A stretch of 64,000 nucleotides of DNA, taken from the IMG/VR virus record IMGVR_UViG_3300033149_002604, positions 32,914-96,913 of that record. One strand, given 5' to 3'. Source of the stretch: a virus. Below the pieces are notes generated by a model. The model searched no databases, was not told the origin of the DNA, and saw only the letters and a program-made list of their open reading frames with translations. The position numbers and the translations under genes were made by a program. Of the stretch, positions 1 through 64,000 are shown piece by piece. The first letter of the stretch is position 1, and every line of letters begins with the position of its first letter.

Positions 1-79
1 TAGTCATATTATTCTTCTTTGCTATATCACTTAATATACTTAAAATGTCTTCATCATTGATAGTTATTGTGATATTCAT
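1..79 (-). CDS. Unknown protein, N-terminus only (cut by window edge)
   Basis: An open frame starts at an ATG at 79 and runs off the left end of the window, giving 26 residues that begin MNITITINDEDILSIL. A good ribosome site (AAAGGAG) lies seven bases upstream, and the gene follows the fibre gene after a 12-base gap, so it is the next late gene. Nothing in the short stretch identifies a function. Confidence 0.6.
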   Translation of the reverse strand, partial: MNITITINDEDILSILSDIAKKNNMT

Positions 80-90
80 TTTTGGCTCCT

Positions 91-1692
91 TTAATTTCCT
101 ATTGCTATCCAATGGAATTTAGCTGTTCCAGTTGTACCAACTCCTTGTACATTGAAGTCAAAGTCAAAACCAGTTGTTGATGGTGGTGATGTCTTCTTGA
201 ATCTAAGACTTCTTATATCAAAATCCCCCGTTCCTGAGTTGTCAAATGAAATATTGGCAGCAAATACATTATTTGGAAACTGTAGGGGAAATACTACCGA
301 TGCTGTGACCCAAGCGGGTGGAGTTACTGATATTGTTCCAGTTTCCTGTACTCCCCACTGAAGAATTAAGCCTCCAGGAAGCTTTTGATACCCATTCGTA
401 TGCTGTGAAGCCGTAAAATCTGCATCTAATCCCCTTACCAAATCTGCATCTAAACCACTCCCACTACCATCTACACTCTTTACTTTGTTTAAAACATCAG
501 TTGCTTCAACGTTATTCATATCTGCATAAGCTAGTGCCGAGAAAACACCAGGAGTTCCACCAGATGTGCAGACTTTAAATTCCCCACCAGAATAGCAGGT
601 GTCTCCATCTTCTGCTTCCCCAGTGGGATCTGAACTTCTATCATAGAAATGGAAATCTGCAACTGATTGTTCTTCATTTATATAAAATGGAATTGATTTT
701 ACGGGATGAAGGACATAAGCTAAAACCCCAGAACCGTATTTTCTTGTACTATCTCCATACGTGTGGCTTGAATCTCCATATGTAAACGTTGTCGCCCCCG
801 TTTCTAGCCGTAACCCATCAGAATCCATTGATACTCGTTGACCAGAAGTAGCAGTTCTTATGTCAACCCCAACTATATCTCCAGCTATTACTTGACCCAA
901 ATTAGCACTTAGGGCTGATAAACTGGGAGTGTAAATTTGAGAAGCCTGAACAGCATTGGCAGCAATATGGGTAGTTTGGATTACACCACTTTGGATGTGT
1001 GAAGCATTTATAGTATTGGTATCAATGTGTGAAGCCTGTACAGCCCCTGCTGAGATGTGAGAGGATATAATTGCTCCACTTTGAATTTGGGATGCATGAA
1101 CAGCGTCTGCTGCTAATTGAACGGTAGTGATAGATTGGGTGTAGATTTGGCCACCATTGATGTAAGTAGTGTCTGATGAATGTGCCCACCCTGCAACGTT
1201 TCCAGACGGAATTGATGCAACATAACTTGTATTGTTTGCTGTGTGGCTAGCTGTAACATCAGCACCTGATTCTGCTGCAAACTTATTTGTAGTACCTTCT
1301 GGTATGTCATCAGCATTTCCGTTTATTGAAGCTAGGTGAAAGTCGTTGGCAGCATTGGTCAGTGTAATACTGTTAGCATATATTTTACCACCATGAATAT
1401 ATGTCGTATCTGATGGATGTGCCCAGCCCGATACATGATTAGATGGTAAACCATTAACATTAGATGTATCATTGGCGGTATGGTTGGCTGTTACATCAGC
1501 ATTGTCTTCCGGCTTATTTGATCCCGTTACTGAATCCCAAGGCACATCGGAATTTGTGGCAGTAATTGTTATACTACCTTTTATAACAAGACCACTAGCT
1601 TCTGTATATTCTACATAATTGCCACCTTTTGTAGTGTCTCCAATCAGAAATCCATTTGAATGATATTCTGCAAGAAGTGTTATTTGTACCAA
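91..1692 (-). CDS. Tail fibre, distal part (probably one protein with the preceding gene)
   Basis: 533 residues rich in Ser, Thr, Asn and Ala. The centre has repeated short motifs of the type Q(A/S)SHI or ASQI (around residues 195-260), as seen in phage central and side fibres that form trimeric rods, and two copies of a 'GWAHxSDTTYI' segment (near residues 90 and 168). The C-terminal 110 residues (GYQKLPGGLILQWG ... FHWIAIGN) match the Gp53/gp37-like fibre tip that folds last and contacts the receptor. The only available start is TTG at 1692, inside the preceding gene, without a proper ribosome site and two codons after a stop. This suggests that the frame is normally entered from the 1595-3103 gene by a +1 shift or that one base is wrong in the assembly. 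Role in host recognition is inferred. Confidence 0.8.
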   Translation of the reverse strand: MVQITLLAEYHSNGFLIGDTTKGGNYVEYTEASGLVIKGSITITATNSDVPWDSVTGSNKPEDNADVTANHTANDTSNVNGLPSNHVSGWAHPSDTTYIHGGKIYANSITLTNAANDFHLASINGNADDIPEGTTNKFAAESGADVTASHTANNTSYVASIPSGNVAGWAHSSDTTYINGGQIYTQSITTVQLAADAVHASQIQSGAIISSHISAGAVQASHIDTNTINASHIQSGVIQTTHIAANAVQASQIYTPSLSALSANLGQVIAGDIVGVDIRTATSGQRVSMDSDGLRLETGATTFTYGDSSHTYGDSTRKYGSGVLAYVLHPVKSIPFYINEEQSVADFHFYDRSSDPTGEAEDGDTCYSGGEFKVCTSGGTPGVFSALAYADMNNVEATDVLNKVKSVDGSGSGLDADLVRGLDADFTASQHTNGYQKLPGGLILQWGVQETGTISVTPPAWVTASVVFPLQFPNNVFAANISFDNSGTGDFDIRSLRFKKTSPPSTTGFDFDFNVQGVGTTGTAKFHWIAIGN

Positions 1693-3103
1693 GTCTCAAT
1701 ATCTCATTATCAGATGAATCCAAAATCTTATATGCAGCATCATGTTTGATAATCCAGTCACCTGAAAAATATGTTGCATTTCCATCTATTTTAAGATGGT
1801 CTCCTGGTGCAGCATAAAATCCATAATCATCTGATCCCCACTGTTCAGATGGGCTAGCATTTTTAGTTAGGCCATTCAAATAGCCCATCACAACTTTTTC
1901 GTTGTTTGCTGCATCAAAAACGGAAATTCTATCTTTAGACTCGTTTAGCTCTATCCTTCTTCCAGAACTAGATGATCTTAATTTAGTTGCTGTTATTTCC
2001 CATCCAGCAATGTTTCCACCATCTGCCTGCAAATTAGAAACATTTAAAGAACCAGACGTAGTTAATTCGGTGTTTGTTCCTTTCCAGCTTATATTTGTTC
2101 CATCGTATTTGAAATATTTATTTGAACCGTTACCAGCATAGAATCTAGGAGAGCCAGAATTGTAATCAAGCTGAATTCCAGAAGAACCAAATGAAGAATT
2201 GTTTATGGTTATTCTTTTGTTAGATGACGTTAAAACTATATCTGTTCCTGATTTTAGTTGTGATGCAGTTATATCCCAACCTGCAATCTTGCCACCATTA
2301 GCTTGTAAGTTACTTACATTTAGAGAACCGGATGTAGTGAGTTCTGCATTAGTTCCTTTCCAGCTTATGTCTGTTCCATCATATTTGAAGAATTTATCAT
2401 TACCGTTGCCAGTGTAGAATCTAGGAGAACCTGTATTATATTCAAGCTGTATTCCATCCTGTCCGAATGTTGTTGAATTTATTGTTACTTTCTTGTTTGA
2501 AGAATCAAATACTATGCCACCGCTTGCTATTACATCCCCAGTAAAATAGAACCCCGCTATCTGCTGTGTAGAAGCGCTTAGTTCAAAGATTACATTTGAA
2601 CTGTCATCATATCCTTTTATGCCGAAAGTATTACCTAAATCACCTATCTTTATTCTATCTTTACCACCAGAAGATACTGTGATGATTGGTGGGGAATTAA
2701 ATTCATCTGTAATAGTTAAACTACCTGAAATGATTTCATCAGCTACAAAGGCAGTTGAAGGTTTGAATTCATAAATTTGTGTTGGGGCGTTATTAGTATC
2801 ATCTATGTAAACCCGAACATATTTTGCCAATTCAGGTGTAGGAAGAACTGCAATGATCCTGTTATTTGAATCTGGTGTAGCTAGCCAGTAATTAGTTTGT
2901 GCACTAGATTCTGAATTCCCCCTGTTCACTAAAGTAGAACCAGCACCCAGTCCATGTGAAGCTGTACCAGAAAAGTATGTCCAATCATCTGTATCTTTAT
3001 CTTTTAAAGCAAAATAAAGTCTACAAGATGAATCTACCCAAAGAATCATCTTTTCAAACTGTTGTTCAATTGGGTATTGGTATTGTATCCACTGGAAGGC
3101 CAT
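1595..3103 (-). CDS. Tail fibre / tip fibre, proximal part with 97-residue repeats
   Basis: 502 residues following the J-like gene (stop at 3106, ATG at 3103). Two near-identical segments of about 97 residues, each containing SGSPRFY(T/A)GNG, YDGT(D/N)ISWKGTN and ELTTSGSLNVSNLQA, lie between roughly residues 195 and 390. This repeat style is typical of phage tip fibres. The last 24 residues after 'EILRLGTNN' change to basic, aromatic sequence unlike a fibre, while the alternative frame (the 91-1692 gene) continues with fibre-like sequence. I read the two as halves of one roughly 1,000-residue fibre broken by a frame change between 1690 and 1595. The position after J fits a tail-tip-attached fibre. 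Confidence 0.8.
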   Translation of the reverse strand: MAFQWIQYQYPIEQQFEKMILWVDSSCRLYFALKDKDTDDWTYFSGTASHGLGAGSTLVNRGNSESSAQTNYWLATPDSNNRIIAVLPTPELAKYVRVYIDDTNNAPTQIYEFKPSTAFVADEIISGSLTITDEFNSPPIITVSSGGKDRIKIGDLGNTFGIKGYDDSSNVIFELSASTQQIAGFYFTGDVIASGGIVFDSSNKKVTINSTTFGQDGIQLEYNTGSPRFYTGNGNDKFFKYDGTDISWKGTNAELTTSGSLNVSNLQANGGKIAGWDITASQLKSGTDIVLTSSNKRITINNSSFGSSGIQLDYNSGSPRFYAGNGSNKYFKYDGTNISWKGTNTELTTSGSLNVSNLQADGGNIAGWEITATKLRSSSSGRRIELNESKDRISVFDAANNEKVVMGYLNGLTKNASPSEQWGSDDYGFYAAPGDHLKIDGNATYFSGDWIIKHDAAYKILDSSDNEILRLGTNNTSCRISFKWISDWRHYKRWQLCRIYRS

Positions 3104-3105
3104 AC

Positions 3106-6100
3106 TTAAACTGTTATCCCCCCTGAATCTAGGTCACCATCATAAAGCTGGTCAACGCTTCCGGTGACACTACTACTAGCAATCAATCTGAATACATTTC
3201 CTGCTACTAAGTTAGCCGAAGCTTCAGCAGATGCGGTGTTTGATTCGTTACCAAAGTAATCAACATCTTTAACAAAAATCTTCACGTTAGCTGTGTTTGA
3301 ATATGTATCTATATCTGTAGCAGTCAAAGCATAAACTACGCTGTTTTCAGCATTATTATACCAACCATAGTAACTTCCAGTTCCAACCTTTATTCTGTAT
3401 GAATAGTAATTGTGGTCATTTTCTTGGCTGGCATCCCAACCGAATCGTACACCACCAACTACTGGAACAGCATTAACATTTGTTGGGGTAGATGGTGCAA
3501 TGTTTTCTACTTTAAATGGTTGGGAACCGTCAGACAGTATTCCTTGTCCTGTTCTTGAATAGACAATGAATACTAGTGTTGAATATGGATTTCCGTTGCT
3601 GTCTGAATAATTATTATCAAATGTGTAGGTATATTTTTCATCCTTTACAAAAGATGTCCTTAGCAGATTTGTTGATATGGGTGAATCGTGGTATACTTCT
3701 ACAACATATCCACCCAAAGGACCGGATGTAAAAGGTGCTGTACTGACGGGGTTCCATTCTATTGTTATGTCTTTGTCAGAAAATGTCGTTGAATTGGGAT
3801 TCTGTCCTTTGATATATATTCCAGACGGTGGATCTGGTTTATAGTTTGTTGCTTCTAATGTGACACTAGCAAAAATAGGATCACTAGACTTGTATTCAGT
3901 ATTGGTATATGCTTTAAAATAGTAGGTAGTATCTATTTGTAGTAGGTTATTGATATATTTAGCTTTATTCTTGTCTGCACTTACAGTTAATAGTGTGGAA
4001 TACCCATCAACTGAATCCGTTGACCATTCTATTGTGGTATATTTTATATTTGAATCAGTATCAGGTTTGACATAGAATTCAAACCCTATCCCTTCTTCTA
4101 TGTTTACCTGTCGAACTGAAAATTCCACTGGGGGATTTGGTTTCTTGTATGCATTATGTTCTTCTAATGCCGAATAATTGTCCCTTACTACAACTATAGA
4201 ATCTTCACTATAAATTTGTGATAAATGTTCAACTGCACTAACCGAAAGTTCATTGTTGCTATCCCGATTTACTGTAAGTAGCCTAAATGGTTTAATATTT
4301 CCTTGCTTCCCTATTGCATAAATTGAATCAGATACAGGGGAAGCAGTTGCTGAAAGAACAGATATTTCTTGTAAAGAATTCCCATCACTTAAGCCACTTA
4401 CATCTACCGTTGCTGTTACAAATGAATTTTCTTCGGTGGAGTATCTTATTAAGTACGTAGCACTTACATCGTCAAAAGTGTATGCCTTATCAAGTGTTAT
4501 GTCATTACCTGAATACGATAGAATCCTTCCACCTTCACCCCAGCTTGGTAAGGAATGTTGTAGGTAAACTATATCCCCAGCAGTTGCGTGTAATTTGTCT
4601 AGTCCGCATTTAAAATTTACTATGTGTGTGGTGTTTGTGGCCTTGTTTAGTTTGAATTTTAATTCCCTTTCTACACGTTTTCTATCTGTCAGCCATTTGA
4701 ACCCAAGCGTTCTTTCAACCGCTTTTGGGATTGTAGAATCGGTTGTTCTTGCTACCAAAGAACGCATCTGGTAGTTAAGGTCTTTATCTAAAAACTGACC
4801 GTAGATTTTGTAAGGAATTTCAGAAAGCGGAACAAATGACTGTGAAAATTCCTTTATATTCCCTGCCGAAATAAGATGAACTGGTGTGTCATCCCTGTCA
4901 ATAACAAAACTATACTTTCCATTTAACCAAACAGGCCAACATCTAAATGAATCACACATTTCAAACAATGCTGTTATAGCAGATTGTTTACTATCAATCA
5001 CACCATTCATAGTGTGTAGGTGTTCATATGATGATGTTGAATTTTTAAGTTCTACATCTGAAATCGTGAATGATACATTGTTTCCTTCTGAATCAGAATT
5101 GCTTATGTCTAATGAAAGCGCACGTATTCCACCAACAGTAGGGGTAAATGTTATTTGATGTGTTCCAGATGAAATACCTGTTTTTGATCCAAGCAAAACG
5201 TGTGAACCATCAAAGGTATCACCATATATATAGATATCAGAAGTTTCGCTTAGTGAACTAAATGTGATTGAAAATGTATGTTCAACATTTGTTGATAGGC
5301 TTGCATTAAATCTAAAGTTGACACTGTATTCCCTTGATTGTCCATCAGAACTTATTGTTCTAGCAGATGAATCACTGGAACCATTTCCAACAGTAAATGC
5401 CCAATAATTAGCCCATTCTGAATTATCCCCACCATCATACCAGCCAAGGTAATCTATTTGATCTGCTGCCCACTTCTTATGACAGAATTTGATAGCATCT
5501 ATTACACCATTTGTATACAAATCTGATTCAGACAGATACTTTCCTATTCCATATCTGGAATTTAGAAGTAGGTCCCTAACACAGAGCATCGCATTTTCAG
5601 AATATTCTTTTGTATAGGTGGATTCATCCCAAGTTCTTACTGATCCACCTGCTGTTTCAAATTGGTCTAAGGTTTCATTATAGAATAATTCATCGAATTT
5701 TTCTGTTCCACTATGATCTGGAACATCTACCTTCAGTCCACGTATCAAGGTTTTTATACTTGGTATTCCACCAGACAGTTGGCCTGTTGCTTTTATTCTT
5801 AGGCCAAGCAATGCTGTGTTAGGGTATATAAAATTACCGTATACTGATTCAATAACTGAATCCAATGTTATTCTATCAGCCTTCTTCATATCGGAAGATG
5901 CGGCTGTAGTTCTTCGCAACCTGATGGTATATACTCCATTTCCACTTCCACCAGATACAGTTGTGAAATCAATCGTGTGTGCTTGTAGAACAGGGGTATT
6001 TGATTGACCACTGATTGTAGCAGTTGAAAGACTTTGTGACTGGCTGGTTATATTTGCTTCCATACCAACAGTCACGCTTCCAGAAAAACTAACCATATAC

Positions 6101-7401
6101 CCTCTTATTGGATATTCATGGTCTGATGTTGTTCTTCTTGAGAGGATCTTATTACCCACTGAATCATAAGCATCAAAATGAATATATGTTGTCCACGTAG
6201 GATTATCTCTAGTTCCCCCACCAACTGAACCAATATGGGTTACTTTTACCCGAATTGCTTCCGTTTTATAAGTCCTGTATTCTCCATCTGAATACCTATC
6301 ACATTTAATGTAAGTTGGATTATCAGAAGTTGGATACCACCGTTGTGAAGTATAAAATGTATGCCAAGTTCCTTCACTTTCTTCCTTGAATTGAATGCTA
6401 TATTCTACTGAAGTTCCTTGTAGAGCTTGTCCTGTGGCATCATATAGAGCATCAGCCTTGACAGTTAATGTAACTGCATCAACTTCCTTTTGTGTAGTAT
6501 ATTCAACCCAATCCGTGATGATTTCCCTTCCATCATCTACCTGTACACGTGCTTGGTTAAGGTGTGGTATAGGGTTTTGAACAAATGGGTAATATTCGTC
6601 ATAAGTTGAATCAGGTTTGTTCGTTCCAGTTCTGTACCACCAAGTTACATTATCATAGTTTCTAAGCGGTTGGTCATTTATATAGATAGCAGGATTTTTG
6701 TATGAAGAACTTGATGGATCTGAAGTTGTACAAACTTGGGTATGGTCAGCTTCTTGACATATTCCGTCTATTTCACCTTCACTTAAGGCCAATAATAAAT
6801 TCAAATAGTTATCATTTCCTATGTGTTCAGTATAGGCAGAAATAATATTTCCACCGACCATTGTGGTTCCATAAACAACAGGAACGGGGGAATCTGCTCT
6901 AGCCAAGGTCTGTATTCCTGACCAATTATAGGTTGGTGTGGACTTACCACCTTCTGGTAATGATGGAAGATCTGGTGTAAATAGTAAGGATGATATACCA
7001 GAAAGTACTAGAGATATTCCAGCAAAAAGGATACGGGAAGTCCAAGTTGCAGCATTGATTCCCCAAGTTCCTGCTAATGCCCCGCCTAAGTATGGAGCAA
7101 AGGCAATAGCAGCAACCCCTACTGCAATGAACACAAACCCTAAGAAGTTTCTATCTCCACCTTCCAATCTTGATACAATTACAATTTCATCATCTTGCTT
7201 TACAAAGGTAGAATGCCATTTATTGACTTCTAAAGGTTTTCCATTCAGAAAAATAGCTACCTTTTCTTTGATAACCCGATCGTATATTTCGTCACCGACT
7301 TGCTTTGCATACTGGTATACTACTTCAAGCAAGTGTCCTTCTTGAATTTCCTTGAATTCTGACTTTTCTTCAAATATGTTTCGATATGTTACATATGGCA
7401 T
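3106..7401 (-). CDS. Tail tip attachment protein, lambda I/J-like fusion
   Basis: 1,431 residues, the largest gene of the window. The first about 85 residues resemble a beta-grasp domain, followed by a Gly/Ala-rich hydrophobic pair of segments (about residues 83-145), as in lambda gpI; then begins the J-like part (ARADSPVPVVYGTTMVGG, LNLLLALSEGEIDGI, AIYINDQPL), typical of tip attachment proteins. C-terminal fibronectin-III-like segments occur around residues 1050-1400 (NPPVEFSVRQV, KPDPPSG, PSTPTNVNAVP). It should form the trimeric baseplate hub and tip that contacts the host receptor. The gene overlaps the NlpC/P60 gene by 13 bases, consistent with translational coupling. Lambda has I and J as separate genes, so this is a fusion or a joined form. 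Confidence 0.88.
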   Translation of the reverse strand: MPYVTYRNIFEEKSEFKEIQEGHLLEVVYQYAKQVGDEIYDRVIKEKVAIFLNGKPLEVNKWHSTFVKQDDEIVIVSRLEGGDRNFLGFVFIAVGVAAIAFAPYLGGALAGTWGINAATWTSRILFAGISLVLSGISSLLFTPDLPSLPEGGKSTPTYNWSGIQTLARADSPVPVVYGTTMVGGNIISAYTEHIGNDNYLNLLLALSEGEIDGICQEADHTQVCTTSDPSSSSYKNPAIYINDQPLRNYDNVTWWYRTGTNKPDSTYDEYYPFVQNPIPHLNQARVQVDDGREIITDWVEYTTQKEVDAVTLTVKADALYDATGQALQGTSVEYSIQFKEESEGTWHTFYTSQRWYPTSDNPTYIKCDRYSDGEYRTYKTEAIRVKVTHIGSVGGGTRDNPTWTTYIHFDAYDSVGNKILSRRTTSDHEYPIRGYMVSFSGSVTVGMEANITSQSQSLSTATISGQSNTPVLQAHTIDFTTVSGGSGNGVYTIRLRRTTAASSDMKKADRITLDSVIESVYGNFIYPNTALLGLRIKATGQLSGGIPSIKTLIRGLKVDVPDHSGTEKFDELFYNETLDQFETAGGSVRTWDESTYTKEYSENAMLCVRDLLLNSRYGIGKYLSESDLYTNGVIDAIKFCHKKWAADQIDYLGWYDGGDNSEWANYWAFTVGNGSSDSSARTISSDGQSREYSVNFRFNASLSTNVEHTFSITFSSLSETSDIYIYGDTFDGSHVLLGSKTGISSGTHQITFTPTVGGIRALSLDISNSDSEGNNVSFTISDVELKNSTSSYEHLHTMNGVIDSKQSAITALFEMCDSFRCWPVWLNGKYSFVIDRDDTPVHLISAGNIKEFSQSFVPLSEIPYKIYGQFLDKDLNYQMRSLVARTTDSTIPKAVERTLGFKWLTDRKRVERELKFKLNKATNTTHIVNFKCGLDKLHATAGDIVYLQHSLPSWGEGGRILSYSGNDITLDKAYTFDDVSATYLIRYSTEENSFVTATVDVSGLSDGNSLQEISVLSATASPVSDSIYAIGKQGNIKPFRLLTVNRDSNNELSVSAVEHLSQIYSEDSIVVVRDNYSALEEHNAYKKPNPPVEFSVRQVNIEEGIGFEFYVKPDTDSNIKYTTIEWSTDSVDGYSTLLTVSADKNKAKYINNLLQIDTTYYFKAYTNTEYKSSDPIFASVTLEATNYKPDPPSGIYIKGQNPNSTTFSDKDITIEWNPVSTAPFTSGPLGGYVVEVYHDSPISTNLLRTSFVKDEKYTYTFDNNYSDSNGNPYSTLVFIVYSRTGQGILSDGSQPFKVENIAPSTPTNVNAVPVVGGVRFGWDASQENDHNYYSYRIKVGTGSYYGWYNNAENSVVYALTATDIDTYSNTANVKIFVKDVDYFGNESNTASAEASANLVAGNVFRLIASSSVTGSVDQLYDGDLDSGGITV

Positions 7402-7814
7402 AGCTTTTCTTCAGTCTTTGAATATCGCATTGCTAAGTAAATGTCACTTCTGTATTTATCTAAACTTTCTATTATTGATGTAGAATCAAAGAATATGTGT
7501 AATATTCTGTTTCTGCCAACATAGAGACCTATATGGTTCACGACTTCTCTACAATTAAGATAAAGAAGGATTCCATCAAATATTCTGTAGGGTGGTGTGA
7601 CTTTATACCATCCTTCATAGGTATTGTCTAAGATTATATTCTCCCCTCTTAAGAACCATCGCTTATCATAGGTAAGTTCTTCAAAAGATGGTAGATCTAT
7701 TCCTAGTATTTCTTTATACACCAAACACACTAATCCGTAACAATCCACACCATCAAAACTTCTACCCCTATTTTTAAATGGAATCCCTATGAATCTACTG
7801 AAATCAATAGCCAT
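7389..7814 (-). CDS. NlpC/P60 tail-tip peptidase (lambda K-like)
   Basis: 141 residues covering one NlpC/P60 domain. The catalytic Cys sits in GVDCYGLVCLVY (Cys25), the His in VNHIGLYVG, and a further His in ILHIF. The family cleaves peptidoglycan peptide stems; in lambda-type tails it is part of the tip complex and helps penetration or assembly. Stop of the L-like gene and ATG of this gene overlap as TAATG. Position between L-like and J-like genes is exactly that of lambda K. Confidence 0.88.
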   Translation of the reverse strand: MAIDFSRFIGIPFKNRGRSFDGVDCYGLVCLVYKEILGIDLPSFEELTYDKRWFLRGENIILDNTYEGWYKVTPPYRIFDGILLYLNCREVVNHIGLYVGRNRILHIFFDSTSIIESLDKYRSDIYLAMRYSKTEEKLCHM

Positions 7815-8512
7815 TATACTACCACAAAAGCTTTTGGTGGAATTGATGGAAATCCACCAAACCTACTAGAATTTTTACGTAGTCTACAATCTTCTAATGT
7901 AAAATTACAATCAGTCCAAGATGCAGCTATATTTCCATCAGGATCACATTCATTACTTTTAAATTCCCATTGACATTCCCTACCATAAGTTCTTCCTGGA
8001 ACAGTTATCTTTTTTATGTCAAATTTGGATTTGCAGGTGAATTGGACTACCTGTTCATTTGTCATCACCGAATCAATGTAGAACTTTTCTTTCATATGTG
8101 ATCTATAGTCTGGTGAAGTTCCTATGTGGTATGCTGTACTTCCACTAGGTAGAAATGGTGCAAATGTAGTTAAAACATACACTTCACATCCACGTAAGTT
8201 AGATCTATCTTGTATATAAGATTCCAGTTGTCTATCAACATTGGGGACAGAAACGGTAAAGGTGCCAATTTCACCTGAAATATTCGATCCAAAATCTTCC
8301 CTTTCTATCTTTGCTTTATAGTACAGTTCTTCAGAGGCGGTTACATCACCACTTGCATTTAACTTGTATCCATAAATATTCTGATTGCTGTTTACAAAGT
8401 ATAGGTATTCTGTACCTGTCGGTGATGCATTTACAACGAACATATCTAATGGATATGTTCCAGACAGCTTTGCTTGTTCTTCAGAAAATGTTGCAGTTAC
8501 TGAATAAGGCAT
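7814..8512 (-). CDS. Minor tail protein L-like, probable Fe-S protein
   Basis: 232 residues. The C-terminal third carries four cysteines in GRECQ, SNECD, TDCNF and EDCRLR, the arrangement of lambda gpL and of the hub proteins of related tails, in which four Cys hold a [4Fe-4S] cluster. The N-terminal half is beta-rich. It should sit in the tip between the distal tail protein and the J-like hub. The order M-position gene, L, K, I/J matches lambda. The Fe-S assignment follows from the family; the cysteines are visible here. Confidence 0.82.
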   Translation of the reverse strand: MPYSVTATFSEEQAKLSGTYPLDMFVVNASPTGTEYLYFVNSNQNIYGYKLNASGDVTASEELYYKAKIEREDFGSNISGEIGTFTVSVPNVDRQLESYIQDRSNLRGCEVYVLTTFAPFLPSGSTAYHIGTSPDYRSHMKEKFYIDSVMTNEQVVQFTCKSKFDIKKITVPGRTYGRECQWEFKSNECDPDGNIAASWTDCNFTLEDCRLRKNSSRFGGFPSIPPKAFVVV

Positions 8513-8514
8513 CT

Positions 8515-9189
8515 TTACCTCACCTTATACTTACTTATAAACGCCACAGTCCCACTTCTCATATAGCCACCAAAACCAGTTTTGGACAAATTTCCACCAA
8601 TATAGTCGGTCTGTGTGAAGTTTTGTAATGGATCTTGTGCAAAATAGACTTCATATATAGGATAAGCATTAGCATTATTTTGTGAATCTGTTAGTGATAA
8701 GTTTCCGTAATCTTTGGAAATTGTCAATCTGGTTGCAGAATTGATGGTGGTTATGTTACCAATTCTAAATCCATTTCCATTCCACAATAGAAGATAATTT
8801 GCTTTCATATTTGTCGTAGCAGAATAATCTAGTGTGGAATCAATAACCACTTGCCAGTCACCTGCTACTGAAGCAACGGTTGTGGGGGTGTACCCAGAAG
8901 ACCAATCGACTGTGAAAAAGGAATTTAGTTGGGATTTTCTGTTGGAAACAAAGTGTTCGATCTGTTTGTATTCTTTATGGAAAATGTTTGAATAAACATA
9001 GTTGATTGATAGTGTTGGTTCTGCTTTCTGTCGGGTTGTAAGGATAGCTTCATCAAATTGTGAAATCAAATTATGATAGATTTTCTTGCTGAAACATCCA
9101 TCATTTGGTTCCCACAATTTGTATGTAATGTGGTTTATAGTCCCAACAGATTCAGTAGTACTAACTGTTCCAATAGGAAACAATATCAA
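8515..9189 (-). CDS. Distal/minor tail protein in the lambda M position
   Basis: 224 residues, directly after the tape measure gene and before the L-like gene, where lambda has gpM and related phages have a distal tail protein. It is beta-rich with features such as WEPNDGCFSKKIYHNL and LSINYVYSNIFHKEYKQIEHF; I do not recognise the family with certainty. The start is probably TTG at 9189, preceded by AGGAG at 11 bases. Likely forms the ring joining the tail tube to the tip. Confidence 0.65.
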   Translation of the reverse strand: MILFPIGTVSTTESVGTINHITYKLWEPNDGCFSKKIYHNLISQFDEAILTTRQKAEPTLSINYVYSNIFHKEYKQIEHFVSNRKSQLNSFFTVDWSSGYTPTTVASVAGDWQVVIDSTLDYSATTNMKANYLLLWNGNGFRIGNITTINSATRLTISKDYGNLSLTDSQNNANAYPIYEVYFAQDPLQNFTQTDYIGGNLSKTGFGGYMRSGTVAFISKYKVR

Positions 9190-9203
9190 TCTAACTCACT
9201 CTC

Positions 9204-12200
9204 CTAAGCACTTCTAATGGCCTTGGCTGTTCTTCCTAAGTTATTTAAATCCCTACCAATTGTGTTTATGATCACATTTCTTCCAGGATTTGCTGCCATA
9301 GCCATTGCAATGTCTTCTTGTGTCAACAGATTCAAAATCAAGATATCACGTCCACTTTGATCCCTAATATATCCACTAACTTCATTAGATTTTATATTTT
9401 CTTCTGGTATAACAATTTCTTTTTTGCTTGGATTGTCTCCAAGGATTGCCAACGTCGGTCTATTAACCAGCCCACCTTCAGAAAATGCTTTAAATGCTTC
9501 AATTTGTGGAAACACTCCACCAGTAGCACCACTCATAGCCTTTGCTTCCCACCCAGTTGCCGGTGCTGCTGGTGATTTAGTAAAACGTCCTACAATGCCG
9601 GTAATTGCCTGCATTACTAACCATCTAATGATAATCCTATTAATATCGTCTATTATTGATGCAAAAAATTTCTTAAAGTTTCTACCAGCATGATCTAGCT
9701 GTGTTAGTGTTGTCTGAATAGCATCTGTGAACCCATCTGCAAATTGGTTGACGGTATCAATTGTCAAATCTTTGATAAACGAATTAGTATCTTTGATACT
9801 TCGGTTTAGTTCTTTCCAAGCCCCATAAACTGGATGTTGTAATTCCAACAACTTTATGTGAAGCCGTACTTCCTGTCCTACTGTATCCTTTATTTGCTTT
9901 TCTAGTCGCAGCCTTGTCTGATCATTCTCTGTTCTTTTGTATCTGGCTTCTAAGTCTTTTCTGTTTAATTCAACTATTTCTAATCTTTTCTTTAATATTT
10001 TCTCTTCTGAAGCTCCACTTTCTTTTAAATATGCCAATTCCCTTTCTTTTTGAATTAAGGCAATCTGTGTTGTCTTAGAAATCCTGTCTAATTCAGTCCT
10101 TCTAGCCTTATCTTCAATCGAAGCTTTTCTTCTCAGCTTATCATTCTCAGCCAGTATATCTTGTTGTTTCTTCATCTGTTCGGCAATTTCAGTATTTATT
10201 CCTAGCTGCTTTGCATTTATTGTGTTGATCAATAATGTGTTGTAGTTGATTTCTTTCTGTAGTTCTGTACGTTCATCTAACAACTCATTAATCTTTTTCT
10301 GTTCCTCTCTAGTGACAATTCCGCCAGCAGTCATTTTGTTTATTTCAATGTCTATATCCTTAATCTTAATCTGCCTGATTTTGTTTTCCGTCTTTAATCT
10401 GTTTACAATCTCTCTGTTAATCTCAGATACTTTCCGATTAGACTCTCCAAGTTTGGAGTTAAATTCTCGTTGTAAAGAATTAAGACGTTTTTGAGCATCT
10501 GCTGCGCTTTCTAAGAGCTTAGTTGTTTTAGCACCAAAGGTTCCCTCTTTCAATCCTGTTTGCAATGCTTGGTTTATTAGCTTGTTCCTCTCTTTCTCAG
10601 CCTCAATCATTTTTCCTCTAAGTCTAGCCAATTCTTTATTGACATCTTTACTCTTCTCTTCTAATCCATATGCCTCTTTTAGTTTTTCAAATCGCCTTAT
10701 TAGATCTTGTCTCTGTTCCTTTGTAAGCTTCTTAAAGCCAACAGCAAGTTTACCTGTTTTTTCTCTAATGCCTTCCAGTCCTTTTTGGTATTGTTGTACT
10801 CCAGCAACATTAAGGGCTTTCACCAATTCTTCTCTTTCTTTTTTTAGCTTATTTAACTCACCAACATCAAAACCCGTAACAAACACATCTCCACCCAACT
10901 CTTGTACCTTCTTTATTTCCGAAGTTAGCTTCTCAATCCGAGTACTAATAGTCTCTATCCTAAGTAGAATGGCTTCCTTCTGACGATCTGTTATTATAAT
11001 TTGGTCATCTTTTGATCTTAATCTTTCCCTAATTTCATCAGTCACATCTTTTATTTCTGCTTCATCAACAAAAGACTTTATCTGCTCTTTTAACCAATTA
11101 GTAAAGGGCTTTACGGCTTGTACTATATATTTCTTCCACAGTCCTCCTAATCGTTTGATTTGGTCACCTAAGTTATCCAGTTGTTTTTCTTCCAAGTCTG
11201 TTGCTTTTATTAGTTCACTATGTGCATCCTGTCTCGCTTTTTCCCACTCATCATAATTCTCCAATAAGACCCTAAAAATTGGGGTAGCTCTAATTCCCAA
11301 ATTCTGAAAAGCCACACTTAACTCGGCTACGCTTGTTTTTCCTTCTACCAACCTCTGGTGTAATTCCTTAAAAATATTGCTTAATTTTAGCGGTTTGGTA
11401 ACATCAATCTCTTGTATTAATCCCAATTCCTTTCTAAACTTCTCTGGTGCTCTAGAAATTCTTGAAATCATTGTAGTAAACGCACGACCTGCACGACTTC
11501 CTTTGATCATATGATCGTTTGCAACGGCCAGATAGGCTGTTAGGTCTTCTAAACTGACACCCGCCATCTTTGCAGCAGCACTAGCATACTTATATCCATC
11601 TGTCAGTTCACTAATTTCAATCTGATGTTTAGCCCAAGCGGTTGACATTATATTTACTATATGCTGGAATTTTTGTTCGGTGCTAAGAACGTCATCCATT
11701 TGTTCACCGAAGTTATTATAGACACCAGCTACAGACTTAGTAACTTCCCGCAAATCCCCCTCAGTTGCAACCGCTAATGACATTACTGCATTAAACGCAG
11801 CTAGTGATTCCTCAGCAGATAGCCCAGCAGAACCTAACTGATATAAAGCTTCACCTGACTGCTGCCAATCAGCAGCATGGGTAACAGTAGCTTCTACCAT
11901 CACTTTCATATATTTTTCAGCAATCTCTGTATTACTCATCCACTCAGATCGTGCTGTACGCAATGCTCTAGCAAGCTGCTTTTGTGACTCGGTTATATCA
12001 TCAATAGTATCTCTAAGTCCACGATATGCTGCCCAATACGCACGTAGTTGTATAAACCAGCCAAGACGCATTTTAAACCATGCTGGGGAAAACATTTCAA
12101 ACGGTGAGCCACGTCTCTGTATCCTCTTCTGTTCTTTTGCTAGTCTGCTTAGTTCTCTTGTTTGATTTCTCGTCAGTCTTGCTCCAAGTTCTTTTTGTTT

Positions 12201-13301
12201 GTTTAAATTTCGATATAAAGCAAGCCGATTCTGTTCTACATTCATGTTGATCTGAAGTTCAGCTCTAAGTTTAGCTTCTTCTATCCTTAATTTCCTAACA
12301 GCAGCCCAACGTTTTTTTTCTGCTTCCGTGATACTTTTTGCTACCATTAGCTGTGTTTCATATTTTGCTTCTTCTAAAGGAATCCCTTTAAATTTAGGTA
12401 ACTTGAGGGAAGCAGCATACAGCTTCTTGTATTCCTTAATTTGTTTTTCTGTTAATTGCACCCCTAGTTTCTGTCGCTGTTCTAGGCTTCGCAACAATTC
12501 AAGCCTGTTCTGTTCAACATTGATTCCTTGGCTTATTTCTGTTCTAAGTCGGGCTTCTTTGATTGTAATTTCATCTAATCTTTCTGATCTTCGCTTCAAG
12601 GCCAGTGCTACATCAGATTCTTGTTTAACTAGATTTTGAACTTCAAACTTTCTCTGTGCTTTATATGCTTCATGTAGTTTTTTAGCAACGTTTTCGATTT
12701 CAGGGGCCAACTTCTGAAGATCCTTTCCAGCAGCTTTAAGAATCATATTAATATCTTTTTTGATTTCTGGTGTGGTCATCTTAAAGTCTTCAAGGATCTT
12801 GCTCATATCCAACGCTTCCCGCAATTCCTTGGATATATTTTTCCTTTTAAGACTTTCTGCCTGTCTTTGTATTTCACTGAAGATAGTAGTACCTAACTTT
12901 TCACTTGCAGGTCGTCTTCCTTTTGTTCCGATAGATATAGAAGATAGGGTATCAGCAAATTCAAGAACGGGGGAATTTAGTTTCCTTATTGCCTGATTCC
13001 ATGCACGTGCAAACTGATCAGCATTTTTTTCAGCACCCTTAACAGCGTCACCTAGATTTACTTTTATGTTCTTACCAAACTTGACAAGTTTATTGTTTAC
13101 ACTATCTAGTAACTGTCTGGTTCCACTTATAGAATCTCTTGCTGCTTTGAACGGATCACCTTTTATTATACCTTTTAAAGATGTCTGCTGTAATTTTTGC
13201 TTAAACTTGTCTATGTCAACTAGGGCATTTTTTATTCCCCTGTTGACAGCACTAGCATCTACGCCTATTGATACATTAAGACCACCTATATTAACAGGCA
13301 C
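9204..13301 (-). CDS. Tape measure protein
   Basis: 1,365 residues. Long charged, heptad-rich stretches (residues 160-420 and 740-1180) predict coiled coil. Residues about 450-680 carry the TP901-type tape measure core (WQQSGEALYQLGSAGLSAEES, VAGVYNNFGEQMDD, YASAAAKMAGVS). The C-terminus has hydrophobic segments and the GGLVNRPTLAILGDNPSKKE motif common to these proteins. It sets tail length and carries DNA out; using the usual rule of about 0.15 nm per residue the tail would be near 200 nm. It follows the frameshifted G/GT chaperones by two bases, as in nearly all long-tailed phages. Confidence 0.95.
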   Translation of the reverse strand: MPVNIGGLNVSIGVDASAVNRGIKNALVDIDKFKQKLQQTSLKGIIKGDPFKAARDSISGTRQLLDSVNNKLVKFGKNIKVNLGDAVKGAEKNADQFARAWNQAIRKLNSPVLEFADTLSSISIGTKGRRPASEKLGTTIFSEIQRQAESLKRKNISKELREALDMSKILEDFKMTTPEIKKDINMILKAAGKDLQKLAPEIENVAKKLHEAYKAQRKFEVQNLVKQESDVALALKRRSERLDEITIKEARLRTEISQGINVEQNRLELLRSLEQRQKLGVQLTEKQIKEYKKLYAASLKLPKFKGIPLEEAKYETQLMVAKSITEAEKKRWAAVRKLRIEEAKLRAELQINMNVEQNRLALYRNLNKQKELGARLTRNQTRELSRLAKEQKRIQRRGSPFEMFSPAWFKMRLGWFIQLRAYWAAYRGLRDTIDDITESQKQLARALRTARSEWMSNTEIAEKYMKVMVEATVTHAADWQQSGEALYQLGSAGLSAEESLAAFNAVMSLAVATEGDLREVTKSVAGVYNNFGEQMDDVLSTEQKFQHIVNIMSTAWAKHQIEISELTDGYKYASAAAKMAGVSLEDLTAYLAVANDHMIKGSRAGRAFTTMISRISRAPEKFRKELGLIQEIDVTKPLKLSNIFKELHQRLVEGKTSVAELSVAFQNLGIRATPIFRVLLENYDEWEKARQDAHSELIKATDLEEKQLDNLGDQIKRLGGLWKKYIVQAVKPFTNWLKEQIKSFVDEAEIKDVTDEIRERLRSKDDQIIITDRQKEAILLRIETISTRIEKLTSEIKKVQELGGDVFVTGFDVGELNKLKKEREELVKALNVAGVQQYQKGLEGIREKTGKLAVGFKKLTKEQRQDLIRRFEKLKEAYGLEEKSKDVNKELARLRGKMIEAEKERNKLINQALQTGLKEGTFGAKTTKLLESAADAQKRLNSLQREFNSKLGESNRKVSEINREIVNRLKTENKIRQIKIKDIDIEINKMTAGGIVTREEQKKINELLDERTELQKEINYNTLLINTINAKQLGINTEIAEQMKKQQDILAENDKLRRKASIEDKARRTELDRISKTTQIALIQKERELAYLKESGASEEKILKKRLEIVELNRKDLEARYKRTENDQTRLRLEKQIKDTVGQEVRLHIKLLELQHPVYGAWKELNRSIKDTNSFIKDLTIDTVNQFADGFTDAIQTTLTQLDHAGRNFKKFFASIIDDINRIIIRWLVMQAITGIVGRFTKSPAAPATGWEAKAMSGATGGVFPQIEAFKAFSEGGLVNRPTLAILGDNPSKKEIVIPEENIKSNEVSGYIRDQSGRDILILNLLTQEDIAMAMAANPGRNVIINTIGRDLNNLGRTAKAIRSA

Positions 13302-14095
13302 TTATTGTTCAGCTCCTTGTTTCTTTTTCTTCGGATTATTGATAATTGGGATTCCTGCCATAGATAGCATTCTACCAACATTCTTGGGTTTGGTTATTTT
13401 GTCAAAATCCAGCTTGTCCATAAACGCTTTCCATTCATTACTTTTAGTAGAAGCTTCTTTCTTTGAATAACTGGGTGACATACAATAAACAGCTTTGCCA
13501 AATATAATAGCCATCATCCGCTGATTATCTATTTCTATCTTCTTGGCTTTTTCGTAAAACAGATAGACTTGATCTATGGTATAGGTATGTTTTAGGTCAT
13601 CAAGTGAATGTCCACGTTCAATCAGGAATTGAAAGATTTCACCTAGTGAAAGTAGATGCTTTTTACTTACCTTTACTAACCCTCTCTGAGAGCTATCCGC
13701 AGAGGGCTTTATTCTCTCAGAGAGGTGAATGCGTTTTTTATTACTTCTTTATTCTGGTTAAATATAGTAAAGGCAAGTTTTATCCCAGTAGCCATGTCTA
13801 GGTCGGCTATTTCCTTTTCTTCCATATCCACAGAAATCTTGATTACCTTCAAAACTTCATCTGAAATCATAGAAAATAGCTTGGCAATGAAGGTATAGGG
13901 AATAGTATCCCCACTAAATATCTTTTCTATATCTATCCCTGCTGCTTCTACCTTGGTAATGGCATTGTCTAAGATTTCAGCCAATTCAAACAGTTTTCCA
14001 AATGTCCAAGGTTTTACAACAATGTTACCGACCTTAACTTCTGAAAAAAGAATGGCCTCTTCAGGCTTTTCTTTTTTATCCTTTTTTTCTACCAT
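13302..14095 (-). CDS. Tail assembly chaperone GT, made by -1 frameshift
   Basis: The frame ending at 13302 has no sensible start of its own, but is open without a stop back to the end of the G-like gene. A -1 shift on the heptamer A AAA AAC at 13733-13739 joins residues 1-121 of the G-like protein to 143 further residues (starting RIHLSERIKPSADS and containing LSLGEIFQFLIERGH), total 264. In lambda the equivalent GT protein binds the tape measure and tail tube proteins during tail assembly. The downstream part is basic at its end (NNPKKKKQG). Position just before the tape measure gene is diagnostic. Confidence 0.9.
13681..13739 (-). promoter_or_regulatory. -1 programmed frameshift signal
   Basis: Reading the minus strand: slippery heptamer A AAA AAC (13739-13733) in the correct frame, a seven-base spacer (GCATTCA), then a perfect 12-bp stem with left arm at 13725-13714 (CCTCTCTGAGAG) and right arm at 13692-13681, enclosing a 21-base loop that holds the zero-frame TAA stop. 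Heptamer type, spacing and stem match the known rule for efficient -1 frameshifting. Confidence 0.9.
13709..14095 (-). CDS. Tail assembly chaperone G-like
   Basis: 128 residues ending NAFTSLRE, acidic-to-neutral and mostly helical (LFELAEILDNAITKVEAAG, LAFTIFNQNKEVIK). Termination at TAA (13709-13711) gives the short form; a minority of ribosomes should shift just before the stop and make GT. The role, coating the tape measure before the tube polymerises, is known from lambda and inferred here from position and the frameshift site. It lies 18 bases after the small zinc-ribbon gene. Confidence 0.88.
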   Translation of the reverse strand: MVEKKDKKEKPEEAILFSEVKVGNIVVKPWTFGKLFELAEILDNAITKVEAAGIDIEKIFSGDTIPYTFIAKLFSMISDEVLKVIKISVDMEEKEIADLDMATGIKLAFTIFNQNKEVIKNAFTSLRE

Positions 14096-14113
14096 AAGTC
14101 CTCCAATTCAGGA

Positions 14114-14305
14114 TTATTCTAATTCCTCTTCAGCTTCTTGCCAAATTTGATCTTCTTCATCTTCTACTACCACTTCATCTTTTGTGGAAACTTCTGGAAC
14201 ATGCTTAAAGCGTTTCATACACTTGTCACACACCCATACAAATGCTTCGTCTTCTGAAAACTTTAGATTGAATTTGGCCCCACACCTATCACATTGAACA
14301 ACCAT
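14114..14305 (-). CDS. Small zinc-ribbon protein, acidic tail
   Basis: 63 residues. Two CxxC pairs (CDRCG at 5-9 and CDKC at 31-34) form a predicted zinc ribbon; the C-terminal half is very acidic (VVVEDEEDQIWQEAEEELE). It sits between the tail tube and G genes and has a ribosome site (GGGGGTAAGG) upstream. Function unknown; a small tail-assembly or regulatory factor is possible from position only. Confidence 0.7.
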   Translation of the reverse strand: MVVQCDRCGAKFNLKFSEDEAFVWVCDKCMKRFKHVPEVSTKDEVVVEDEEDQIWQEAEEELE

Positions 14306-14332
14306 TTTGACCTTACCCCCTGTTTGATATTT

Positions 14333-14366
14333 AGCCTACGGTCCAAGTAAGGTTGGACCATAGGCT
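14333..14366 (-). terminator. Strong hairpin after the tail-tube gene
   Basis: AGCCTATGGTCCAA pairs with TTGGACCGTAGGCT across a six-base loop: 14 bp with one G-U pair. It lies 15 bases after the tail-tube stop (minus strand). There is only a weak U tract, so it may act as an mRNA-stabilising or partial terminator element that keeps tube protein messages abundant. Confidence 0.65.
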
Positions 14367-14380
14367 TGTATCAGGTTATA

Positions 14381-15308
14381 TTATGCTACGGAAACTAATC
14401 CGTACTTTGCGTTTACACTATCTGCTGGTGTACACACGTTATTAGGATACCAGTCGTGTGAAAGTATCTCTAACACCATTGGACCACTCCACCAGTCTTC
14501 TGAACTCATGCTCATCCCACCATCTGGCCTGATGGTACATTTGGGAATCATATACACGAAGTCATTTCCAACATCGGTCCTGAAATAAAGCTGTGCAGAA
14601 CCGTATGTCAGTGCAGAAGTCATTGGCGTAAATAGTGGTGAACCAGTAATAGCAGATGCTGATTTGTCAGTACCCAGTAAGAACTTCCTGAAATTAGCTG
14701 CATTTATTTCGTCAAATGTGAAGCTAACTGTGATATTCTTCTGAGACACCACCACGTGGTCTTTGATCCTAGCACCAGTTACATCTGTAATGTAATGCTC
14801 TAAATAGGTTACATCAGGATTGATAGATATATCAGTTATATTTCCTATCAAACGGGCAGTAGTTCTAAAGTCCGAACCGACCCCGTTACTTGTGCCAGAA
14901 TCTAATGAAGCATGTGCTACTGACGCTTCAAAGTAAAGCAGTTTCTGTTATCGTGATAGCATTTAACTATCACTTCTTACGGTTTCCCGCAAGCTCAGAC
15001 CATATCATCCTCTGTATGTGTGAGAGAGGTCGGGCACTCGTGGGTTGATTATTGACTGGTCTGTCTCACAACCTGGTCGTTGAATCTTCCCCATACTTCT
15101 ATGACCTTTCAGGGGCTTGACTGCTGATTACCCAATCCAAGAACTTTTTGAACCATCACGCTTGCCGTTTCCAGCTACGTTGTGGTGTTCTTGGCTCTAA
15201 GGGTGTCCCAGCAATTCACCCGATTTAAAGTGGACCTTACGTAAGTTATTGAAATTATTAAAGATCCACAGCACCTGTCGTGTAATTTGTATAGCTAATA
15301 GTACTCAT
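14381..15308 (-). CDS. Tail tube protein, gene split by a group I intron (exons 15308-15264 and 14938-14381)
   Basis: Exon 1 begins at ATG 15308 after an AAAGGAG site and encodes MSTISYTNYTTGAVD; its frame then meets a stop. Exon 2 resumes at 14938 with LYFEASVAHASLDSG and runs to 14381. Joined, they give 200 residues without a frame problem. The joined protein aligns without a gap over the junction to the neighbouring paralogue (GAVDLYFEASVA against GKAEIYFRDGVA), which fixes the splice site. Shared motifs include NPDV(T/S)Y, FTFDEIN and IPKC. Position before G/GT and tape measure identifies a tail tube protein. An unspliced reading starting at an internal TTG (14851) would lack the first 45 residues. 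Confidence 0.85.
14939..15263 (-). ncRNA. Group I intron in the tail-tube gene (325 nt, no ORF inside)
   Basis: Conserved core elements appear in the right order on the minus strand: P region AATTGCTGGGACACCC (15216-15201), Q AATCAGCAG (15129-15121), R TTCAACGACCAGG (15084-15072) and S GATGATATGGTCTGA (15009-14995); GACCA of R pairs with TGGTC of S to form P7. For P1, exon end GUGGAU plus intron CUU pairs completely with AAGGUCCAC, with the splice-site U opposite G. The first bases of exon 2 (CUU) can pair with the same AAG (P10). The intron ends in G. Self-splicing is inferred. Confidence 0.9.
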
Positions 15309-15346
15309 TCTTTACTCACTCTCCTTTTAACAAATCCTATGTCAAT

Positions 15347-16267
15347 TTAACAAACCGACTTTAACTCACCGTAAGTACACCCAGCCATTTGGTGTACCTC
15401 AATATGACATTTTCTACAAAGCGTAATGCAGTTATCTACATCTGCACTTTCTAAAGGTTCTAGTTTAACTGGAAGTATATGATGACATTGTAAATCATCT
15501 TTACTTCCACACTTTTGGCAAATCCAACCATCTCTTTCAAATACTAATTCTCTAAGTTCCGGTTGAACTTCTCTGTCTAATTTAACATCTTTAAAGTTTC
15601 GTGGATATTTTATTCTTCTGAAAACAGAACATTTCTGTTTGCATTTTTCAGAACAGTAGAAATGCTGTTCACCTGTCAGATTGTCTTTTAATGCTTGAAC
15701 CCTTCTAGTGACATCTTTTAGTTTTGGTGTGAACCATCTCCTACAGTCAGATTCATAACACCGAACCTGCAAGATCTTCTTGTCTTCAGGATCTCTTCTT
15801 ACCTCTTCACACCACTCTAGTTGTGGTGCATAAGTGTCATATAGTGGAAGTTGTTTCTTCCACACACCACCTCTCCAATTTGGATTGTTTCTTGGATCAC
15901 TTTTCCAACAAATCTTACATACAGGATGACGTTTAAAACTCTTTAATGTAGTAGAGAAAGTGTGTCCCATAGAACACCTGAGAATAAGCTGAGAGTGATT
16001 ATTTTTGTATTTTCCACCCACCCATTCACAATTGTGCTCCTTTAAATACTCTTTTACCTCAACTTCTCCCCACTTTGCACATTTTCTACATTTGGCACAG
16101 CGTTTACCTTGTTTGAATGCATAATATTTAACCCAATACTCGTGTCCTTCAGGACACCTAACTAAAATTTTAGAGTGAGAGTTTACGTATTCCTTCGACA
16201 GAAGTTTATATCCTTCACTCTCTATAAACTCTTTGACTTCATTATATGTAAACTTTCTTCTGCCCAT
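15347..16267 (-). CDS. HNH homing endonuclease, free-standing
   Basis: 306 residues. The N-terminal half has two treble-clef-like zinc repeats of the pattern HSKILVRCPEGHEY...CAKC and HSQLILRCSMGHTF...CKIC, found in phage HNH enzymes as DNA-binding parts. The C-terminal domain has CQKCG, the HH of LQCHHILPV, and CRKCHIEVH, a complete HNH nuclease with structural zinc. It lies between the two tail-tube paralogues, 38 bases upstream of the intron-bearing gene, so it may be the mobility enzyme of that intron (collaborative homing). Its own ribosome site is weak. Confidence 0.88.
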   Translation of the reverse strand: MGRRKFTYNEVKEFIESEGYKLLSKEYVNSHSKILVRCPEGHEYWVKYYAFKQGKRCAKCRKCAKWGEVEVKEYLKEHNCEWVGGKYKNNHSQLILRCSMGHTFSTTLKSFKRHPVCKICWKSDPRNNPNWRGGVWKKQLPLYDTYAPQLEWCEEVRRDPEDKKILQVRCYESDCRRWFTPKLKDVTRRVQALKDNLTGEQHFYCSEKCKQKCSVFRRIKYPRNFKDVKLDREVQPELRELVFERDGWICQKCGSKDDLQCHHILPVKLEPLESADVDNCITLCRKCHIEVHQMAGCTYGELKSVC

Positions 16268-16281
16268 TACATTCTCATTAC

Positions 16282-16851
16282 CTAAAACGGCGTTCCAAGC
16301 GTTGTGCTTGAAAAGTCTATATACCCAAAATTTGCCTGCGAAGCTGAAGAATCATTATTTACATGATATGTATCGTGATATAACACGTCTAATATCATGT
16401 TACCTTTTACCCAGTCAGTAGACCTTAGTGGAATGTTTCCATCAGCTTTCAAGACACATTTGGGTATAACATACTTGAACTTAGTTCCAGTATCTGTCAT
16501 AAACCTTAATATTGCCCGCCCTCGAATTCCTTCTTTTAGCATGACGGGCATCCTACTTGCAGAAGCATCAATACTCCCACCAAGCAGGTAGTTCTGTAAG
16601 TTGTCTTTATTTATTTCATCAAATGTGAAGTTGATTGACAGTCCATTGACGACTGTAAATTCTTCATCCTTCACCTTTTTCCCTTTTACACACTTGTAGT
16701 GTGTCACGTATGATACATCTGGATTGATATTTGCAATGTCAATATTTCCCAAGCTTACCACTTGGGGTAATGTTCCATATCCTGGTGACGCTACACCATC
16801 TCTGAAATAAATCTCTGCTTTTCCTACGGTGAGGTTGTCTATGTCGGTCAT
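16282..16851 (-). CDS. Tail tube protein paralogue, uninterrupted
   Basis: 189 residues, paralogous over its full length with the split tube gene: EIYFRDGVASPG, INPDVSYVTHY, INFTFDEIN, LRFMTDTGTKFKYVIPKC. One of the two is likely the major tube subunit and the other a variant, for example a tube-terminal or decoration-bearing form; the sequence does not tell which. Placed between the HNH gene and a glycosyltransferase gene. Confidence 0.82.
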   Translation of the reverse strand: MTDIDNLTVGKAEIYFRDGVASPGYGTLPQVVSLGNIDIANINPDVSYVTHYKCVKGKKVKDEEFTVVNGLSINFTFDEINKDNLQNYLLGGSIDASASRMPVMLKEGIRGRAILRFMTDTGTKFKYVIPKCVLKADGNIPLRSTDWVKGNMILDVLYHDTYHVNNDSSASQANFGYIDFSSTTLGTPF

Positions 16852-16861
16852 GTAAACTCAC

Positions 16862-18049
16862 CTACAAAATAAACTTCAATGTTTCATTATCTTTACCATA
16901 CTCAAATTTGTACAAATCCAAAATCTTTTCTGGTACTTTCTTCTTTGGAAGCCCTAAAAGGTGTGCATACATCCCCTCAAGACTCCAAATGAAGTTTTCC
17001 ATTACCAATTCTTCCCGTTTTTGTTTAATATTTTCCATAACTTCCAGATACCTGCTTTCTAACTGGCTGGTATCCTTTATATCTTCTATGTCATCAAATG
17101 TAAATCCTATCCCGTGTCTTCTAACATAGTCTTCGGATTGTCTACACCAAGCTGTCAGTGATGGTAAACCAGCATGTAGGTATTCTTGAAGTTTGTTAGT
17201 CATTGTCAGATTTACTTGTCTTTCAGTTGCTTCTTTATTATTGAAGATATGAATTCCATACTTAAATTTGGTTAGTGCTTGCATCATTTCATCATAGTCT
17301 GTGGGTGGGTACAAGACTGCACCAATAAACTGCAATGTAGTATATGCTGTCATATTTCCACAGAATATGTGAACTTCATTTCCCAATTCTACCAACCTTC
17401 TAAATATCCAAGCAAGGTTTCTGTAAGGAAATGTCTGGTTTGCAGCAACATCATCTACTGGGTTAATCCCACCTTCATATACTAGACCTTTCCGTTTTGG
17501 AATATCTTCTTCATTGTATTCTATGATACCTTTATTGCAATAAGGGTATAAAACCATTGTTGGTTTGTTTAATGCGTGAAGTCTTTCTGTCCTTTGACGA
17601 ATGGGTTCTGAAACATAAATTAGTGCATCCGCAGCTAAGAACATTTCCCGTTCGTCAATGGGGATTATGCGTTCGAGTCTGCGAATGGAGTCAAGATCAT
17701 GGAGGTCGCAGACCAGTTTTACCCTGTCTTGTACTCCCATTTCATTAATCACCTGACGAATCCACACAACAGGCCTATCGGGCTCATTTGAGTAATCGAG
17801 AATCCTACAACCTATATCAATCATCATTTTTATTAGATTTTTAAATTGTCTCTCATCCTTATACACATGATATGTGTCATAAGATTCTATTCCATAAGGA
17901 ACTTTATTTCCTATTCCATGAACCTCATATCCTAATTTCTTTAAAGCCCTTCCTCGCTTCACTACCCTCACGCAGTGGTGCATTCCGATCAGGGCTATCT
18001 TAAGAGGATTACCATTCTCATCCAAGATTGGTTTTTCATAATCTGTCAT
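16862..18049 (-). CDS. Glycosyltransferase, GT-B fold (GT4-like)
   Basis: 395 residues. The N-terminal Rossmann-like start (KIALIGMHHCVRVVKRGRALKKLGYEVHGIG), a central LVCDLHDLDSIRR and UADALIYVSEP-type segment (aa about 130-160), then KGLVYEGGI and a C-terminal TNKLQEYLHAGLPSLTAW (residues about 293-312) give the order of a GT-B enzyme of the GT4 type; the last motif is the usual sugar-nucleotide binding acid region, here E299. No signal peptide or membrane segment, so it acts in the cytoplasm. It is embedded between tail genes, which suggests modification of a virion protein or of host surface sugars. Donor and acceptor unknown. Confidence 0.75.
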   Translation of the reverse strand: MTDYEKPILDENGNPLKIALIGMHHCVRVVKRGRALKKLGYEVHGIGNKVPYGIESYDTYHVYKDERQFKNLIKMMIDIGCRILDYSNEPDRPVVWIRQVINEMGVQDRVKLVCDLHDLDSIRRLERIIPIDEREMFLAADALIYVSEPIRQRTERLHALNKPTMVLYPYCNKGIIEYNEEDIPKRKGLVYEGGINPVDDVAANQTFPYRNLAWIFRRLVELGNEVHIFCGNMTAYTTLQFIGAVLYPPTDYDEMMQALTKFKYGIHIFNNKEATERQVNLTMTNKLQEYLHAGLPSLTAWCRQSEDYVRRHGIGFTFDDIEDIKDTSQLESRYLEVMENIKQKREELVMENFIWSLEGMYAHLLGLPKKKVPEKILDLYKFEYGKDNETLKFIL

Positions 18050-18058
18050 AATTAACTC

Positions 18059-18844
18059 CTAATAATCGAATTTATATCCATAAATATGTTCTATTTCTTC
18101 AGGACATGGACCAACAAAATCTAAAAAATCTCCCGTCTTGTTGGTAGCAAACCTTATTGTATTACAAGATGGTTGTCTTGTACATGTCAGTCCCATTTTA
18201 CAGAATTTTTCTACTACAAATTCTACATCTTCAATCGGAAATCCTTCACTACAAATTCTAACATACTTCTTGTTGTGACTACATTTGCTTAAGCTGCCGT
18301 CTCCTATATACCAGTGAAGAACTATTGTTGGTGTCAGTTCTAAGTCTCTTGGAATTATTTTCTTTCCATTTTTATACATATATCTCCTAATATCTAACAA
18401 TTCTACATAATGCTTCGTCCAGTATTGATAATAAACTGCACCACTTTTTTTGTGTACAAACCTATTAATTTTTCCCATAGTTTCTATGTTGTTCTTTTCA
18501 AAGACACTCTTGATGTATAAAACAATATCTAAATATTTAGATGAGTGAGAGTATGATGCTGTACGTTGTATATTTTTCTTATCTGATACACTAAAGATTC
18601 CACCATCTCCCAAAACATTTCCCTGTATGAACTCCATCATTTCATCGGAAATTGTTATCGGAGGATTTTTTCTACAGAGAAAAAGAGTTTCAGACAAACT
18701 TCGTATTGGAATATCATTTTTTATTAAATGTTTACGAATCGTAGATGATGCCACACCTACCAATTTTGCCATTTCTGTTTGGTTCAATTTCTCAACAACA
18801 TACTTCTGATATAACCAATCTTTATCTTTCCACAATTTGTTCAT
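18059..18844 (-). CDS. LAGLIDADG homing endonuclease, free-standing
   Basis: 261 residues when started at the ATG at 18844, which follows a GGGGGG stretch; a GTG at 18892 would extend it but lies inside a hairpin. Residues near the start form a helix-turn-helix (QTEMAKLVGVASSTIRKHL). Two LAGLIDADG helices are visible: FIQGNVLGDGGI and LHWYIGDGSLSK, so one chain forms a pseudo-dimer nuclease. It lies between a tail terminator-like gene and a glycosyltransferase gene and is not inside a recognisable intron. A lone mobile endonuclease that protects its insertion site is likely. Confidence 0.85.
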   Translation of the reverse strand: MNKLWKDKDWLYQKYVVEKLNQTEMAKLVGVASSTIRKHLIKNDIPIRSLSETLFLCRKNPPITISDEMMEFIQGNVLGDGGIFSVSDKKNIQRTASYSHSSKYLDIVLYIKSVFEKNNIETMGKINRFVHKKSGAVYYQYWTKHYVELLDIRRYMYKNGKKIIPRDLELTPTIVLHWYIGDGSLSKCSHNKKYVRICSEGFPIEDVEFVVEKFCKMGLTCTRQPSCNTIRFATNKTGDFLDFVGPCPEEIEHIYGYKFDY

Positions 18845-18872
18845 TTTATCCCCCCATTCAGGATCATGCTGG

Positions 18873-18898
18873 TTGGGGAGTGGAATGGGCACTCCCCA
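18873..18898 (-). terminator. 9-bp GC-rich hairpin after the tail terminator-like gene
   Basis: TGGGGAGTG and CACTCCCCA flank a seven-base loop. It lies 28 bases after the stop at 18926 and just upstream of the endonuclease ATG. No clear U run. It could terminate, protect the upstream message, or hold down translation of the endonuclease from the GTG that it encloses. Confidence 0.5.
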
Positions 18899-18925
18899 CT
18901 TAAGGTTGATCAGACCTTTTCCAGC

Positions 18926-19342
18926 CTAAAGTTTAACGTATCGTATCTTAAAATTACATGTAACTAACAGAAATTCATCCTCTTCCCATCCAACGGGAAT
19001 TGGAGCAGACTGAATTGCGAACACCTTTCCAGGTGTACTTGCACACACATCTTCATTTGTGTGTAAAAGATCAATCAATGCTTGCCCTGCTTTTAGGGAA
19101 GAATGAATTCCTTTTCCTTTAATTCTTATCTGGAAATTAGCTTCCCTTCTGTAGTTATCTACATTTGGTGGTAGTCCACCATAAGGGATTATAGTAACAG
19201 TTGTAGCAGTGGTCTGTGGTTCATATACAACAAACAGGTTGTTTCCAAGACTTAATGTAGTCCCAAGCACTACATTGACTTCTTGTGTAGCATTTAAGTT
19301 ATTAAGATAATTGGCAACTTCCCTAACTATTATCTCTGCCAT
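18926..19342 (-). CDS. Tail terminator / minor tail protein (lambda U-like position)
   Basis: 138 residues from ATG 19342, which has AGGTGG six bases upstream; a longer frame to 19390 lacks support. Contains FVVYEPQTTATTVTIIPYGG and REANFQIRIKGK, the pattern of tail terminator or minor capsid proteins that cap the tube and contact the neck. It overlaps the preceding gp10-like gene by a few codons' distance only (stop 19351). Order connector, gp10-like, terminator, tube is the common one. Confidence 0.7.
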   Translation of the reverse strand: MAEIIVREVANYLNNLNATQEVNVVLGTTLSLGNNLFVVYEPQTTATTVTIIPYGGLPPNVDNYRREANFQIRIKGKGIHSSLKAGQALIDLLHTNEDVCASTPGKVFAIQSAPIPVGWEEDEFLLVTCNFKIRYVKL

Positions 19343-19350
19343 AAGACCAC

Positions 19351-20040
19351 CTACAGTATGAATTGCCCACCAAGTGTGATTTTGTTCCACCCAATTGCAT
19401 CAAGCTGTCTATGAACCAGTTCAACTACATCGGTTGTATATTTGGTATATTTCCTCTTTCTTATCCTTGAAATCCCTTTTATGTCGGTTTCTATATCCCA
19501 CGGATTCACTATATTCTTAATCAAATTTGTATATTCACCAACACGTTCATTCCAAGCAAATTCCAAATACTTGGGTCCGGTATAGGGTTTTGTGGCTACC
19601 GGAATCCCAAGTAAATGGACTGGTTTAGGTCGTGGTACATAAGGAAGTAGGACTTCATGTGCCCATACAGCTATGTCTTTTCCTTCTTCGTTGGTTCGTC
19701 TGAAGGAAACATTCCCAAATACCCTTGCTTTTCTTCCCATTCCTTTTACTGTTTTTGAATTTATCCTTCCCAAATCTGCTTCAACAGTATCATTAGGGAA
19801 AGCACTAGATGCTTTCCCAACCACAAATCTTTGATAAAAGCTAGTAGTTACTGAAGCAGTTCCACTTGCACGAAGCTGACCTGTGTCGTAGGGTGTTCTA
19901 GGGAGGGTATAAGCCAACAGGTCTACCATGATTACACCTACTGTTCTTATGACACGCAGCTTTATATAGTCTTCAACAACACGCAAGTTCTTCTGTAATA
20001 TTTCAAGTTCACGTAGATTTAATCCCAGCTTCTTTGCCAA
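19351..20040 (-). CDS. HK97 gp10-like neck / tail completion protein
   Basis: 229 residues. The segment TLPRTPYDTGQLRASGTASV (about residues 44-63) is the hallmark of the HK97 gp10 / lambda Z-like family that joins tail to head. Helical N-terminus (LRELEILQKNLRVVEDYIKLRVIRTVG) is also typical. The C-terminal 80 residues are longer than in the standard family. The stop of the previous gene abuts the ATG. Confidence 0.75.
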   Translation of the reverse strand: MAKKLGLNLRELEILQKNLRVVEDYIKLRVIRTVGVIMVDLLAYTLPRTPYDTGQLRASGTASVTTSFYQRFVVGKASSAFPNDTVEADLGRINSKTVKGMGRKARVFGNVSFRRTNEEGKDIAVWAHEVLLPYVPRPKPVHLLGIPVATKPYTGPKYLEFAWNERVGEYTNLIKNIVNPWDIETDIKGISRIRKRKYTKYTTDVVELVHRQLDAIGWNKITLGGQFIL

Positions 20041-20784
20041 TTATTCCACCAGCCTAGTTCCACAGTGTGGGCAGTACTTATATGAAGATTTATTTGACTT
20101 ACCACAAGTTTTACACTTAATCTTTTCCCGTGTGGTGATAGGAACCTTCACGTTTCCTTCAGATGCCTTTCCTTTTAGCTTTATAGTGATAACGTGTTTG
20201 GTTTGTTCTAGTAAAGGAACATTTACTTCAGTAAAACTTTGATGTTCATCCGAACCATCAACTGTTATTCCTTCATCATTGGTACTGGTCAAACCGTCTG
20301 AACAATAGTAATAACTAAACCCACTAGAAGAACATCTTACATAGTATTTATCCGATGTGTATTTATATTCCACTGGGGGATACCAATTAAATTCCCAGTA
20401 TGGTGTACGATATTTGCTCCATTCATATATATACCATTTATCATCTTCAAACTGGTATTCTATTCTAATTATCCCATCATCAGGTCTGTCTTCTCTGTTT
20501 TTAGAAACTTCTTCAGTTTTTTCTATAAACTTAAACTTCTTACTTACTTCCTTGCCTTTTATTCTTCCTTTCAGTTCAAACGAAGAATTTCCATCTATCA
20601 AGATTTTTCCATCTGTCACATTTTCCCCATCAATATCAACACTAACCACAACCTTACGTGAATCTAGATTTTTCATCAGAATGGAATACTCGGAACCAAA
20701 TGGTAGCCTTACTATTCCATCAATTTCCCTTAAGATTTTTCCATCACATTTTACTACAGCAACAAAATTGTCTTTAAACACCAT
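20041..20784 (-). CDS. Unknown protein with C-terminal zinc ribbon, likely virion-associated
   Basis: 247 residues. N-terminal part (CDGKILREIDGIVRLPFGSEY, NLDSRKVVVSVDIDGENV) is beta-rich and resembles a sandwich domain found in phage surface or capsid proteins. The C-terminal 30 residues carry two CxxC pairs (CKTCGKS, CPHCGTR), a zinc ribbon. It lies between small connector-region genes and the gp10-like gene. I do not recognise a named function; surface decoration is a guess from fold style. Confidence 0.6.
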   Translation of the reverse strand: MVFKDNFVAVVKCDGKILREIDGIVRLPFGSEYSILMKNLDSRKVVVSVDIDGENVTDGKILIDGNSSFELKGRIKGKEVSKKFKFIEKTEEVSKNREDRPDDGIIRIEYQFEDDKWYIYEWSKYRTPYWEFNWYPPVEYKYTSDKYYVRCSSSGFSYYYCSDGLTSTNDEGITVDGSDEHQSFTEVNVPLLEQTKHVITIKLKGKASEGNVKVPITTREKIKCKTCGKSNKSSYKYCPHCGTRLVE

Positions 20785-20869
20785 AATATCATCCTCCTTT
20801 GATTTTTATTTAGGCGTTCGGCTGAAGCCTGGGAAGTTTAGAGCCGATGGATCAAACCATTATGGTTAG

Positions 20870-21037
20870 CTACACATTTTCCAATTTCTTCTTTAGACTG
20901 TCCAGCATATGATAAACCCTAAGCAGTTCCTGTCGTTTAGCATTTAGGAGTTCTTCAGCATGTTTTGCATTATTTCTATAGACCAAAGCCCCTACTATGA
21001 AGCCAATTACCAAACCAACGACAAAATTCAATATCAT
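20870..21037 (-). CDS. Small membrane protein with coiled tail (55 aa)
   Basis: Starts MILNFVVGLVIGFIVGALVY, one transmembrane helix, followed by a charged amphipathic helix (HAEELLNAKRQELLRV). Upstream GGGGGT at about 12 bases is a weak ribosome site. It lies in the gap between the head-closure gene and the zinc-ribbon gene. The form (one helix plus coiled coil) is seen in small phage membrane proteins; function unknown. Confidence 0.55.
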   Translation of the reverse strand: MILNFVVGLVIGFIVGALVYRNNAKHAEELLNAKRQELLRVYHMLDSLKKKLENV

Positions 21038-21052
21038 TCTAATTAAAACCCC

Positions 21053-21367
21053 CTAAACCAAATAAAGTTTGGTATGGTCATGCACACCAGATAATGTATA
21101 CCGTTTTTCAATTCCAACTATCTTATATGTTTCTGAATCCTTAACTATTTCATATGTACTTTCAATATTGTAATCGGGAAGAATCCACACTTCTACCCGT
21201 GCTTGTCTTAATTTTGCATCTTTATCAGCAATTACCTTGACTGTCTCTATCCATCTACACGGAACATCTTTATAGACTATGGTTCGTGTTGAATCGCCGT
21301 AGCCATCAAGTGTAGTTGAATAGACCATATCAATAGTTTGGTTAAGTAATCCTGATATAAGACTCAT
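21053..21367 (-). CDS. Head closure / head-tail joining protein
   Basis: 104 residues with a small beta-barrel pattern: LLNQTIDMVYSTTLDGYGD, VPCRWIET, ARVEVWILPDYNIESTYEIVKDSETYKIVGIEKR. This matches the SPP1 gp16 / HK97 gp7-like head-closure family that seals the portal after packaging. Neighbours (connector upstream, gp10-like downstream) agree. Confidence 0.72.
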   Translation of the reverse strand: MSLISGLLNQTIDMVYSTTLDGYGDSTRTIVYKDVPCRWIETVKVIADKDAKLRQARVEVWILPDYNIESTYEIVKDSETYKIVGIEKRYTLSGVHDHTKLYLV

Positions 21368-21574
21368 TTACCTTCTTTTCTTCCTTCCACCATATTTCCT
21401 GAATGTTCTAGCCAAGACAGCCATCCGTTTTACCCTTGTGTTCTTCGATCTTAAACCTTCGGCAATACAGCTTTTTGTTACACCTTTATATCCTCTACTG
21501 ATACACCACCTACGGAAGGCTCCAGGCCGTTTGACACTTGACTGCATCCATTTCTTACTTCTCTTTCTTGCCAT
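21368..21574 (-). CDS. Highly basic small protein (68 aa)
   Basis: About one third of residues are Arg or Lys (MARKRSKKWMQSSVKRPGAF, ends GGRKKRR). The 'SSVKRPGAFRRWC..RGYKGVT..CIAEGLRSKN' layout recurs in small phage proteins that I remember only as hypothetical. Its charge suggests DNA or RNA binding. It is packed tightly between connector genes (stop 21368, next ATG 21367), so it is likely co-made with the virion parts. Confidence 0.6.
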   Translation of the reverse strand: MARKRSKKWMQSSVKRPGAFRRWCISRGYKGVTKSCIAEGLRSKNTRVKRMAVLARTFRKYGGRKKRR

Positions 21575-21601
21575 CTTACATAATTCGCCTCCTTAAAAAG
21601 A

Positions 21602-22633
21602 TTACGCCCTAGCGTATCTAGTTCGTTTTCTCATAAATCCAGATAAAAGTTTTTTAGCTATTGGTGAAATGGGTAATTTTGCAAGGTTACTAGGATCAAA
21701 ATCTACCCTAGTATCACCAATTCTTACTACCCTAGCACCCATTTCCTTATACCCAACCAATGAATCTAAGTTAGCGTTTCTAACAAGAAATTCTGCCTGT
21801 TCACATTGTGCCGCCTTTACCCTGTCATCAATCGGTGCGAATATTATGAATTCAGTGTTAGTAGTTGGTGTGGCTGTGAAAGATGGATTCACAACTATCT
21901 TACCATTAGTAGAATCTGAAGAAACAATCTGTCTAATATCATATAAAGGTGTTCCTTCTGTTATGTGACAGGTTCCATACTTCCAATAGTTGTCTGGGTA
22001 TTCACCATAAGTTGTGGAATAAAGTCCACTGTTTTTGAAAGAAGTAGCAGTGATCGGTGTAGCGGGATTTCCTGTTACCGTTTCATGATCATCCCTTGGG
22101 AATTGTAATGCTTGTGATTCGTAGTACCTGGCACCAGTGAAGTTGAATGTATCAATTACCCTAGCAGCTTCAACTAACACCCTTCGTTTTCCTTCGTCTG
22201 TAAGTGTATCCCATAGGTCAGAATGTCTGTATTTGTTTCTTATATACTTGTTTGCTTCCCGTAGCGTAACGTAAGAATTTGAAGTAGATCCACCTATATA
22301 TGTAACTAACGAAGTGTTTCCAAACACTTCACATTTTACGTAACTTATATAGGTGTATCCATTTGTTGATTCTGCTTTTATTTTTATAGTATATGTAACA
22401 TCTGCTGTACCACCAGCTATGTCAAAGCTTATATTCGGTGAAGACACAGAAATATTACTGATCATTGAGCTGGTGGTATCAGTACCTTCATCATCTTCTA
22501 TGGTTATAGTAGCAGAAGAGAGGGTATCTCCATCTGTCAAATCATCTGAAAAAGACTTTTCTATTGTAAATTTCTCTTCTGGGTATTTATAGAAATAGTT
22601 GACAGAGCCATCCATTTTCATGAGGTAAAACAC
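21602..22633 (-). CDS. Head-tail connector with N-terminal Ig-like domain
   Basis: 343 residues. Residues about 20-105 form an immunoglobulin-like region (SSATITIEDDEGTDTTS, DVTYTIKIKAESTNGYTYIS). From residue 118 the pattern YVTLREANKYIRNK, RVLVEAARVIDTFNFTGARY and ALQFPRD is that of the connector family often labelled DnaT-like, which forms the ring below the portal. The Ig-like part would be exposed on the neck. Insert around residues 180-250 is family-variable. Confidence 0.72.
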   Translation of the reverse strand: MFYLMKMDGSVNYFYKYPEEKFTIEKSFSDDLTDGDTLSSATITIEDDEGTDTTSSMISNISVSSPNISFDIAGGTADVTYTIKIKAESTNGYTYISYVKCEVFGNTSLVTYIGGSTSNSYVTLREANKYIRNKYRHSDLWDTLTDEGKRRVLVEAARVIDTFNFTGARYYESQALQFPRDDHETVTGNPATPITATSFKNSGLYSTTYGEYPDNYWKYGTCHITEGTPLYDIRQIVSSDSTNGKIVVNPSFTATPTTNTEFIIFAPIDDRVKAAQCEQAEFLVRNANLDSLVGYKEMGARVVRIGDTRVDFDPSNLAKLPISPIAKKLLSGFMRKRTRYARA

Positions 22634-22656
22634 ATCCTTTAGATATTTCTACTTCT

Positions 22657-23946
22657 TTACCAACTGTTAAGCGCTGATCGTTTCCAAGTATTGTTGGCAA
22701 CACAAACGTAGATGTAATCACTATCCCAACAGATTTCCCCAACATTCCCAGTAGCGTTGACTGAAGATGGTGTTTTAGAGGATCTTAAGCGAAAGATGTT
22801 AGAATTAATATCTACAGCAGCAGTTGGGGTTGCTGTTTTGATCCCAATATCTCCGAAGGTGTTATATACAGCACTTACACCGTCTGTCAGCCAACGAGCG
22901 GAATGCTCATCAGCAGTCAGATGATAATATTCGTCTGATGTTCCACCCTGTAAGCCAGTTAACGCATTGTGTTCTACAACAGATTTTGGTATGAAGTATA
23001 AATCAAAAGCACTTTCTATACTTTCAAATGATGAAGCATTCTTTTGAACAATTATCTTACCAATTATCCTACCAATACTAGCAATTACACCTGGAAGAGA
23101 TGCTGGTGGTTGAGCGTTTTGAGCATCTGTTAGTAGATAGTCATCCTGTCCGTATACAACAAAAACATGTCCTTCGATGTCAACATAAATCCAATGAACA
23201 CCATAATATCTTCGCCAACCAAAAGGATCTGATAATGTCGCTAATGTTCCTGATCCATCATCATAATGCAGATTATCAATCTGTGTTTGTCCTGTAACTT
23301 TAGTCCATCCACCAGAACCATCCCTATAATAATATGTAAATGTATCTGTTCCAGAAGTATCAAAACTAGGGAAGGTAACTTCTGTCAGCCCTGCATAATA
23401 AGTACCAGAGGTAATAGCAATATTTCTTGTTCCTGTTTCTGATATTTGTATACCATTAACTCTCTGAAACTTTCCATTCACATCTAAGTCTTTCCAGAGG
23501 GTATTTTTGGCGTAATTAGCAACAACTTGGCCCGCTGTCGTAATATATAAATCTGTTCCATCTCTGTAGACAAGCCCAAGCATCACATTTGTATTTTTGT
23601 CTGAGGGAATTGAAGTGCTTGTTACAATTTGTGGATTTCCACTATTATATTCTACATAGATGTAATTGGTAGTGTTGTCAGTTAGAGAAATTGAACTATT
23701 GGCTGACCAGTCAAATGTCTTGGTTAGTCCCACATCACTATCAGTTGTTTTTATAAGTCCCTTTCCTGCACTAACAGCAACAGTCCCATCACCATTATCA
23801 GTTATGTTTCCCCCTTCTAACTTTCCAGCCGAATGAATAACATTAATCAGATCTTGTAGGTTTGTATAAGTTGGTGTTCCGAGTTGAGAAATGCTAATGT
23901 TGGATGCGGTGAAATCTCCTATTTCACAGATTTCAACGTGGGCCAT
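22657..23946 (-). CDS. Virion fibre / head-fibre-like protein
   Basis: 429 residues. Features: an N-terminal NLQDLINVIHSAGKLEGGNITDNGDGTV attachment-type region, several beta repeats, HNALTGLQGGTSDEYYHLTADEHS (a motif common in virion fibres), then TGNVGEICWDSDYIYVCVANNTWKRS at the end. Such proteins project from the capsid or neck. It sits in the connector cluster, just after a 96-residue protein, not in the tail-tip cluster, so a head or neck fibre is preferred to a tail fibre. Confidence 0.7.
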   Translation of the reverse strand: MAHVEICEIGDFTASNISISQLGTPTYTNLQDLINVIHSAGKLEGGNITDNGDGTVAVSAGKGLIKTTDSDVGLTKTFDWSANSSISLTDNTTNYIYVEYNSGNPQIVTSTSIPSDKNTNVMLGLVYRDGTDLYITTAGQVVANYAKNTLWKDLDVNGKFQRVNGIQISETGTRNIAITSGTYYAGLTEVTFPSFDTSGTDTFTYYYRDGSGGWTKVTGQTQIDNLHYDDGSGTLATLSDPFGWRRYYGVHWIYVDIEGHVFVVYGQDDYLLTDAQNAQPPASLPGVIASIGRIIGKIIVQKNASSFESIESAFDLYFIPKSVVEHNALTGLQGGTSDEYYHLTADEHSARWLTDGVSAVYNTFGDIGIKTATPTAAVDINSNIFRLRSSKTPSSVNATGNVGEICWDSDYIYVCVANNTWKRSALNSW

Positions 23947-23960
23947 TCTTATTCAACCCC

Positions 23961-24251
23961 TTATTCTAAAAGAAGGACTTCAAGAATAGTAGATGTTGAA
24001 CTGGTTTGCACATAGAACAATGTTTCCCCACCAGATTTTCCTATGTCTATTGATAGCATACTATCAATGGTTAGGTATCTAGCACCGTCAGGTAGATGGG
24101 ATATTTTAAATGAAGTTCCATCTCTTAGTCTAGCCAGAATGGAGAAACAACTGCTGTTGGCTGGAATTACTATTTCTTTCCACGTTGTAGAATCAACATC
24201 TTCATTTATGATATCACGTATTACATTTCCACCTATTGTAACTTGACTCAT
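23961..24251 (-). CDS. Small virion-type beta protein (96 aa)
   Basis: Beta-rich, acidic, without Cys clusters or signal sequence: VTIGGNVIRDIINEDVD, KEIVIPANSSCFSILARLRDG, TLFYVQTSSTSTILEVLLLE. Sits between a fibre-like gene and the sugar-related cassette. A small decoration or fibre-base protein is possible from context; no family recognised. Confidence 0.55.
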   Translation of the reverse strand: MSQVTIGGNVIRDIINEDVDSTTWKEIVIPANSSCFSILARLRDGTSFKISHLPDGARYLTIDSMLSIDIGKSGGETLFYVQTSSTSTILEVLLLE

Positions 24252-24264
24252 TAGATGTTCTCAC

Positions 24265-24732
24265 CTATTTTCCGACAATATTATTAAGCATTGGAGCAAT
24301 ACTGCTATCAACATTCTGATTGTCGTTTCCAAATCTGGTACATTCAATCTTGTATATTTTACATATAGCAGGAATCATGTTGTTCAGAAGTTCAACATCT
24401 TGGTAGTAAACTTTCATATACTTATTAACTAAACACATTAACTGTAAGCTGGTAGCAAGTCTTTCAATATCTACACAGTCACTTTTGTAGCGTAAATTTT
24501 GCAGCTTTTTTATTCCTAGAAGTTTACCAACCTTAAGTAGATCATACTTACGTTGGGCATATCTGGCTTCATCACAAAGTCTAAAACCATATTTCTTTTC
24601 TATCTGCATTGGTACTTCAGTGTCATCACACACTATCAGAACTTCATAATGGAAATCGCACTTTTGTATTTCCGATGCTAAGTGGTAAATCCAATCATAG
24701 GTGTTAAAGGAAACTATTAGTGCTTTATCCAC
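24265..24732 (-). CDS. Possible degenerate PIG-L-like deacetylase fold, function unknown
   Basis: 155 residues. The N-terminal strand, KALIVSFNTYDWIYHLASEI, then VLIVCDD and an R-rich helix ARYAQRKYDLLKVGKLLGIKKLQNLRY resemble the order of PIG-L / LmbE N-acetylglucosamine deacetylases. The metal-binding HPDDE signature expected after the first strand reads FNTYDW, so the usual His-Asp-Asp ligands are absent. If related it is not a standard deacetylase. Last gene of the sugar-related cassette. Confidence 0.4.
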   Translation of the reverse strand: MDKALIVSFNTYDWIYHLASEIQKCDFHYEVLIVCDDTEVPMQIEKKYGFRLCDEARYAQRKYDLLKVGKLLGIKKLQNLRYKSDCVDIERLATSLQLMCLVNKYMKVYYQDVELLNNMIPAICKIYKIECTRFGNDNQNVDSSIAPMLNNIVGK

Positions 24733-24778
24733 AGTATTTCTCCATTCGGAAGTGGCGGTTCGCTAATAACGTTATATG

Positions 24779-25468
24779 TTACTGTGAGATCATTTTATTA
24801 TTTACAACCATATAGATTCTTCCATTTATGACTTCACAATTTATAACCATATTTAAATCTAAAAAGAATTTAATGAAAAATCCCAGACTTTTTACTGAAA
24901 TGTGTTCTAATTGATCTACACAATTAGGAAACTCAGGAGTATAAATCAAAAGATGACCACTCTTTTTCATCTTTGAAAGTGCCCACTTAGTAATTTTCTT
25001 ATACAGCTCATCAGTTACATGTTCAGCAAAGTCTATCTGCAATATAGTATCAAAATCGTCATCTACTTCTGGAAACCAACTAAAATCACAACATATGGAT
25101 TCAATCCTATTATCTAAGTAGGGCTTAAATGCTTCAATTGAATACTTATTACCATCAATACATACAATCTTCGATAAATCGGGTTTTCTTCTGAGAAGAA
25201 ACATTGCTCCTAATCCTGGTCCACCAACATCTAATACTTTACCTTTAATTGTTCCACCAAACATTTTCACCAGATTGTTCCATTTGTTTATGTGGACATT
25301 GGAAAGTCTTGGAAATCTTTCATCATATTCTTCTTTTAAAAGCTTTATGTATTCATGGGCTGTATACTTTCCGAATCTAGTTTCAATACAATACTTTTCA
25401 AAACACCTTTTAGGATCTCCATATTTCCTTAAGTGCCACTCTTCTGAAGTAGCTTCATAAACAATCAT
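24779..25468 (-). CDS. Class I SAM-dependent methyltransferase
   Basis: 229 residues from ATG 25468, which overlaps the stop of the upstream gene as ATGA and has GGAG six bases upstream. Motif I is GKVLDVGGPGLGAMFLL (about residues 69-85), followed by KIVCIDGNKY (motif II acid), DTILQIDFAEHV and LLIYTPEFP (motif IV/VI region). No membrane segments. Coupled to the four-domain fusion protein, so its acceptor is likely the same glycan or peptide. Substrate unknown. Confidence 0.72.
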   Translation of the reverse strand: MIVYEATSEEWHLRKYGDPKRCFEKYCIETRFGKYTAHEYIKLLKEEYDERFPRLSNVHINKWNNLVKMFGGTIKGKVLDVGGPGLGAMFLLRRKPDLSKIVCIDGNKYSIEAFKPYLDNRIESICCDFSWFPEVDDDFDTILQIDFAEHVTDELYKKITKWALSKMKKSGHLLIYTPEFPNCVDQLEHISVKSLGFFIKFFLDLNMVINCEVINGRIYMVVNNKMISQ

Positions 25469-28422
25469 AGTTTCTCCAACCAATTTATGTTGTCTGCTGT
25501 TACATTCTTTATAGCAAAATCAACCCGTGGTAGATCACACCAGTTACATAGTCCATAAAATTCACATCTTAAATCATCTAAATTTATAGGTCTAAAGTCT
25601 TTGATATTGCAGATGGGTTTGATGTTGTAGTATAGTCTGTAATGACAATTGAAATAGTTTCCAGACGGATCAATTATTAAAGAAAATATTCCATGTGGAC
25701 ACATTACTGTTGTTCCTTGGCTTTGCCCACACATTTTCCTGTAGAAGGTATAATCATAGATTCCACACATTCTTCTAGCGGATTCTTGGTCCCAGTAACC
25801 CTCATTAGGATATAAGCAATCGGGACGGAAATCTTTAGCATATCCATTTTCTTCAGTCCAGAATCCTAAGAATGGGGGGGATTTTAGTTCTGGAAGAGAA
25901 TTTCTAACCTTTTCTATCCTCTCTTTCCATTTAGTTTCTATTTCAGGGATATAAACAAATGCGATTTGGTCAACATACAACCCACAATCTCTCATTTCAT
26001 TTATTCTAGAAACATATTCCTCTGGTTCCAGTGCATGTGGATGATATGAAGTATTGATTCTTAATGTAGAACCAAATCTAGGTTTAAGTTGTTTGAATTT
26101 CTTACTTTCCCAAAATTCCCCCTTACAATTCGTAGTAATTGTTATATAATAATCTTCAAGATTGTTGACTATTTCAACCAAATCTTTGTGTAATGTTGTT
26201 TCCCCACCTATTAGAGACAATCTTTGCCTTGGTTCGTGATATAAATTATTCCACCAATTTAATATTTCTTTACCACTTAATTCTTCACGTGGAACGTGTT
26301 TACCCCTACCATCTACGATACAAAACGGACAATTTCCATTACATCTAAATGTAATCATGTGTGCCCAATAACACATTGGGTAATAATAGTTGCTAGGTAA
26401 AACTTTTAGCTGTGTTGTTCTTTTATTAAAGTCTGTTACCAAACTTCTTAATCTGTTTATACGTTTTTCAATATCACATTCTGCAAGTTCAAAGTCAATA
26501 AACTTGAATTCCCCATCTTTAATCAATATATTATTTATGTTCAAATCAAATATTCCAACTGCTTCTAATATTTTATGGGCTTCATCAATTATCTTATAGT
26601 ACAGTTCTTTGTTTAAAGATCCTATCTCACCAAGATTTCTCCAATCAAAATATTCAAATAAAATAAATTGATCTTGTATAGCTATTGGTTTTACCACATG
26701 CTTAGAAGCCTTATAAGCTGCAACAGTTCTATCAAATTGATCATCTGCAAAGTTGACTAGACTATCATTGGGATAAAATTTTTCACTTAACCAATCGTTA
26801 TACAGTTGTTCTTTTACAAAATATTTGTTTCCATTGCTGTCTGATACTGTGAAATACCTTACATCTTCTTTGGATTTATGCCTATTACGAAATTGATCTA
26901 CTATTTGATATTCTTTATCTCCAAACCTTATCTTCTTATTCTTCATGTGTTCAGGAAGTTCATCAGAAAACCAAAACAGCCATCTTTCCACACCATGAAT
27001 TTTTTCAGAACAAATCGTTTCAACGTGTGTTGAAATACCTAATTTCTCTGAAACCCATTTTGGAAATTCGGTTCTATGGTCTGTAAACTTTGGAATAAGA
27101 TTTATCCAAGGGGTCCATTCACTACCCTCTTCATTAGATTGTCCCATATCAAATATAACATTCTTGGAAATCCTACCTACTTCTGAAAGAATCTGATCAG
27201 CCACTTCAGCAGAATACTGTTCATAGATATGATGATGGACACTCATGTAAAAAGTGAATTCAAATTCCTTATCCTTGAATTCTTTCAACCTATCTAATAA
27301 ATCTTTTTCTAGCAGTTCGAATGTACATTTATTATTAGCAGCCTGTGCCTTCTTTGCAGATTCGATCATCTTAGGATCTGTATCTAGCCCTAAAACATCA
27401 AATCCCATTTGGGCAGCTAGGATGGAAAAATACCCGTTGTTGCAACCAATATCTAAAATCTTACCTGACTTTTTCTTAACAAGTATAGGTTCTATGTATC
27501 GCCATCTTTTAGCTGAATCCCGCTTTCCACCACACTGTCCTGTAACAGACGAATTATATGATGTATCTACGTTATTGAAATAATTAAGAATGTCCTGCTT
27601 GTACTTATTCCAGTTCAAAATTTCAGTTAAATCATTAGCATTTCCGGCTACCTGTACATTACCGAATAGTGGTATGGCTTGGTGAACTGGGGTGCTTTTA
27701 AACATAGCCAAGAGATTTTTCCTAAATGCACCTGCAATGTGCATCACCACACTGTCTATTGCACATATAAAATCTACATAAGCAATAAGTGCTTTACTGA
27801 ATCGCATGTCATCTTCTGGTAATTCGATGGATCGGGAACATGATTTACGACCAAATTCAAATATCGTAAACTGGTTGAACATTTCGTTCATCATCTTTTC
27901 TATTATGTCTGATTCAAATTCTTTGGGTGGATTTCCAGCTTTATTGTGTAGAATCAGCCAAGGTTTGTCATACTGGCTAAGATATTCCATTGCTTTTTTA
28001 GCATAGTCTTCACGGAAGGTAAGTTCGGTGATGAGTTCTTCTATCCTATCAAATTTAATTCCCAATTCATCTGCTGCCCTGAATATCTTGTGCATCTTGA
28101 ATCCAGCTTGTCGTAGTAAGGGAAGGGTTATGATGTTGTCATACTTGCCTAAATATTCATACTTGACTGATCTGTCAAGTTCCCTAATATTGTCAAGATA
28201 CCCATCATAAGACTTTACATTTTCCCAAGGATCAGGAAGGATTGGCAAGAATTCATCTACAAAGGTAAATTCTAGTAGTTCTTCAACCTTTGAACCAAAC
28301 CTTTGTAGACTTGCTAGGGAAATTTCAGTATCAGAACAGATTTGCTTGTACTTTCTTAAAGCTGGGGTTAATAAGATATGGTCGCCTAAGCCGTGGGGGT
28401 AAACTATTAGAATCTTTGACAT
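25465..28422 (-). CDS. Four-domain fusion: GT9-like glycosyltransferase, methyltransferase, LPS-kinase-like, radical SAM
   Basis: 985 residues from ATG 28422 (GAGG upstream, stop of the previous gene overlapping as TAATG). Residues 2-283: KILIVYPHGLGDHILLTPAL and CAIDSVVMHIAGAF, the ends of a GT9 heptosyltransferase-like fold. Residues about 315-490: methyltransferase with GKILDIGCNNGYF. Residues about 495-665: kinase-like domain of the LPS-core or RIO type with Lys537, a catalytic-loop Asp626/Asn631 (FDLNINNIL) and Asp643 in FIDFE. Residues about 680-985: radical SAM with CNGNCPFC (Cys694, 698, 701), GGE at 739-741 and a Cys-rich C-terminus (Cys926, 938, 953, 959, 962) like a SPASM or Twitch auxiliary cluster site. 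I know of no standard enzyme with this order. It may build or modify a phosphorylated, methylated sugar structure, or a peptide, during infection. Confidence 0.85.
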   Translation of the reverse strand: MSKILIVYPHGLGDHILLTPALRKYKQICSDTEISLASLQRFGSKVEELLEFTFVDEFLPILPDPWENVKSYDGYLDNIRELDRSVKYEYLGKYDNIITLPLLRQAGFKMHKIFRAADELGIKFDRIEELITELTFREDYAKKAMEYLSQYDKPWLILHNKAGNPPKEFESDIIEKMMNEMFNQFTIFEFGRKSCSRSIELPEDDMRFSKALIAYVDFICAIDSVVMHIAGAFRKNLLAMFKSTPVHQAIPLFGNVQVAGNANDLTEILNWNKYKQDILNYFNNVDTSYNSSVTGQCGGKRDSAKRWRYIEPILVKKKSGKILDIGCNNGYFSILAAQMGFDVLGLDTDPKMIESAKKAQAANNKCTFELLEKDLLDRLKEFKDKEFEFTFYMSVHHHIYEQYSAEVADQILSEVGRISKNVIFDMGQSNEEGSEWTPWINLIPKFTDHRTEFPKWVSEKLGISTHVETICSEKIHGVERWLFWFSDELPEHMKNKKIRFGDKEYQIVDQFRNRHKSKEDVRYFTVSDSNGNKYFVKEQLYNDWLSEKFYPNDSLVNFADDQFDRTVAAYKASKHVVKPIAIQDQFILFEYFDWRNLGEIGSLNKELYYKIIDEAHKILEAVGIFDLNINNILIKDGEFKFIDFELAECDIEKRINRLRSLVTDFNKRTTQLKVLPSNYYYPMCYWAHMITFRCNGNCPFCIVDGRGKHVPREELSGKEILNWWNNLYHEPRQRLSLIGGETTLHKDLVEIVNNLEDYYITITTNCKGEFWESKKFKQLKPRFGSTLRINTSYHPHALEPEEYVSRINEMRDCGLYVDQIAFVYIPEIETKWKERIEKVRNSLPELKSPPFLGFWTEENGYAKDFRPDCLYPNEGYWDQESARRMCGIYDYTFYRKMCGQSQGTTVMCPHGIFSLIIDPSGNYFNCHYRLYYNIKPICNIKDFRPINLDDLRCEFYGLCNWCDLPRVDFAIKNVTADNINWLEKL

Positions 28423-29339
28423 TAATCGCCTCGCATTATGGTTGTTATTATCTTTTCCGTAACATCCTTCCAAGTATGCAACTTTCTAACCTTTTCTAGT
28501 CCTTCCCTTGCAATTGCTTCCCTTTCATCGTCATGTTTCAGGTAATATTCTACCAGTTCCATGAATTCACTTTCATTCTTGAACCAAACCAAATTCTTCT
28601 TATTGTCAAAGAACAAACTTAAATCATCACAGAATTCTGAAAGTAAAAATCCACCACAACCTAATGTAGTTACCACACGATCGCTGAATATGTTGGAATG
28701 AACTAGATTTAGAACTATTTTATACTTGTTGATAGTCTTTCTTAAGTCAGCTAACACTATTGGTGGATTAGGTGAAATTTCTTCAGGCCAACCTTGACCG
28801 TAAACGTCTATCAGGTCTAAGTGTTTAGAAACAAAATTCAATCTTTTAGCTGTAGCACTTCCAAAGAACAGAATTTTATCAATCTTGTTGGTATTATCTT
28901 CTGGATAGAATATATCTGGATCATAGCCTTCTATAATTAGGTAGGACTTCCCAGTATATTTATGTCTATCAAAGAATTCAACTACTTCACTTGAAGTTGC
29001 GCTTGCAAAATTTACCCTAGTCACGTATTGTTCTGCCCGAATAGCTTCAGCAACCCTAATATTGTCCATGAACCAGTACCAAGTTGTACATTGTTCAGTC
29101 ACTTTTTGAACAATTGCTGGGTTGACGCCATTTATTTTGCTGAATAATACCAATTCAGGTTTGTATCTGTTGACGGCCCACAATAGATAATCATAGAATA
29201 CTTCTTTTCCTTCCTTGGAAATGATTGTTCTGTAATTTATAGGAATTACACCCCAACCATTCTGCTTAAAACCTTTTGCCATCCAGACATTGGTGCTTTC
29301 TGGTTTGTCTAGTACACCAACGATCATTACTTTTGGCAT
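28422..29339 (-). CDS. CgeB-like glycosyltransferase
   Basis: 305 residues. The C-terminal region YKIVLNLVHSNIFSDRVVTTLGCGGFLLSEFCDDLSLFF is the signature of the CgeB / Glyco_trans_1_2 family (GT-B enzymes). The N-terminal half has KVMIVGVLDKPESTNVWMAKGFK and WYWFMDN. Overlaps the upstream glycosyltransferase gene by 13 bases and the downstream fusion gene by one codon, so the three are made together. Donor sugar unknown. Confidence 0.8.
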   Translation of the reverse strand: MPKVMIVGVLDKPESTNVWMAKGFKQNGWGVIPINYRTIISKEGKEVFYDYLLWAVNRYKPELVLFSKINGVNPAIVQKVTEQCTTWYWFMDNIRVAEAIRAEQYVTRVNFASATSSEVVEFFDRHKYTGKSYLIIEGYDPDIFYPEDNTNKIDKILFFGSATAKRLNFVSKHLDLIDVYGQGWPEEISPNPPIVLADLRKTINKYKIVLNLVHSNIFSDRVVTTLGCGGFLLSEFCDDLSLFFDNKKNLVWFKNESEFMELVEYYLKHDDEREAIAREGLEKVRKLHTWKDVTEKIITTIMRGD

Positions 29340-30340
29340 GGGACTTCTCCAATTATTTGGTTTAGGTTTTCCGTATGCTTATTGACTACATCTTCATATT
29401 GCTGCCTTTTCAAATTTTCTACTTCATTCAGTCTATCAAGCATTGTCGCTATGTCAGATAGGATGGTTTCAGCATCAATAGCCCGATAATCTGAAACATA
29501 TCTAAAACTTACTGGTACATCAAACCTGTTTTCCAACACAGCATGTCTATGTTTTTCATGTCCAATAATATAGCTGGGACAACAGCTTTGTAAACTTACA
29601 TGTGTAAGACCAGATTGACTACTAACTGAACATACTGCTGAATTTAGATAGGTTACAATTTGATCCATTTTATCTTCACCATCGTAATCAATCAGGTTGA
29701 TTACATTGTCTGCCTTGTACCCTGATAGGAATGAACCAGATGGTGTACCACAAAGTACCACAATGAAGTATTTTCTTAACCCTTCTACAACTTCAGCCCA
29801 TACAAATTCGGGTACATTTCTAAAAGCAGCTCTACTCCTCCCTCGCGGCATTACACAAATAATATCCCGTTCTAGTTTAACTTTAGGTCTTACAAGTTTC
29901 CTGAAAATCTGTGGTGCATAATTTATAAAAGCATTACATCCACGTGGGGGAAATATTTCTATAGTCTTTGTCCAGTCATAAAAGGTTCTGCAATATTCTA
30001 TGATTTTAGAATATACATGTGGGGGTGTTAGGCTTCCTGGTGGTGATCCAAGTAGTGGTGCTTCATAACAATCCCGTTCCAATTCCATACCATAAAACCA
30101 GTCGGGAAGTTCTATCGTATAGTCTACGAAGTCTTCTACGAATATGTGGTAATCCAATTCTGTGAACAGTATGAATTTTCTGTCCTTATATTCATTGTGC
30201 TTAAGAAACCTCAGATGTGCTTGAAAGCGGCTTAAAAACCACCCCAATTCACCATAAAAGAAAGATGCAACACAAGGTTCATTTATGTACAAATCCTTAT
30301 TTATTATCTGGCTGTGCTGGATTGTCTGTGTTCCTTCCAA
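29327..30340 (-). CDS. GT9-like glycosyltransferase-type protein
   Basis: 337 residues. Starts at TTG 30340, with AGGAG eight bases upstream. Residues around 165-270 (ICVMPRGRSRA, FIVVLCGTPSGS, CSVSSQSGLTHVSLQSCCPSYIIG) have the order of the C-terminal half of GT9 enzymes, in which a Ser/Asp-Ser-Gly-x-x-H turn binds the sugar nucleotide. The N-terminal half is not recognisable. Overlaps the small membrane protein gene by 44 bases. First sugar gene of the cassette in transcription order. Confidence 0.65.
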   Translation of the reverse strand: MEGTQTIQHSQIINKDLYINEPCVASFFYGELGWFLSRFQAHLRFLKHNEYKDRKFILFTELDYHIFVEDFVDYTIELPDWFYGMELERDCYEAPLLGSPPGSLTPPHVYSKIIEYCRTFYDWTKTIEIFPPRGCNAFINYAPQIFRKLVRPKVKLERDIICVMPRGRSRAAFRNVPEFVWAEVVEGLRKYFIVVLCGTPSGSFLSGYKADNVINLIDYDGEDKMDQIVTYLNSAVCSVSSQSGLTHVSLQSCCPSYIIGHEKHRHAVLENRFDVPVSFRYVSDYRAIDAETILSDIATMLDRLNEVENLKRQQYEDVVNKHTENLNQIIGEVPCQK

Positions 30341-30701
30341 ACCGCAACTCCTTTAAAATATTCTTTATATCCCTTCGCATTTCGTACTGGTTGGCTTTAA
30401 GTTCCTTTATTGCTTCATACAGCAGGGTATAGCTAGATTCAAGTTTTGCTACACGTTCATTCTGTGCTGCTACTGCCTGCTTGTCTGCAAATCGCATTAC
30501 TGCCGATTGATTGTCACTCCACAGCTTCACCCCAGTAGAAATGGCTGGAATAGCTATAGCACCAATGATAATATACAACCACTTTTTAGGTACTTTATTT
30601 GCTACACATCTTACCAACCCACCAGTACCATCCTTACCATACAATGCTTCTTCTATTTTACGTAATGTGGACTGGCATTCGGGATCTGGACAATTGGTCA
30701 C
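30297..30701 (-). CDS. Membrane protein with one helix and coiled coil
   Basis: 134 residues. A 20-residue hydrophobic helix (WLYIIIGAIAIPAISTGVKL, residues 41-60) precedes a coiled coil (ERVAKLESSYTLLYEAIKELKANQYEMRRDIKNIL). The N-terminus has CPDPEC. The XhlA-type holin partners have a coiled coil and one helix, but in the opposite order, so a lysis role is only possible. No endolysin is next to it. Confidence 0.6.
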   Translation of the reverse strand: MTNCPDPECQSTLRKIEEALYGKDGTGGLVRCVANKVPKKWLYIIIGAIAIPAISTGVKLWSDNQSAVMRFADKQAVAAQNERVAKLESSYTLLYEAIKELKANQYEMRRDIKNILKELRFGRNTDNPAQPDNK

Positions 30702-30706
30702 TTCTC

Positions 30707-31186
30707 CTAACTCCCCTTTCGTAGAGATCTTTTCCTAAGATGCCATGTCTTGGGATTGGAAGTGACTTTAGTGACATAATACCCACAAACTTTGTCTAAA
30801 GCTTCGGCTATATGAAGATCATTTGTAGTAAGTTCATCTGGGCCTGCCATCTTCATAGCCTGTTTTGTAGCTGAATCAGTAGTTGCCTTGATGTCTTCCA
30901 AAATCAATTCTGCTGCTGACTTTTCAGGTTCTTTTTCTTCTGAAAATTCCCTGTTTAGAATTTCCCTTAACTGTGCTAGGGTAATGTTGTATTCCTTTAG
31001 TAATTCAATAAGAGGATCGGTTTCCTGCTGAGAAACATCTTGTTGGATATCTTCTGTCGATTCAGCTTCTTCTATGCTTCCTTCAGACAAGTATTTGGCT
31101 TCATATTCTTCCCTAGTTAACCCATGTGATTTAACATGAAACCAGAATCCTTTGACCATTTCTTTACCACAAATTGCACATTTCAT
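30707..31186 (-). CDS. Zinc-finger protein, MucR/Ros-type N-terminus
   Basis: 159 residues starting at ATG 31186 with AGGAG seven bases upstream. N-terminal MKCAICGKEMVKGFWFHVKSHGLTREEYEAKYL contains CxxC and HxxxH, the C2H2 layout with 'SHGLTxEEY' of the MucR/Ros family and related phage proteins. The rest is acidic and helical. Might be a small terminase accessory or regulator; no evidence to choose. Confidence 0.6.
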   Translation of the reverse strand: MKCAICGKEMVKGFWFHVKSHGLTREEYEAKYLSEGSIEEAESTEDIQQDVSQQETDPLIELLKEYNITLAQLREILNREFSEEKEPEKSAAELILEDIKATTDSATKQAMKMAGPDELTTNDLHIAEALDKVCGYYVTKVTSNPKTWHLRKRSLRKGS

Positions 31187-31200
31187 AAGCAACTCCTATT

Positions 31201-31455
31201 CTAAATTCTTCTTTTCTTCAATTTCTTTAACTGTTTACTTACAGAATCAAACGTGTCTATGTATTTGTCCTTTTCATCAGAACTGATAGCCCTAGCAATA
31301 TCCCGTGTGTATTCCCTAGCATATACGGTTGATCTTGCTTGAGTTCCATATAGTTCATCACCATATTCCCATTTGAAAAGGTTGATGAAATCGTCTGAAG
31401 TTTTGGGAATATCATCTACATTAACAACCGTCTTTGTTCTAGTACTTAGTGCCAT
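31201..31455 (-). CDS. Unknown small protein (84 aa)
   Basis: Mostly charged; ends VSKQLKKLKKRRI (basic). Preceded by AGGAAGTGA as ribosome site. The sequence has no recognised domain. It lies between the signal-peptide block and the zinc-finger gene and is transcribed with both. Confidence 0.6.
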   Translation of the reverse strand: MALSTRTKTVVNVDDIPKTSDDFINLFKWEYGDELYGTQARSTVYAREYTRDIARAISSDEKDKYIDTFDSVSKQLKKLKKRRI

Positions 31456-31472
31456 TAAAAGTCACTTCCTAG

Positions 31473-31535
31473 TTATTTGTGTGTTCCTTCATCAGCATTG
31501 ACAAAAGTTTCTTTTTTAACGTTGAGCCCATCCAT
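31473..31535 (-). CDS. Possible 20-residue peptide gene
   Basis: ATG at 31535 follows a TAGGAG site by seven bases, directly after the stop of the beta-helix gene, and reads MDGLNVKKETFVNADEGTHK. An overlapping longer frame in another phase (31469-31660) has no ribosome site. Too short to judge further. Confidence 0.3.
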   Translation of the reverse strand: MDGLNVKKETFVNADEGTHK

Positions 31536-31544
31536 TTCAAACTC

Positions 31545-33188
31545 CTACTGCGTTGATATGCCTCCTGAGATGGAGACGCCGTGGAAATTACCCCATCTAT
31601 ATTCGTAAGCACCGATGTCCCAGGCTGAGCCTTGAGGTCTAGAGATATTATCAAGATCATAATTGTAAGTAGTACCTAAATCTATCCCAGAATCTACACA
31701 ATCGGAACTGCTTCTTAAATAGTAATTGTTATTTGCTGGATCTATAAAACTGGCTTGTTTGTTATCTCCCGCAGAATCATGACTATTTACACCTTCATTC
31801 TGCTCAGCTATAAAATCGTCGAATAACTTCATTCCACCAGAATAATAATAATTTATATTGGTACAACCAATATCTGCTATGCACCATCTGACTACACGTT
31901 GGTCGCCATTCCCTTGGTCGAAAAGGTTGTAATCTCCTGTATAAATCAAATCAGAAGAATCATAAACACATAAATCGCCGTCGTTTGTGTCTCCATCAAT
32001 ATTATTCTGATAAAGGACGCAATTTTTCATTGTAACAAGAGTATCTCTATTGCTATATGAGGGTGCACTAAGATATACACCAAATGAGTTGTTAGCAAAT
32101 GTACAATTATATATATAGACTGTGGGGCCATTATATACATGGCACCCAATGTTATTCTCATAAGCCAAACAGGAAACAAAATAAAACCTTGAATTGCCAG
32201 TAGAATCCGCTGCATTAGCAGCAAAACCATCATCATTGTTATATGAGCGGCATCGTTTAAAAATGATGTTATCGTCTAATACACTATTCGACACAGTCCC
32301 ATTGTCAAAACCATCTCCTTCATTATCGTAAGCTAAACAATCGCTTATAGTAATATCATGAGAATCAGTTATCCAGAAGCCATGTTTTAGGTTCCCACCA
32401 CCGCCACCACCTCTTGGTGTATCTCCATTGTTATGTGAAATACAATTAGATATAATCCCATTACTACAACCATATGTAGAACCCCCAATGTAGAATCCAG
32501 TCGTCAAATCATTATCTCCACCATCGGCTTCACACCATTCAATTGTAAAACTGTCTTGTCGTTGTATAACATAGCTCTGTTTTCCGCTATTTATACACTT
32601 AACATGGCTCATCTCTAGACCACTACATTTTGAGGCTTCAGATGTTCCTAGTGCTCTTATTGAATAATAATCGGCTCCAGAAACAATAAAACCGTCGTAT
32701 GAACTACTTATACCGGCGATTCCACTTATTGTTAGATAAGGAATAGGTGTGATGGTTCCATCTGGTAAAATTCCAATATTTATTAACGCTTGGTATTCAT
32801 CAGAATATGATGCGTTACTATCTGTAAAAATTACAGATCCAGTTCCCCAATTTATGTCACGTTTTATGGAAATTCTGTTACTTGGTGTAGCAGAATTAGA
32901 ATAGTAATCTGTGTTTATATAAATAACACCAATATGTGTAGTGCCAGACTTTATAAAAATCAAATCTCCAGGTTGAATAGTAACTGAAGGGCAGTTGTAA
33001 CCGGTATTATCCAATTTTCGTGTGCCAGGAATATGTTGCCAAGGCGTAGAAGTTGACAATCCATCATTAGAGTCAGAACCACTACTAGGGTCAACATAGT
33101 ATGTACTGGCCCAAGAACAAAATAAGGAAACAAATAGAAAGATCAATAAAAATATACTAACAATAAAAATTCTTTTATTAATCAACAT
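31545..33188 (-). CDS. Secreted right-handed beta-helix protein
   Basis: 547 residues. N-terminal signal peptide: basic start, a hydrophobic run IFIVSIFLLIFLFVSLF, cleavage likely after SWA. The body has the repeated short turns of parallel beta-helix proteins (SGLEMSHVKCINSG, SNGIISNCISHNNG, DITISDCLAYDNEGDG, VYIYNCTFANNSFG, VTMKNCVLYQNN), about eight coils, and ends SRPQGSAWDIGAYEY, a common C-terminal cap. Such folds bind or cleave polysaccharide. A signal peptide on a phage beta-helix is unusual. Overlaps the upstream gene by 11 bases; fourth-coupled member of a block with export signals. Confidence 0.8.
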   Translation of the reverse strand: MLINKRIFIVSIFLLIFLFVSLFCSWASTYYVDPSSGSDSNDGLSTSTPWQHIPGTRKLDNTGYNCPSVTIQPGDLIFIKSGTTHIGVIYINTDYYSNSATPSNRISIKRDINWGTGSVIFTDSNASYSDEYQALINIGILPDGTITPIPYLTISGIAGISSSYDGFIVSGADYYSIRALGTSEASKCSGLEMSHVKCINSGKQSYVIQRQDSFTIEWCEADGGDNDLTTGFYIGGSTYGCSNGIISNCISHNNGDTPRGGGGGGNLKHGFWITDSHDITISDCLAYDNEGDGFDNGTVSNSVLDDNIIFKRCRSYNNDDGFAANAADSTGNSRFYFVSCLAYENNIGCHVYNGPTVYIYNCTFANNSFGVYLSAPSYSNRDTLVTMKNCVLYQNNIDGDTNDGDLCVYDSSDLIYTGDYNLFDQGNGDQRVVRWCIADIGCTNINYYYSGGMKLFDDFIAEQNEGVNSHDSAGDNKQASFIDPANNNYYLRSSSDCVDSGIDLGTTYNYDLDNISRPQGSAWDIGAYEYRWGNFHGVSISGGISTQ

Positions 33189-33747
33189 ATACCCTCACTG
33201 CCAAACCTTCAGCATATGATGTCAATGACGAATCATCCTCACAGTTATCAGTAGCATAATCTATAACAGTTGAATAATAACCATTAACGTCTTCCGAATA
33301 ATATTTTACATTCCCAGAAGAGTCGTCTGATATAAGTATATATAAAGTTATTCCATTTGAAACAGAGATCCCAGGAGATACCGTTATATCTGATACCCAA
33401 CCACTTGCTGGTGCAGCTATACCACGTTGGTACCATAAACAATTCCCAGATGAGTCTAAAATCTCAATTTTAAGATTACGACCAGTTCCATATGAATTTA
33501 TCTTGCAAGAAACCTTCGTTACCGTTCCACCTTGGTCAAAAGTTATTTTATCTCCGCTGGCGGTAGCTGCACCACTTATATATAAATATCCAGCATAAGT
33601 AGGCTCTGTAGTTGCACCATCATTATAATAATACTGATCTGGTCCTCCACTACTAGACGAACTCCCACTAATAATCACCGTCCCCCACCCCCACACTAGG
33701 GCAGGGATGAGAAGCAAGACTAAAGCTAATGCAATCCACTTTTTCAT
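33178..33747 (-). CDS. Exported protein with jelly-roll-like domain
   Basis: 189 residues. Signal peptide MKKWIALALVLLLIPALVWG, then a Ser/Gly linker and a beta-rich domain (KITFDQGGTVTKVSCKINSYG, NLKIEILDSSGNCLWYQRG, ISNGITLYILISDDSSG) like carbohydrate-binding jelly rolls. Start overlaps the upstream stop as TAATG. Whether it is released, anchored or part of the virion is unknown. Confidence 0.65.
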   Translation of the reverse strand: MKKWIALALVLLLIPALVWGWGTVIISGSSSSSGGPDQYYYNDGATTEPTYAGYLYISGAATASGDKITFDQGGTVTKVSCKINSYGTGRNLKIEILDSSGNCLWYQRGIAAPASGWVSDITVSPGISVSNGITLYILISDDSSGNVKYYSEDVNGYYSTVIDYATDNCEDDSSLTSYAEGLAVRVYVD

Positions 33748-35372
33748 TAGTCAGCACCTCCATCAGACCAGGTTCCCGATCTCCCAAGCGTTATCCAAGT
33801 GCTGTCATCTATTGCTAGCAAGCTAATGAAATCCCCTGCATTGCCTTCGCTGTCAATAGCGTTGCCAGCAGTAAGGGATGTTCCATCTAAAATGATAGTG
33901 TCTGAATCATCATATGTATCTACCGTTACCGTAGCTGCATACTTGGAATAGAAAGTAATGCTCAAGCCAGCAGCCGCAGCAGGAAGGGTGTAATCAATAG
34001 CATCATTGTCATTGTTGATTCTCATACCACCCTTGCAGTCTGAAGCTGAAAGGGTCACTGAGGCATCTGTGTCTAGTATTACAGGAACATTTCCAGAGAG
34101 ATTACCTGTGAGAGCTAGGCTTGTACCTGTAGCTGCCCCTATGTTAGGTGTGGTTAATGTAGGACTGGTTGCTAAAACTACACTCCCACTTCCAGTGGTT
34201 CCGTTAGACAGGTCAGAGGCGGATATCTGAGAGCCGTTGATCTTATACTTTTTCCCAGAGGCTAAATTAAAATCACTAGCTGCCTCGATATTACCATCAG
34301 CATCAAGTTGCATGATCGTAGTAAGGGTTCCATTAACAAGAACCTGAAAGAACAAATCAACATCCTCAGTCCCATCTCCTGTGTCTGTAGCGTTCCCATA
34401 TATCTTCCAGTCAATACTTTCAGCACTTGTGTCTGAATCGTCTCCTGTGATGTCTGGTGTAGCTGAAGCCCCTGATTGGATACCCCCATCAGCATATAGG
34501 GTTCCATCAACTTCCAAAACTCCCTCTACTCCAAGTTGTGGAGAATGACCAAAATTGTAACTTCCATCACCAATATAAATGTTATGATTGTTACTATCTA
34601 GATTCCCACCTAGTTGAGGGGAGGTGTCTTCAACTACATTCTTCAATAATGAAGAACCATCTGAGAGGTTACTTGAGCTTATTTGACTTCCGTTTATCTG
34701 ATAAATAGCCCCACTTGGTAAATTCAGATTACCAGTGTCATCAATTGTGACGTTTGAGTTCTGGATCGTCTTCCCACCAGTTCCATCAAACCTTGCAATG
34801 GCGTTATCAGTTGAGGAAGCTGGCCCCGTTACATCACCGCTACCTGATGGTGTCGCCCAAGCACCGTCACCACGCAAAAACTCTGAAGTGGAACCACTAA
34901 GCTTAGGCAGGAGACCATGAGCCGAAGTGGATGCATTTGCTGTGGTGACATCAGAAAAGTTTAGTTCTCCTTCCTCAATGCTCGTACCAAGACTTACCGA
35001 AAGTGTAGTATCTGAAAACGAAAATCCTGTTCCAAAAGTGAGCCAAGTTATCGCTCCAGCCGAATCATCCCAGAACAATCCCCTATCTGCATTGGGATCG
35101 GATAATGATGCACCAGTCCCACCATCTGCAAGGGCCACGTCTGTTGATCCTGGGGCATAGTAGTCAGTACCTGCTGTAGCAGCACTAAAATCCCCAGCAC
35201 CGTCACATTTAACGATTCCACTGACTCCATCTAAGTCATCTATCTCTTGTAAGAAGGTATCAACCTGACTACCCGTGTAACCTGTAGTAGTATTATAGGC
35301 ATAAATAAACGATCCTACACAAATACAAAGCAAAGCTATGATAAGACCTATAATATATTTTTTTGTCTTCAT
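33747..35372 (-). CDS. Exported fibre-like repeat protein
   Basis: 541 residues. A Sec signal peptide (hydrophobic run about residues 6-24, cleavage near FIYA) is followed by typical phage-fibre sequence: LADGGTGASLSDPNADRGLF, DVTGPASSTDNAIARFDGTG, YQINGSQISSSNLSDGS and a related second copy KYKINGSQISASDLSNGT, SPTLTTPNIGAATGTSLAL. Fibres are normally folded in the cytoplasm, so an export signal is striking. Overlaps next gene as TAATG. May be displayed on the cell surface of the infected host or use the membrane during assembly; inference. Confidence 0.75.
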   Translation of the reverse strand: MKTKKYIIGLIIALLCICVGSFIYAYNTTTGYTGSQVDTFLQEIDDLDGVSGIVKCDGAGDFSAATAGTDYYAPGSTDVALADGGTGASLSDPNADRGLFWDDSAGAITWLTFGTGFSFSDTTLSVSLGTSIEEGELNFSDVTTANASTSAHGLLPKLSGSTSEFLRGDGAWATPSGSGDVTGPASSTDNAIARFDGTGGKTIQNSNVTIDDTGNLNLPSGAIYQINGSQISSSNLSDGSSLLKNVVEDTSPQLGGNLDSNNHNIYIGDGSYNFGHSPQLGVEGVLEVDGTLYADGGIQSGASATPDITGDDSDTSAESIDWKIYGNATDTGDGTEDVDLFFQVLVNGTLTTIMQLDADGNIEAASDFNLASGKKYKINGSQISASDLSNGTTGSGSVVLATSPTLTTPNIGAATGTSLALTGNLSGNVPVILDTDASVTLSASDCKGGMRINNDNDAIDYTLPAAAAGLSITFYSKYAATVTVDTYDDSDTIILDGTSLTAGNAIDSEGNAGDFISLLAIDDSTWITLGRSGTWSDGGAD

Positions 35373-35390
35373 TTTGTACCCCTCATTGTT

Positions 35391-35642
35391 TTATGACTTC
35401 ACATTAAAAACCTCAAAGCTTCCTTCCCCGTCTGAGACGTTGAATGGTTCAAACCCGCCACCACCATCAGAGACGTTAAATGCTTCAAAAGGGACCACAG
35501 CAGAACTCTGCCCCCATCTACCAACATTCCACTCTTGGTTTCCCCATCTATCACTATTCCATCTTGATCTATTCCAACCTGCATCTACAACAGAACATAT
35601 TAGAAGTATTCCACAAATCAATAAAAAGATATTTCTTACCAT
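35391..35642 (-). CDS. Small exported repeat protein (83 aa)
   Basis: Signal peptide MVRNIFLLICGILLICSVVDA, then a Trp/Arg/Asn-rich stretch (RWNSDRWGNQEWNVGRWG) and three copies of FNVSDG(G/E)G or similar. Low complexity. Start overlaps the previous stop as TAATG. Function unknown. Confidence 0.6.
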   Translation of the reverse strand: MVRNIFLLICGILLICSVVDAGWNRSRWNSDRWGNQEWNVGRWGQSSAVVPFEAFNVSDGGGGFEPFNVSDGEGSFEVFNVKS

Positions 35643-36100
35643 TATTGTCTCCCCAAATATCCAGTCAATGTTGCATCATCTGCTCCGCCTGTCTCGGTAG
35701 CCCTAATTTTAAAGTATTTTCCAAATATTCCGTTGAAATCAATCGAAAAGCAATCCTTGCCGTTGCTTCCATTTCCCGAAGTCTTGGTAAATCCAGTAGC
35801 TATGTCACTAACACCTGTAGGTTCAAGAAAACTAGAATCATCAGTATCAGTATACGAAATTAGCAATTCAAATTTTAAAGTCGGATTACCTGTAGCACTA
35901 ACTTCTGGACAAAACACAAAATATCCATCAGGACGTGTGCCGTCTAGTCTTATGATGGAAGAATCTACAGAATCACCAGCAGAAACGGTAACGTTATCAA
36001 ATATCTTAGTAAATTCAATGAATTGATCTGAAGAATATACGCTACCAGCAAGCAGAAACACAAACAACAGACACAAAGCAAGTATCTTAAGTGCTTTCAT
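35642..36100 (-). CDS. Exported beta-rich protein
   Basis: 152 residues from ATG 36100 (GGGGG nine bases upstream). Signal peptide KALKILALCLLFVFLLAGSVYS, then a beta sandwich-like body (FDNVTVSAGDSVDSSIIRLDG, NPTLKFELLISYTDTDDSSFL, KYFKIRATETGGADDATLTGYLG). First gene of the five-gene export block. Resembles phage surface or decoration domains in style, but no family named. Confidence 0.65.
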   Translation of the reverse strand: MKALKILALCLLFVFLLAGSVYSSDQFIEFTKIFDNVTVSAGDSVDSSIIRLDGTRPDGYFVFCPEVSATGNPTLKFELLISYTDTDDSSFLEPTGVSDIATGFTKTSGNGSNGKDCFSIDFNGIFGKYFKIRATETGGADDATLTGYLGRQ

Positions 36101-36126
36101 TCCAAATACCCCCAAAATTGGTTGTT

Positions 36127-36154
36127 AGATTGAGAGATAAGAATCCCCCAATCT
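36127..36154 (-). terminator. Hairpin after the decoration repeat gene
   Basis: On the minus strand AGATTGGGGG (36154-36145) pairs with CTCTCAATCT (36136-36127) over 10 bp with two G-U pairs. It lies nine bases after the stop at 36163. No strong U run. It separates the capsid region from the export block. Confidence 0.5.
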
Positions 36155-36162
36155 ATATATTT

Positions 36163-36525
36163 TTACTTAACCTTAGTAGCTGCATTATCAGCAGTAAATA
36201 GCCACATGCTACCAGCTGAAGAAAGGGTCATAGAACCTTTCACAGAAGCATCTACTGCGGTAGCTTCAGCAACTATGGTAGCAGCAGTATTAGCTGTGCT
36301 GATAAAAATATACTGATGGTCACCTATCTTAATTCTACCGCTAGAATGAAGTAGTGGGGCAGTTACTGAAGTGTTGCCAGTAAGTGTAGTAGCTGTTACA
36401 GCATTAGCTGTTATTGTTGGTGTGTGTAAGGAAGTATTACCAGTAAATGTAGTAGCTACAACCGTGTTTGCGGTTATTGTTTTCCCTTTTGCAATAATAT
36501 TACTTCTAAAATGTGTCGTTCCCAT
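36163..36525 (-). CDS. Head decoration / fibre-like protein with TGNTS repeats
   Basis: 120 residues. Two tandem copies of about 20 residues with the pattern ITAN(T/A)V(V/T)ATT(F/L)TGNTS, then GRIKIGDHQYIFISTANTAATIVAEA. Strong ribosome site GGAGGTGA. Between the capsid gene and the export block, so a capsid-bound fibre or decoration protein is likely. Confidence 0.65.
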   Translation of the reverse strand: MGTTHFRSNIIAKGKTITANTVVATTFTGNTSLHTPTITANAVTATTLTGNTSVTAPLLHSSGRIKIGDHQYIFISTANTAATIVAEATAVDASVKGSMTLSSAGSMWLFTADNAATKVK

Positions 36526-36590
36526 AGTTTTACGTCACCTCCTTCATTACAAGTCTCCTACCCGAAAACTATGGAAAACAGGTAGAAGTT

Positions 36591-36610
36591 CTACACCGGA
36601 TGCCGTGTAG
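36591..36610 (-). promoter_or_regulatory. Hairpin in the leader between capsid and decoration genes
   Basis: CTACACGG and CCGTGTAG pair around a small loop with one bulged base. It lies between the capsid-gene terminator and the next start codon; no promoter consensus is seen here, so it may protect a processed message. Confidence 0.35.
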
Positions 36611-36648
36611 ATCTTGTGTTCTATAGTTTTAGTTTAAATTAGGTTTAA

Positions 36649-36678
36649 CTAGATTGGGGAAAGATTACCCCAATCTAG
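36649..36678 (-). terminator. Terminator-like hairpin after the capsid gene
   Basis: A perfect 11-bp stem, CTAGATTGGGG with CCCCAATCTAG, with an eight-base loop, 22 bases after the capsid stop codon. No U run, so read-through to the following genes is expected. Confidence 0.65.
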
Positions 36679-36699
36679 TAATTTTTGCTAACATTTAGG

Positions 36700-38476
36700 T
36701 TAGCTAGAAGCAATTGCATTAGCATACCAAAATCGCCAATTGGTTACTACTCCACCATAGCGACAATTGATAGTAATGAAATAATCAAGCGACACCTCAT
36801 CGATGAACGTATCAATGATAGGATCTTGGCGGTTGCTTGCAATTAGTCCTTCCTTGGCTTTTCCTAAGAACCACCCATCAGTGTCACTCAGATAACTCCA
36901 CTCTATCGGATTCACCAACCCACGGAGCACATTGACATCATTGTCTGCACTTCCAGGGATCAGTGTAGAATTCAGAAGCACCTGAGCAGTAAACTTCAGT
37001 GCGGGTGGAATCAAAAGGGTGTCTGGAAGTATTTCTACAACATTTCCCCTTTCATCCCTATTGTTGGTAGAAGTCATAGTAAGATATACTGACCTCAAAT
37101 TAGATTCCGTCAAAGAATTGGAAGCACCATAATTAGAATAGGTGTTCCCAACCTTATCGGGGTGTGCAGTAGAGAAGAAAGGTTTATTGTCATAGATCAA
37201 GTTCCCTGTAGGATCATCAATAACATTAGCAATGGTGTTATTAAAAACATCATTGCCAGCAGTCATTGCCCCGTAGTTGAAGAACTTGGCATAGAACTTT
37301 TCCTTGGTTCTAAGATATGCCTTACCCCAAGAACCAACAGCCTGTTGGATAAGGTTAGACTTCTGGCTGTCTTCGATAGATTCTTTGGAAAATCTAGCAA
37401 TCCTTCCAAAAGTCCTGTTCTTGCAGATTACAGTGTAACCTTCCATTGGGGCATCTGGCTGCAAGTCTTCACTTTCAGGTTTTTCCACCAAGTCACCCAT
37501 TCCGATAGCTGTGGTGAATTTCTCATCACATTTGTTACTGTCTATTGACAGGACTGGTCATTTCTGCCAGTCTCCACACATTGCTGTGTGGGTCGGACTA
37601 TATCACTACTAGATTTATCATCTAGCAGGTTGGCGTACGGACCTAGTTTGTATCTCATACAAGGAACTATATATGGTTTGATAATTTCTACAAATCTGTC
37701 ATTGTGTTTATTTCGAAGTCTTAATCTATATTTATAATTACCAAGTTTCGTTTTTCCTGCCTTATTGATATTCCAATCGAGATCAAACTTCAATTTAAGG
37801 CTTTTTTTGAGAAGAAGTTGATTAGCATAATCATAAGCTTCGGTACTTAGATAAAATGTAACATCTTTGCCATTAGGATTAAAACCATGTGTGCCGTTAT
37901 CCATGAATAAAATTGCTAATGAAAGTGGATTTAGTTTCTTTACGATATATTCATCTAAGACCTTTCTACCATTATAATACATTCTCTTTCTAAGTTTGGT
38001 AAGCATTGGATGTTGTCTTGTTCCTAGATGGTATCCATAAAATATCTTACCATTTAATTCTCTCTTCGTTTTGTGTATTGAAGATGATGTTATTTTATCA
38101 AGGAACTTTTTCTTCCAGAGCATATATTCGTATTGAGCTTCACAGTGGCTCATCTGAAAAAAAGCTTCACTTCTACCTTTTCTACACGACAAACACCCAT
38201 CTCCCATTACCATTGCTATTATCACACTTCTAAGTTCTTCTCTATTTAGGTCCATAGTCTCTACACCCTCCTTAAAGGATTGGCTCGGTATTGTCCTCAG
38301 GGGATTTCCACCGAATTTAGCCAACTACGCGCATAAGTTTACGCTGCATCGGAATCAACTACATCAAATATATTTTCATACACGGGAGCTTTTTGCTCAT
38401 AGGCTTCCCAGAAGAAACCATAGGCCGTCTTCTTCATATTTTCAGTAAAATCATCACGTCTTACTCCGCCTGCCAT
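36700..38476 (-). CDS. Major capsid protein, gene split by a group I intron (exons 38476-38341 and 37526-36700)
   Basis: Exon 1 encodes MAGGVRRDDFTENMKKTAYG to DVVDSDAA plus the first base of a Tyr codon; a stop follows at once. Exon 2 restarts with AT GAG AAA, giving AAYEKFTTAIGMGDLVEKPE. Joined length 320 residues with no frame problem. YENIFDVV, YEKFTTAIG and CKNRTFGRIARFSKESIEDSQ, with FFSTAHPDKVGNTY and LPDTLLIPPALKFTAQ, match the gpT-type HK97-fold capsid proteins. Neighbours are decoration, scaffold and portal genes. Without splicing no full capsid subunit could be made, so the intron must be active. Confidence 0.88.
37527..38340 (-). ncRNA. Group I intron in the capsid gene (814 nt) with an endonuclease ORF
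   Basis: Splice sites are supported by base pairing: exon end GCGU pairs with intron GCGC (splice-site U opposite G, P1), and exon 2 start AUGAG pairs with CUUAU that lies directly before it (P10). The last intron base is G. P/Q-type sequence GGTGGAAATCCCC and GAGGACAATACCGAGCC lies near the 5' end, and an S-type GTGATATAGTCC near the 3' end can pair through TAGT with ACTA of an upstream R-type segment (P7). The endonuclease frame covers most of the middle and overlaps the 3' core. Confidence 0.85.
37542..38255 (-). CDS. Intron-encoded LAGLIDADG homing endonuclease
   Basis: 237 residues from ATG 38255, preceded by AAGGAGGG. Two LAGLIDADG-type helices: VIIAMVMGDGCLS near the start and LAILFMDNGTHG in the middle, with basic beta segments between (YGYHLGTRQHPMLTKLRKRM). 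The last 25 residues are encoded by the intron's own 3' core. It should cut intronless copies of the capsid gene and so spread the intron. A longer frame to 38324 would begin inside the 5' core and is not needed. Confidence 0.87.
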   Translation of the reverse strand: MDLNREELRSVIIAMVMGDGCLSCRKGRSEAFFQMSHCEAQYEYMLWKKKFLDKITSSSIHKTKRELNGKIFYGYHLGTRQHPMLTKLRKRMYYNGRKVLDEYIVKKLNPLSLAILFMDNGTHGFNPNGKDVTFYLSTEAYDYANQLLLKKSLKLKFDLDWNINKAGKTKLGNYKYRLRLRNKHNDRFVEIIKPYIVPCMRYKLGPYANLLDDKSSSDIVRPTQQCVETGRNDQSCQ

Positions 38477-38509
38477 TAATTTTCACCGTCCTTATTTAGA
38501 GTTTATATC

Positions 38510-38989
38510 TTATGACATGAAAGCAGAAGGTTTAATAGAAACCAACACTGCATCATTGTCAGCGTCAAAATCATGAATCAAAAGCATCTGGCTTGCCTCA
38601 GTATCCACCTTGTAAGCCTTCTGCGTCAAAGCATAAGTAGCATTGGCCGTCTTGATACTAGCACCAGCCCCCACTACAGTTGCATTTGCGCTAGCAGAAG
38701 CAGTGTCTAAAGGCATCCAGAACTTGTTTTCTACACCCACATACACAAAGCCTTTCTCTTCAGCAGAAGTCTTATGACCATTCTTGCCTGAATCATCTTT
38801 GGGTGCATGTGCCCAACCAAATATACCACCAGCAGTCCCTGTGGGGGTTGCATTGGTATATAAGGTAGCACGTCCATTAACCATCTTTACAAACCTTCCA
38901 GTTTGTCTATTCAAATACTGATTAGCTGCAAAAGGAACCTCTTCTCCCTTACCAGGTCCCATTGACCATCCCATACGAAATTTAGCCAT
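38510..38989 (-). CDS. Head decoration / stabilisation protein
   Basis: 159 residues from ATG 38989. Gly/Ala/Thr-rich, with FAANQYLNRQTGRFVKMVNG and GGIFGWAHAPKD. Located directly before the capsid gene, where decoration or capsid-stabilising proteins of this style occur. Its leader (AAGGACGGTGAAA) is nearly the same as the one before the capsid start, suggesting shared high expression. Confidence 0.65.
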   Translation of the reverse strand: MAKFRMGWSMGPGKGEEVPFAANQYLNRQTGRFVKMVNGRATLYTNATPTGTAGGIFGWAHAPKDDSGKNGHKTSAEEKGFVYVGVENKFWMPLDTASASANATVVGAGASIKTANATYALTQKAYKVDTEASQMLLIHDFDADNDAVLVSIKPSAFMS

Positions 38990-39015
38990 CTTATATTTCA
39001 CCGTCCTTCATAAAA

Positions 39016-39936
39016 TTATTCTTCAGGTTTAATTTTTCCTAGTTTAATATCCCGTAATCTGGCTATTTCAGCCCAATCTTCAGGTTTCATACGATGCTGT
39101 TTAGCCTCTTCTATGATTTTGGGATTTGTTGGGGAATAGTCCCCAGTCAGTTTGCCGGTCTTGTCTTGGGTTTGGGTTGACCTGATACTTTCTGTATTAG
39201 CATCAGACCTTACCAAGTTGTCATTTTCTGGATCATCTAGAAACTGACTAACCCGTTCTTCGACCGACAGTTCATCTTTTATCTTTCCAGATGCATCATA
39301 CACAGGGTAGAAAAACTTATCCAAGTTTTCATCATATTCAAATCCGTCTTTAAGCAGCTTAACAATCTGCTTCGGATTATATGCCTTCTTCGATGCGATT
39401 TCTAAGATTTCCCGTTCAAGTCGATATTCCCTAAAACGCTGAATCTTAGAATCCCGTTCTTTCAATTCCTTTTCTCTGTCTTCAAGAAGCTTCTTGAACT
39501 CAGCCATCTGCTGTTCAAATTGTTTCTGGAGGGATTCTTTTTCCTTTTCAAAACGAATCTTCATCCGTTCTTCTTCACTCTTCTTGGCAAGTTCCTCCTC
39601 TTCCCTCTTCTTTTCCAACTCCGTCTTAAACTCTTTCAGTTGATTATATTCTTCAAGAATTTTTTCAAATTCATCCTTCGGGGGAAGTTCTTTCATCCTT
39701 TCTTCAAATTCTTTAAGACGTTCCTGAAGCTTCCGCTTCTCAGACTTAATACGATCCCGTTGGGAAATTACCTTCTTCAACTCACTCTCTAAATACTCAG
39801 GATCTTTATCCTTTTTATCCTTCGTCTTTTCCTGTTCCTTTTCTTCAATCTTAGCCTTCAGTTCATCTTCATTGATACTATCTTCATCATCTATTTCAAT
39901 ACCTAAAGCTTTTGCCTTTTCAATCAAATCTTTCAT
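39016..39936 (-). CDS. Scaffolding protein
   Basis: 306 residues with a long highly charged coiled coil (about residues 25-170, mainly Glu and Lys), followed by REILEIASKKAYNPKQIVKLLKDG and a mixed C-terminus. Such a protein between portal and capsid genes is the scaffold around which the procapsid forms; the family pattern (DUF-type scaffolds with AYNPxQIVKLL) is familiar. No protease is fused to it; the ClpP-like gene further upstream is a possible processing enzyme. Confidence 0.85.
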   Translation of the reverse strand: MKDLIEKAKALGIEIDDEDSINEDELKAKIEEKEQEKTKDKKDKDPEYLESELKKVISQRDRIKSEKRKLQERLKEFEERMKELPPKDEFEKILEEYNQLKEFKTELEKKREEEELAKKSEEERMKIRFEKEKESLQKQFEQQMAEFKKLLEDREKELKERDSKIQRFREYRLEREILEIASKKAYNPKQIVKLLKDGFEYDENLDKFFYPVYDASGKIKDELSVEERVSQFLDDPENDNLVRSDANTESIRSTQTQDKTGKLTGDYSPTNPKIIEEAKQHRMKPEDWAEIARLRDIKLGKIKPEE

Positions 39937-39972
39937 CTCTTTACACCTCCGTGACGCCTTCCAGCGATTTTA

Positions 39973-40122
39973 CTAAAAGTTATAATTGCTTTCCAGCTCA
40001 ATAAGTTCTTGTTTAATTTCCTTTACCTTCTTATTATACTTGTCCAGCAGAACAAGCAGAACTTGCCTTTTCTTCTTTGCACTAAACAACTCTTCCAACA
40101 ACTCTCTCCGTCTTCTTCGCAC
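39973..40122 (-). CDS. Small coiled-coil protein (49 aa)
   Basis: The frame beginning with GTG at 40122 reads VRRRRRELLEELFSAKKKRQ and ends KQELIELESNYNF. It is a regular amphipathic helix, a composition rarely arising by chance. The ribosome site is poor (GGGGAA). A competing ATG frame at 40137 is Cys/Trp-rich and less credible. It lies between portal and scaffold genes; a small assembly factor is possible. Confidence 0.5.
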   Translation of the reverse strand: MRRRRRELLEELFSAKKKRQVLLVLLDKYNKKVKEIKQELIELESNYNF

Positions 40123-40147
40123 TTCCCCAAGTCCATACTACCACCAC

Positions 40148-41689
40148 CTATTCCAACCCAGTCCGATCTACCTTCTTCTTGTCTAGGTTTTTGGTGTCTA
40201 GTTCATCCTTAGACTGGAAAGTATCTTTATCATTTACATTTGGATTCCCAGAACCATCATCCCCGACTTTATCTGGAACATATGCAGGCTTAACTTCCCC
40301 TGTTCCACTTTCAATTTCCTTTTCCACTTGCTGCACAACAGTCTGTGGTGCAAGTGGGATAGCACGTCTGGCAAGATTTTTCATTAACGTCTTGTTTAAC
40401 GTTTCTGAAAAATTCCTTTCCATGATCTTGAACGTAGATTCTATTTCATCAGACAGGGCAGAAACATCAAAGTTGTCTGCGTATCTAACTTCTTCAAACT
40501 TTGAAGGATCTTTTCCAAGCTGCATATAAGCTAACTTACTGATTTCATTTTCAAATCTTTGATAGGCAGCAGCTTTATTTGCCAGTGCTGCATTCACACC
40601 AACAAACCCCATCTGTGCAGCACGACCAGACCTTCCCATGTAAATGTCACTAGATGTTCCTAACAATCCTGCTAGTCGATAGATTTCCTTGATATGATCT
40701 ACTACAAGATTCCAGATTGTACGTATATTTTCCGTGTTTGGGGAAATAAATTGTGGTGCGTGGGTAGAACTTGCAGGAAAAGTCCATATTGAAGAAGTAC
40801 CTATTCTGTAAAGTGGGTCATCACTTGTTTCATCTTCTTCCGCCAGTGAACCATCATCTGGAACTACTAGCTGGGAAAAAGTCTGCCTTTCTATTTGTTC
40901 ATCTATACAGGAACACCAGTTAAGGATAATTCTGTTGATGTAGACGATATCCTTCAGCATTGATTCCCCAATTAAGTTTCCATCAATATCTTCGTGGTAA
41001 AGGGTTACAAGCGGAACTTTCCCAAGTTTGTTTTGACCACTGGCAGGGGAACCGTCTTCAAATACAACTTGGTTTCCTTTATCATCTTCTACATGCCATT
41101 CTTTTCTGGTAATCAATGTATAGTGGACTTCTTCTGTACGTTCTACCGTAGGATCTATGTCCCTGTAATAAGTAGTTTCAATAACCACCCACTGTAATTC
41201 CCCAAATCTATCAATAGACCAATCTTTTAGTTGTGTTGGGTATACAATGGTACAATAAGGTTGAATCTTTCTTTCATCAGCACGGGTAAGTCTTTTCTTG
41301 TTGGTTGGTGTAATGTCAACAAGTGCATGAATTGTTCCTAACACTGAAGAAAGAAATCCACACCTTCTAACGAAAGTGGTTATGTCTGTACCACGTAGAT
41401 CTGTATTCTTACGGAATTGTTCTAGAACAGGATCAGATGGCCTTTCAATCCTTTCCTTAAATATATAAGTGTTGTACAATTTAGGAATAGATTCACAGAA
41501 ATTCAGGAAGTAAGCCCTGTCAATCCTTTCATCGTAGTCATCTGTATCTTCAAGTCGGTGGGAAAAGATATTTGATTCATTAGCAAAATTCTTCCCCCCC
41601 TTAACTGCATTCAGATACAGATTCCACAGATCTACATAATCTTCATACAGTGGATGTTCCCTTTTTGATAACCTGATTGCTTTTGGCAT
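40148..41689 (-). CDS. Portal protein
   Basis: 513 residues. Follows the terminase and membrane-protein genes and precedes the scaffold. Motifs AYFLNFCESIPKLYNTYIFK, QPYCTIVYPTQLKDW, GKVPLVTLYHED, and helical HIKEIYRLAGLLGTSS then AALANKAAAYQRFENEISKLAY show the stem, wing and long helix of the portal family. The acidic C-terminus is disordered. It forms the dodecameric DNA gate in the capsid vertex. Confidence 0.9.
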   Translation of the reverse strand: MPKAIRLSKREHPLYEDYVDLWNLYLNAVKGGKNFANESNIFSHRLEDTDDYDERIDRAYFLNFCESIPKLYNTYIFKERIERPSDPVLEQFRKNTDLRGTDITTFVRRCGFLSSVLGTIHALVDITPTNKKRLTRADERKIQPYCTIVYPTQLKDWSIDRFGELQWVVIETTYYRDIDPTVERTEEVHYTLITRKEWHVEDDKGNQVVFEDGSPASGQNKLGKVPLVTLYHEDIDGNLIGESMLKDIVYINRIILNWCSCIDEQIERQTFSQLVVPDDGSLAEEDETSDDPLYRIGTSSIWTFPASSTHAPQFISPNTENIRTIWNLVVDHIKEIYRLAGLLGTSSDIYMGRSGRAAQMGFVGVNAALANKAAAYQRFENEISKLAYMQLGKDPSKFEEVRYADNFDVSALSDEIESTFKIMERNFSETLNKTLMKNLARRAIPLAPQTVVQQVEKEIESGTGEVKPAYVPDKVGDDGSGNPNVNDKDTFQSKDELDTKNLDKKKVDRTGLE

Positions 41690-41702
41690 TTCAATCCTTC
41701 AC

Positions 41703-42218
41703 CTAACGTTTGAAGTGGATGCTAAAACACCCATGATTTTTCCATCCTAATGAAAATTCAAATCCAAAAGGAAGCTTAATGATATACCTTGGAAAATAGA
41801 ACGGACAATTTTCTATTTTCTTCAAATTACATTCAAACCAAGAAGTCTTACACAAGACAATTTTCTTGTAAGCTTGTTGATAGAATCCTACATAGAAGTG
41901 ATTCATGTCATTTATAGGATTCCTGATATGCCATCTAAAATAACGATACCAAGGTGCTTTGTCATTCCATAGGTACTTTTTACCACCAGATGGCATAGGT
42001 TCCCTACGATTGGTCCAACAGGAAAGGAAAAATCGTTTGAGAGGGCTTTTTGTTTTGTTTATTATCCTAGTGTCATATGTTTCCCAGTCCTCCTTGTTAA
42101 GTATCCCTGCTGTGGTAAGATAAATTCCAATCGACAAGGAAACAGGAAACACTATTATGAAATAGCATGATCCTATAACCAAAAGTGGTAAAAACAAAAG
42201 TGCAGCATAAAGCTTCAT
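41703..42218 (-). CDS. Membrane protein of phage-conserved type
   Basis: 171 residues. Two N-terminal hydrophobic helices (about residues 4-40), then a conserved-looking WNDKAPWYRYFRWHIRNPIND motif that I remember from phage proteins of unknown role. ATG overlaps the stop of the previous gene (TGA at 42215). Located between terminase and portal genes. Function unknown. Confidence 0.6.
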   Translation of the reverse strand: MKLYAALLFLPLLVIGSCYFIIVFPVSLSIGIYLTTAGILNKEDWETYDTRIINKTKSPLKRFFLSCWTNRREPMPSGGKKYLWNDKAPWYRYFRWHIRNPINDMNHFYVGFYQQAYKKIVLCKTSWFECNLKKIENCPFYFPRYIIKLPFGFEFSLGWKNHGCFSIHFKR

Positions 42219-42379
42219 CCTAGCCGTCCTAACCCTCGTCCACGGCCCCCACCGAGACCATGTCCAGGTCCATTAAACCTACAAGGACCAGTGTTACGTC
42301 CAAGCCTACGACCACCTAGCCTTCTACCTAGTCGTCTTCCTGCTAACCTTCCCTGCCTGCCACGATTTCTAAATCGCAT
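42215..42379 (-). CDS. Arg/Gly-rich small protein (54 aa)
   Basis: ATG 42379 starts MRFRNRGRQGRLAGRRLGRR; the rest includes CRFNGPGHGLGGG and ends RGRGLGRLG. Very basic and low-complexity, similar in style to Gly/Arg-rich peptides near phage terminase genes. No good ribosome site is seen. Its stop codon overlaps the start of the membrane protein gene. Confidence 0.5.
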   Translation of the reverse strand: MRFRNRGRQGRLAGRRLGRRLGGRRLGRNTGPCRFNGPGHGLGGGRGRGLGRLG

Positions 42380-42394
42380 TCTTACAACACCTTC

Positions 42395-44278
42395 TTATCG
42401 AATGATTCTACTTCCCCTTGCTGGTCGTGTAAGTAGTTTAAATCTTTTTCCTTTTACAAGGGAAAAACACATTTCAAGGGAATCTAGAACATCATCCCTA
42501 TCGTTCTTGTTACCTGTATAATATAGTATTTGATCCACAGCATCACGGTACATAGCCTGTCTTTCATATTTATACCCATCAAAAACTATCGTTCCATCAC
42601 GCATAAAAGGAAAAAGACTTTCAAACCGCATTAGCTTGTCTTTCTTACTATCTATTTCCTTTATCGGAAGGAACATTCCCAGTTTCTTGGTTTCTTTACG
42701 AAGTAGTTCTGCTAGAACATACTGAAAAGCAGTGGTTTCTACACCAAACAATCGCCATTCATGTTTTTCAAACAGTTTGATTACGTCCTGGATCTGCTTG
42801 TCAACAGAACGGCGTTTCATATTAATATCAATGACATAGGCTGTTGAAGTTTCTTTATTCCATGCCAATGTCGTAATTACTGAATAATCTCCACTACTTG
42901 TCTTCTTTCCAAGCGATGGGTCTAAAGCACCATAACGAGGCAATCCAGTAAGTAAGTGTGTATTAGCCTTCAGGTCTATGAAGGCCATTTCTTCTTTCCT
43001 GATTTTGACCTTTGTAAGATCAATACTTTCGTTTTGCTTTTCCTGTAGAAATGCTGATGGATCAGTAAGTTTGGCTACCATATTGTCATAATATGGGTCA
43101 CCTTCGGGCCATAGAACCTTAGTTCCCCGTAGCATTTCTTTTTCATGTGCAAGATAGAATTGCCTAGCGTGTTCTATTCTGTCTTTGTCTGTAGAATCTG
43201 TATATATTCTAGCCCATTCATCCCAAAGTGGGGAATCTGAAAACTTTTCAACAGCCTTGAACCGAATGCTTTTGAAATCAGGGTATATATTTGGGTCCAT
43301 CAATTTATTCAATAAAGCTTCATGTCCAATAACTGTTCCTATTATAAATATATCAAGATTGTTGGCTTCCCCACCAACAAATAATACATCCTTATTGAAC
43401 CATTCCCGAACAGCTTCCCTTTGGGCCTCAGACCTAACCATCTCTGTGGCCTCTAAGTCGTCTCCGATGAAAAGCCCAGGTCGTTCAGTTCCAAATCGTC
43501 TACCACGAATCTGGCTTCCGGTTCCAAGGGCTAGAACTTTTACATCATTACGTGTGATTATTTCATCAGCACGCCAAATAGCACCCTTCCCACAGGCATA
43601 CGGGAAATCCCGTTGCAATCGCATATTTCCTTCAAGTTCCTTCTTTATATCTGATAGAAAGTCAATTGACTGATTGACTGTCTTTGATACAAGGATAATA
43701 AACTTCTTCTTGTTGTATACAATACACCAAATTGGAAATATGCAGTTGATTACTGTACTTTTTCCACTGGAACGTGGCGCTGCGATAGCCCACCTAGCCC
43801 TTCGGCGTGGGCTATCGACAGCTTTTGGTAAAGTCTTATATAAGAATTTATGAAATTTGCTATTAGGTTTCTTTAAGTAATGTGGAAAATAAAATTTTGC
43901 AAATGCGTCTAGTCTTGATTCACATGCTTGGATTATATGTCTTATTTCAATGTCTTGTAATTTCTTGTCTTCTTCGTATAAATCATAAAGTAATTTGTCT
44001 TTCTGTTCTGGTGAATTTGCCTTCATTCTTGATACTCTAAGCTTATTCTTCTTCCAAAATTCCTTCTCTGCTTCTTTGTAATCCCGAAATTTGTGTCTTC
44101 CTTTTCTATCAGAATATTTTTCCCGTGTTTCTAATCTTTCTTCAGCTAAATCTAAAAAATCTTTTGCAAAATCTGGTATATCTCCATATTTCCTTATTAA
44201 TCTTTCCCTTTCTAACTTAATTTCTTCTCTACTTCTAAATAATTTGTTTTTAATTTCTGCATATTTTTCTTTTTTCAT
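42395..44278 (-). CDS. Terminase large subunit
   Basis: 627 residues. ATPase domain: Walker A-type APRSSGKST (residues 167-175) and Walker B LFIGDDLE (269-276), with GRRFGTERP between. The nuclease domain has GALDPSLGKKTSSGDYSVI (about residue 455 on), FGVETTAFQYVLAELL and, near the end, DRDDVLDSLEM, the usual three acidic sites. It packages DNA into procapsids. N-terminal 120 residues are longer than usual and helical and charged. Overlaps the small subunit by four bases. Confidence 0.95.
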   Translation of the reverse strand: MKKEKYAEIKNKLFRSREEIKLERERLIRKYGDIPDFAKDFLDLAEERLETREKYSDRKGRHKFRDYKEAEKEFWKKNKLRVSRMKANSPEQKDKLLYDLYEEDKKLQDIEIRHIIQACESRLDAFAKFYFPHYLKKPNSKFHKFLYKTLPKAVDSPRRRARWAIAAPRSSGKSTVINCIFPIWCIVYNKKKFIILVSKTVNQSIDFLSDIKKELEGNMRLQRDFPYACGKGAIWRADEIITRNDVKVLALGTGSQIRGRRFGTERPGLFIGDDLEATEMVRSEAQREAVREWFNKDVLFVGGEANNLDIFIIGTVIGHEALLNKLMDPNIYPDFKSIRFKAVEKFSDSPLWDEWARIYTDSTDKDRIEHARQFYLAHEKEMLRGTKVLWPEGDPYYDNMVAKLTDPSAFLQEKQNESIDLTKVKIRKEEMAFIDLKANTHLLTGLPRYGALDPSLGKKTSSGDYSVITTLAWNKETSTAYVIDINMKRRSVDKQIQDVIKLFEKHEWRLFGVETTAFQYVLAELLRKETKKLGMFLPIKEIDSKKDKLMRFESLFPFMRDGTIVFDGYKYERQAMYRDAVDQILYYTGNKNDRDDVLDSLEMCFSLVKGKRFKLLTRPARGSRIIR

Positions 44279-44808
44279 TCACTTCCGACAATAATATCTG
44301 CTATCTTATTCTTCTGTTCTTTCGTAAGTTCGTTATCCCCTACATAAGTATTATTTTGTGTATTAATTTGTGCGAAATTTTCTATTTTTACACTATCTAA
44401 TCCGTAAAGTTTTGCCCTATCCATTAGTGTGGAAACCCATCTAACATGAAAATCCCTAGCTAGGGATGGTTTAGGAACCAATACAGGATTTCCATTTTCA
44501 TCTAGTATTGGCTTGCCATTCTTACCTAATTTCGGAACACCATCACGATACTTCTCAAACAGCTTCCTTGCTTCTTCAGCAGCTTTCATAAGTTCACTAT
44601 CAAGTTCTATACGCTTTGCTGCCACTTCTTCTGGGGAAAGTTCGTTGATGGCTATTTCCTTCAGATACTTATGGGCACGCTTAACTGAAGCTAGTGTCAT
44701 TCCAAGCTGGTCAGCTATATCAACATCAGCCATCCCTGTTTCAGAAAGACGCTTAATTTCAGTTAAACGTTTTACACGTTCTGCTAGTGTAACCGATCCA
44801 CGTGGCAT
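44275..44808 (-). CDS. Terminase small subunit-like, HTH protein
   Basis: 177 residues. Residues about 17-50 (IKRLSETGMADVDIADQLGMTLASVKRAHKYLKE) form a helix-turn-helix as in TerS DNA-binding domains. The middle is helical (ELMKAAEEARKLFEKYRDG). Directly upstream of and overlapping TerL, which fits. Recognises packaging start on viral DNA. Confidence 0.8.
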   Translation of the reverse strand: MPRGSVTLAERVKRLTEIKRLSETGMADVDIADQLGMTLASVKRAHKYLKEIAINELSPEEVAAKRIELDSELMKAAEEARKLFEKYRDGVPKLGKNGKPILDENGNPVLVPKPSLARDFHVRWVSTLMDRAKLYGLDSVKIENFAQINTQNNTYVGDNELTKEQKNKIADIIVGSE

Positions 44809-44811
44809 ATC

Positions 44812-45423
44812 TTAATCCTTTGTCGTAAATATTCCCCATAAGTTATTTCTGTCTATTGTGTCAATGAAAGCAAAAACCAGCTTATCAACCATGTTTTCAT
44901 CAATTCCGATACCTACAAGCTTATTTAATACTATGATTGCGTGATACAACAGATAAGCCCTTTGCATCACCGGCTTACGTATCAAAGAAGCGAGGTAAAT
45001 TATACAGGAATTGTTTTCCGAAATAGAAGTGGCGTCATCCAGTTCTTCAAAATCTATCCCAAGTTCAACCCTGTATTTGTGCCCCAGTATATCTAACTTG
45101 TCTAAAACATTCCACTTTTTACCATTAAGGTTTCTAGAAAAGAATTCAAACAAGACATTGGAAAGGGTTTCTACCTGATCTTCTTCCAACATCCGAAATC
45201 CATAACAATGGTCTATTGCATGAAGCAGTTCATGGATGAAGGAAGTTACTATCTTGCTATTCTTCTTTTTTTCACCTAGTAACGATTCGGTTGAAACCCT
45301 AATTTCCAGATCATAGAAGGAATGTTGTGCTGTTAGGTCTTCCGATTCACGAAACTTATAGGGACAAATAATATTGTAATCAAAACAATTGACACGAATC
45401 TTCTTAGGAAATTTAATTGTCAC
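44812..45423 (-). CDS. Zincin-like metallopeptidase, two tandem copies, second lacking HExxH
   Basis: 203 residues in two related halves. First half (about residues 4-100): IRVNCFDYNII, then SFIHELLHAIDHCYG (HExxH) and an ED in MLEEDQVETLSNVL, an active-site layout of SprT/ImmA-type zincins. Second half (about 104-199): ILGHKYRVELGID, AYLLYHAIIVLNKLVG, MVDKLVFAFIDTID repeats the same order but HExxH is replaced by HAIIV, so it has lost the zinc site. Between TerS and the ClpP-like gene. Substrate unknown. Confidence 0.7.
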   Translation of the reverse strand: MTIKFPKKIRVNCFDYNIICPYKFRESEDLTAQHSFYDLEIRVSTESLLGEKKKNSKIVTSFIHELLHAIDHCYGFRMLEEDQVETLSNVLFEFFSRNLNGKKWNVLDKLDILGHKYRVELGIDFEELDDATSISENNSCIIYLASLIRKPVMQRAYLLYHAIIVLNKLVGIGIDENMVDKLVFAFIDTIDRNNLWGIFTTKD

Positions 45424-45435
45424 TTTAGCAATCCT

Positions 45436-46158
45436 CTATCTGATCTCATCAACAAAGCCGTATTCTTTCGCCTTATCCGCAGTAAACCAGGTATCTTCTT
45501 TCATCATTTCCAACACACGCTTCTTAGAAAGCTTACTATTCTTGGAAACTATTTCAGCATACTTATTCTGCAACAGATGAATCATGTTCCGTTGGCTGTC
45601 TAGTTCACGTAAGCCTTCAGTAAAGAATCCCCATTTCCACAACTTGGCTGGGTGAATCAAGAATATAGTATTTTTGCTTACGATCCTGTGATCCCCAGTT
45701 AAGAACACCGGAACTGCTGCTGAAGCAATCAACCCACGACCTACCATCGTTATGTTGAAATCTTTCTTTGCTATCCGTAATTCATCAGCAAATGCCATTC
45801 CCTGGAATGCCTGCCCACCAGGGGAATTCAGATATACCACAATGTCTTTTATCCCCCTGTTGTGTAGTAGTGTCAGGTCATTCCACATATCTTCCGAACC
45901 ATAGGAAGATATGCTGGTGATAGTAATATAAGCGGTTTTGTCAAACAACCTACAATTGTTTGACAATTCCATTTCTTCATTTTGTACATCCATCACTTTG
46001 CTGACAGTATCTTTGTCTTTACTGACAGCAACGGATTTATCTGTTTTAACTTCAATGGTAACTTTTGTGGGTGGGAATTGTTCAATAGGTTGTTTTACTG
46101 TGGTAATACAGGAACATAAACCAAATAAAATTACAATTAATATTAATAGTTTTTTCAT
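45436..46158 (-). CDS. ClpP-like serine protease with lipoprotein signal
   Basis: 240 residues. N-terminus MKKLLILIVILFGLCSC is a lipoprotein signal with Cys at the expected cleavage place (LFGLC). From residue 70 the ClpP/crotonase-like fold follows: VVYLNSPGGQAFQGMAFADEL, GLIASAAVPVFLTGD (nucleophile Ser in ASAA) and IFLIHPAKLW (His). Phage ClpP-like enzymes at this position (before terminase/portal) normally mature the head. A lipid anchor would instead place it on the cell envelope. No strong ribosome site precedes it. Confidence 0.8.
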   Translation of the reverse strand: MKKLLILIVILFGLCSCITTVKQPIEQFPPTKVTIEVKTDKSVAVSKDKDTVSKVMDVQNEEMELSNNCRLFDKTAYITITSISSYGSEDMWNDLTLLHNRGIKDIVVYLNSPGGQAFQGMAFADELRIAKKDFNITMVGRGLIASAAVPVFLTGDHRIVSKNTIFLIHPAKLWKWGFFTEGLRELDSQRNMIHLLQNKYAEIVSKNSKLSKKRVLEMMKEDTWFTADKAKEYGFVDEIR

Positions 46159-46215
46159 AGTCTTGGCTTAATTTAATTTAGTGGTTTAATTTAGGACAAA
46201 CTTCATCACTCACCC

Positions 46216-46245
46216 TATGTATTCTTTTCAGAACACAAAAGTCAA
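46216..46245 (-). promoter_or_regulatory. Possible promoter of the late structural operon
   Basis: TTGACT (46245-46240) and TACATA (46221-46216) with an 18-base spacer. The -35 is good, the -10 poor. It lies in the 165-base gap upstream of the ClpP-like gene, after the methyltransferase. A weak or activator-dependent late promoter is possible. Confidence 0.3.
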
Positions 46246-46323
46246 GACCTTATACCAATTTTTTGTTAATTTTTTTGAATTTTTTCTGAAAAGAAGGTGG
46301 GAAAGGTTGGTTTTCAGGTGAGA

Positions 46324-47094
46324 CTATTCTAAATTACACTCTTTAATGATTCTATTTTTAGCTAGTTCACAATAACTTTTGTCTATCTCAATTCCGATAC
46401 CAATTCTGTTGTTTAAATAAGCGGCAATTAGGGTAGAACCGCTTCCTAAAAAGGGGTCTAATACGGTATCACCTACAAAACTGAATAGCTTGATACATCT
46501 TTTAGGTAATTCTAATGGAAATGGCGCAGGATGACCGATTTTCTTTTTGCTTTCACCAGAAAAGGTCCATAACCCATTTGTCCACTCCATAAATTCTTCC
46601 TTAGAAATATCTGATTTCTTTGAGCCAGAGGTTTTCTTCCATCGCTCCTTATACAAGATTACAATCAATTCAACAGGGGCAATTACATACGGAGCTGAGG
46701 CACTCAGCCATGAGCCCCAAGCAGTTCTCCTCGAAATATTCCCCTCATTCCAAACTATGGTCGAATGATACTTGAAGCCAACTTCTTTTGCAATAATTGT
46801 CAAGTCGGCTCCAACGCTTTGTTGTCCCCCTTTGTTCTTATCCAAAGGGATATTCAAGCAAAATCGTCCATCTTTTTTTAGCCAGTTATAACAGTTAGTC
46901 ATCCATTTTCTTGAAAAATCTAGATATTCCCCGTATGACATACTGTCTGAATGGGAATTGTACTTAATATCTACATTATAAGGAGGAGATGTTATAATTA
47001 AATCAATACATTCTTTGTCCAAAAGACTTGGTACTAAAGTGCTTTGGTTTATTACCTTCAATCGTTCTTTATAGTTCCAAAAGGTATTATCCAT
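46324..47094 (-). CDS. DNA methyltransferase, beta-type (N4-cytosine or N6-adenine)
   Basis: 256 residues. Catalytic TSPPYNVD (residues 35-42) comes first and the SAM-binding DPFLGSGSTLIAAYLNNR motif near the C-terminus, the beta-class order. TSPPY is frequent in N4-cytosine enzymes but also in some N6-adenine ones, so target base is undecided. No endonuclease partner lies next to it, so it is likely a solitary enzyme that protects phage DNA or controls expression. Confidence 0.85.
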   Translation of the reverse strand: MDNTFWNYKERLKVINQSTLVPSLLDKECIDLIITSPPYNVDIKYNSHSDSMSYGEYLDFSRKWMTNCYNWLKKDGRFCLNIPLDKNKGGQQSVGADLTIIAKEVGFKYHSTIVWNEGNISRRTAWGSWLSASAPYVIAPVELIVILYKERWKKTSGSKKSDISKEEFMEWTNGLWTFSGESKKKIGHPAPFPLELPKRCIKLFSFVGDTVLDPFLGSGSTLIAAYLNNRIGIGIEIDKSYCELAKNRIIKECNLE

Positions 47095-47117
47095 AGACTA
47101 TATCCTAAACTATATTC

Positions 47118-48080
47118 TTAGCAAGAAAAGGTGGGGAAATTTGAACTGGAACGGGATTTTGGTTGTTCTTCTTTCCATCCTTTCCATCCCCTTGCCCATT
47201 CTCTCAAGGCAGAATGGATTTGGATGATTATTTCAGATACGTCTTCTGTATATAGTTCTTTTACACAAACTTTCCTATCGTCTTTAAAATCTTGGCCTTG
47301 AAGGTAAATTTCCTTTTCCTTTGGACGAATCATTGGATACATACACGACATAACCTTCCAGCCATTACTTGCTGTGAATCTCAAAAGTTTATCCTGCGCC
47401 CTGAATCTTTCATCCATGTAGAAGATTGAAAATACCAAATGACCATTTAGTTCAAACAGTGTATATCTTAACTTTTCTTCACCCATGACCTTACCCCTTT
47501 CTATTTTCGTCTTGTTGAAAATGTATAGACTTTCTATCCATTCATAAATATTTTCATACCATTTTGTAAACTTATCTAGGTATGTTTCTGTCCATTCCAT
47601 TTTTGACTGCATCGGAATTAACCAATTACTAAAGAGTGAAGGGTTGGCTATATAAAAACAATCCACTGACACATCATAACCGTCACAGAATACAATTGAT
47701 TCTAGGGTAAAAAAGACTGGGATATAAAATGAATCAATTTGGAAGTAAGAAGGGATTTCTATGTCTGTATAGTCTTTCATATTACCTGACGGACCAAATA
47801 GTGGGGAAATATGCATACCGGCCTTAAGGTCCTGTCTTCTAATGGGAATTTTAATCCTTCCACCTTTGGCGTCATCCACCCCGATTTCAAATTCAACTTC
47901 TTGTTCTACAGGTTCTTCTTTACAACATAAACCTGTAGCGGTATAGTTAAACTTGAATTTGTGGTTGTAAAGGGGGGACACAATCCGGAAAGGATCAGTT
48001 TTAAATACTTTATCTCCTATCAAGTAACCTTCAAAGAATCCAAAATTTCCACTTTCTCGTGAATAAATTATGTGACACAT
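47118..48080 (-). CDS. Unknown protein, paralogue of the 55689-56285 gene
   Basis: 320 residues, begins MCHIIYS; GMHISPLFGPSGN, DSFYIPVFFTLESIVFCDGYDVSV and FYIANPSLFSNWL match the same-order segments GFHISPF, IFHIPVVFHRKDVLLFDGRDVSV and FTIPTPKIFTHIL of the early-arm gene. The C-terminal 130 residues are extra here. GGAGG ribosome site. No enzyme motif recognised. Two related copies on opposite arms suggest a phage-specific family with a role in both phases. Confidence 0.65.
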   Translation of the reverse strand: MCHIIYSRESGNFGFFEGYLIGDKVFKTDPFRIVSPLYNHKFKFNYTATGLCCKEEPVEQEVEFEIGVDDAKGGRIKIPIRRQDLKAGMHISPLFGPSGNMKDYTDIEIPSYFQIDSFYIPVFFTLESIVFCDGYDVSVDCFYIANPSLFSNWLIPMQSKMEWTETYLDKFTKWYENIYEWIESLYIFNKTKIERGKVMGEEKLRYTLFELNGHLVFSIFYMDERFRAQDKLLRFTASNGWKVMSCMYPMIRPKEKEIYLQGQDFKDDRKVCVKELYTEDVSEIIIQIHSALREWARGWKGWKEEQPKSRSSSNFPTFSC

Positions 48081-48330
48081 AATAAATTTCCTCCGTTTTT
48101 CTTTGATTTTCTTCGATTTGTCCTATTTAAGTAGTTAAATCTATAACTTACAAACCAGCCAAAATGAAAAGTCACGGCGAAGGGAAATTTTACGATCTGG
48201 CTAACATATTAATCTGAATAAGAAATTCCCGATCCCGATTATGGCTGATTATAACCGATTAGACGAAAATAAGTCCCAAAAGCTATATTGTAGCTACATT
48301 TTCCAATTTCCCTAGTGATTCTTATTTCAC

Positions 48331-48711
48331 TCAAGATTTTACATTTTCTTCCTTCTTCCAAATCCCATCCTCATAGTATTCTATCTTTAGGTTTTGTGGC
48401 TGCATCATTTCATCAATTAGTTGGTCAAGGGTTTTCCTTGTTAAAATTTCATTAACCCTTCTTGCGTGCCATATTTTAAACCTTGGATGGTTTACCAAGT
48501 TGGTAAGAGCCTCCTTTATGTTTGATTTTCTATCTCTATTAGATTGTCCTGTAACCAGTACACCTGAAGCAATATGGTATAGGCGCACACAGTTCTTTTT
48601 TCTATTTCTATATTGCCCCCCAGAACCGGTTCCAGAAAAGAAGTCTATCTTAAAGTCTTTTTTGGTTATAGAGAATAACAGTTCGGCTTTTTTATCAAAT
48701 TTCATATCCAT
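48331..48711 (-). CDS. Release-factor-like protein with GGQ motif
   Basis: 126 residues from ATG 48711 with GGAAGG eight bases upstream. GTGSGGQYRN (about residues 27-36) is the catalytic GGQ region of class I release factors, followed by KKNCVRLYHIASGVLVTGQSNRDRKSN, exactly the layout of RF domain 3 and ArfB-like hydrolases. There are no codon-recognition domains. The C-terminal helix is basic and likely inserts into the ribosome. It may rescue stalled ribosomes or influence host translation. Overlaps the preceding zinc-ribbon gene by 17 bases. Confidence 0.85.
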   Translation of the reverse strand: MDMKFDKKAELLFSITKKDFKIDFFSGTGSGGQYRNRKKNCVRLYHIASGVLVTGQSNRDRKSNIKEALTNLVNHPRFKIWHARRVNEILTRKTLDQLIDEMMQPQNLKIEYYEDGIWKKEENVKS

Positions 48712-48961
48712 ATTGGTACCTTCCACATTCAGGACAGTATGGCCCTTCTGGGGTGATATAAAATAGCTCGTTTCCACAGTCACAGAACCAATGGGGTGTG
48801 TCCCGTTCGCATGGGTGGAGGAACCTTCCCTTTCGGAGTTTACAGGAGGGACAGGTTAGCCATTTGGTTCCTACAGAGGCAGTTGCCTTCCATTGATATC
48901 CACAACTCAGACAGCGTGCCTTTCCCTCTAAATGGCCATGCAGGTGGATTACCTTCCCCAT
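48695..48961 (-). CDS. Zinc-ribbon protein with multiple Cys pairs
   Basis: 88 residues with CLSCGYQW, CPSCKLRKG, CDCG and CPECGRYQ, i.e. four Cys pairs, two possible zinc ribbons. Similar small proteins are common in phages. First gene after the minus-strand promoter at 49016. It may act on transcription; unknown. Confidence 0.7.
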   Translation of the reverse strand: MGKVIHLHGHLEGKARCLSCGYQWKATASVGTKWLTCPSCKLRKGRFLHPCERDTPHWFCDCGNELFYITPEGPYCPECGRYQYGYEI

Positions 48962-49015
48962 TTGGAATTACCTTTGTTTATTTTAAAGAAAGAATGTGAC
49001 AGTCTTCTGTAATAC

Positions 49016-49044
49016 AAGATAAATACTATTGGTTCATTTGTCAA
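49016..49044 (-). promoter_or_regulatory. Sigma-70-type promoter, start of the minus-strand arm
   Basis: TTGACA (49044-49039), 17-base spacer, TATCTT (49021-49016), on the minus strand. The same TTGACA...TATCTTG pattern recurs at 55149-55176. It should start a message near 49008 for the zinc-ribbon and RF-like genes and perhaps further genes. Confidence 0.75.
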
Positions 49045-49262
49045 GACCTTTAGTTGATTTTTTCTAAAGATTTGTTGTTGTAGGTTTATACTTTCTACAT
49101 AGATTCGCTTGTTCCCCATGTAAAGTTTGCATGGTTCCTGTTGGGATTTAGACCCCATTTGGAAAAATTGCAAAATTTTGTTGGGGTGTTAGTTACACGC
49201 CCCCCCGCCCACCTATCGGGACAACCTCCCCGTTTTTGGTATGGGGTTATTCCTAGCAAATC

Positions 49263-49461
49263 ACTATGAATATATCATACTGAAATACCATGAAATATTC
49301 CCTACTAAAGTAATATGATACATTCATACTAAATCAGTATGGAATATCCCTACCAGAATAGTATGGATATATCATACCATTTTACTATGAACTTATCATA
49401 CTATTCTACTATGATTGTATCATACCAAAATACTATGATTATACCATATCAAAATAGTATA
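49263..49461. repeat. Tandem array of eight 24-bp repeats with dyad symmetry
   Basis: Eight consecutive units (49263, 49287, 49312, 49336, 49360, 49384, 49408, 49432), all 24 bp except one of 25, plus a partial ninth. Consensus about A(C/G)TATGRATATATCATACYAAAAT. Units often contain GTATG-8 bases-CATAC, an inverted repeat, so each can bind a dimer. No gene overlaps the array. It could be an origin, a partition site or an operator array; the layout is that of iterons. Confidence 0.85.
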
Positions 49462-49515
49462 GATCCACTAAGTCACCATGCCAATTCCTTGTGGTGAAAA
49501 GAACACACTACGTTT

Positions 49516-49576
49516 GTAAGTGTTTGAATCTACTAGCAAACCCATTTTGCACGTAAGTGTTTGAATCCATTAGCAA
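49516..49576. repeat. Pair of 24-bp direct repeats
   Basis: GTAAGTGTTTGAATCTACTAGCAA at 49516-49539 and GTAAGTGTTTGAATCCATTAGCAA at 49553-49576 differ at two positions and start 37 bp apart. They lie between the 24-bp array and the first plus-strand genes. Possible binding site for another regulatory or replication protein. The remaining sequence 49577-49754 has no convincing gene or promoter. Confidence 0.75.
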
Positions 49577-49754
49577 TTTGGCCTATTGTGGCCTTTTTGC
49601 CACAGGAAAAGCCCAAATGTGTGTCAAAAACACCACAAACAATACATTGCCGAAAAGGAATACATAGGAATATCAACCACTTATGGTATACATGACTTTG
49701 TGGCATGCGATATGCATGTAAGAAGGGTAAAGACTATGAAAGGAGGAAACAATT

Positions 49755-49958
49755 ATGACAGAGGCGAAATTTAGGCAATCCACCACTTTTGCGGGATGCC
49801 TCGGTGAGAGGATACCCTGTGTGGTGTGCCCCAACTGTGGGGCACACCTGGACCCGGATGAGCTTCTCTGGCCGGAGCCGGGGAAGGGAGCAGATTCTAG
49901 GCCTGGGCTAATGTGCCCCAGGTGCGCGTTCGTCGAGGCCTGGGACTGCGAGGATTAA
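49755..49958 (+). CDS. GC-rich zinc-ribbon protein (67 aa)
   Basis: Contains CPNCGAHLDPDELLWPEPGKG and CPRCAFVEAWDC, i.e. two CxxC pairs. AGGAGGA ribosome site seven bases before ATG. The DNA from about 49790 on is far more GC-rich than all neighbours, suggesting recent arrival from a GC-richer source. Followed immediately by a strong terminator, so it forms its own short transcription unit. Confidence 0.7.
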   Translation: MTEAKFRQSTTFAGCLGERIPCVVCPNCGAHLDPDELLWPEPGKGADSRPGLMCPRCAFVEAWDCED

Positions 49959-49963
49959 CCTTA

Positions 49964-50000
49964 ACCCCATAGGGAACTAATCCCTATGGGGTTTTTGTTT
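49964..50000 (+). terminator. Rho-independent terminator
   Basis: A perfect 12-bp stem ACCCCATAGGGA / TCCCTATGGGGT with a five-base loop, followed by TTTTGTTT. It ends the zinc-ribbon unit. Confidence 0.9.
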
Positions 50001-50012
50001 GGAGGTAAGACA

Positions 50013-50093
50013 ATGAAAAGACTATGTTTGCTTTATATAGTGATACCCATAATTGTAGTGTCAGGAATTTGTATTTCATACCTTTATATATAG
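50013..50093 (+). CDS. Tiny membrane peptide (26 aa)
   Basis: GGAGG precedes ATG 50013. The peptide (MKRLCLLYIVIPIIVVSGIC ...) is almost entirely hydrophobic, one membrane helix. Function unknown. Confidence 0.5.
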   Translation: MKRLCLLYIVIPIIVVSGICISYLYI

Positions 50094-50102
50094 GAGGGAA
50101 AA

Positions 50103-50312
50103 ATGGATCTGAAAAAAGCCCTACACGAATTTAAAAAATACGCAGCTGCTAATGACTGCGTTGTGAAGGTCTATGGCGATTATGCATACAGATCAAAGAG
50201 ATATCAGCAAAATCCACCACGGGGGAGAATAATTAAGTTAAAAGGAATAAAAGACAATCAACTCATAATCTTTGACTCTAAAAAAGGAATAGTATCAATA
50301 GAAATTAGATAA
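50103..50312 (+). CDS. Unknown small protein (69 aa)
   Basis: AGGAGG ribosome site. MDLKKALHEFKKYAAANDCV, then a mixed basic stretch and a beta end (KDNQLIIFDSKKGIVSIEIR). No motif recognised. Confidence 0.65.
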   Translation: MDLKKALHEFKKYAAANDCVVKVYGDYAYRSKRYQQNPPRGRIIKLKGIKDNQLIIFDSKKGIVSIEIR

Positions 50313-50326
50313 TAGGAGGGTAAATC

Positions 50327-50830
50327 ATGGAAAAGTACGAAAAAACAGACTATAGAGGAATTGACTACGGCCTAGGACAATCTAACGTTGACCGTGAGAC
50401 CGGAATTAGGTACGGCGTTATACCCGTTAGCCATGTACCTGGCTTTTGGGATTGCGCCGAACCGGTTTATTATTATGTCTGCCCAGAGTGCGGCCATGAG
50501 TTTGGTCATGATTATCCAGAAGCTGAAAAATGTCCTGAGTGTGAACATGAGATTACGGATTATGACTTTGAGGGGATGGAGCCCGTCTATTGGGAATATT
50601 CGGATAAGGAATATACCCTGGTGACGGATGGAGATTGCGTTGATCTATTCATTCTCAAGTCTCCTTGCTATACATATGCTCAATTTTGTAGTCCTTGTGC
50701 GCCTGGGGCTTGTTACTTACCTTGTCCATTAAGTGAAAAGACAAGGGCAAATAAATGCTATTGTCTCGATGCGAGTTGGTTCGATGGTGAAGCTCCTTAC
50801 GAGTATTGGAAACTAAGAAAACAAGACTAA
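50327..50830 (+). CDS. Zinc-ribbon protein with Cys-rich second half
   Basis: 167 residues. CPECG and CPECEHE form a zinc ribbon (about residues 52-78); later SPCYTYAQFCSPCAPGACYL is a Cys-rich stretch seen in other phage hypothetical proteins, followed by CYCLDASWFDGEAPY. AGGAGG site. Might bind nucleic acid; role unknown. Confidence 0.7.
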   Translation: MEKYEKTDYRGIDYGLGQSNVDRETGIRYGVIPVSHVPGFWDCAEPVYYYVCPECGHEFGHDYPEAEKCPECEHEITDYDFEGMEPVYWEYSDKEYTLVTDGDCVDLFILKSPCYTYAQFCSPCAPGACYLPCPLSEKTRANKCYCLDASWFDGEAPYEYWKLRKQD

Positions 50831-50840
50831 ACCTAGAAAA

Positions 50841-50869
50841 TTGACAAAAACTAGGCCAAGCTTTAAGCT
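50841..50869 (+). promoter_or_regulatory. Probable early promoter
   Basis: TTGACA (50841-50846), 17-base spacer, TAAGCT (50864-50869). It lies after the zinc-ribbon gene, ahead of an AT-rich leader with repeated AAGATATCAAG words (50928-50975) and the next gene start at 50988. Confidence 0.5.
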
Positions 50870-50987
50870 ATGTCTTATATCTCTAATAATTCCAACTACT
50901 TACATAACAGAATTAGCATAAAGATATAAAGATATCAAGATATCAAGAAAACAAGAAATAAAGATATCAAGAAAGGAGACTAAGGAA

Positions 50988-51188
50988 ATGAAAGAGTACA
51001 AACTAAGTAATGGTGAGAAATTCTGGCAAGAGGACGGTTACATCTTTTTCGAAAAAGAAGGTAAAATAGACTACTCTTGCCCTCAAACTCTAGCTTCGGG
51101 TTACTTGGATTATCGGTATACCCACGGCAGCAAGTTATATCAAGAAGCTTGTGAAATTATTTGGAGAGAGGAGGCAAAAAATGTTTAA
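50988..51188 (+). CDS. Unknown small protein (66 aa)
   Basis: MKEYKLSNGEKFWQEDGYIF, hydrophilic, AGGAG site. No domain recognised. Confidence 0.6.
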   Translation: MKEYKLSNGEKFWQEDGYIFFEKEGKIDYSCPQTLASGYLDYRYTHGSKLYQEACEIIWREEAKNV

Positions 51189-51282
51189 ACTATGGATTAT
51201 ATCTCTATGTAAGACTGGCTATATAATAGATCTAAATGCCGAAACCTTAGCACTATACACTTATGCAAGAATAGTGCTATAA
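51181..51282 (+). CDS. Small peptide gene (33 aa)
   Basis: ATG 51181 overlaps the previous stop by eight bases and has GAGGAGGC upstream; reads MFKLWIISLCKTGYIIDLNA and on to the stop at 51282. Good ribosome site, no known function. Confidence 0.45.
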   Translation: MFKLWIISLCKTGYIIDLNAETLALYTYARIVL

Positions 51283-51336
51283 TGGCCTTAGCCTTATAAT
51301 GGCCTTAAACCTATAACGATAATGGGGAGGTTAAAA

Positions 51337-51672
51337 ATGAAAAGAGAAAACAGAAAATACAAGATTGAAAAAGCAGAATGGAGGGAGTTTGAGGGATTTT
51401 ATAATCCCCCATTGGTAATCGAATATAAAGGAAAACGTGCGCCTATATCTGCGGGATATGGTGATGATATAGAAGTATTCAGAGACAGTAATGACTTTGT
51501 TATTTTAACCACAAGGGAAAACCTAGGTTATGCTGGAATAGAGGTTTTTGACGAAAACTTAACAAAGATAGGTGAGGTTTTTATACAAAACGTTGATGAG
51601 GAGATAGGGCAAAAATTTTGGGATTATTCTTCTAATTATCAGGCTAAAATTTTGGTAAATTACCTTGTGTAA
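51337..51672 (+). CDS. Unknown protein (111 aa)
   Basis: Start at ATG 51337 with GGGGAGG upstream; the earlier ATG at 51322 lies inside this ribosome site. Beta-rich (VIEYKGKRAPISAGYGDDIEV, DFVILTTRENLGYAGIEVF). No family recognised. Confidence 0.65.
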   Translation: MKRENRKYKIEKAEWREFEGFYNPPLVIEYKGKRAPISAGYGDDIEVFRDSNDFVILTTRENLGYAGIEVFDENLTKIGEVFIQNVDEEIGQKFWDYSSNYQAKILVNYLV

Positions 51673-51673
51673 A

Positions 51674-51745
51674 ATGATTGAATTACTAGCAATAGAAATA
51701 GTTGGCCTTGGTGCATTTTTGGCAGTATTTGCCTTAATCTTTTAA
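51674..51745 (+). CDS. Possible hydrophobic peptide (23 aa)
   Basis: MIELLAIEIVGLGAFLAVFA, a single membrane helix, two bases after the previous stop. No clear ribosome site, so translation would depend on coupling. Confidence 0.3.
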   Translation: MIELLAIEIVGLGAFLAVFALIF

Positions 51746-51764
51746 TAAATATGGAGGTAATATA

Positions 51765-52031
51765 ATGAATATTGAGCTATACCATGACAAAAGTAACAGG
51801 TTTGCCGACCCTTGGACACTACTCATTGATAATGACATTTACACTATGTCTGATAATCCACTATCCCCACAAGGCGTTAATATGTTTTTCTCAACCCTTG
51901 ACACTAAAAACAAAGCAGAGCAAGCAATGGTCGAATTCATTAAAGAACAAGAGAGGGTTGAAATAATGGAAGCTCCACAAGAAATAAGAAAAGCAATTTT
52001 ATATCGGCTTGCAGATTATTTAGGAGGTTAA
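51765..52031 (+). CDS. Unknown small protein (88 aa)
   Basis: ATGGAGG ribosome site. Ends with a helix-rich part (AEQAMVEFIKEQERVEIMEA). No known domain. Followed by a short gap to 52095. Confidence 0.6.
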   Translation: MNIELYHDKSNRFADPWTLLIDNDIYTMSDNPLSPQGVNMFFSTLDTKNKAEQAMVEFIKEQERVEIMEAPQEIRKAILYRLADYLGG

Positions 52032-52094
52032 AATAATGGGATACACAAGAGATGTAAAATAGATGAAACAACAATTTTCAAAGGAGGGTTAAAA

Positions 52095-52631
52095 ATGAGA
52101 GATTACGATAGTGTTAAAAATCAGGAGATTAAAAGGCGATTCGTAGAGAGGGAAGTGATTTACAATGTATCAACGTTGATTTATGAACTTGCAAAAAAAG
52201 CAGAGGTGCTAGATTCTGAGGACTATGAGGAATTAATGAGAATTATAGAGAAACCCGATTATGAAACAGCGGTTGAAGATGATCCTAATTGCCACGTACA
52301 ATATAGCAAAAAGCTAGATGGCTACGTATGGATAAATAAAGATACCCACGAAATATCAGAATCTTTTGGCACATATGATGAAGCTTGTGAGGGCTGTGTA
52401 CAAGCAAACGGATTAGATTATGACTATTTAGAGATATACGAACATTGGATCGTAAGCGACTTTTTGGCTAGAAAATTAAAAGCATACGGAGAAGCAGTTG
52501 GGGAGATTTTAGGCTTGACAGTTTGGGGACGTGCTACAACTGGTCAAGCTATCTATCTAGATTATGTTATTTCAAGAATCTGTGAGGATCTAGAAATATT
52601 AGAAGGACAGAGGTATGAATGGGAAGTATAA
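52095..52631 (+). CDS. Phage-conserved hypothetical (178 aa)
   Basis: Acidic; C-terminal EHWIVSDFLARKLKAYGEAVGEILGLTVWGRATTGQAIYLDYVISRIC resembles a hypothetical family I remember from many phages. No catalytic motif. AGGAGGG site. Role unknown. Confidence 0.65.
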   Translation: MRDYDSVKNQEIKRRFVEREVIYNVSTLIYELAKKAEVLDSEDYEELMRIIEKPDYETAVEDDPNCHVQYSKKLDGYVWINKDTHEISESFGTYDEACEGCVQANGLDYDYLEIYEHWIVSDFLARKLKAYGEAVGEILGLTVWGRATTGQAIYLDYVISRICEDLEILEGQRYEWEV

Positions 52632-52651
52632 GATTTAAAAGGAGGGGAGTC

Positions 52652-52837
52652 ATGAGATATATAATCAGGGTGTCCCCACAAGGTCATTTAACTACACACC
52701 TTGCCGGACAAAAGCCAATACATCCGTATCAAGAAAAATGGCAAGTGTTAGTAACTATAAAAGATCGTAAGGAAAGGGGGATTTTTTGGATAGTGCAACA
52801 TGCTTATCAGGCAATTTTACGAGTATATAATGTATAA
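52652..52837 (+). CDS. Unknown small protein (61 aa)
   Basis: Starts at ATG 52652 after AAAGGAGGGG; an earlier in-frame ATG at 52619 lies in the preceding gene. MRYIIRVSPQGHLTTHLAGQ, no domain recognised. Confidence 0.55.
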   Translation: MRYIIRVSPQGHLTTHLAGQKPIHPYQEKWQVLVTIKDRKERGIFWIVQHAYQAILRVYNV

Positions 52838-52867
52838 GCTGAGAAATCAGGACAAGGGAGGTTCAAA

Positions 52868-53197
52868 ATGCTTAACTTAAAAGGTGTTCCAATTGGACTA
52901 AAGGCGTATATGGACCAAAAAGAAATGAAAGATCATCTTGTAAATAAGATGAAAGAATGGCAAAAGCAAGGATTTTCTGATAATGAAGTGAAGCAGGCAA
53001 TCATAACAAAATGCAGGCCATTAGTCTATGGCTATTACTGGCATAGATACCCAGACGCTAGCCAGACATTACACAAGGTCTTAATGGAGCTAAATATGCC
53101 AATAGAGACAAAACTACCAAAGAAAACAAAGACTTCAGCTAACAGAAAAAGAAAATCTAGGAAAACCAATAACTTTATAGAACAGTTTATGAAGTAG
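52868..53197 (+). CDS. Unknown basic protein (109 aa)
   Basis: Helical with a basic C-terminus (PKKTKTSANRKRKSRKTNNF). Could bind DNA. GGGAGG site. Upstream neighbour of the ligase-like gene. Confidence 0.6.
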   Translation: MLNLKGVPIGLKAYMDQKEMKDHLVNKMKEWQKQGFSDNEVKQAIITKCRPLVYGYYWHRYPDASQTLHKVLMELNMPIETKLPKKTKTSANRKRKSRKTNNFIEQFMK

Positions 53198-53206
53198 GAG
53201 GCAATA

Positions 53207-53857
53207 ATGGAAACCTATTTCGTCAAAGATTATAATTTACCTGTTTGCAAGTATAGAGGGAAAGCAGAGAATATTAAATATCCATGCTACGCTTCCATCA
53301 AATTTGATGGTGAATTAACTTATATAATTAACCTTGATAATAAATGTTTTACTGTAAACAAAGATAAATACGGCAGGATAAGAAAGAATTACCCAGTTAC
53401 AGAAGAATTTAAAAAGCTCAATTTACCAAAGGGAATTTATTTAGGTGAATTATTCTGGAATGAAGGCAGGACAAAAGAAGATTTTTATGGTTTTCTGTCC
53501 CATAAAACTGATGATAATCTGAACTTAGCTATTTGGGGAATTTTGCAGCTAAAAGATAAGATTGACATATCAACCGAAGACACCTATAATTTCCTTGAAA
53601 AAATCCCGAATCAAGAGCATGTTATTGTAGCCCCATACATAAAACTGTATAATGAATCTGAGCTGAAATTGTTTGCTGAGAGTATAATTGATAGTGGATA
53701 TGAAGGGGTTGTGATCAGAAACATGGATGCAGTTTATAGAAATGGGCAGTCTGTAAAATGGACCAAGATAAAGAAAAAAGAAAGAGAAGTAAAAGAAAAG
53801 ACGAAAAATGGAGCAAAAATCAACTTCAAGTTAGAAAAATACGGTGTTTGGTTATAG
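53207..53857 (+). CDS. ATP-dependent DNA ligase-like adenylyltransferase
   Basis: 216 residues. Ligase motifs in order: motif I IKFDGEL (Lys32), motif III GELFW (Glu80), EGVVIRN motif IV (165-171) and WTKIKK motif V (184-189, Lys186 and Lys188). It is about as short as the bare nucleotidyltransferase domain, without an OB-fold, so it should adenylate itself but may need a partner to hold DNA. Seals nicks or acts in recombination or repair; substrate cannot be told from sequence. AGGAGG site. Confidence 0.8.
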   Translation: METYFVKDYNLPVCKYRGKAENIKYPCYASIKFDGELTYIINLDNKCFTVNKDKYGRIRKNYPVTEEFKKLNLPKGIYLGELFWNEGRTKEDFYGFLSHKTDDNLNLAIWGILQLKDKIDISTEDTYNFLEKIPNQEHVIVAPYIKLYNESELKLFAESIIDSGYEGVVIRNMDAVYRNGQSVKWTKIKKKEREVKEKTKNGAKINFKLEKYGVWL

Positions 53858-53867
53858 GAGGGAACAA

Positions 53868-54014
53868 ATGGATATAATTGGTGGAATTATTCTCTTTGCT
53901 GGAATCCTAATAATGGGATCTGATGGACAATGGTTCCCTTACGTCAACGTTGTAGGAATAATGGTTACATTAGTTGGAGTGTACATCATTAACAGATATG
54001 ACAAGGAGGGATGA
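53868..54014 (+). CDS. Small membrane protein (48 aa)
   Basis: ATG 53868 after TAGGAGGG. Two hydrophobic helices (IIGGIILFAGILIM and VVGIMVTLVGVYII) joined by a short loop (GSDGQWFPYV). Topology resembles small phage membrane proteins. Function unknown. Confidence 0.55.
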   Translation: MDIIGGIILFAGILIMGSDGQWFPYVNVVGIMVTLVGVYIINRYDKEG

Positions 54015-54015
54015 A

Positions 54016-54084
54016 ATGAAAGAAAAGAGACTTTGGTGGGATGTTGATCAGGACATTGTGCGGGCGGTGATCAACGTTTTCTAA
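54016..54084 (+). CDS. Small peptide gene (22 aa)
   Basis: AAGGAGG before ATG 54016, reads MKEKRLWWDVDQDIVRAVIN. Follows the membrane protein without a gap. A GGCC-TTCA-GGCC hairpin lies just downstream. Confidence 0.4.
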   Translation: MKEKRLWWDVDQDIVRAVINVF

Positions 54085-54122
54085 TCGGCAAGAGGCCTTC
54101 AGGCCCATAAAGGAGGAAAAGC

Positions 54123-54530
54123 ATGGAAAAACAAAAATATAAACTTCCTGGCGTCAATATAGAAGTAGAAGTAAGAACTTTCAACGACCAAAAGATTACA
54201 TGTCCATCCATATCTGGATGGGACGGCTTCCGCCTAGATAAGCGGATACTCATTTTCCAAAATGGCACTCACGTTGCTTCCTTCCATCATACTGCAGGAG
54301 CATACGCTGCCCCTTATGAAGGAAGCTGGGACGGATTACGTCTCACAGAAAAATTTCTTAACAAAAAATTCATAGAAATCAATAAAGAAAAACTACAAGG
54401 AACTACAGAAATAATCCCCTATGAGGGAATAAAATTATTTCTACAAAACAATAATATCATTGGACTGGCCACATACCAGAGGTCCAATGATAAAGAAATC
54501 TGGAAATTTTACGAATTAAAAGGAGGCTAG
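54123..54530 (+). CDS. Unknown protein (135 aa)
   Basis: AGGAGG site. Beta-rich, contains AAPYEGSWDGLRLTEKFLN. No domain recognised. Confidence 0.6.
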   Translation: MEKQKYKLPGVNIEVEVRTFNDQKITCPSISGWDGFRLDKRILIFQNGTHVASFHHTAGAYAAPYEGSWDGLRLTEKFLNKKFIEINKEKLQGTTEIIPYEGIKLFLQNNNIIGLATYQRSNDKEIWKFYELKGG

Positions 54531-54532
54531 AA

Positions 54533-54703
54533 ATGGATAACCTAGATATATTTCAAGAAATTGTAAGAAAGTTGTCTAGTCATGGGAGAGACATAGCAAG
54601 AAACTTCTTTATTGGTATATTATCTGCCGAAGTACCACCCGAAATTTGGGATAATGCAATTAGAACGTTAGAGAGAATGATTAACGAATATGAAGTAAAA
54701 TGA
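54533..54703 (+). CDS. Small helical protein (56 aa)
   Basis: ATG 54533 after AGGAGGC. MDNLDIFQEIVRKLSSHGRD ... IRTLERMINEYEVK; mostly helix. No known function; too short for domain recognition. Confidence 0.55.
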   Translation: MDNLDIFQEIVRKLSSHGRDIARNFFIGILSAEVPPEIWDNAIRTLERMINEYEVK

Positions 54704-54717
54704 AAGGAGGAGTTATA

Positions 54718-54939
54718 ATGAAGAAAAAATGGAAAACTAATTGTCCCCTTGGCGCAAAAGATTTTGACTCCCTTCTGCAAATGATTGCAGATGGGGAACA
54801 TGACATAAATGTACCCGCAGTAGCAAAAGAACTAGGTCTTGAAGGGAATTTCAATTGGGATGAAATCAGCTTTCTGATTCAAAATAATGAAATCACTGCG
54901 GATGAAGTAGACAAAATAATTCATCGCACTTTACGATAG
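54718..54939 (+). CDS. Unknown small protein (73 aa)
   Basis: Starts at ATG 54718 after AAAGGAGGAG; MKKKWKTNCPLGAKDFDSLL, acidic C-terminal helix. No domain recognised. Confidence 0.6.
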   Translation: MKKKWKTNCPLGAKDFDSLLQMIADGEHDINVPAVAKELGLEGNFNWDEISFLIQNNEITADEVDKIIHRTLR

Positions 54940-54961
54940 AGTAAATGAGGAGGAGGTAAAA

Positions 54962-55132
54962 ATGAAATACTACGGATATGTAAATGACTGGGTATGGTGT
55001 GGTGTTCCACCAAAGGTTCAAGAATGCTTTGATCAGGAACACAAATTGACCCGAAAGGAAATAGGAAAATGTCTATATAGGGTTGAATGTCCTATCTGCA
55101 AATATTATTACCATGAAGACAGTTCAGATTGA
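54962..55132 (+). CDS. Small Cys-containing protein (56 aa)
   Basis: GGAGGAGGT before ATG 54962. MKYYGYVNDWVWCGVPPKV, C-terminal CPICKYYYHED. Possible single zinc site using distant cysteines; unknown function. Confidence 0.55.
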   Translation: MKYYGYVNDWVWCGVPPKVQECFDQEHKLTRKEIGKCLYRVECPICKYYYHEDSSD

Positions 55133-55148
55133 AAAACACTTTTTTGTA

Positions 55149-55176
55149 TTGACATTGCAAATATAATGGTTATCTT
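55149..55176 (+). promoter_or_regulatory. Promoter with overlapping palindrome
   Basis: TTGACA (55149-55154), 16-base spacer, TATCTT (55171-55176), the same hexamers as the minus-strand promoter at 49016. A palindrome GGTTAT...ATAACC (55168-55185) overlaps the -10, a likely repressor site. mRNA would begin near 55183, about 15 bases before the next ATG. Confidence 0.65.
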
Positions 55177-55198
55177 GGTATAACCGTGGAGCCTTAAA

Positions 55199-55699
55199 AT
55201 GAAAAAATCAAGTATCTTCATAAACTTATCTACAGGGATTGAATTCCTGCCAGCAATCCCACCAGACAAAAATATCCATTTCATCAGGATTCAATCAACT
55301 TGGTGTGAACAGAAACGATGGAATGATATAATTGCAGATCTGGACTATACATTTCTAATGCACCTTGCACTGGGTTATAAGTGTATAGTCTACGACTGTT
55401 CAAGACGAAAGATGTCTAGGGCATTATGGCAAGGAATTCCTTGGATAAAATACGTTCTTGACAGGATGTGGTTTGGTAGAAACTCTAAAGCAAAAGTTAA
55501 AAATTGGGATGTAACTAATTATTTTGACAACCAATTTCAAACACTAACAGAACGGACTAAAACCAAGGTGAAATACTTTAAGAAGTTTTTACTAACAGAC
55601 AGGATTGATATAGAAATATACGGAAAGGTTTCACAATATGATGGAAAATATGATGAACTGAAAGAAATCTTGAGAAAGGAGAGGGCCAATGTGTCATGA
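55199..55699 (+). CDS. Unknown protein (166 aa), phage-type
   Basis: First gene of the promoter at 55149. FINLSTGIEFLP, RIQSTWCEQKRWNDIIADLDY and RALWQGIPWIKYVLDRMWFG resemble a phage hypothetical family with the same order of motifs. No catalytic site recognised. Confidence 0.65.
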   Translation: MKKSSIFINLSTGIEFLPAIPPDKNIHFIRIQSTWCEQKRWNDIIADLDYTFLMHLALGYKCIVYDCSRRKMSRALWQGIPWIKYVLDRMWFGRNSKAKVKNWDVTNYFDNQFQTLTERTKTKVKYFKKFLLTDRIDIEIYGKVSQYDGKYDELKEILRKERANVS

Positions 55700-56285
55700 A
55701 ATATGGAGCCAGAAGGATATTGTATATTTAGAGTTGCCCATCTATCAAAAGACTCTGGTTGGACAAAAGATTATGACAATATGGTTCCACAATAATAAAG
55801 CATATTTACGATCTAGATACCGCCAAACACCTTTCAAACTTGTAGAAGAAGAGAAGGGAATAACAGCCGTTGGAGGAGTGCAACCACAAGACGTTGCTTT
55901 CTACTTCTGGACAGATCGTGGTATATATAGAACGCAAGTTAAACCTATTCCGTGTGGCTTTCATATCTCACCATTTACGACAATCAACAAAATATACTTA
56001 CGTCCATTCATCTCCATTGGTACTCAGACAGAGGCTATTTTTCACATACCAGTAGTTTTCCACCGGAAAGACGTTCTATTGTTTGATGGTAGAGACGTAA
56101 GCGTTTCACAATTTACAATTCCAACACCAAAGATTTTCACACATATACTCAAAAGGATTTATACACTTTCTCATTCTGAATGGAAGAGGAACCTTGACAC
56201 AGAAGAGATAATGAAAAAATATGAGACAGCCTATAATAAAATCCTAGAAGGAATAGAAAACAAAGGTTATAGTTCTAAAATGTAA
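55689..56285 (+). CDS. Unknown protein (198 aa), paralogue of the 47118-48080 gene
   Basis: Starts MCHEIWS, as the late-arm relative starts MCHIIYS. Shared segments are GFHISPF, FHIPVVFHRKDVLLFDGRDVSV and FTIPTPKIF. Shorter by about 120 residues at the C-terminus. It overlaps the preceding gene by 11 bases. Confidence 0.65.
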   Translation: MCHEIWSQKDIVYLELPIYQKTLVGQKIMTIWFHNNKAYLRSRYRQTPFKLVEEEKGITAVGGVQPQDVAFYFWTDRGIYRTQVKPIPCGFHISPFTTINKIYLRPFISIGTQTEAIFHIPVVFHRKDVLLFDGRDVSVSQFTIPTPKIFTHILKRIYTLSHSEWKRNLDTEEIMKKYETAYNKILEGIENKGYSSKM

Positions 56286-56297
56286 GGAGGAAGACTA

Positions 56298-56501
56298 ATG
56301 AAGAACCTAAAGCATCAAAAAATTGAGTGGAAGACACCCCAACCAACAGACTTCCCATGCTCTGTCTGCAAAAAAAGATATGCCGAATACTTTTTAGAAT
56401 ATTCAAACAATATAATCACCGCCAAATTACCAGTCTGTAAAAATTGTAAGGAAATTTCAGTAGATGAATTTGAAAAGTGTGTGTTTGGAAAGGAGCTTTA
56501 A
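56298..56501 (+). CDS. Small zinc-ribbon protein (67 aa)
   Basis: CSVCKKRYAEYF and CKNCKEIS form two CxxC pairs; hydrophilic. AGGAGGA site. Unknown function. Confidence 0.65.
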   Translation: MKNLKHQKIEWKTPQPTDFPCSVCKKRYAEYFLEYSNNIITAKLPVCKNCKEISVDEFEKCVFGKEL

Positions 56502-56654
56502 ATGAACAGGGAAATGTTGATTTTAGGTATTTGTGAAGTGATTGATGGGTTGGTAAGGATTTTGTCACTTGGAAGAATCCACACCAATTTTTCATATAGG
56601 TGGATTTTCCTAGTAACAAAAAGGGAATTTGAGGAAAAGCAAACCAAAAAATGA
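56502..56654 (+). CDS. Small protein (50 aa)
   Basis: ATG 56502 after AAGGAGC. MNREMLILGICEVIDGLVRI begins a hydrophobic-helical N-terminus; the end is basic. No domain recognised. Confidence 0.5.
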   Translation: MNREMLILGICEVIDGLVRILSLGRIHTNFSYRWIFLVTKREFEEKQTKK

Positions 56655-56668
56655 AAGGAGAGCAAACA

Positions 56669-57028
56669 ATGAATAACGGATCCTATAAGAAAAAGGTGGA
56701 CTTGGCGGGGGAACTTGATCAAAAGATCAAGGAATACAACAAACAACTGACTAAACTGAAAGACGAAATAAAGACGATAGCAGAAAAGAAAGGTAAAAGG
56801 ATGCTAGAGGGACACGTATTTACAGCAGTAATTTCCCCCATGTCTTCAAGTAAATGTGAAGCAAGGGATCTGCTAAAATTTCTAAGAAAACGGGGGGAAG
56901 AGAAGAAGTTTGTTGATCTGGTAAAGGTAGACATGACTTCTGCAAAGCGATATCTAAAAGAAGAAATCAACACAATATCCAAAACGACCGTCAAGGAATT
57001 TGGAAAGATTCAATTCATTAAAAAGTGA
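56669..57028 (+). CDS. Coiled-coil early protein (119 aa)
   Basis: Start at ATG 56669 with AAAGGAG upstream. N-terminal coiled coil (LDQKIKEYNKQLTKLKDEIKTIAEKKG), then KFVDLVKVDMTSAKRYLKEE. Similar to hypothetical early proteins of other phages in pattern. Unknown function. Confidence 0.6.
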   Translation: MNNGSYKKKVDLAGELDQKIKEYNKQLTKLKDEIKTIAEKKGKRMLEGHVFTAVISPMSSSKCEARDLLKFLRKRGEEKKFVDLVKVDMTSAKRYLKEEINTISKTTVKEFGKIQFIKK

Positions 57029-57040
57029 GGGGGGACAAAA

Positions 57041-57205
57041 ATGGAAACGATTGAACAAGCATTGGAAAGTTTACAAGAGATAGAAGATCAGGTTTTAGAG
57101 ATGTTAGAAAAAGAAGAGGCAGAACGGGAAGCAGAAATAAATGAAATGAAGCGAAAGCTAGACGAATTAATGAAAGAAGTGAGGAAAATGCAGACAGATG
57201 ACTGA
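57041..57205 (+). CDS. Coiled-coil peptide (54 aa)
   Basis: METIEQALESLQEIEDQVLE, acidic helix throughout, preceded by GAGGGGGG. Probably oligomerises; function unknown. Confidence 0.55.
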   Translation: METIEQALESLQEIEDQVLEMLEKEEAEREAEINEMKRKLDELMKEVRKMQTDD

Positions 57206-57219
57206 AAGGAAAAATCGAA

Positions 57220-58335
57220 ATGACTAGCAAATGGAAATCGTTTACTGAAATTGACCCATTTAACCCACAAAATACATTAACAGGTAAAATCTGTTGTGAA
57301 CAAGGGGAAGAATACGGAAAGGTGATATTAACACAGATAAATGACGAATCCTGCAATCAAGTTATCTATTCAACCCCTAAGATGTATTACCCATTTGATA
57401 GGGAAGGAAATTTCTATTTTAAACAACCAACAACCCCAACCATAGCATATGTTAAGTATGATGGTACAAATATAGTCGGATATTCTTACCACTACCAAGG
57501 AATTAGATATGTTACATACAAAACAAGGCTGAACCCAGTCCTTAAGTCCAGTAAATTTGGAAACTTTTACGAAATGTGGTATGAAATCCTACAGAAATAC
57601 CCACAAATCCCACAAATAATCTTAAAGGAAGATATGAACCTTTCCTTTGAACTACACGGAATTCTTAACAAAATCCTGATCTTCTACCCTTTCCGCCTAG
57701 ACATACGATTGTTATTCGGAATCACATCAAATGGAAGCATAATCAGACCTGAACGATTTTCTAAATATGGAATTCCCATTGCTGAAAAGTATTATGAATT
57801 TAAGACTGGTGAAGATTTTCCCAAGACGTATAACAAACTGAGAGATGAATTGGAAAAATCCAATGAAATGAAGTCTGATTCAGAAATTGTAGGTCTAGAA
57901 GGGTTGGTAATATATCAGTCAAGTGAAAATGGTACAACTTGGAAGCAATGGAAACTTAAACCAGAAACCATTTTCAGAATTCATACGAAGCCAGGGATGA
58001 GCAAAAAAGACATAATGATTACATGTTACAACGCACTGGAAAATGTGGATATAGATGGAATTACATTTGAATTTGTGAAGGAACTGTTGCTGGAAGAATT
58101 CACAGAAAATGAAATAACCAGAAACGAATATAAAATCAAGCAGATAATTGAAGAAGTTAAAGAAGAACTTGAACTAAGATACCAGATAATAACAATCTAC
58201 AAGGAACTGAATTTATCTGTTAAAGAAGATAAAGAGCACACGATGAGAACCTTGAGTCAATACTTTCCATCCAACAAAATGAGATATGTGTACACAATAA
58301 TAAATGCTTATGAAGAAAATACCTTGACAAACTAA
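57220..58335 (+). CDS. RNA ligase-like nucleotidyltransferase
   Basis: 371 residues. Motif I YVKYDGTN (Lys79), motif III FELHGIL (Glu144), motif IV EGLVIY (227-232), motif V KQWKLK (Lys245, Lys247). The order and the large motif I-III distance fit Rnl-type RNA ligases more than DNA ligases. C-terminal 110 residues are helical and could be the RNA-binding part. May repair host-cut tRNA, as in T4. Its start (ATG 57220) has GAAAGGAA upstream. Confidence 0.78.
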   Translation: MTSKWKSFTEIDPFNPQNTLTGKICCEQGEEYGKVILTQINDESCNQVIYSTPKMYYPFDREGNFYFKQPTTPTIAYVKYDGTNIVGYSYHYQGIRYVTYKTRLNPVLKSSKFGNFYEMWYEILQKYPQIPQIILKEDMNLSFELHGILNKILIFYPFRLDIRLLFGITSNGSIIRPERFSKYGIPIAEKYYEFKTGEDFPKTYNKLRDELEKSNEMKSDSEIVGLEGLVIYQSSENGTTWKQWKLKPETIFRIHTKPGMSKKDIMITCYNALENVDIDGITFEFVKELLLEEFTENEITRNEYKIKQIIEEVKEELELRYQIITIYKELNLSVKEDKEHTMRTLSQYFPSNKMRYVYTIINAYEENTLTN

Positions 58336-58351
58336 AAAAAGTAATTAGCTT
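58324..58351 (+). promoter_or_regulatory. Possible promoter at the end of the RNA ligase gene
   Basis: TTGACA (58324-58329), 16-base spacer, TAGCTT (58346-58351). The -35 overlaps the last codons of the ligase gene. Would drive the genes from 58384 on. Confidence 0.45.
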
Positions 58352-58383
58352 ATAATGGGAAGTTGTGTGTAACGGAGGGAAAA

Positions 58384-58590
58384 ATGAAAAGAAAAAGAAC
58401 CTATCAAATCGTTTATAAGTGCAGACAGTGTGGACTTGAATTTTCCCCGATAGATGGGGATTTTGATAGAATCCTTGAATTCTTGTACAAGTCGATAAGC
58501 ACCCACACAAACAGGCTTTATGCAATTCATACTTGTAATGGGGACAAAATTGGAATAGCAGACTTAATAGGCATACATCCAATTAAATAA
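58384..58590 (+). CDS. Small protein with CxxC and basic start (68 aa)
   Basis: ATG 58384 after ACGGAGGG. MKRKRTYQIVYKCRQCGLEF, one CxxC pair; later H and C residues could complete a zinc site. Unknown function. Confidence 0.55.
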   Translation: MKRKRTYQIVYKCRQCGLEFSPIDGDFDRILEFLYKSISTHTNRLYAIHTCNGDKIGIADLIGIHPIK

Positions 58591-58626
58591 CAAATAACTT
58601 CAAAAGCAAAAGGAAAGGAGAGAAAA

Positions 58627-58797
58627 ATGTGTTTAAAGAAAATTGATTTATCGTGGCCTGTTTGGTTAAGTATCAGCATAGTGTTGTGGAATTTAGACAG
58701 AGTAAATATTTGGACTGTGGTTCTAATAGCACTTTCTCACATCCATATTACATATAACTTAGAAGAGAGAGGAGGTAAGACAAATGAGACAATTTAG
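58627..58797 (+). CDS. Small membrane protein (56 aa)
   Basis: AAAGGAGAG before ATG 58627. Hydrophobic core WPVWLSISIVLWNLDRVNIW and WTVVLIALSHIHIT. Two short membrane segments possible. Unknown function. Confidence 0.5.
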   Translation: MCLKKIDLSWPVWLSISIVLWNLDRVNIWTVVLIALSHIHITYNLEERGGKTNETI

Positions 58798-58897
58798 AAA
58801 TGATGATCCATTCGCACCTTGGAATGATCCACTGGCAGATGAAAGAGATTATAGAAGATATTGTGATGAACAGCATATCCCAAAATGGGATAGATAA
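58784..58897 (+). CDS. Small acidic peptide (37 aa)
   Basis: ATG 58784 overlaps the preceding gene by 14 bases; GGAGGT lies upstream. MRQFRNDDPFAPWNDPLADE, no domain recognised. Confidence 0.45.
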   Translation: MRQFRNDDPFAPWNDPLADERDYRRYCDEQHIPKWDR

Positions 58898-58915
58898 TCA
58901 AAAAAGGAGAACGGA

Positions 58916-59146
58916 ATGAACTGGAAAGAAATAAAATCAGAATTAATAGATACCTGTCATGACAAATTGCTAAAAGACATTCAAAAGGCTAAAGAACACC
59001 TAGAAACAGCCGAGAGACTTCTTTGTGGGGATACCCCGAATTTACTTGAAGCTGCCACCCAAATGGAAATAGCCGGTGGTATCTTAGACTATGATAACTT
59101 CACTCTTAGTATATTTGACTTTGTAAATCAGATGCAAAAATATTAA
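58916..59146 (+). CDS. Unknown helical protein (76 aa)
   Basis: AAAGGAG site. IKSELIDTCHDKLLKDIQKAKEHLETAERLL, helical; ends VNQMQKY. Twelve bases before the helicase gene, likely co-made. Confidence 0.55.
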   Translation: MNWKEIKSELIDTCHDKLLKDIQKAKEHLETAERLLCGDTPNLLEAATQMEIAGGILDYDNFTLSIFDFVNQMQKY

Positions 59147-59158
59147 TGAGGAAACAAT

Positions 59159-60601
59159 GTGAAACCACCAAAGAATTTTGATTTTCTTGGTCCACCCCCG
59201 TATGAACACCAGATTGAAACACTTCTTTTTACTAAATCTCGCCCATATGCAGGGATCTTACTTGAGATGGGTTTAGGAAAGACTAGGTGTGCCATAGATA
59301 CAGCCAGATGGAAAATTCCAAAAGAAGGAATCAAAAGTGTTTTGGTTGTAGCACCAACAAGCACATTATTTAGCTGGAAAAGACAAATAGAAACGTTTTC
59401 GGAATATACTGCAACAGTCTTAATAGGACCAAAGGAAAAACGAATTCACCTATTACAACAAAAGAAGACAAAGTTTTTTATAATTAACTATGAAATGCTA
59501 AAGCCTTTAATAAAAGAACTAACCAAGAAAAGATTTGATATGCTAATCTTTGATGAATCAGCAAGATACATTAAAAATCCAGAGGCAGGAAGAACCAAAG
59601 CTGCAATATATCTTTCAGATAGAAAATGGGTTAAGTGTAGACTGATTCTTACAGGAACCCCGATTGCGGACAAACCACTAGATATATGGTCCCAGTTTAG
59701 GGTTCTTGATGGTGGAAAAGCATTTTCACAAAGTTTCTACACATTCAGACACTTTTTCTTTGATGAAATAAGAAGGAGACAATGGAAGGAATACAGACTG
59801 AAAAGTGAAAGACATAAGCAAATAATTACCAAAACCATCAAGAAGTGTTGCATCCGAAAGACAAAAGAAGAATGTCTAGATCTTCCTGAAAGGATATTTG
59901 AAGTAGTTGAAGTAAAGATGTCACCAGAACTGAAACGATTATACAAAGCAATTGAAGAAAAGGTGTTAGATGAAATAGAAATAGAAGGAAAACAGATGAC
60001 TATAAAGAATATATTAACTAAATTGCTTCGACTACAACAAATCACAGGTGGATTTATAAAGACCGACCAGGGAACCGAAACAAAACTGGATTATACACCT
60101 AAACTAGACGCCTTGGTAGAACAAATAGAAATGATAATTGATAATGGATCAAGTGTAGTGGTTTGGTGTAGATTCCTTAAATCAATGGATATAATTGCTG
60201 AAGAATTAAAAAGAAGGAAGATTCGTTTTATAACAATGAGTGGAAGGGATGGAAAGAAGAAAGACCAGTTGTGGCAGAAATTTCAAAATTCAGACATTCC
60301 AGTATTTATAAGTCAAATACAGGCTGGTGGGGAAGGAATTGATCTTTTCAAAAAACATGAAAAATTCAAGGACAAGATTCAATATTGCATATTTTATGAA
60401 AATATGTGGTCCTTAGATTGGCGGCTTCAAGCCCAAGACAGAATTCACAGGATCGGCCAAGAAAATACCTGTATTTATAAGGACTTAGTGGTGAAAGGCA
60501 CAATAGATGAAAGAATACTACAAGTAATTAAGACAAAGAAAAAAGTTGCCGACTGGATAATGGAAGAGGGGATCGAATCCATACTAAGAAGGAAAAAATA
60601 A
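59159..60601 (+). CDS. SNF2-family DEAD/DEAH helicase
   Basis: 480 residues; start is GTG at 59159 with GAGGAAACAA before it. Motif I MGLGKT (37-42), Ia VAPTSTLFSW, II FDESARYIKN (132-135 DESA), III LTGTP (164-168), later SVVVWCRF, SQIQAGGEGIDLF (motif V) and QAQDRIHRIGQ (motif VI). A compact SNF2-type translocase, as carried by many phages; likely acts in replication, recombination or anti-restriction. No nuclease domain is fused. Confidence 0.92.
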   Translation: MKPPKNFDFLGPPPYEHQIETLLFTKSRPYAGILLEMGLGKTRCAIDTARWKIPKEGIKSVLVVAPTSTLFSWKRQIETFSEYTATVLIGPKEKRIHLLQQKKTKFFIINYEMLKPLIKELTKKRFDMLIFDESARYIKNPEAGRTKAAIYLSDRKWVKCRLILTGTPIADKPLDIWSQFRVLDGGKAFSQSFYTFRHFFFDEIRRRQWKEYRLKSERHKQIITKTIKKCCIRKTKEECLDLPERIFEVVEVKMSPELKRLYKAIEEKVLDEIEIEGKQMTIKNILTKLLRLQQITGGFIKTDQGTETKLDYTPKLDALVEQIEMIIDNGSSVVVWCRFLKSMDIIAEELKRRKIRFITMSGRDGKKKDQLWQKFQNSDIPVFISQIQAGGEGIDLFKKHEKFKDKIQYCIFYENMWSLDWRLQAQDRIHRIGQENTCIYKDLVVKGTIDERILQVIKTKKKVADWIMEEGIESILRRKK

Positions 60602-61182
60602 TGCTGATGATAAACGAAGTACTTAATGAATATTCAACAAACCAAAATGACCTGTTAAACCATCGAATTGGGGAATTTGTAGAAAATGTATATGATATGG
60701 TTTCACAAAGGTTTTCCACAAAGCATATAGAAGAATTAAAAGAATCTGCCCTAAAAGAAATACTTACACATGAATTACTATACATGAATGCCTTAGAAGA
60801 GGCTGAATTAGCAGCAGAGAAGATAATTGGTGGATTATCCCGCAGTCAGATGGATAGGCTTCTTTCTATGATTGAATACTTAATAAACACAAATGGAATG
60901 GAAGCAATAGATTATAAATTCACACGTTACCCTGTCATTTTGACTTCCATTCAAGCCATAATGAAAACTGGGAAAGCAAGGCGTGGAAAACGATATTGTC
61001 CTGCATGTGGAAGTATAACCAGCTCAAAAGAAATCCAGTGTGAAAAATGCCATACTTACTTGACTATTGACAAACCGATAATTAAATTAAAAAGGATGAT
61101 TAATTCTGTAGTAAAAAGCTTTCTGAAGAGGGGAAATGAAGAGGATTCTTCAAACTTGGAATATGGGAGCCAAAAGGGTTAA
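60601..61182 (+). CDS. Helical protein with central zinc ribbon (193 aa)
   Basis: Stop of the helicase and ATG overlap as TAATG. Helical first 125 residues, then RYCPACGSITSSKEIQCEKCHTYL (two CxxC pairs) and a basic end. Likely a DNA-binding replication or repair helper, given helicase and replisome-type neighbours. Confidence 0.65.
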   Translation: MLMINEVLNEYSTNQNDLLNHRIGEFVENVYDMVSQRFSTKHIEELKESALKEILTHELLYMNALEEAELAAEKIIGGLSRSQMDRLLSMIEYLINTNGMEAIDYKFTRYPVILTSIQAIMKTGKARRGKRYCPACGSITSSKEIQCEKCHTYLTIDKPIIKLKRMINSVVKSFLKRGNEEDSSNLEYGSQKG

Positions 61183-61807
61183 GGGAATCGCTTCACACAG
61201 ATCCCTTGATTGTAAGGTCTTCATCAAATACAACGGTGGTCTTGGTGTGACAAAGCCACTCAGGAAACTTTTACAAACAGCTTTAGAACAATATGATCAG
61301 AAAGACATCATATCAGCAATCAATAATTATTTCCATATCTTAACAAATTCAAACTACTTTTTTGAAATGCGTTACAAAGGATTAGGACAATTCATACATG
61401 CTGGATTGAACAGCAAAGGTGGATTTGTAAAATTCCTAGACAAGAACCAACCATACAAAAGATTCAGAAAGAAAAGTTCTTCAGTATATTTCAATGTGAA
61501 ACAGTCATTCAGCCCACTAACAACACAACCCTGTCTTGATGGATATGATGAAAAACGAAGGTTGTACTATGGCTTTTCAATTGAAGAAATAACAGCTATA
61601 ACCCAAGAATTTTTAGACGATGTTGAATACAGAATTGATACTGAAATCATTGGGAAAAAACCAGGATATTTTTATGAACTTGAACTTGGAATAGCATATC
61701 TACTGTTTACCAAGATGACCAATCCAAAACCAGATTTATTGCGGAAATTTTTTTCAGCATGGGAAGTAGAAAAGGAAAAGGTTGACTTAAGCAAGTGGAA
61801 TGATTGA
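61136..61807 (+). CDS. Replisome organizer-like protein (223 aa)
   Basis: Overlaps the previous gene by 47 bases. LRKLLQTALEQYDQKDIISAINNYFHILTNSNYFFEMRYKGLGQFIHAGLNSKGGFVKFL matches the pattern of phage replication-initiation proteins' C-terminal module ('ikaaL..yg...Ii.aI.nY...l....YF......l..Fl..gl..Fl'). This motif was recognised by eye, without a search. The N-terminus lacks an obvious HTH. Position beside a helicase supports a role in starting replication. Confidence 0.6.
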   Translation: MKRILQTWNMGAKRVKGIASHRSLDCKVFIKYNGGLGVTKPLRKLLQTALEQYDQKDIISAINNYFHILTNSNYFFEMRYKGLGQFIHAGLNSKGGFVKFLDKNQPYKRFRKKSSSVYFNVKQSFSPLTTQPCLDGYDEKRRLYYGFSIEEITAITQEFLDDVEYRIDTEIIGKKPGYFYELELGIAYLLFTKMTNPKPDLLRKFFSAWEVEKEKVDLSKWND

Positions 61808-61825
61808 AAAGAAAGGAGGAAAAAA

Positions 61826-62041
61826 ATGATTAACTATCCTAAAACACTAGAAGAAGCTAAGAAGTATAGATATAACACATGGGCGGGAAATCCAAACGGC
61901 ACTCCCTATGATCCCACCCGTTGTGCATATGAAATATTTAAGAATTTCACAGCGTGGCAGTGTACAAGAAAAAATGGGTATGGTCCAGGAGGTCTATATT
62001 GTAAACAACATGCTAAGATTGTAGAAAGATGGGGGAATTAG
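61826..62041 (+). CDS. Phage-conserved small Cys/His protein (71 aa)
   Basis: LEEAKKYRYNTWAGNPNGTPYDPTRCAYEIFK and AWQCTRKNGYGPGGLYCKQHAK recall a hypothetical family in phages. Three Cys and a His may bind zinc. AAAGGAGG site. Function unknown. Confidence 0.65.
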   Translation: MINYPKTLEEAKKYRYNTWAGNPNGTPYDPTRCAYEIFKNFTAWQCTRKNGYGPGGLYCKQHAKIVERWGN

Positions 62042-62042
62042 A

Positions 62043-62558
62043 ATGCGGTTCTTCACAGCAGACGAACACTATTATCACACAAATATTATCAAGTATTGTA
62101 ATAGACCTTTTACTTCAGTCGAAGAAATGAATGAAATTCTTATACAGAATCATAATGAAGTTGTAAAAAAGGGGGATATTGTAATACATGCTGGGGATTT
62201 TTCCTTTGCTAATAAGGATAAAACAGAAGAAATAATCAAACGACTGAACGGAGTGCATATATTTCTTAAAGGGGATCATGATAAATGGCTTCCACCCCAT
62301 ACAACCCAAATTTGGCAGAAGAAAATAGACAATCACTATATTGTAGTGTGTCATTATGCCCTGCGGGTGTGGCCTCGATCCCATTATGGAAGTTGGCACT
62401 TATTTGCTCATTCACATGGAAGATTAGAACCGATTGGGAAGTCTTGGGATATAGGTGTAGACAATAATAGGTACTATCCACTGTCTTTGGATGAAATAGT
62501 TGAAATTATGAAGGAAAGACCTGATAACTTAAACCTAGTTGAAAAGAAATTTTCATAA
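62043..62558 (+). CDS. Calcineurin-like metallophosphoesterase
   Basis: 171 residues. Metal ligands appear in order: FTADEHYYH (Asp7, His9), HAGDFSF (Asp52), LKGDHDKW (78-80), VVCHYALRVW (His104), FAHSHGRLE (His123, His125). The usual GNHD Asn is Asp (GDHD), which may change activity. Cleaves phosphoester or cyclic nucleotides; target unknown. ATG two bases after the previous stop. Confidence 0.85.
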   Translation: MRFFTADEHYYHTNIIKYCNRPFTSVEEMNEILIQNHNEVVKKGDIVIHAGDFSFANKDKTEEIIKRLNGVHIFLKGDHDKWLPPHTTQIWQKKIDNHYIVVCHYALRVWPRSHYGSWHLFAHSHGRLEPIGKSWDIGVDNNRYYPLSLDEIVEIMKERPDNLNLVEKKFS

Positions 62559-62577
62559 AAGAAAGGAGATATTTATC

Positions 62578-62802
62578 ATGGAAAGTGTAATAGACATAAC
62601 AAACAGCATAATAATATTAATCCTTATCTTGGCTGCCGGTATTTTGTTATGGTTAATCATCAGGGAACTTAATTGTTGGTATTTCAAGATTAATGAAAGG
62701 GTGAAGCTTCAAAAAGAAATGAATGAAACCCTTAGAAGAATTGTTGATATACTTAACCTGCCTAGTAATTTAGATGGAAAAAATAATGATGTAGAAAATT
62801 AG
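62578..62802 (+). CDS. Small membrane protein (74 aa)
   Basis: ATG 62578 after AAAGGAG. One strong hydrophobic segment (SIIILILILAAGILLWLIIR), then a hydrophilic tail. Unknown function. Confidence 0.55.
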   Translation: MESVIDITNSIIILILILAAGILLWLIIRELNCWYFKINERVKLQKEMNETLRRIVDILNLPSNLDGKNNDVEN

Positions 62803-62819
62803 GATAAGGAGGGATTGAT

Positions 62820-62984
62820 ATGCCAACACCACTAAAAGGGGAATCAAGGTCTGCATACATAAGAAGGTGTGTAAAAGTACGACAGAAGGAACATCCAGAA
62901 GAAGATGTTGATCAATCGGTAGCAATTTGTTCATCAATGTGGGATCAATATAAAAAGAAAAGAAGCAAGAGGAAAAAGAAATGA
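62820..62984 (+). CDS. Small basic phage-type protein (54 aa)
   Basis: MPTPLKGESRSAYIRRCVKV, middle CSSMWDQ, end RSKRKKK. Similar small 'SRSAYIRRC...AICSSMW' proteins are frequent in phages. AAGGAGG site. Role unknown. Confidence 0.6.
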   Translation: MPTPLKGESRSAYIRRCVKVRQKEHPEEDVDQSVAICSSMWDQYKKKRSKRKKK

Positions 62985-63262
62985 ATAAAAAAGACATCAT
63001 ACAAGTGTTTCGTGGAAAGTCAAGATCAAAAGCCGTCTTGCTATTTTGTGCTGAATGTATGGGATATTCAAGACACAAAAATGTTCCAAAAGATTCAAAA
63101 GATTTAATACCATACAACATGGCTAGACGAAGGGTTACAGATTGTGAAGCATATGACTGTCCATTATGGCCATATAGACTTCCTAAGAAGACCCCGATTG
63201 AGCCCACGTGGTTGGAGGTAGAAAATGGAAAAGAGAAGAAAAAGGAGAAGAAAAGATCTTGA
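62981..63262 (+). CDS. Cys-rich basic protein (93 aa)
   Basis: LLFCAECMGYSRHKN and VTDCEAYDCPLWPYR, four Cys in two pairs, basic C-terminus (GKEKKKEKKRS). Common pattern in phage hypothetical proteins. Start overlaps the previous stop by four bases. Confidence 0.6.
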   Translation: MNKKDIIQVFRGKSRSKAVLLFCAECMGYSRHKNVPKDSKDLIPYNMARRRVTDCEAYDCPLWPYRLPKKTPIEPTWLEVENGKEKKKEKKRS

Positions 63263-63389
63263 CCCTTATGCTTCAATCCGAAGACCTATAGCACCACCAA
63301 CAAAACCCCACGAACCCAAAGTAAAATATAAGAGAAGCAGACTAAAAAAGGAACTGAGGAAGGAGATAGAAGAATGGACATCGAACTAG
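63225..63389 (+). CDS. Small basic protein (54 aa)
   Basis: MEKRRKRRRKDLDPYASIRR, then a Pro-rich part and KELRKEIEEWTSN. Overlaps its neighbours. TTGGAGGT site. Unknown function. Confidence 0.5.
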   Translation: MEKRRKRRRKDLDPYASIRRPIAPPTKPHEPKVKYKRSRLKKELRKEIEEWTSN

Positions 63390-64000
63390 AAGATTTAAAA
63401 TACATTGACAAATTCAAAAATTTACGTGTCCTTGTAATTGGGGACGTAATGTTGGATCAATATATTATAGGAACTGCGACACGTATATCACCAGAAGCCC
63501 CAGTTCCTGTTATAGAACTAGAAAGACAATGTTATTCGGTAGGTGGTGCTGGAAACGTTGCCAGAAATGTAGCTTTGTTGGGAGCAAAAACATACTTGTT
63601 TGGTTCTGTAGGAAAAGACTTTGGTGCTTCGAAAATAAGAGAGTGTTTGCACAACTATGATAATATAACGTACAAGTTTACCATATCAGACACCTTTGAA
63701 ACCACCACAAAGACAAGAATTATTGCAGATGGGGTTCAAATGATAAGGTTGGATCGGGAAGGAGATTCAGATAGGGATCAAACAGCACAGCTACAAAAAG
63801 AAAACCTAATCACATTCATAAAGGAAGAAGTAAAAGAAGTAGATGCTATAATTATATCAGATTACAACAAAGGAATCCTTCATGAACATATAACACCAAT
63901 AATAAAGGAAAATCTAGATGGTTTGGTATTTGTAGATGCTAAACCAGACAATTTACACAAATTTTATAATGTTCCCGCAATAATAAAACCAAACAAAAAA
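63374..64000 (+). CDS. hldE: Heptose-7-phosphate kinase / HldE (RfaE) N-terminal domain, 3' end cut
   Basis: The frame from ATG 63374 stays open to the window end, 209 codons. LVIGDVMLDQYIIGTATRIS, PEAPVPVIELE, GGAGNVARNVALLGA, GSVGKDFG and RIIADGVQMIRLDRE are the PfkB-fold kinase signatures of HldE, which phosphorylates D-glycero-beta-D-manno-heptose 7-phosphate on the way to ADP-heptose for LPS. Whether a second adenylyltransferase domain follows is beyond the window. Its link with the GT9-like proteins of the late arm is an inference. Symbol used for family likeness; function untested. Confidence 0.85.
   Translation, partial: MDIELEDLKYIDKFKNLRVLVIGDVMLDQYIIGTATRISPEAPVPVIELERQCYSVGGAGNVARNVALLGAKTYLFGSVGKDFGASKIRECLHNYDNITYKFTISDTFETTTKTRIIADGVQMIRLDREGDSDRDQTAQLQKENLITFIKEEVKEVDAIIISDYNKGILHEHITPIIKENLDGLVFVDAKPDNLHKFYNVPAIIKPNKK

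What the first reader, a model, noticed from the sequence alone, without database searches (positions are those of the whole stretch)
25465..28422. Single protein with GT9-like, methyltransferase, kinase-like and radical SAM domains
Seen: one uninterrupted frame with GLGDHILLTPAL, DIGCNNGYF, an Asp-x4-Asn catalytic loop with FIDFE, and CNGNCPFC plus a Cys-rich tail. Known: each motif belongs to separate enzyme families acting on LPS or peptides. Inferred: a novel assembly-line enzyme that may make a modified heptose-containing structure or modify a protein during infection. I know of no described enzyme with this order.
Basis: partly seen in the sequence, partly recalled or inferred. Interest (0 to 1): 0.93.

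Follow-up and report, generated by a model that had tools for sequence, protein, structure and literature searches.

The report
Phage fused sugar-transfer, capping, radical-SAM enzyme
A tailed bacterial virus carries one very long enzyme that appears to add a sugar, cap it with a methyl-phosphate group and apply a radical-chemistry modification, and a related virus has the same enzyme with the capping part swapped for a sulfate-adding part, which suggests a mix-and-match system for decorating either the virus particle or its host's surface.

Summary
Window 25465-28422 (-) is one uninterrupted 985-aa frame with four enzyme regions in the stated order: GT9-like (res. 1-290), class I methyltransferase (about 295-485), kinase-like (about 495-665) and radical SAM with a Cys-rich C-terminal domain (667-985). 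It is not an assembly artefact: a related siphophage contig (IMGVR_UViG_3300016457_000123) carries an 852-aa orthologue in the same neighbourhood. Its GT9 (56%) and radical-SAM (53%) ends are conserved, but a sulfotransferase (Pfam E = 3e-17) replaces the methyltransferase-kinase middle, so the middle is a swappable cassette. The methyltransferase matches WbdD, the E. coli O9a methyl-phosphate chain terminator; both phosphate-contacting His align and a kinase triad follows. Bacterial relatives of the radical-SAM domain are stand-alone genes; in 27 of 31 loci a GT9 gene lies just upstream, in the order of the fusion, and 19 of 31 have pilin-like genes nearby. The phage also carries HldE domain I. 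Best reading: a modular phage enzyme that builds and caps a (hepto)glycan, most likely on virion protein, with host surface or pilus the main rival. Activities, substrate and target are inferred. The kinase call rests on motifs and a sub-threshold profile hit.

The parts
25465..28422 (-). 985-aa fused enzyme (P0001), ATG at 28422, stop included
27553..28422 (-). GT9-like glycosyltransferase region, residues 1-290 (GLGD at 11-14; AIDSVVMHIAGAF at 221-233)
   Evidence: Pfam PF01075 at cut-off for the segment; 56% identical to the G002 orthologue
26968..27540 (-). class I SAM methyltransferase, residues about 295-485, WbdD-like (D324, D347, H397, H398)
   Evidence: Pfam E 2.8e-11; phmmer to WbdD structures
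26428..26940 (-). kinase-like region, residues about 495-665 (K537, D626-x4-N631, D643 of DFE)
   Evidence: RIO1 profile E 2.6e-4, 21.1 bits against cut-off 22; motifs
25465..26424 (-). radical SAM domain with Twitch/SPASM-like C-terminal Cys domain, residues 667-985 (C694, C698, C701; C908, C926, C953, C959, C962)
   Evidence: Pfam E 9e-9; 13- and 30-member alignments; model pLDDT 78.7, pTM 0.81
24779..25483 (-). separate methyltransferase overlapping the 3' end of the fused gene; the slot in G002 holds a different methyltransferase
   Evidence: Pfam; no match in G002 at 1e-5, where a MetW-like Methyltransf_11 protein sits
24265..24732 (-). 155-aa protein of unknown function, conserved in the cassette
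   Evidence: 60% identical in G002; no informative family match
28422..29339 (-). glycosyltransferase (Glyco_trans_1_2), overlaps the fused gene by 1 base
   Evidence: Pfam PF13524 2e-25; 47% in G002
29327..30340 (-). GT9-like or GT-B-like protein (weak assignment)
   Evidence: TIGR02195 E 0.012; 66% in G002
16862..18049 (-). glycosyltransferase (GT4-like) in the tail module beside a major tail protein gene
   Evidence: Pfam PF13439 1.3e-4, below cut-off; 76% in G002; neighbour is phrog_807 major tail protein
63374..64000 (+). HldE/RfaE domain I, heptose-7-phosphate kinase, cut by the end of the record
   Evidence: TIGR02198 E 3.6e-55

Best explanation
This is a modular phage glycan-assembly enzyme expressed with the late structural genes. 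The GT9 domain transfers a sugar, probably heptose from ADP-heptose, since the phage carries HldE domain I. The kinase phosphorylates the sugar just added and the adjoining methyltransferase methylates that phosphate, capping the glycan with methyl-phosphate as WbdD does. The radical-SAM domain makes a further radical modification of the sugar or of the acceptor residue. The neighbouring glycosyltransferases (28422-29339, 29327-30340, 16862-18049) supply other sugars. The most likely acceptor is a cytoplasmically assembled virion protein (tail tube, capsid or fibre), as in mycobacteriophages that glycosylate capsid and tail tube. Related phages swap the cap (methyl-phosphate for sulfate), which would change surface charge or antigenicity while keeping the scaffold. 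Shown: the fusion, the domain families (kinase less firmly), synteny, the middle-module swap and the bacterial GT9-radical-SAM gene pair. Inferred: every activity, the donor, the acceptor and the timing.
For: Fused frame and fused orthologue with conserved ends and exchanged middle. The methyltransferase aligns without gaps to WbdD over 110 residues, with WbdD D82, H132 and H133 equal to D347, H397 and H398 (mutants H132A and H133A lose methylation, PMC3482155). The kinase triad D626/N631/D643 has nearly the spacing of WbdD D351/N356/D369. HldE domain I is in the same genome. Late location: the cassette lies on the structural strand between capsid and head-tail adaptor genes, with gene starts overlapping stops. 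A GT gene adjoins a major tail protein gene and is 76% conserved. GT9 lies directly upstream of the radical-SAM gene in 27 of 31 bacterial loci. Virion glycosylation precedent: PMC12363180.
Against: No activity data. The kinase profile hit is below its cut-off and no kinase homologue was found. The GT9 profile hit is at the cut-off, and the phage GT9 is not demonstrably orthologous to the bacterial GT9 partners. The two His are also seen in some other methyltransferases (PMC3482155), and WbdD R203 could not be tested. HldE lies about 35 kb away on the other strand and is truncated. Bacterial relatives of the radical-SAM domain sit near pilin genes, which points at least as much to host surface filaments as to virions. 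The radical-SAM substrate is unknown.
Confidence: 0.45

Rival explanations
1. Same chemistry, but the acceptor is the host surface (type IV pilin or LPS/O-antigen). The phage reuses a host filament-modification pathway to alter receptors and block superinfection or re-adsorption of progeny.
For: Radical-SAM relatives are chromosomal, next to GT9 in 27 of 31 loci and near pilin-like genes in 19 of 31. GT9 and HldE are classical LPS enzymes and WbdD is an O-antigen terminator. Portal relatives are enriched in the same bacterial class (9 of 16 against 2 of 379).
Against: The cassette sits in the late structural block, where an exclusion gene is less expected. No membrane or lipid-carrier enzyme was recognised beside it. 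The portal enrichment involves distant relatives (27-29%), partly at what looks like one shared integration site, so it is weak host evidence.
Confidence: 0.36
2. The enzyme modifies a ribosomal peptide or another protein: radical SAM with a SPASM/Twitch-like domain acts first on a peptide, and GT, kinase and methyltransferase tailor it (a RiPP-like product).
For: Nearest solved radical-SAM structures by sequence and fold include peptide maturases (SkfB, SuiB, PqqE) and anSME.
Against: MoaA and the dehydrogenase SpeY also match and TM-scores are at most 0.44. I did not notice a precursor-peptide gene, but no dedicated search was made. Neighbours are glycosyltransferases.
Confidence: 0.1
3. The enzyme makes a small diffusible molecule or modifies DNA bases rather than a glycan.
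For: Radical-SAM enzymes are used in nucleotide chemistry (for example QueE, viperin); weak QueE-type and pVip profile hits exist.
Against: Those hits are generic radical-SAM core matches; the NCBIfam ones are far below family cut-offs. The cassette is syntenic with glycosyltransferases and not with replication or nucleotide genes.
Confidence: 0.06
4. The frame is an artefact: separate genes joined by assembly or sequencing error.
For: Single-contig metagenomic origin; the exact four-domain order was found only once.
Against: A fused GT9...radical-SAM orthologue occurs on an independent contig in the same synteny, with 53-56% identity in both ends. Composition matches the phage core, and the frame is open for 985 codons.
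Confidence: 0.02

Closest known systems
WbdD, E. coli O9a methyltransferase-kinase O-antigen chain terminator (PDB 4azs, 4uw0; PMC3482155)
   Same: Class I methyltransferase followed directly by a kinase in one chain; ungapped methyltransferase alignment over 110 residues with SAM-contact Asp and both phosphate-contacting His conserved; kinase D-x4-N...D arrangement
   Different: No detectable sequence homology in the kinase part; no C-terminal coiled-coil ruler; flanked here by GT9 and radical SAM; phage-encoded
Klebsiella pneumoniae O7 ORF6 (PMC11231755)
   Same: One polypeptide combining a methyl-phosphate methyltransferase-kinase terminator with glycosyltransferase modules
   Different: GT2 modules and a coiled coil, no radical SAM; its kinase differs from the WbdD kinase; cellular O-antigen pathway
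Glycosyltransferase family 9 (heptosyltransferases, Pfam PF01075)
   Same: GxGD near the N-terminus, C-terminal DSxxxHxA region, profile hit at the cut-off for the isolated segment
   Different: Divergent; fused in a phage protein; donor and acceptor untested
Unnamed bacterial radical-SAM family of about 290 aa beside GT9 and pilin genes (phylum of a Deltaproteobacteria MAG; L065-L150)
   Same: 24-31% identity over the whole domain, same core CxxxCxxC and C-terminal Cys set; GT9 gene immediately upstream in the same order as the fusion
   Different: Stand-alone genes; no capping module in between; the GT9 partner is not demonstrably orthologous to the phage GT9 domain
Mycobacteriophage virion glycosylation (Che8, Corndog, Myrna; described in PMC12363180)
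   Same: Phage-encoded glycosyltransferases decorating capsid and tail-tube proteins
   Different: I found no report in the papers searched of a fused radical SAM, kinase or sulfotransferase in that setting

Membership tests
Radical SAM superfamily (PF04055) | CxxxCxxC cluster motif and profile score above cut-off | tested here: met
   C694, C698, C701; 36.2 bits against 29.5; invariant in 30 sequences
SPASM/Twitch auxiliary-cluster subgroup | C-x(9-15)-G-x4-C followed by further Cys ligands in a C-terminal domain | tested here: inconclusive
   C908-x12-G-x4-C926, then C953, C959, C962; C959 is Thr in P0002. Pfam SPASM matches 1 of 13 members at E 0.005. Top Foldseek hits are SPASM/Twitch enzymes but TM at most 0.44
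GT9 | Profile PF01075 above cut-off | tested here: inconclusive
   22.0 bits against 22 for the segment; 19.8 for the whole protein
GT9 | N-terminal GxGD and C-terminal DSxxxHxA motifs | tested here: met
   GLGD 11-14, AIDSVVMHIAGAF 221-233; both invariant in the orthologue
WbdD-type methyl-phosphate terminator | Methyltransferase directly followed by kinase | tested here: met
   About 295-485 then about 495-665; the kinase assignment itself is below cut-off
WbdD-type methyl-phosphate terminator | H132/H133 of the phosphate site | tested here: met
   H397/H398 in an ungapped phmmer alignment
WbdD-type methyl-phosphate terminator | R203 of the phosphate site | not testable with these tools
   The alignment ends before R203; R480 is a candidate only
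WbdD-type methyl-phosphate terminator | Kinase homologous to the WbdD kinase | tested here: not met
   No sequence match of the segment to any WbdD chain; only catalytic-residue spacing agrees
WbdD-type methyl-phosphate terminator | C-terminal coiled-coil ruler after the kinase | tested here: not met
   Radical SAM follows the kinase directly
Protein-kinase-like fold | Catalytic K, D-x4-N and DFx motifs, profile above cut-off | tested here: inconclusive
   K537, D626-N631, D643FE present; RIO1 21.1 bits against 22
Sulfotransferase (middle module of the orthologue P0002) | Pfam Sulfotransfer_1 above cut-off | tested here: met
   63.3 bits against 22, residues 290-488

The most novel reading that the evidence does not exclude
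A phage surface-decoration enzyme with a conserved GT9-radical-SAM scaffold and a swappable charged-cap module (methyl-phosphate or sulfate), representing a radical-SAM-dependent protein glycosylation pathway shared between type IV pili of bacteria and virions of their phages.
Probability: 0.25. Interest if true: 0.85.

Novelty: new variant of a known kind. Interest (0 to 1): 0.66.

Why it matters
If right, it adds radical-SAM chemistry and methyl-phosphate or sulfate capping to the known repertoire of phage glycosylation. It shows natural exchange of a capping module inside one enzyme, a useful model for combinatorial glycan chemistry. It also points to an apparently undescribed GT9-radical-SAM gene pair beside type IV pilin genes in many bacteria, whose product can now be tested.

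Tried and rejected
Single-protein scans of viral contigs for the whole protein or the radical-SAM segment found nothing. The pattern for CNGNCPFC gave 32 loci, nearly all tiny unrelated ORFs. Alignment and pattern scans returned only the G002 orthologue. The genome-contig scan gave one chance hit, useful only as a taxonomic centre. tblastn against phages and plasmids gave no fused relative. AlphaFold of the full protein as a single sequence was useless (pLDDT 34). A mixed GT9 plus radical-SAM alignment (A7) misaligned and was discarded. Profile-profile comparison of phage and bacterial GT9 was weak (probability 45%), so orthology of that half is not claimed. Host assignment by portal relatives is suggestive only. 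Known anti-phage defence families were checked: only generic methyltransferase and radical-SAM core matches.

Full report
Observation. The frame 25465-28422 (-) is open for 985 codons and starts at an ATG that overlaps the preceding stop by one base. The record is a 96,913-bp IMG/VR virus fragment with terminase, portal, capsid, major tail protein and J-like central fibre genes, so the gene sits in a siphovirus-like phage. Composition and codon use match the phage core.

Domains. Whole-protein Pfam gives class I methyltransferase (2.8e-11) and radical SAM (9e-9) above cut-off, GT9 and RIO1 kinase below cut-off. Scanned alone, GT9 reaches 22.0 bits against 22 and RIO1 21.1 against 22. GT9 is therefore likely and the kinase probable, the latter resting on K537, D626-x4-N631 and D643FE.

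The methyltransferase-kinase pair has a precedent. Among solved structures the methyltransferase matches WbdD at E about 5e-7. The 110-residue alignment is ungapped, so WbdD D82, H132 and H133 correspond to D347, H397 and H398. In WbdD the two His and R203 form the phosphate site, and their mutants phosphorylate but do not methylate (PMC3482155). The paper notes that other methyltransferases can also have His there, so this is support and not proof. WbdD D351/N356/D369 have nearly the spacing of D626/N631/D643. K. pneumoniae O7 ORF6 shows that a methyl-phosphate terminator can be fused to glycosyltransferase modules (PMC11231755). The phage protein is not a WbdD family member: it has no coiled-coil ruler and no detectable kinase homology.

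A sister phage shows the design. Terminase relatives led to contig IMGVR_UViG_3300016457_000123. Its 852-aa frame matches residues 3-292 at 56% and 667-984 at 53%, but the part between is a sulfotransferase (3e-17). The surrounding genes are syntenic: portal 82%, capsid 80%, GT9-like neighbour 66%, GT 47%, the 155-aa protein 60%, the tail-module GT 76%. The adjacent separate methyltransferase is also replaced by an unrelated one. The scaffold is thus conserved while two decoration slots vary. This also disposes of the assembly-error explanation. All eight viral scans found no third member, so the family is rare in that collection or out of reach of the patterns used.

Bacterial relatives. A profile of the two radical-SAM domains found stand-alone proteins of about 290 aa in 11 of 395 genomes sampled from the phylum of a Deltaproteobacteria MAG. 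They align over the whole domain, including the C-terminal Cys set. In the class of G127, 29 of 63 genomes have one. In 27 of 31 loci examined a GT9 gene lies within 400 nt upstream on the same strand, in the order of the phage fusion. In 19 of 31 a type IV pilin-like gene lies within about 5.3 kb, and PilT/PilC-like genes occur in several. The loci are related, so these are not 31 independent events. Several also carry a second radical SAM, a B12-type radical SAM and a PDH-E1-like pair (by motif). The phage GT9 half itself is not close to the bacterial GT9 partners, so common origin of that half is not shown.

Radical-SAM fold. With 30 sequences the AlphaFold model is good (pLDDT 78.7, pTM 0.81). 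The best PDB matches are SPASM/Twitch enzymes (anSME, SkfB, SuiB, PqqE, SpeY), with modest TM-scores of at most 0.44. No curated NCBIfam family claims these proteins at its cut-off in the first member scanned, and the family matches of the others are of the generic core kind.

Donor. HldE domain I (3.6e-55) lies at 63374-64000 and runs off the record. GT9 enzymes classically use ADP-heptose (established knowledge), so the phage may secure its own donor. Some cyanophages and a 735-kb phage also carry this kinase.

Function. The cassette lies on the structural-gene strand between capsid and head-tail adaptor genes, with start-stop overlaps, and another GT adjoins a major tail protein gene. Late expression is inferred from position only. 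Soluble enzymes beside virion genes fit virion glycosylation, known from mycobacteriophages (PMC12363180). The pilin neighbourhood of the bacterial relatives, and the LPS associations of GT9, HldE and WbdD, fit host-surface modification. I put the virion slightly ahead. The role of the radical SAM (sugar or acceptor residue) is open.

Novelty. No paper found in the searches made describes this architecture, though the library lacks most subscription journals. Each part is of a known kind; the combination, the cap exchange and the GT9-radical-SAM pair beside pilin genes appear undescribed.

Noticed in passing
window 63374-64000 (+): HldE/RfaE domain I, heptose-7-phosphate kinase, truncated by the end of the virus record (TIGR02198 E = 3.6e-55).
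   Followed up: partly
window 14976-15294 (-), with HNH gene 15347-16267: Group I intron (Rfam RF00028) beside a major tail protein gene. The G002 orthologue (L044:3599-4165) has 31 more N-terminal residues, so the tail gene here is probably intron-split.
   Followed up: partly
window 14381-14851 and 16282-16851: Two paralogous major tail proteins (phrog_807) around the HNH gene, with a glycosyltransferase gene directly upstream of the second.
   Followed up: partly
L090-L100, L131-L150: Recurrent bacterial cluster of GT9, radical SAM, B12-type radical SAM, PDH-E1-like pair and a second radical SAM, often next to type IV pilus genes; function unknown.
   Followed up: partly
L093 (G076:C29): Contig with terminase and portal genes that carries a relative of the radical-SAM domain plus, by eye, a second radical SAM, a thiamine-diphosphate enzyme and an aminotransferase: perhaps another phage with sugar-modification cargo.
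   Followed up: partly
L002-L033: Many IMG/VR contigs encode open frames of about 15-36 codons ending in CNGNCPFC-x-GC, possibly a family of tiny Cys-rich peptides.
   Followed up: no
L034 and L151 (LR756501.1): A 735-kb phage has a radical-SAM protein of 488 aa related to this family (E about 1e-10) within about 11 kb of an HldE-type kinase.
   Followed up: partly
window 18059-18892 and 37542-38324: Proteins that look like homing endonucleases inserted in the tail module and beside the capsid gene (by eye); the first is 84% identical in G002.
   Followed up: no

What the first reader, a model, noticed from the sequence alone, without database searches (positions are those of the whole stretch)
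31545..36100. Five consecutive coupled genes all with Sec signal peptides
Signal sequences are visible at 36100, 35642, 35372, 33747 and 33188, and each start overlaps or nearly overlaps the preceding stop. Products include a beta-helix, a fibre-like repeat protein and a jelly-roll-like protein. Phage structural proteins normally fold in the cytoplasm. The block may form a surface appendage, an exclusion layer or a secreted polysaccharide-binding complex on the infected cell.
Basis: partly seen in the sequence, partly recalled or inferred. Interest (0 to 1): 0.88.

Follow-up and report, generated by a model that had tools for sequence, protein, structure and literature searches.

The report
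Phage cassette of exported fibre proteins
This phage carries five joined genes for fibre- and sugar-binding-like proteins that all begin with an export signal, and similar sets recur in unrelated phages, suggesting that some phages send modified copies of their tail fibres out of the infected cell's cytoplasm.

Summary
Five adjacent, nearly overlapping minus-strand genes (P1-P5, 36100-31545) each start with a classical Sec signal peptide (SP). A rule-based scan flags few other genes in this 96.9 kb virus, and none in such a run.

Similar SP-gene runs occur elsewhere: 3 genes beside the capsid of the closest relative (L003), 8 in a 95 kb phage (L025) that keeps the order P3>P4>P5, and 2-3 in four phages without a detectable terminase relationship. 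SPs cluster: beta-helix genes with an SP have SP neighbours in 9/18 cases, against 4/90 for those without.

The products resemble virion fibres plus an SP. In a Deltaproteobacteria prophage (L073) an SP replaces the initiator Met of an otherwise ordinary, syntenic tail fibre; cleavage should restore the native N-terminus.

Best reading: a modular late cassette exporting fibre-derived, probably glycan-binding proteins to the envelope, perhaps for receptor masking. Function, cleavage and final location are untested, and no domain is shared with this phage's own tail fibres. Rivals: an exported depolymerase set, or virion fibres that mature in the periplasm.

The parts
35642..36100 (-). P1, 152 aa, SP + small beta-rich protein; distant homologue (about 30%) of an SP gene next to the capsid in L003
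35391..35642 (-). P2, 83 aa, SP + Trp-rich segment (GWNRSRWNSDRWGNQEWNVGRWGQ) and three copies of an F-NVSDG-like repeat
   Evidence: no family match
33747..35372 (-). P3, 541 aa, SP + tail-fibre-like protein; residues 240-412 are 66% identical to an SP fibre of L025; other stretches match SP-less phage fibres
33178..33747 (-). P4, 189 aa, SP + beta-sandwich/jelly-roll-like protein; first 32 aa (SP and VWGWGTVIISG) 75% identical to an L025 gene, body different
31545..33188 (-). P5, 547 aa, SP + right-handed beta helix; C-terminal 88 aa, ending SGGISTQ, 55% identical to an SP helix of L025; 16 Cys after the SP
36163..36525 (-). Context: SP-less 120 aa late gene between capsid and P1, conserved in capsid relatives (76% to L003:13860-14171)
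30297..30701 (-). Context: 134 aa single-TM protein with a weak Rz-like spanin match (possible lysis gene)
   Evidence: phrog_9841, E 0.005

Best explanation
P1-P5 are a modular, horizontally exchanged cassette among the late genes that makes Sec-exported proteins built from virion-fibre-type parts: a fibre (P3), beta-sandwich-like proteins (P1, P4), a beta helix (P5) and a small Trp-rich partner (P2). They are translated as a coupled set, carried through the host Sec machinery, cut by signal peptidase and folded in the periplasm. There, or at the cell surface and on debris after lysis, they bind or modify envelope or extracellular glycans. The most likely benefit is masking or altering receptors so that siblings and progeny do not re-adsorb to the infected cell or its fragments, a job like that of T5 Llp but done with fibre-type proteins. 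Shown by sequence: signal peptides, coupling, recurrence and order, mosaic exchange, relation to SP-less fibres. Inferred: late expression (from strand and position), cleavage, localisation, glycan binding, benefit.
For: Five SP genes in a row. Independent SP runs in L003, L025, L032, L034, L038, L044 and L073. SP helices have SP neighbours in 9/18 cases versus 4/90 for SP-less helices. Order P3>P4>P5 conserved in L025, with 68-83% DNA identity confined to cassette segments. In syntenic phages an SP-less fibre occupies the slot of L073's SP fibre, and its first mature residue aligns with residue 2 of the SP-less ones. SP is rare on comparable fibres: 0/16 and 2/72. No Tyr-integrase. Precedents: T5 Llp blocks the receptor FhuA (PMC9586334); P. 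gingivalis phages with several SP genes (PMC10367356).
Against: No sequence similarity between P1-P5 and this virus's own SP-less tail fibres, so a shared receptor specificity is not indicated. How the proteins would cross an outer membrane is unexplained. Binding and activity are untested; P4 and P5 models are of low confidence. In L073 the SP fibre lies in the tail-fibre slot with a well-conserved N-terminal domain, which would equally fit a virion role.
Confidence: 0.42

Rival explanations
1. Exported polysaccharide-processing set: the beta helices are depolymerases or lyases and the fibre and jelly-roll proteins are binding partners; they loosen capsule or biofilm so that progeny spread, with no role in exclusion.
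For: Several beta helices per cassette (three in L025). Cassettes often lie beside lysis-type genes by inspection. Pantoea WceF is an exported, tailspike-like biofilm hydrolase (PMC7949094).
Against: No enzyme family beyond the generic beta-helix model was matched and no solved enzyme by sequence. Fold of P5 not modelled well.
Confidence: 0.22
2. Virion fibres that travel through the periplasm: the SP-bearing fibres mature outside the cytoplasm and dock on particles at or after lysis.
For: In L073 the SP fibre holds the tail-fibre slot; cleavage should restore the native N-terminus and that domain is no less conserved than in SP-less relatives (80% versus 75%). L006 and L003 carry the same fibre body with and without an SP.
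Against: No known tailed phage does this as far as I know. This virus has SP-less tail fibres in its tail module. The L073 contig is cut just upstream and the prophage may be decayed.
Confidence: 0.14
3. Accessory genes that benefit the host or a long-lived infected state (lysogenic-conversion type).
For: The slot is accessory among capsid relatives. The L073 example is in a bacterial genome.
Against: No Tyr-integrase in this virus or the seven other phage records tested (serine integrase not tested). The genes sit among late structural genes and no separate coding-strand promoter stands out.
Confidence: 0.1
4. The hydrophobic N-termini are not working Sec signals: they are membrane anchors, or are removed by a prohead-type protease.
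For: Only a rule-based predictor was used. PMC10367356 explains SP calls on capsid proteins by prohead-protease cleavage.
Against: All five have the full n/h/c layout. The junction with the native fibre start in L073 fits signal-peptidase cleavage.
Confidence: 0.08

Closest known systems
T5 Llp and other superinfection-exclusion lipoproteins
   Same: Phage proteins exported to the envelope that act on receptors (PMC9586334).
   Different: Llp is a single small lipoprotein expressed early; this is a coupled set of large fibre, jelly-roll and helix proteins with type I-like SPs among late genes.
SP-bearing genes of Porphyromonas gingivalis Nixviridae phages
   Same: Several phage genes of unknown function with Sec signal peptides (PMC10367356).
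   Different: Not described there as fibre-derived or as a coupled recurring cassette in the passages read.
Phage tail fibres and tailspikes
   Same: P3 and P5 match SP-less phage fibres and helices over parts; the L073 fibre is syntenic with SP-less tail fibres.
   Different: They carry an N-terminal export signal and, in this virus, lie outside the tail module.
Pantoea stewartii WceF
   Same: Exported protein with a tailspike-like beta-helix fold (PMC7949094).
   Different: Bacterial, Tat-exported, with activity shown; no sequence relation to P5 was tested.

Membership tests
Sec-exported proteins (type I signal peptide) | Positive n-region, hydrophobic core, small residues at -3/-1 | tested here: met
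   All five by rule-based scan; SignalP not available
Sec-exported proteins (type I signal peptide) | Cleavage and translocation in the host | not testable with these tools
   Needs fractionation or reporter fusions
Phage tail fibre / tailspike | Sequence relation to virion fibres | tested here: met
   P3 and P5 over parts; not for P1, P2, P4
Phage tail fibre / tailspike | Present in virions | not testable with these tools
   No proteomics for this virus
Superinfection-exclusion protein | Blocks receptor or adsorption | not testable with these tools
   Needs a cultivated phage
Superinfection-exclusion protein | Shared binding domain with the phage's own receptor-binding protein (expected only for a simple decoy) | tested here: not met
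   No similarity within G000
Secreted polysaccharide lyase or depolymerase | Match to a named enzyme family or solved enzyme | tested here: not met
   Only the generic Beta_helix model; no PDB sequence match
Diversity-generating retroelement target | Reverse transcriptase in the genome | tested here: not met
   No PF00078 match in G000, L025 and others
Lysogenic-conversion moron | Temperate phage | tested here: inconclusive
   No PF00589 match; serine integrase not tested

The most novel reading that the evidence does not exclude
In some tailed phages, tail fibres carry cleavable signal peptides, mature in the periplasm and are added to virions at or after lysis, so that assembly is partly extracytoplasmic; the P1-P5 cassette would be an exchangeable set of such fibres.
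Probability: 0.12. Interest if true: 0.95.

Novelty: new variant of a known kind. Interest (0 to 1): 0.66.

Why it matters
If confirmed, some phages have repeatedly turned tail-fibre genes into exported proteins and keep them as exchangeable cassettes. That would add a class of envelope-acting phage proteins beyond lysis factors and small exclusion lipoproteins, and gives natural pairs (same fibre with and without an export signal) for testing how phages control re-adsorption, surface glycans or, in the boldest case, late addition of fibres to virions.

Tried and rejected
No DNA-level relative among annotated phages. Protein searches of annotated phages with P3, P5, the L006, L044 and L034 fibres and the L038 helix gave short matches or none; the Cellulophaga phage helix found this way is a virion protein by MS/MS annotation and has no SP. 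No Pfam or PHROG family for P1-P4; no solved-structure sequence match for P1, P3, P4, P5. Models of P4 and P5 were of low confidence; the P5 model was therefore not fold-searched. The capsid alignment found no cellular relative; the P3 alignment found generic fibre motifs, of which only L073 proved useful. Diversity-generating retroelement: no reverse transcriptase. Simple decoy sharing the phage's own receptor-binding domain: no sequence support. The NlpC/P60 match in P5 is below its cut-off and was set aside. Prophage regions with 35-37% identical terminases in L073's phylum had single SP genes but no fibre cassette. Literature searches found no description of SP-bearing fibre cassettes; the library is partial.

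Full report
OBSERVATION. The window is bases 32914-96913 of a 96.9 kb virus record. It is a tailed, siphovirus-like phage: terminase 42395-44278, portal 40148-41689, scaffold-like 39016-39936, capsid 36700-37500, tape measure 9204-13301, J-like central fibre 3106-7401 and tail fibre 91-1692. The five genes lie just downstream of the capsid on the same strand. A rule-based signal-peptide scorer finds SPs in all five. Elsewhere in the virus it flags mainly two ClpP-fold proteins and a few small or membrane proteins. In all, 10 of 150 called genes score, plus P2, and 4 of 138 non-gene ORFs score, one of them P2; a run of five has a shuffled-label probability of about 1e-4.

RECURRENCE. Among 21 relatives found by capsid, the nearest (L003, 80% capsid identity) has three SP genes in a row right after the capsid: 148, 130 and 667 aa. 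The first is a distant P1 homologue and the third has a marginal G8-domain match. Other relatives have none, one or scattered SP genes, so the slot is accessory. A search with P3 reached L025, a 95 kb phage whose terminase is only 38% identical. It has eight consecutive SP genes, among them relatives of P3 (66% over 173 aa), P4 (75% over the first 32 aa) and P5 (55% over the last 88 aa), in the same order. At DNA level three segments, in the middle of P3, at the start of P4 and at the end of P5, are 68-83% identical, while none of the other genes in the 16.5 kb L025 stretch matches this virus. Cassette parts therefore move between phages, and conserved ends flank variable bodies.

CLUSTERING. 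With the helix C-terminal domain, 29 loci were found, one of them the L025 phage again. L032, L034 (two sets), L038 and L044 have groups of SP genes: typically a fibre-like protein, a beta-sandwich-looking protein and a helix, near lipoprotein, small membrane or endolysin-like genes (these names are by inspection). None of the four has a detectable terminase relationship to this virus, though records may be incomplete. SP-bearing helices have SP neighbours in 9/18 cases, against 4/90 for SP-less helices. Some loci are related, so the Fisher value of 6e-6 is optimistic; on the other hand the L034 helix was counted as SP-less by the stricter start rule.

FIBRES PLUS A SIGNAL PEPTIDE. A Deltaproteobacteria MAG (L073) carries a prophage end with a ~400 aa gene that I take for a tail hub, then an SP fibre, an SP beta-sandwich-looking protein and a Dam-type methylase. 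L107 and L109 have the same arrangement with an SP-less fibre in that slot; the genes before it are 47-65% identical to L109, L107 and L113, and the methylase is 67-79% identical. Residue 22 of the SP fibre, the first after the predicted cleavage site, aligns with residue 2 of the SP-less fibres in six of seven matches (residue 24 with 3 in the other). The signal peptide thus replaces the initiator Met. Its N-terminal domain is no less conserved than in SP-less relatives (80% versus 75% mean identity). None of 16 viral-contig loci with this domain shows an SP, and of 72 fibres with another common motif two have one, both the same protein. P5's mature N-terminus aligns from residue 2 of an SP-less helix in L052 (34% over 90 aa), though bacterial secreted helices may start similarly. 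P3's mature start resembles SP-less L034:5415-5621 (by inspection). L044 has an SP-less relative of its SP fibre next to it, and part of L006's SP fibre is 69% identical over 217 aa to an SP-less L003 gene. Export signals appear to have been joined to fibre-type genes more than once.

MECHANISM. The surest statement is that these are probably exported, fibre-type proteins encoded as a coupled set among late genes. What they do is inference. Fibre, jelly-roll and helix architectures commonly act on glycans (general knowledge), and the block is followed by genes with methyltransferase, radical-SAM and weak glycosyltransferase matches. I favour masking or altering surface receptors on the infected cell and its debris, a job comparable to that of T5 Llp (PMC9586334). 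Against it: no similarity to the phage's own fibres and no explained route across an outer membrane. An exported depolymerase set is the main rival. A periplasmic route for real virion fibres is the boldest; it is not excluded, because in L073 the SP lies on the gene in the tail-fibre slot.

NOVELTY. Exported phage proteins are known, including several SP genes in P. gingivalis phages (PMC10367356). I found no description of coupled cassettes of SP-bearing fibre proteins in the papers searched. I rate it a new variant of a known kind.

LIMITS. No SignalP, no host assignment, low-confidence structure models, no expression or proteomic data. The records are metagenomic and several contigs are partial. 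Promoter and terminator scans were uninformative.

Noticed in passing
window 45436-46158 (-) and L024:10072-10854 (+); relatives L013:12441-13214, L008:8242-9003: Two ClpP-fold proteins of this virus, and one in each of two relatives, begin with a signal peptide or lipobox; the Ser and His positions expected for catalysis are invariant. PHROGs names the family head maturation protease, but an exported ClpP-like protease would be unusual.
   Followed up: partly
window 37500-38476 (-): The capsid gene is split: a 45 aa first part (38476-38339), then a LAGLIDADG-type ORF, then the rest, where relatives L006 and L011 have one 320 aa ORF. Sub-threshold group I intron matches lie at both ends on the right strand, and similar insertions occur in L010, L014 and L015.
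   Followed up: partly
window 25465-30340 (-): Three genes after the late block, with methyltransferase, radical-SAM and weak glycosyltransferase matches in one of them, are conserved in L003 and partly in other capsid relatives; they may modify glycans.
   Followed up: no
L005, L006, L011, L013, L014, L020: Relatives of this capsid family carry many repeated homing-endonuclease-like genes inserted between late genes (by inspection).
   Followed up: no
window 35391-35642 (P2); C-termini of P5, L025 helices and L003:11775-13778: Trp/Gly-rich segments recur: P2 repeats W-x(3)-RW, P4 begins WGWGTVIISG after the SP, and P5 and two L025 helices end in SGGISTQ. Possibly a shared docking element.
   Followed up: no
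L228:6970-7422 (-), genome G350: A prophage region with a 37% identical terminase has a single 150 aa SP protein that looks like a phage beta-sandwich protein.
   Followed up: no
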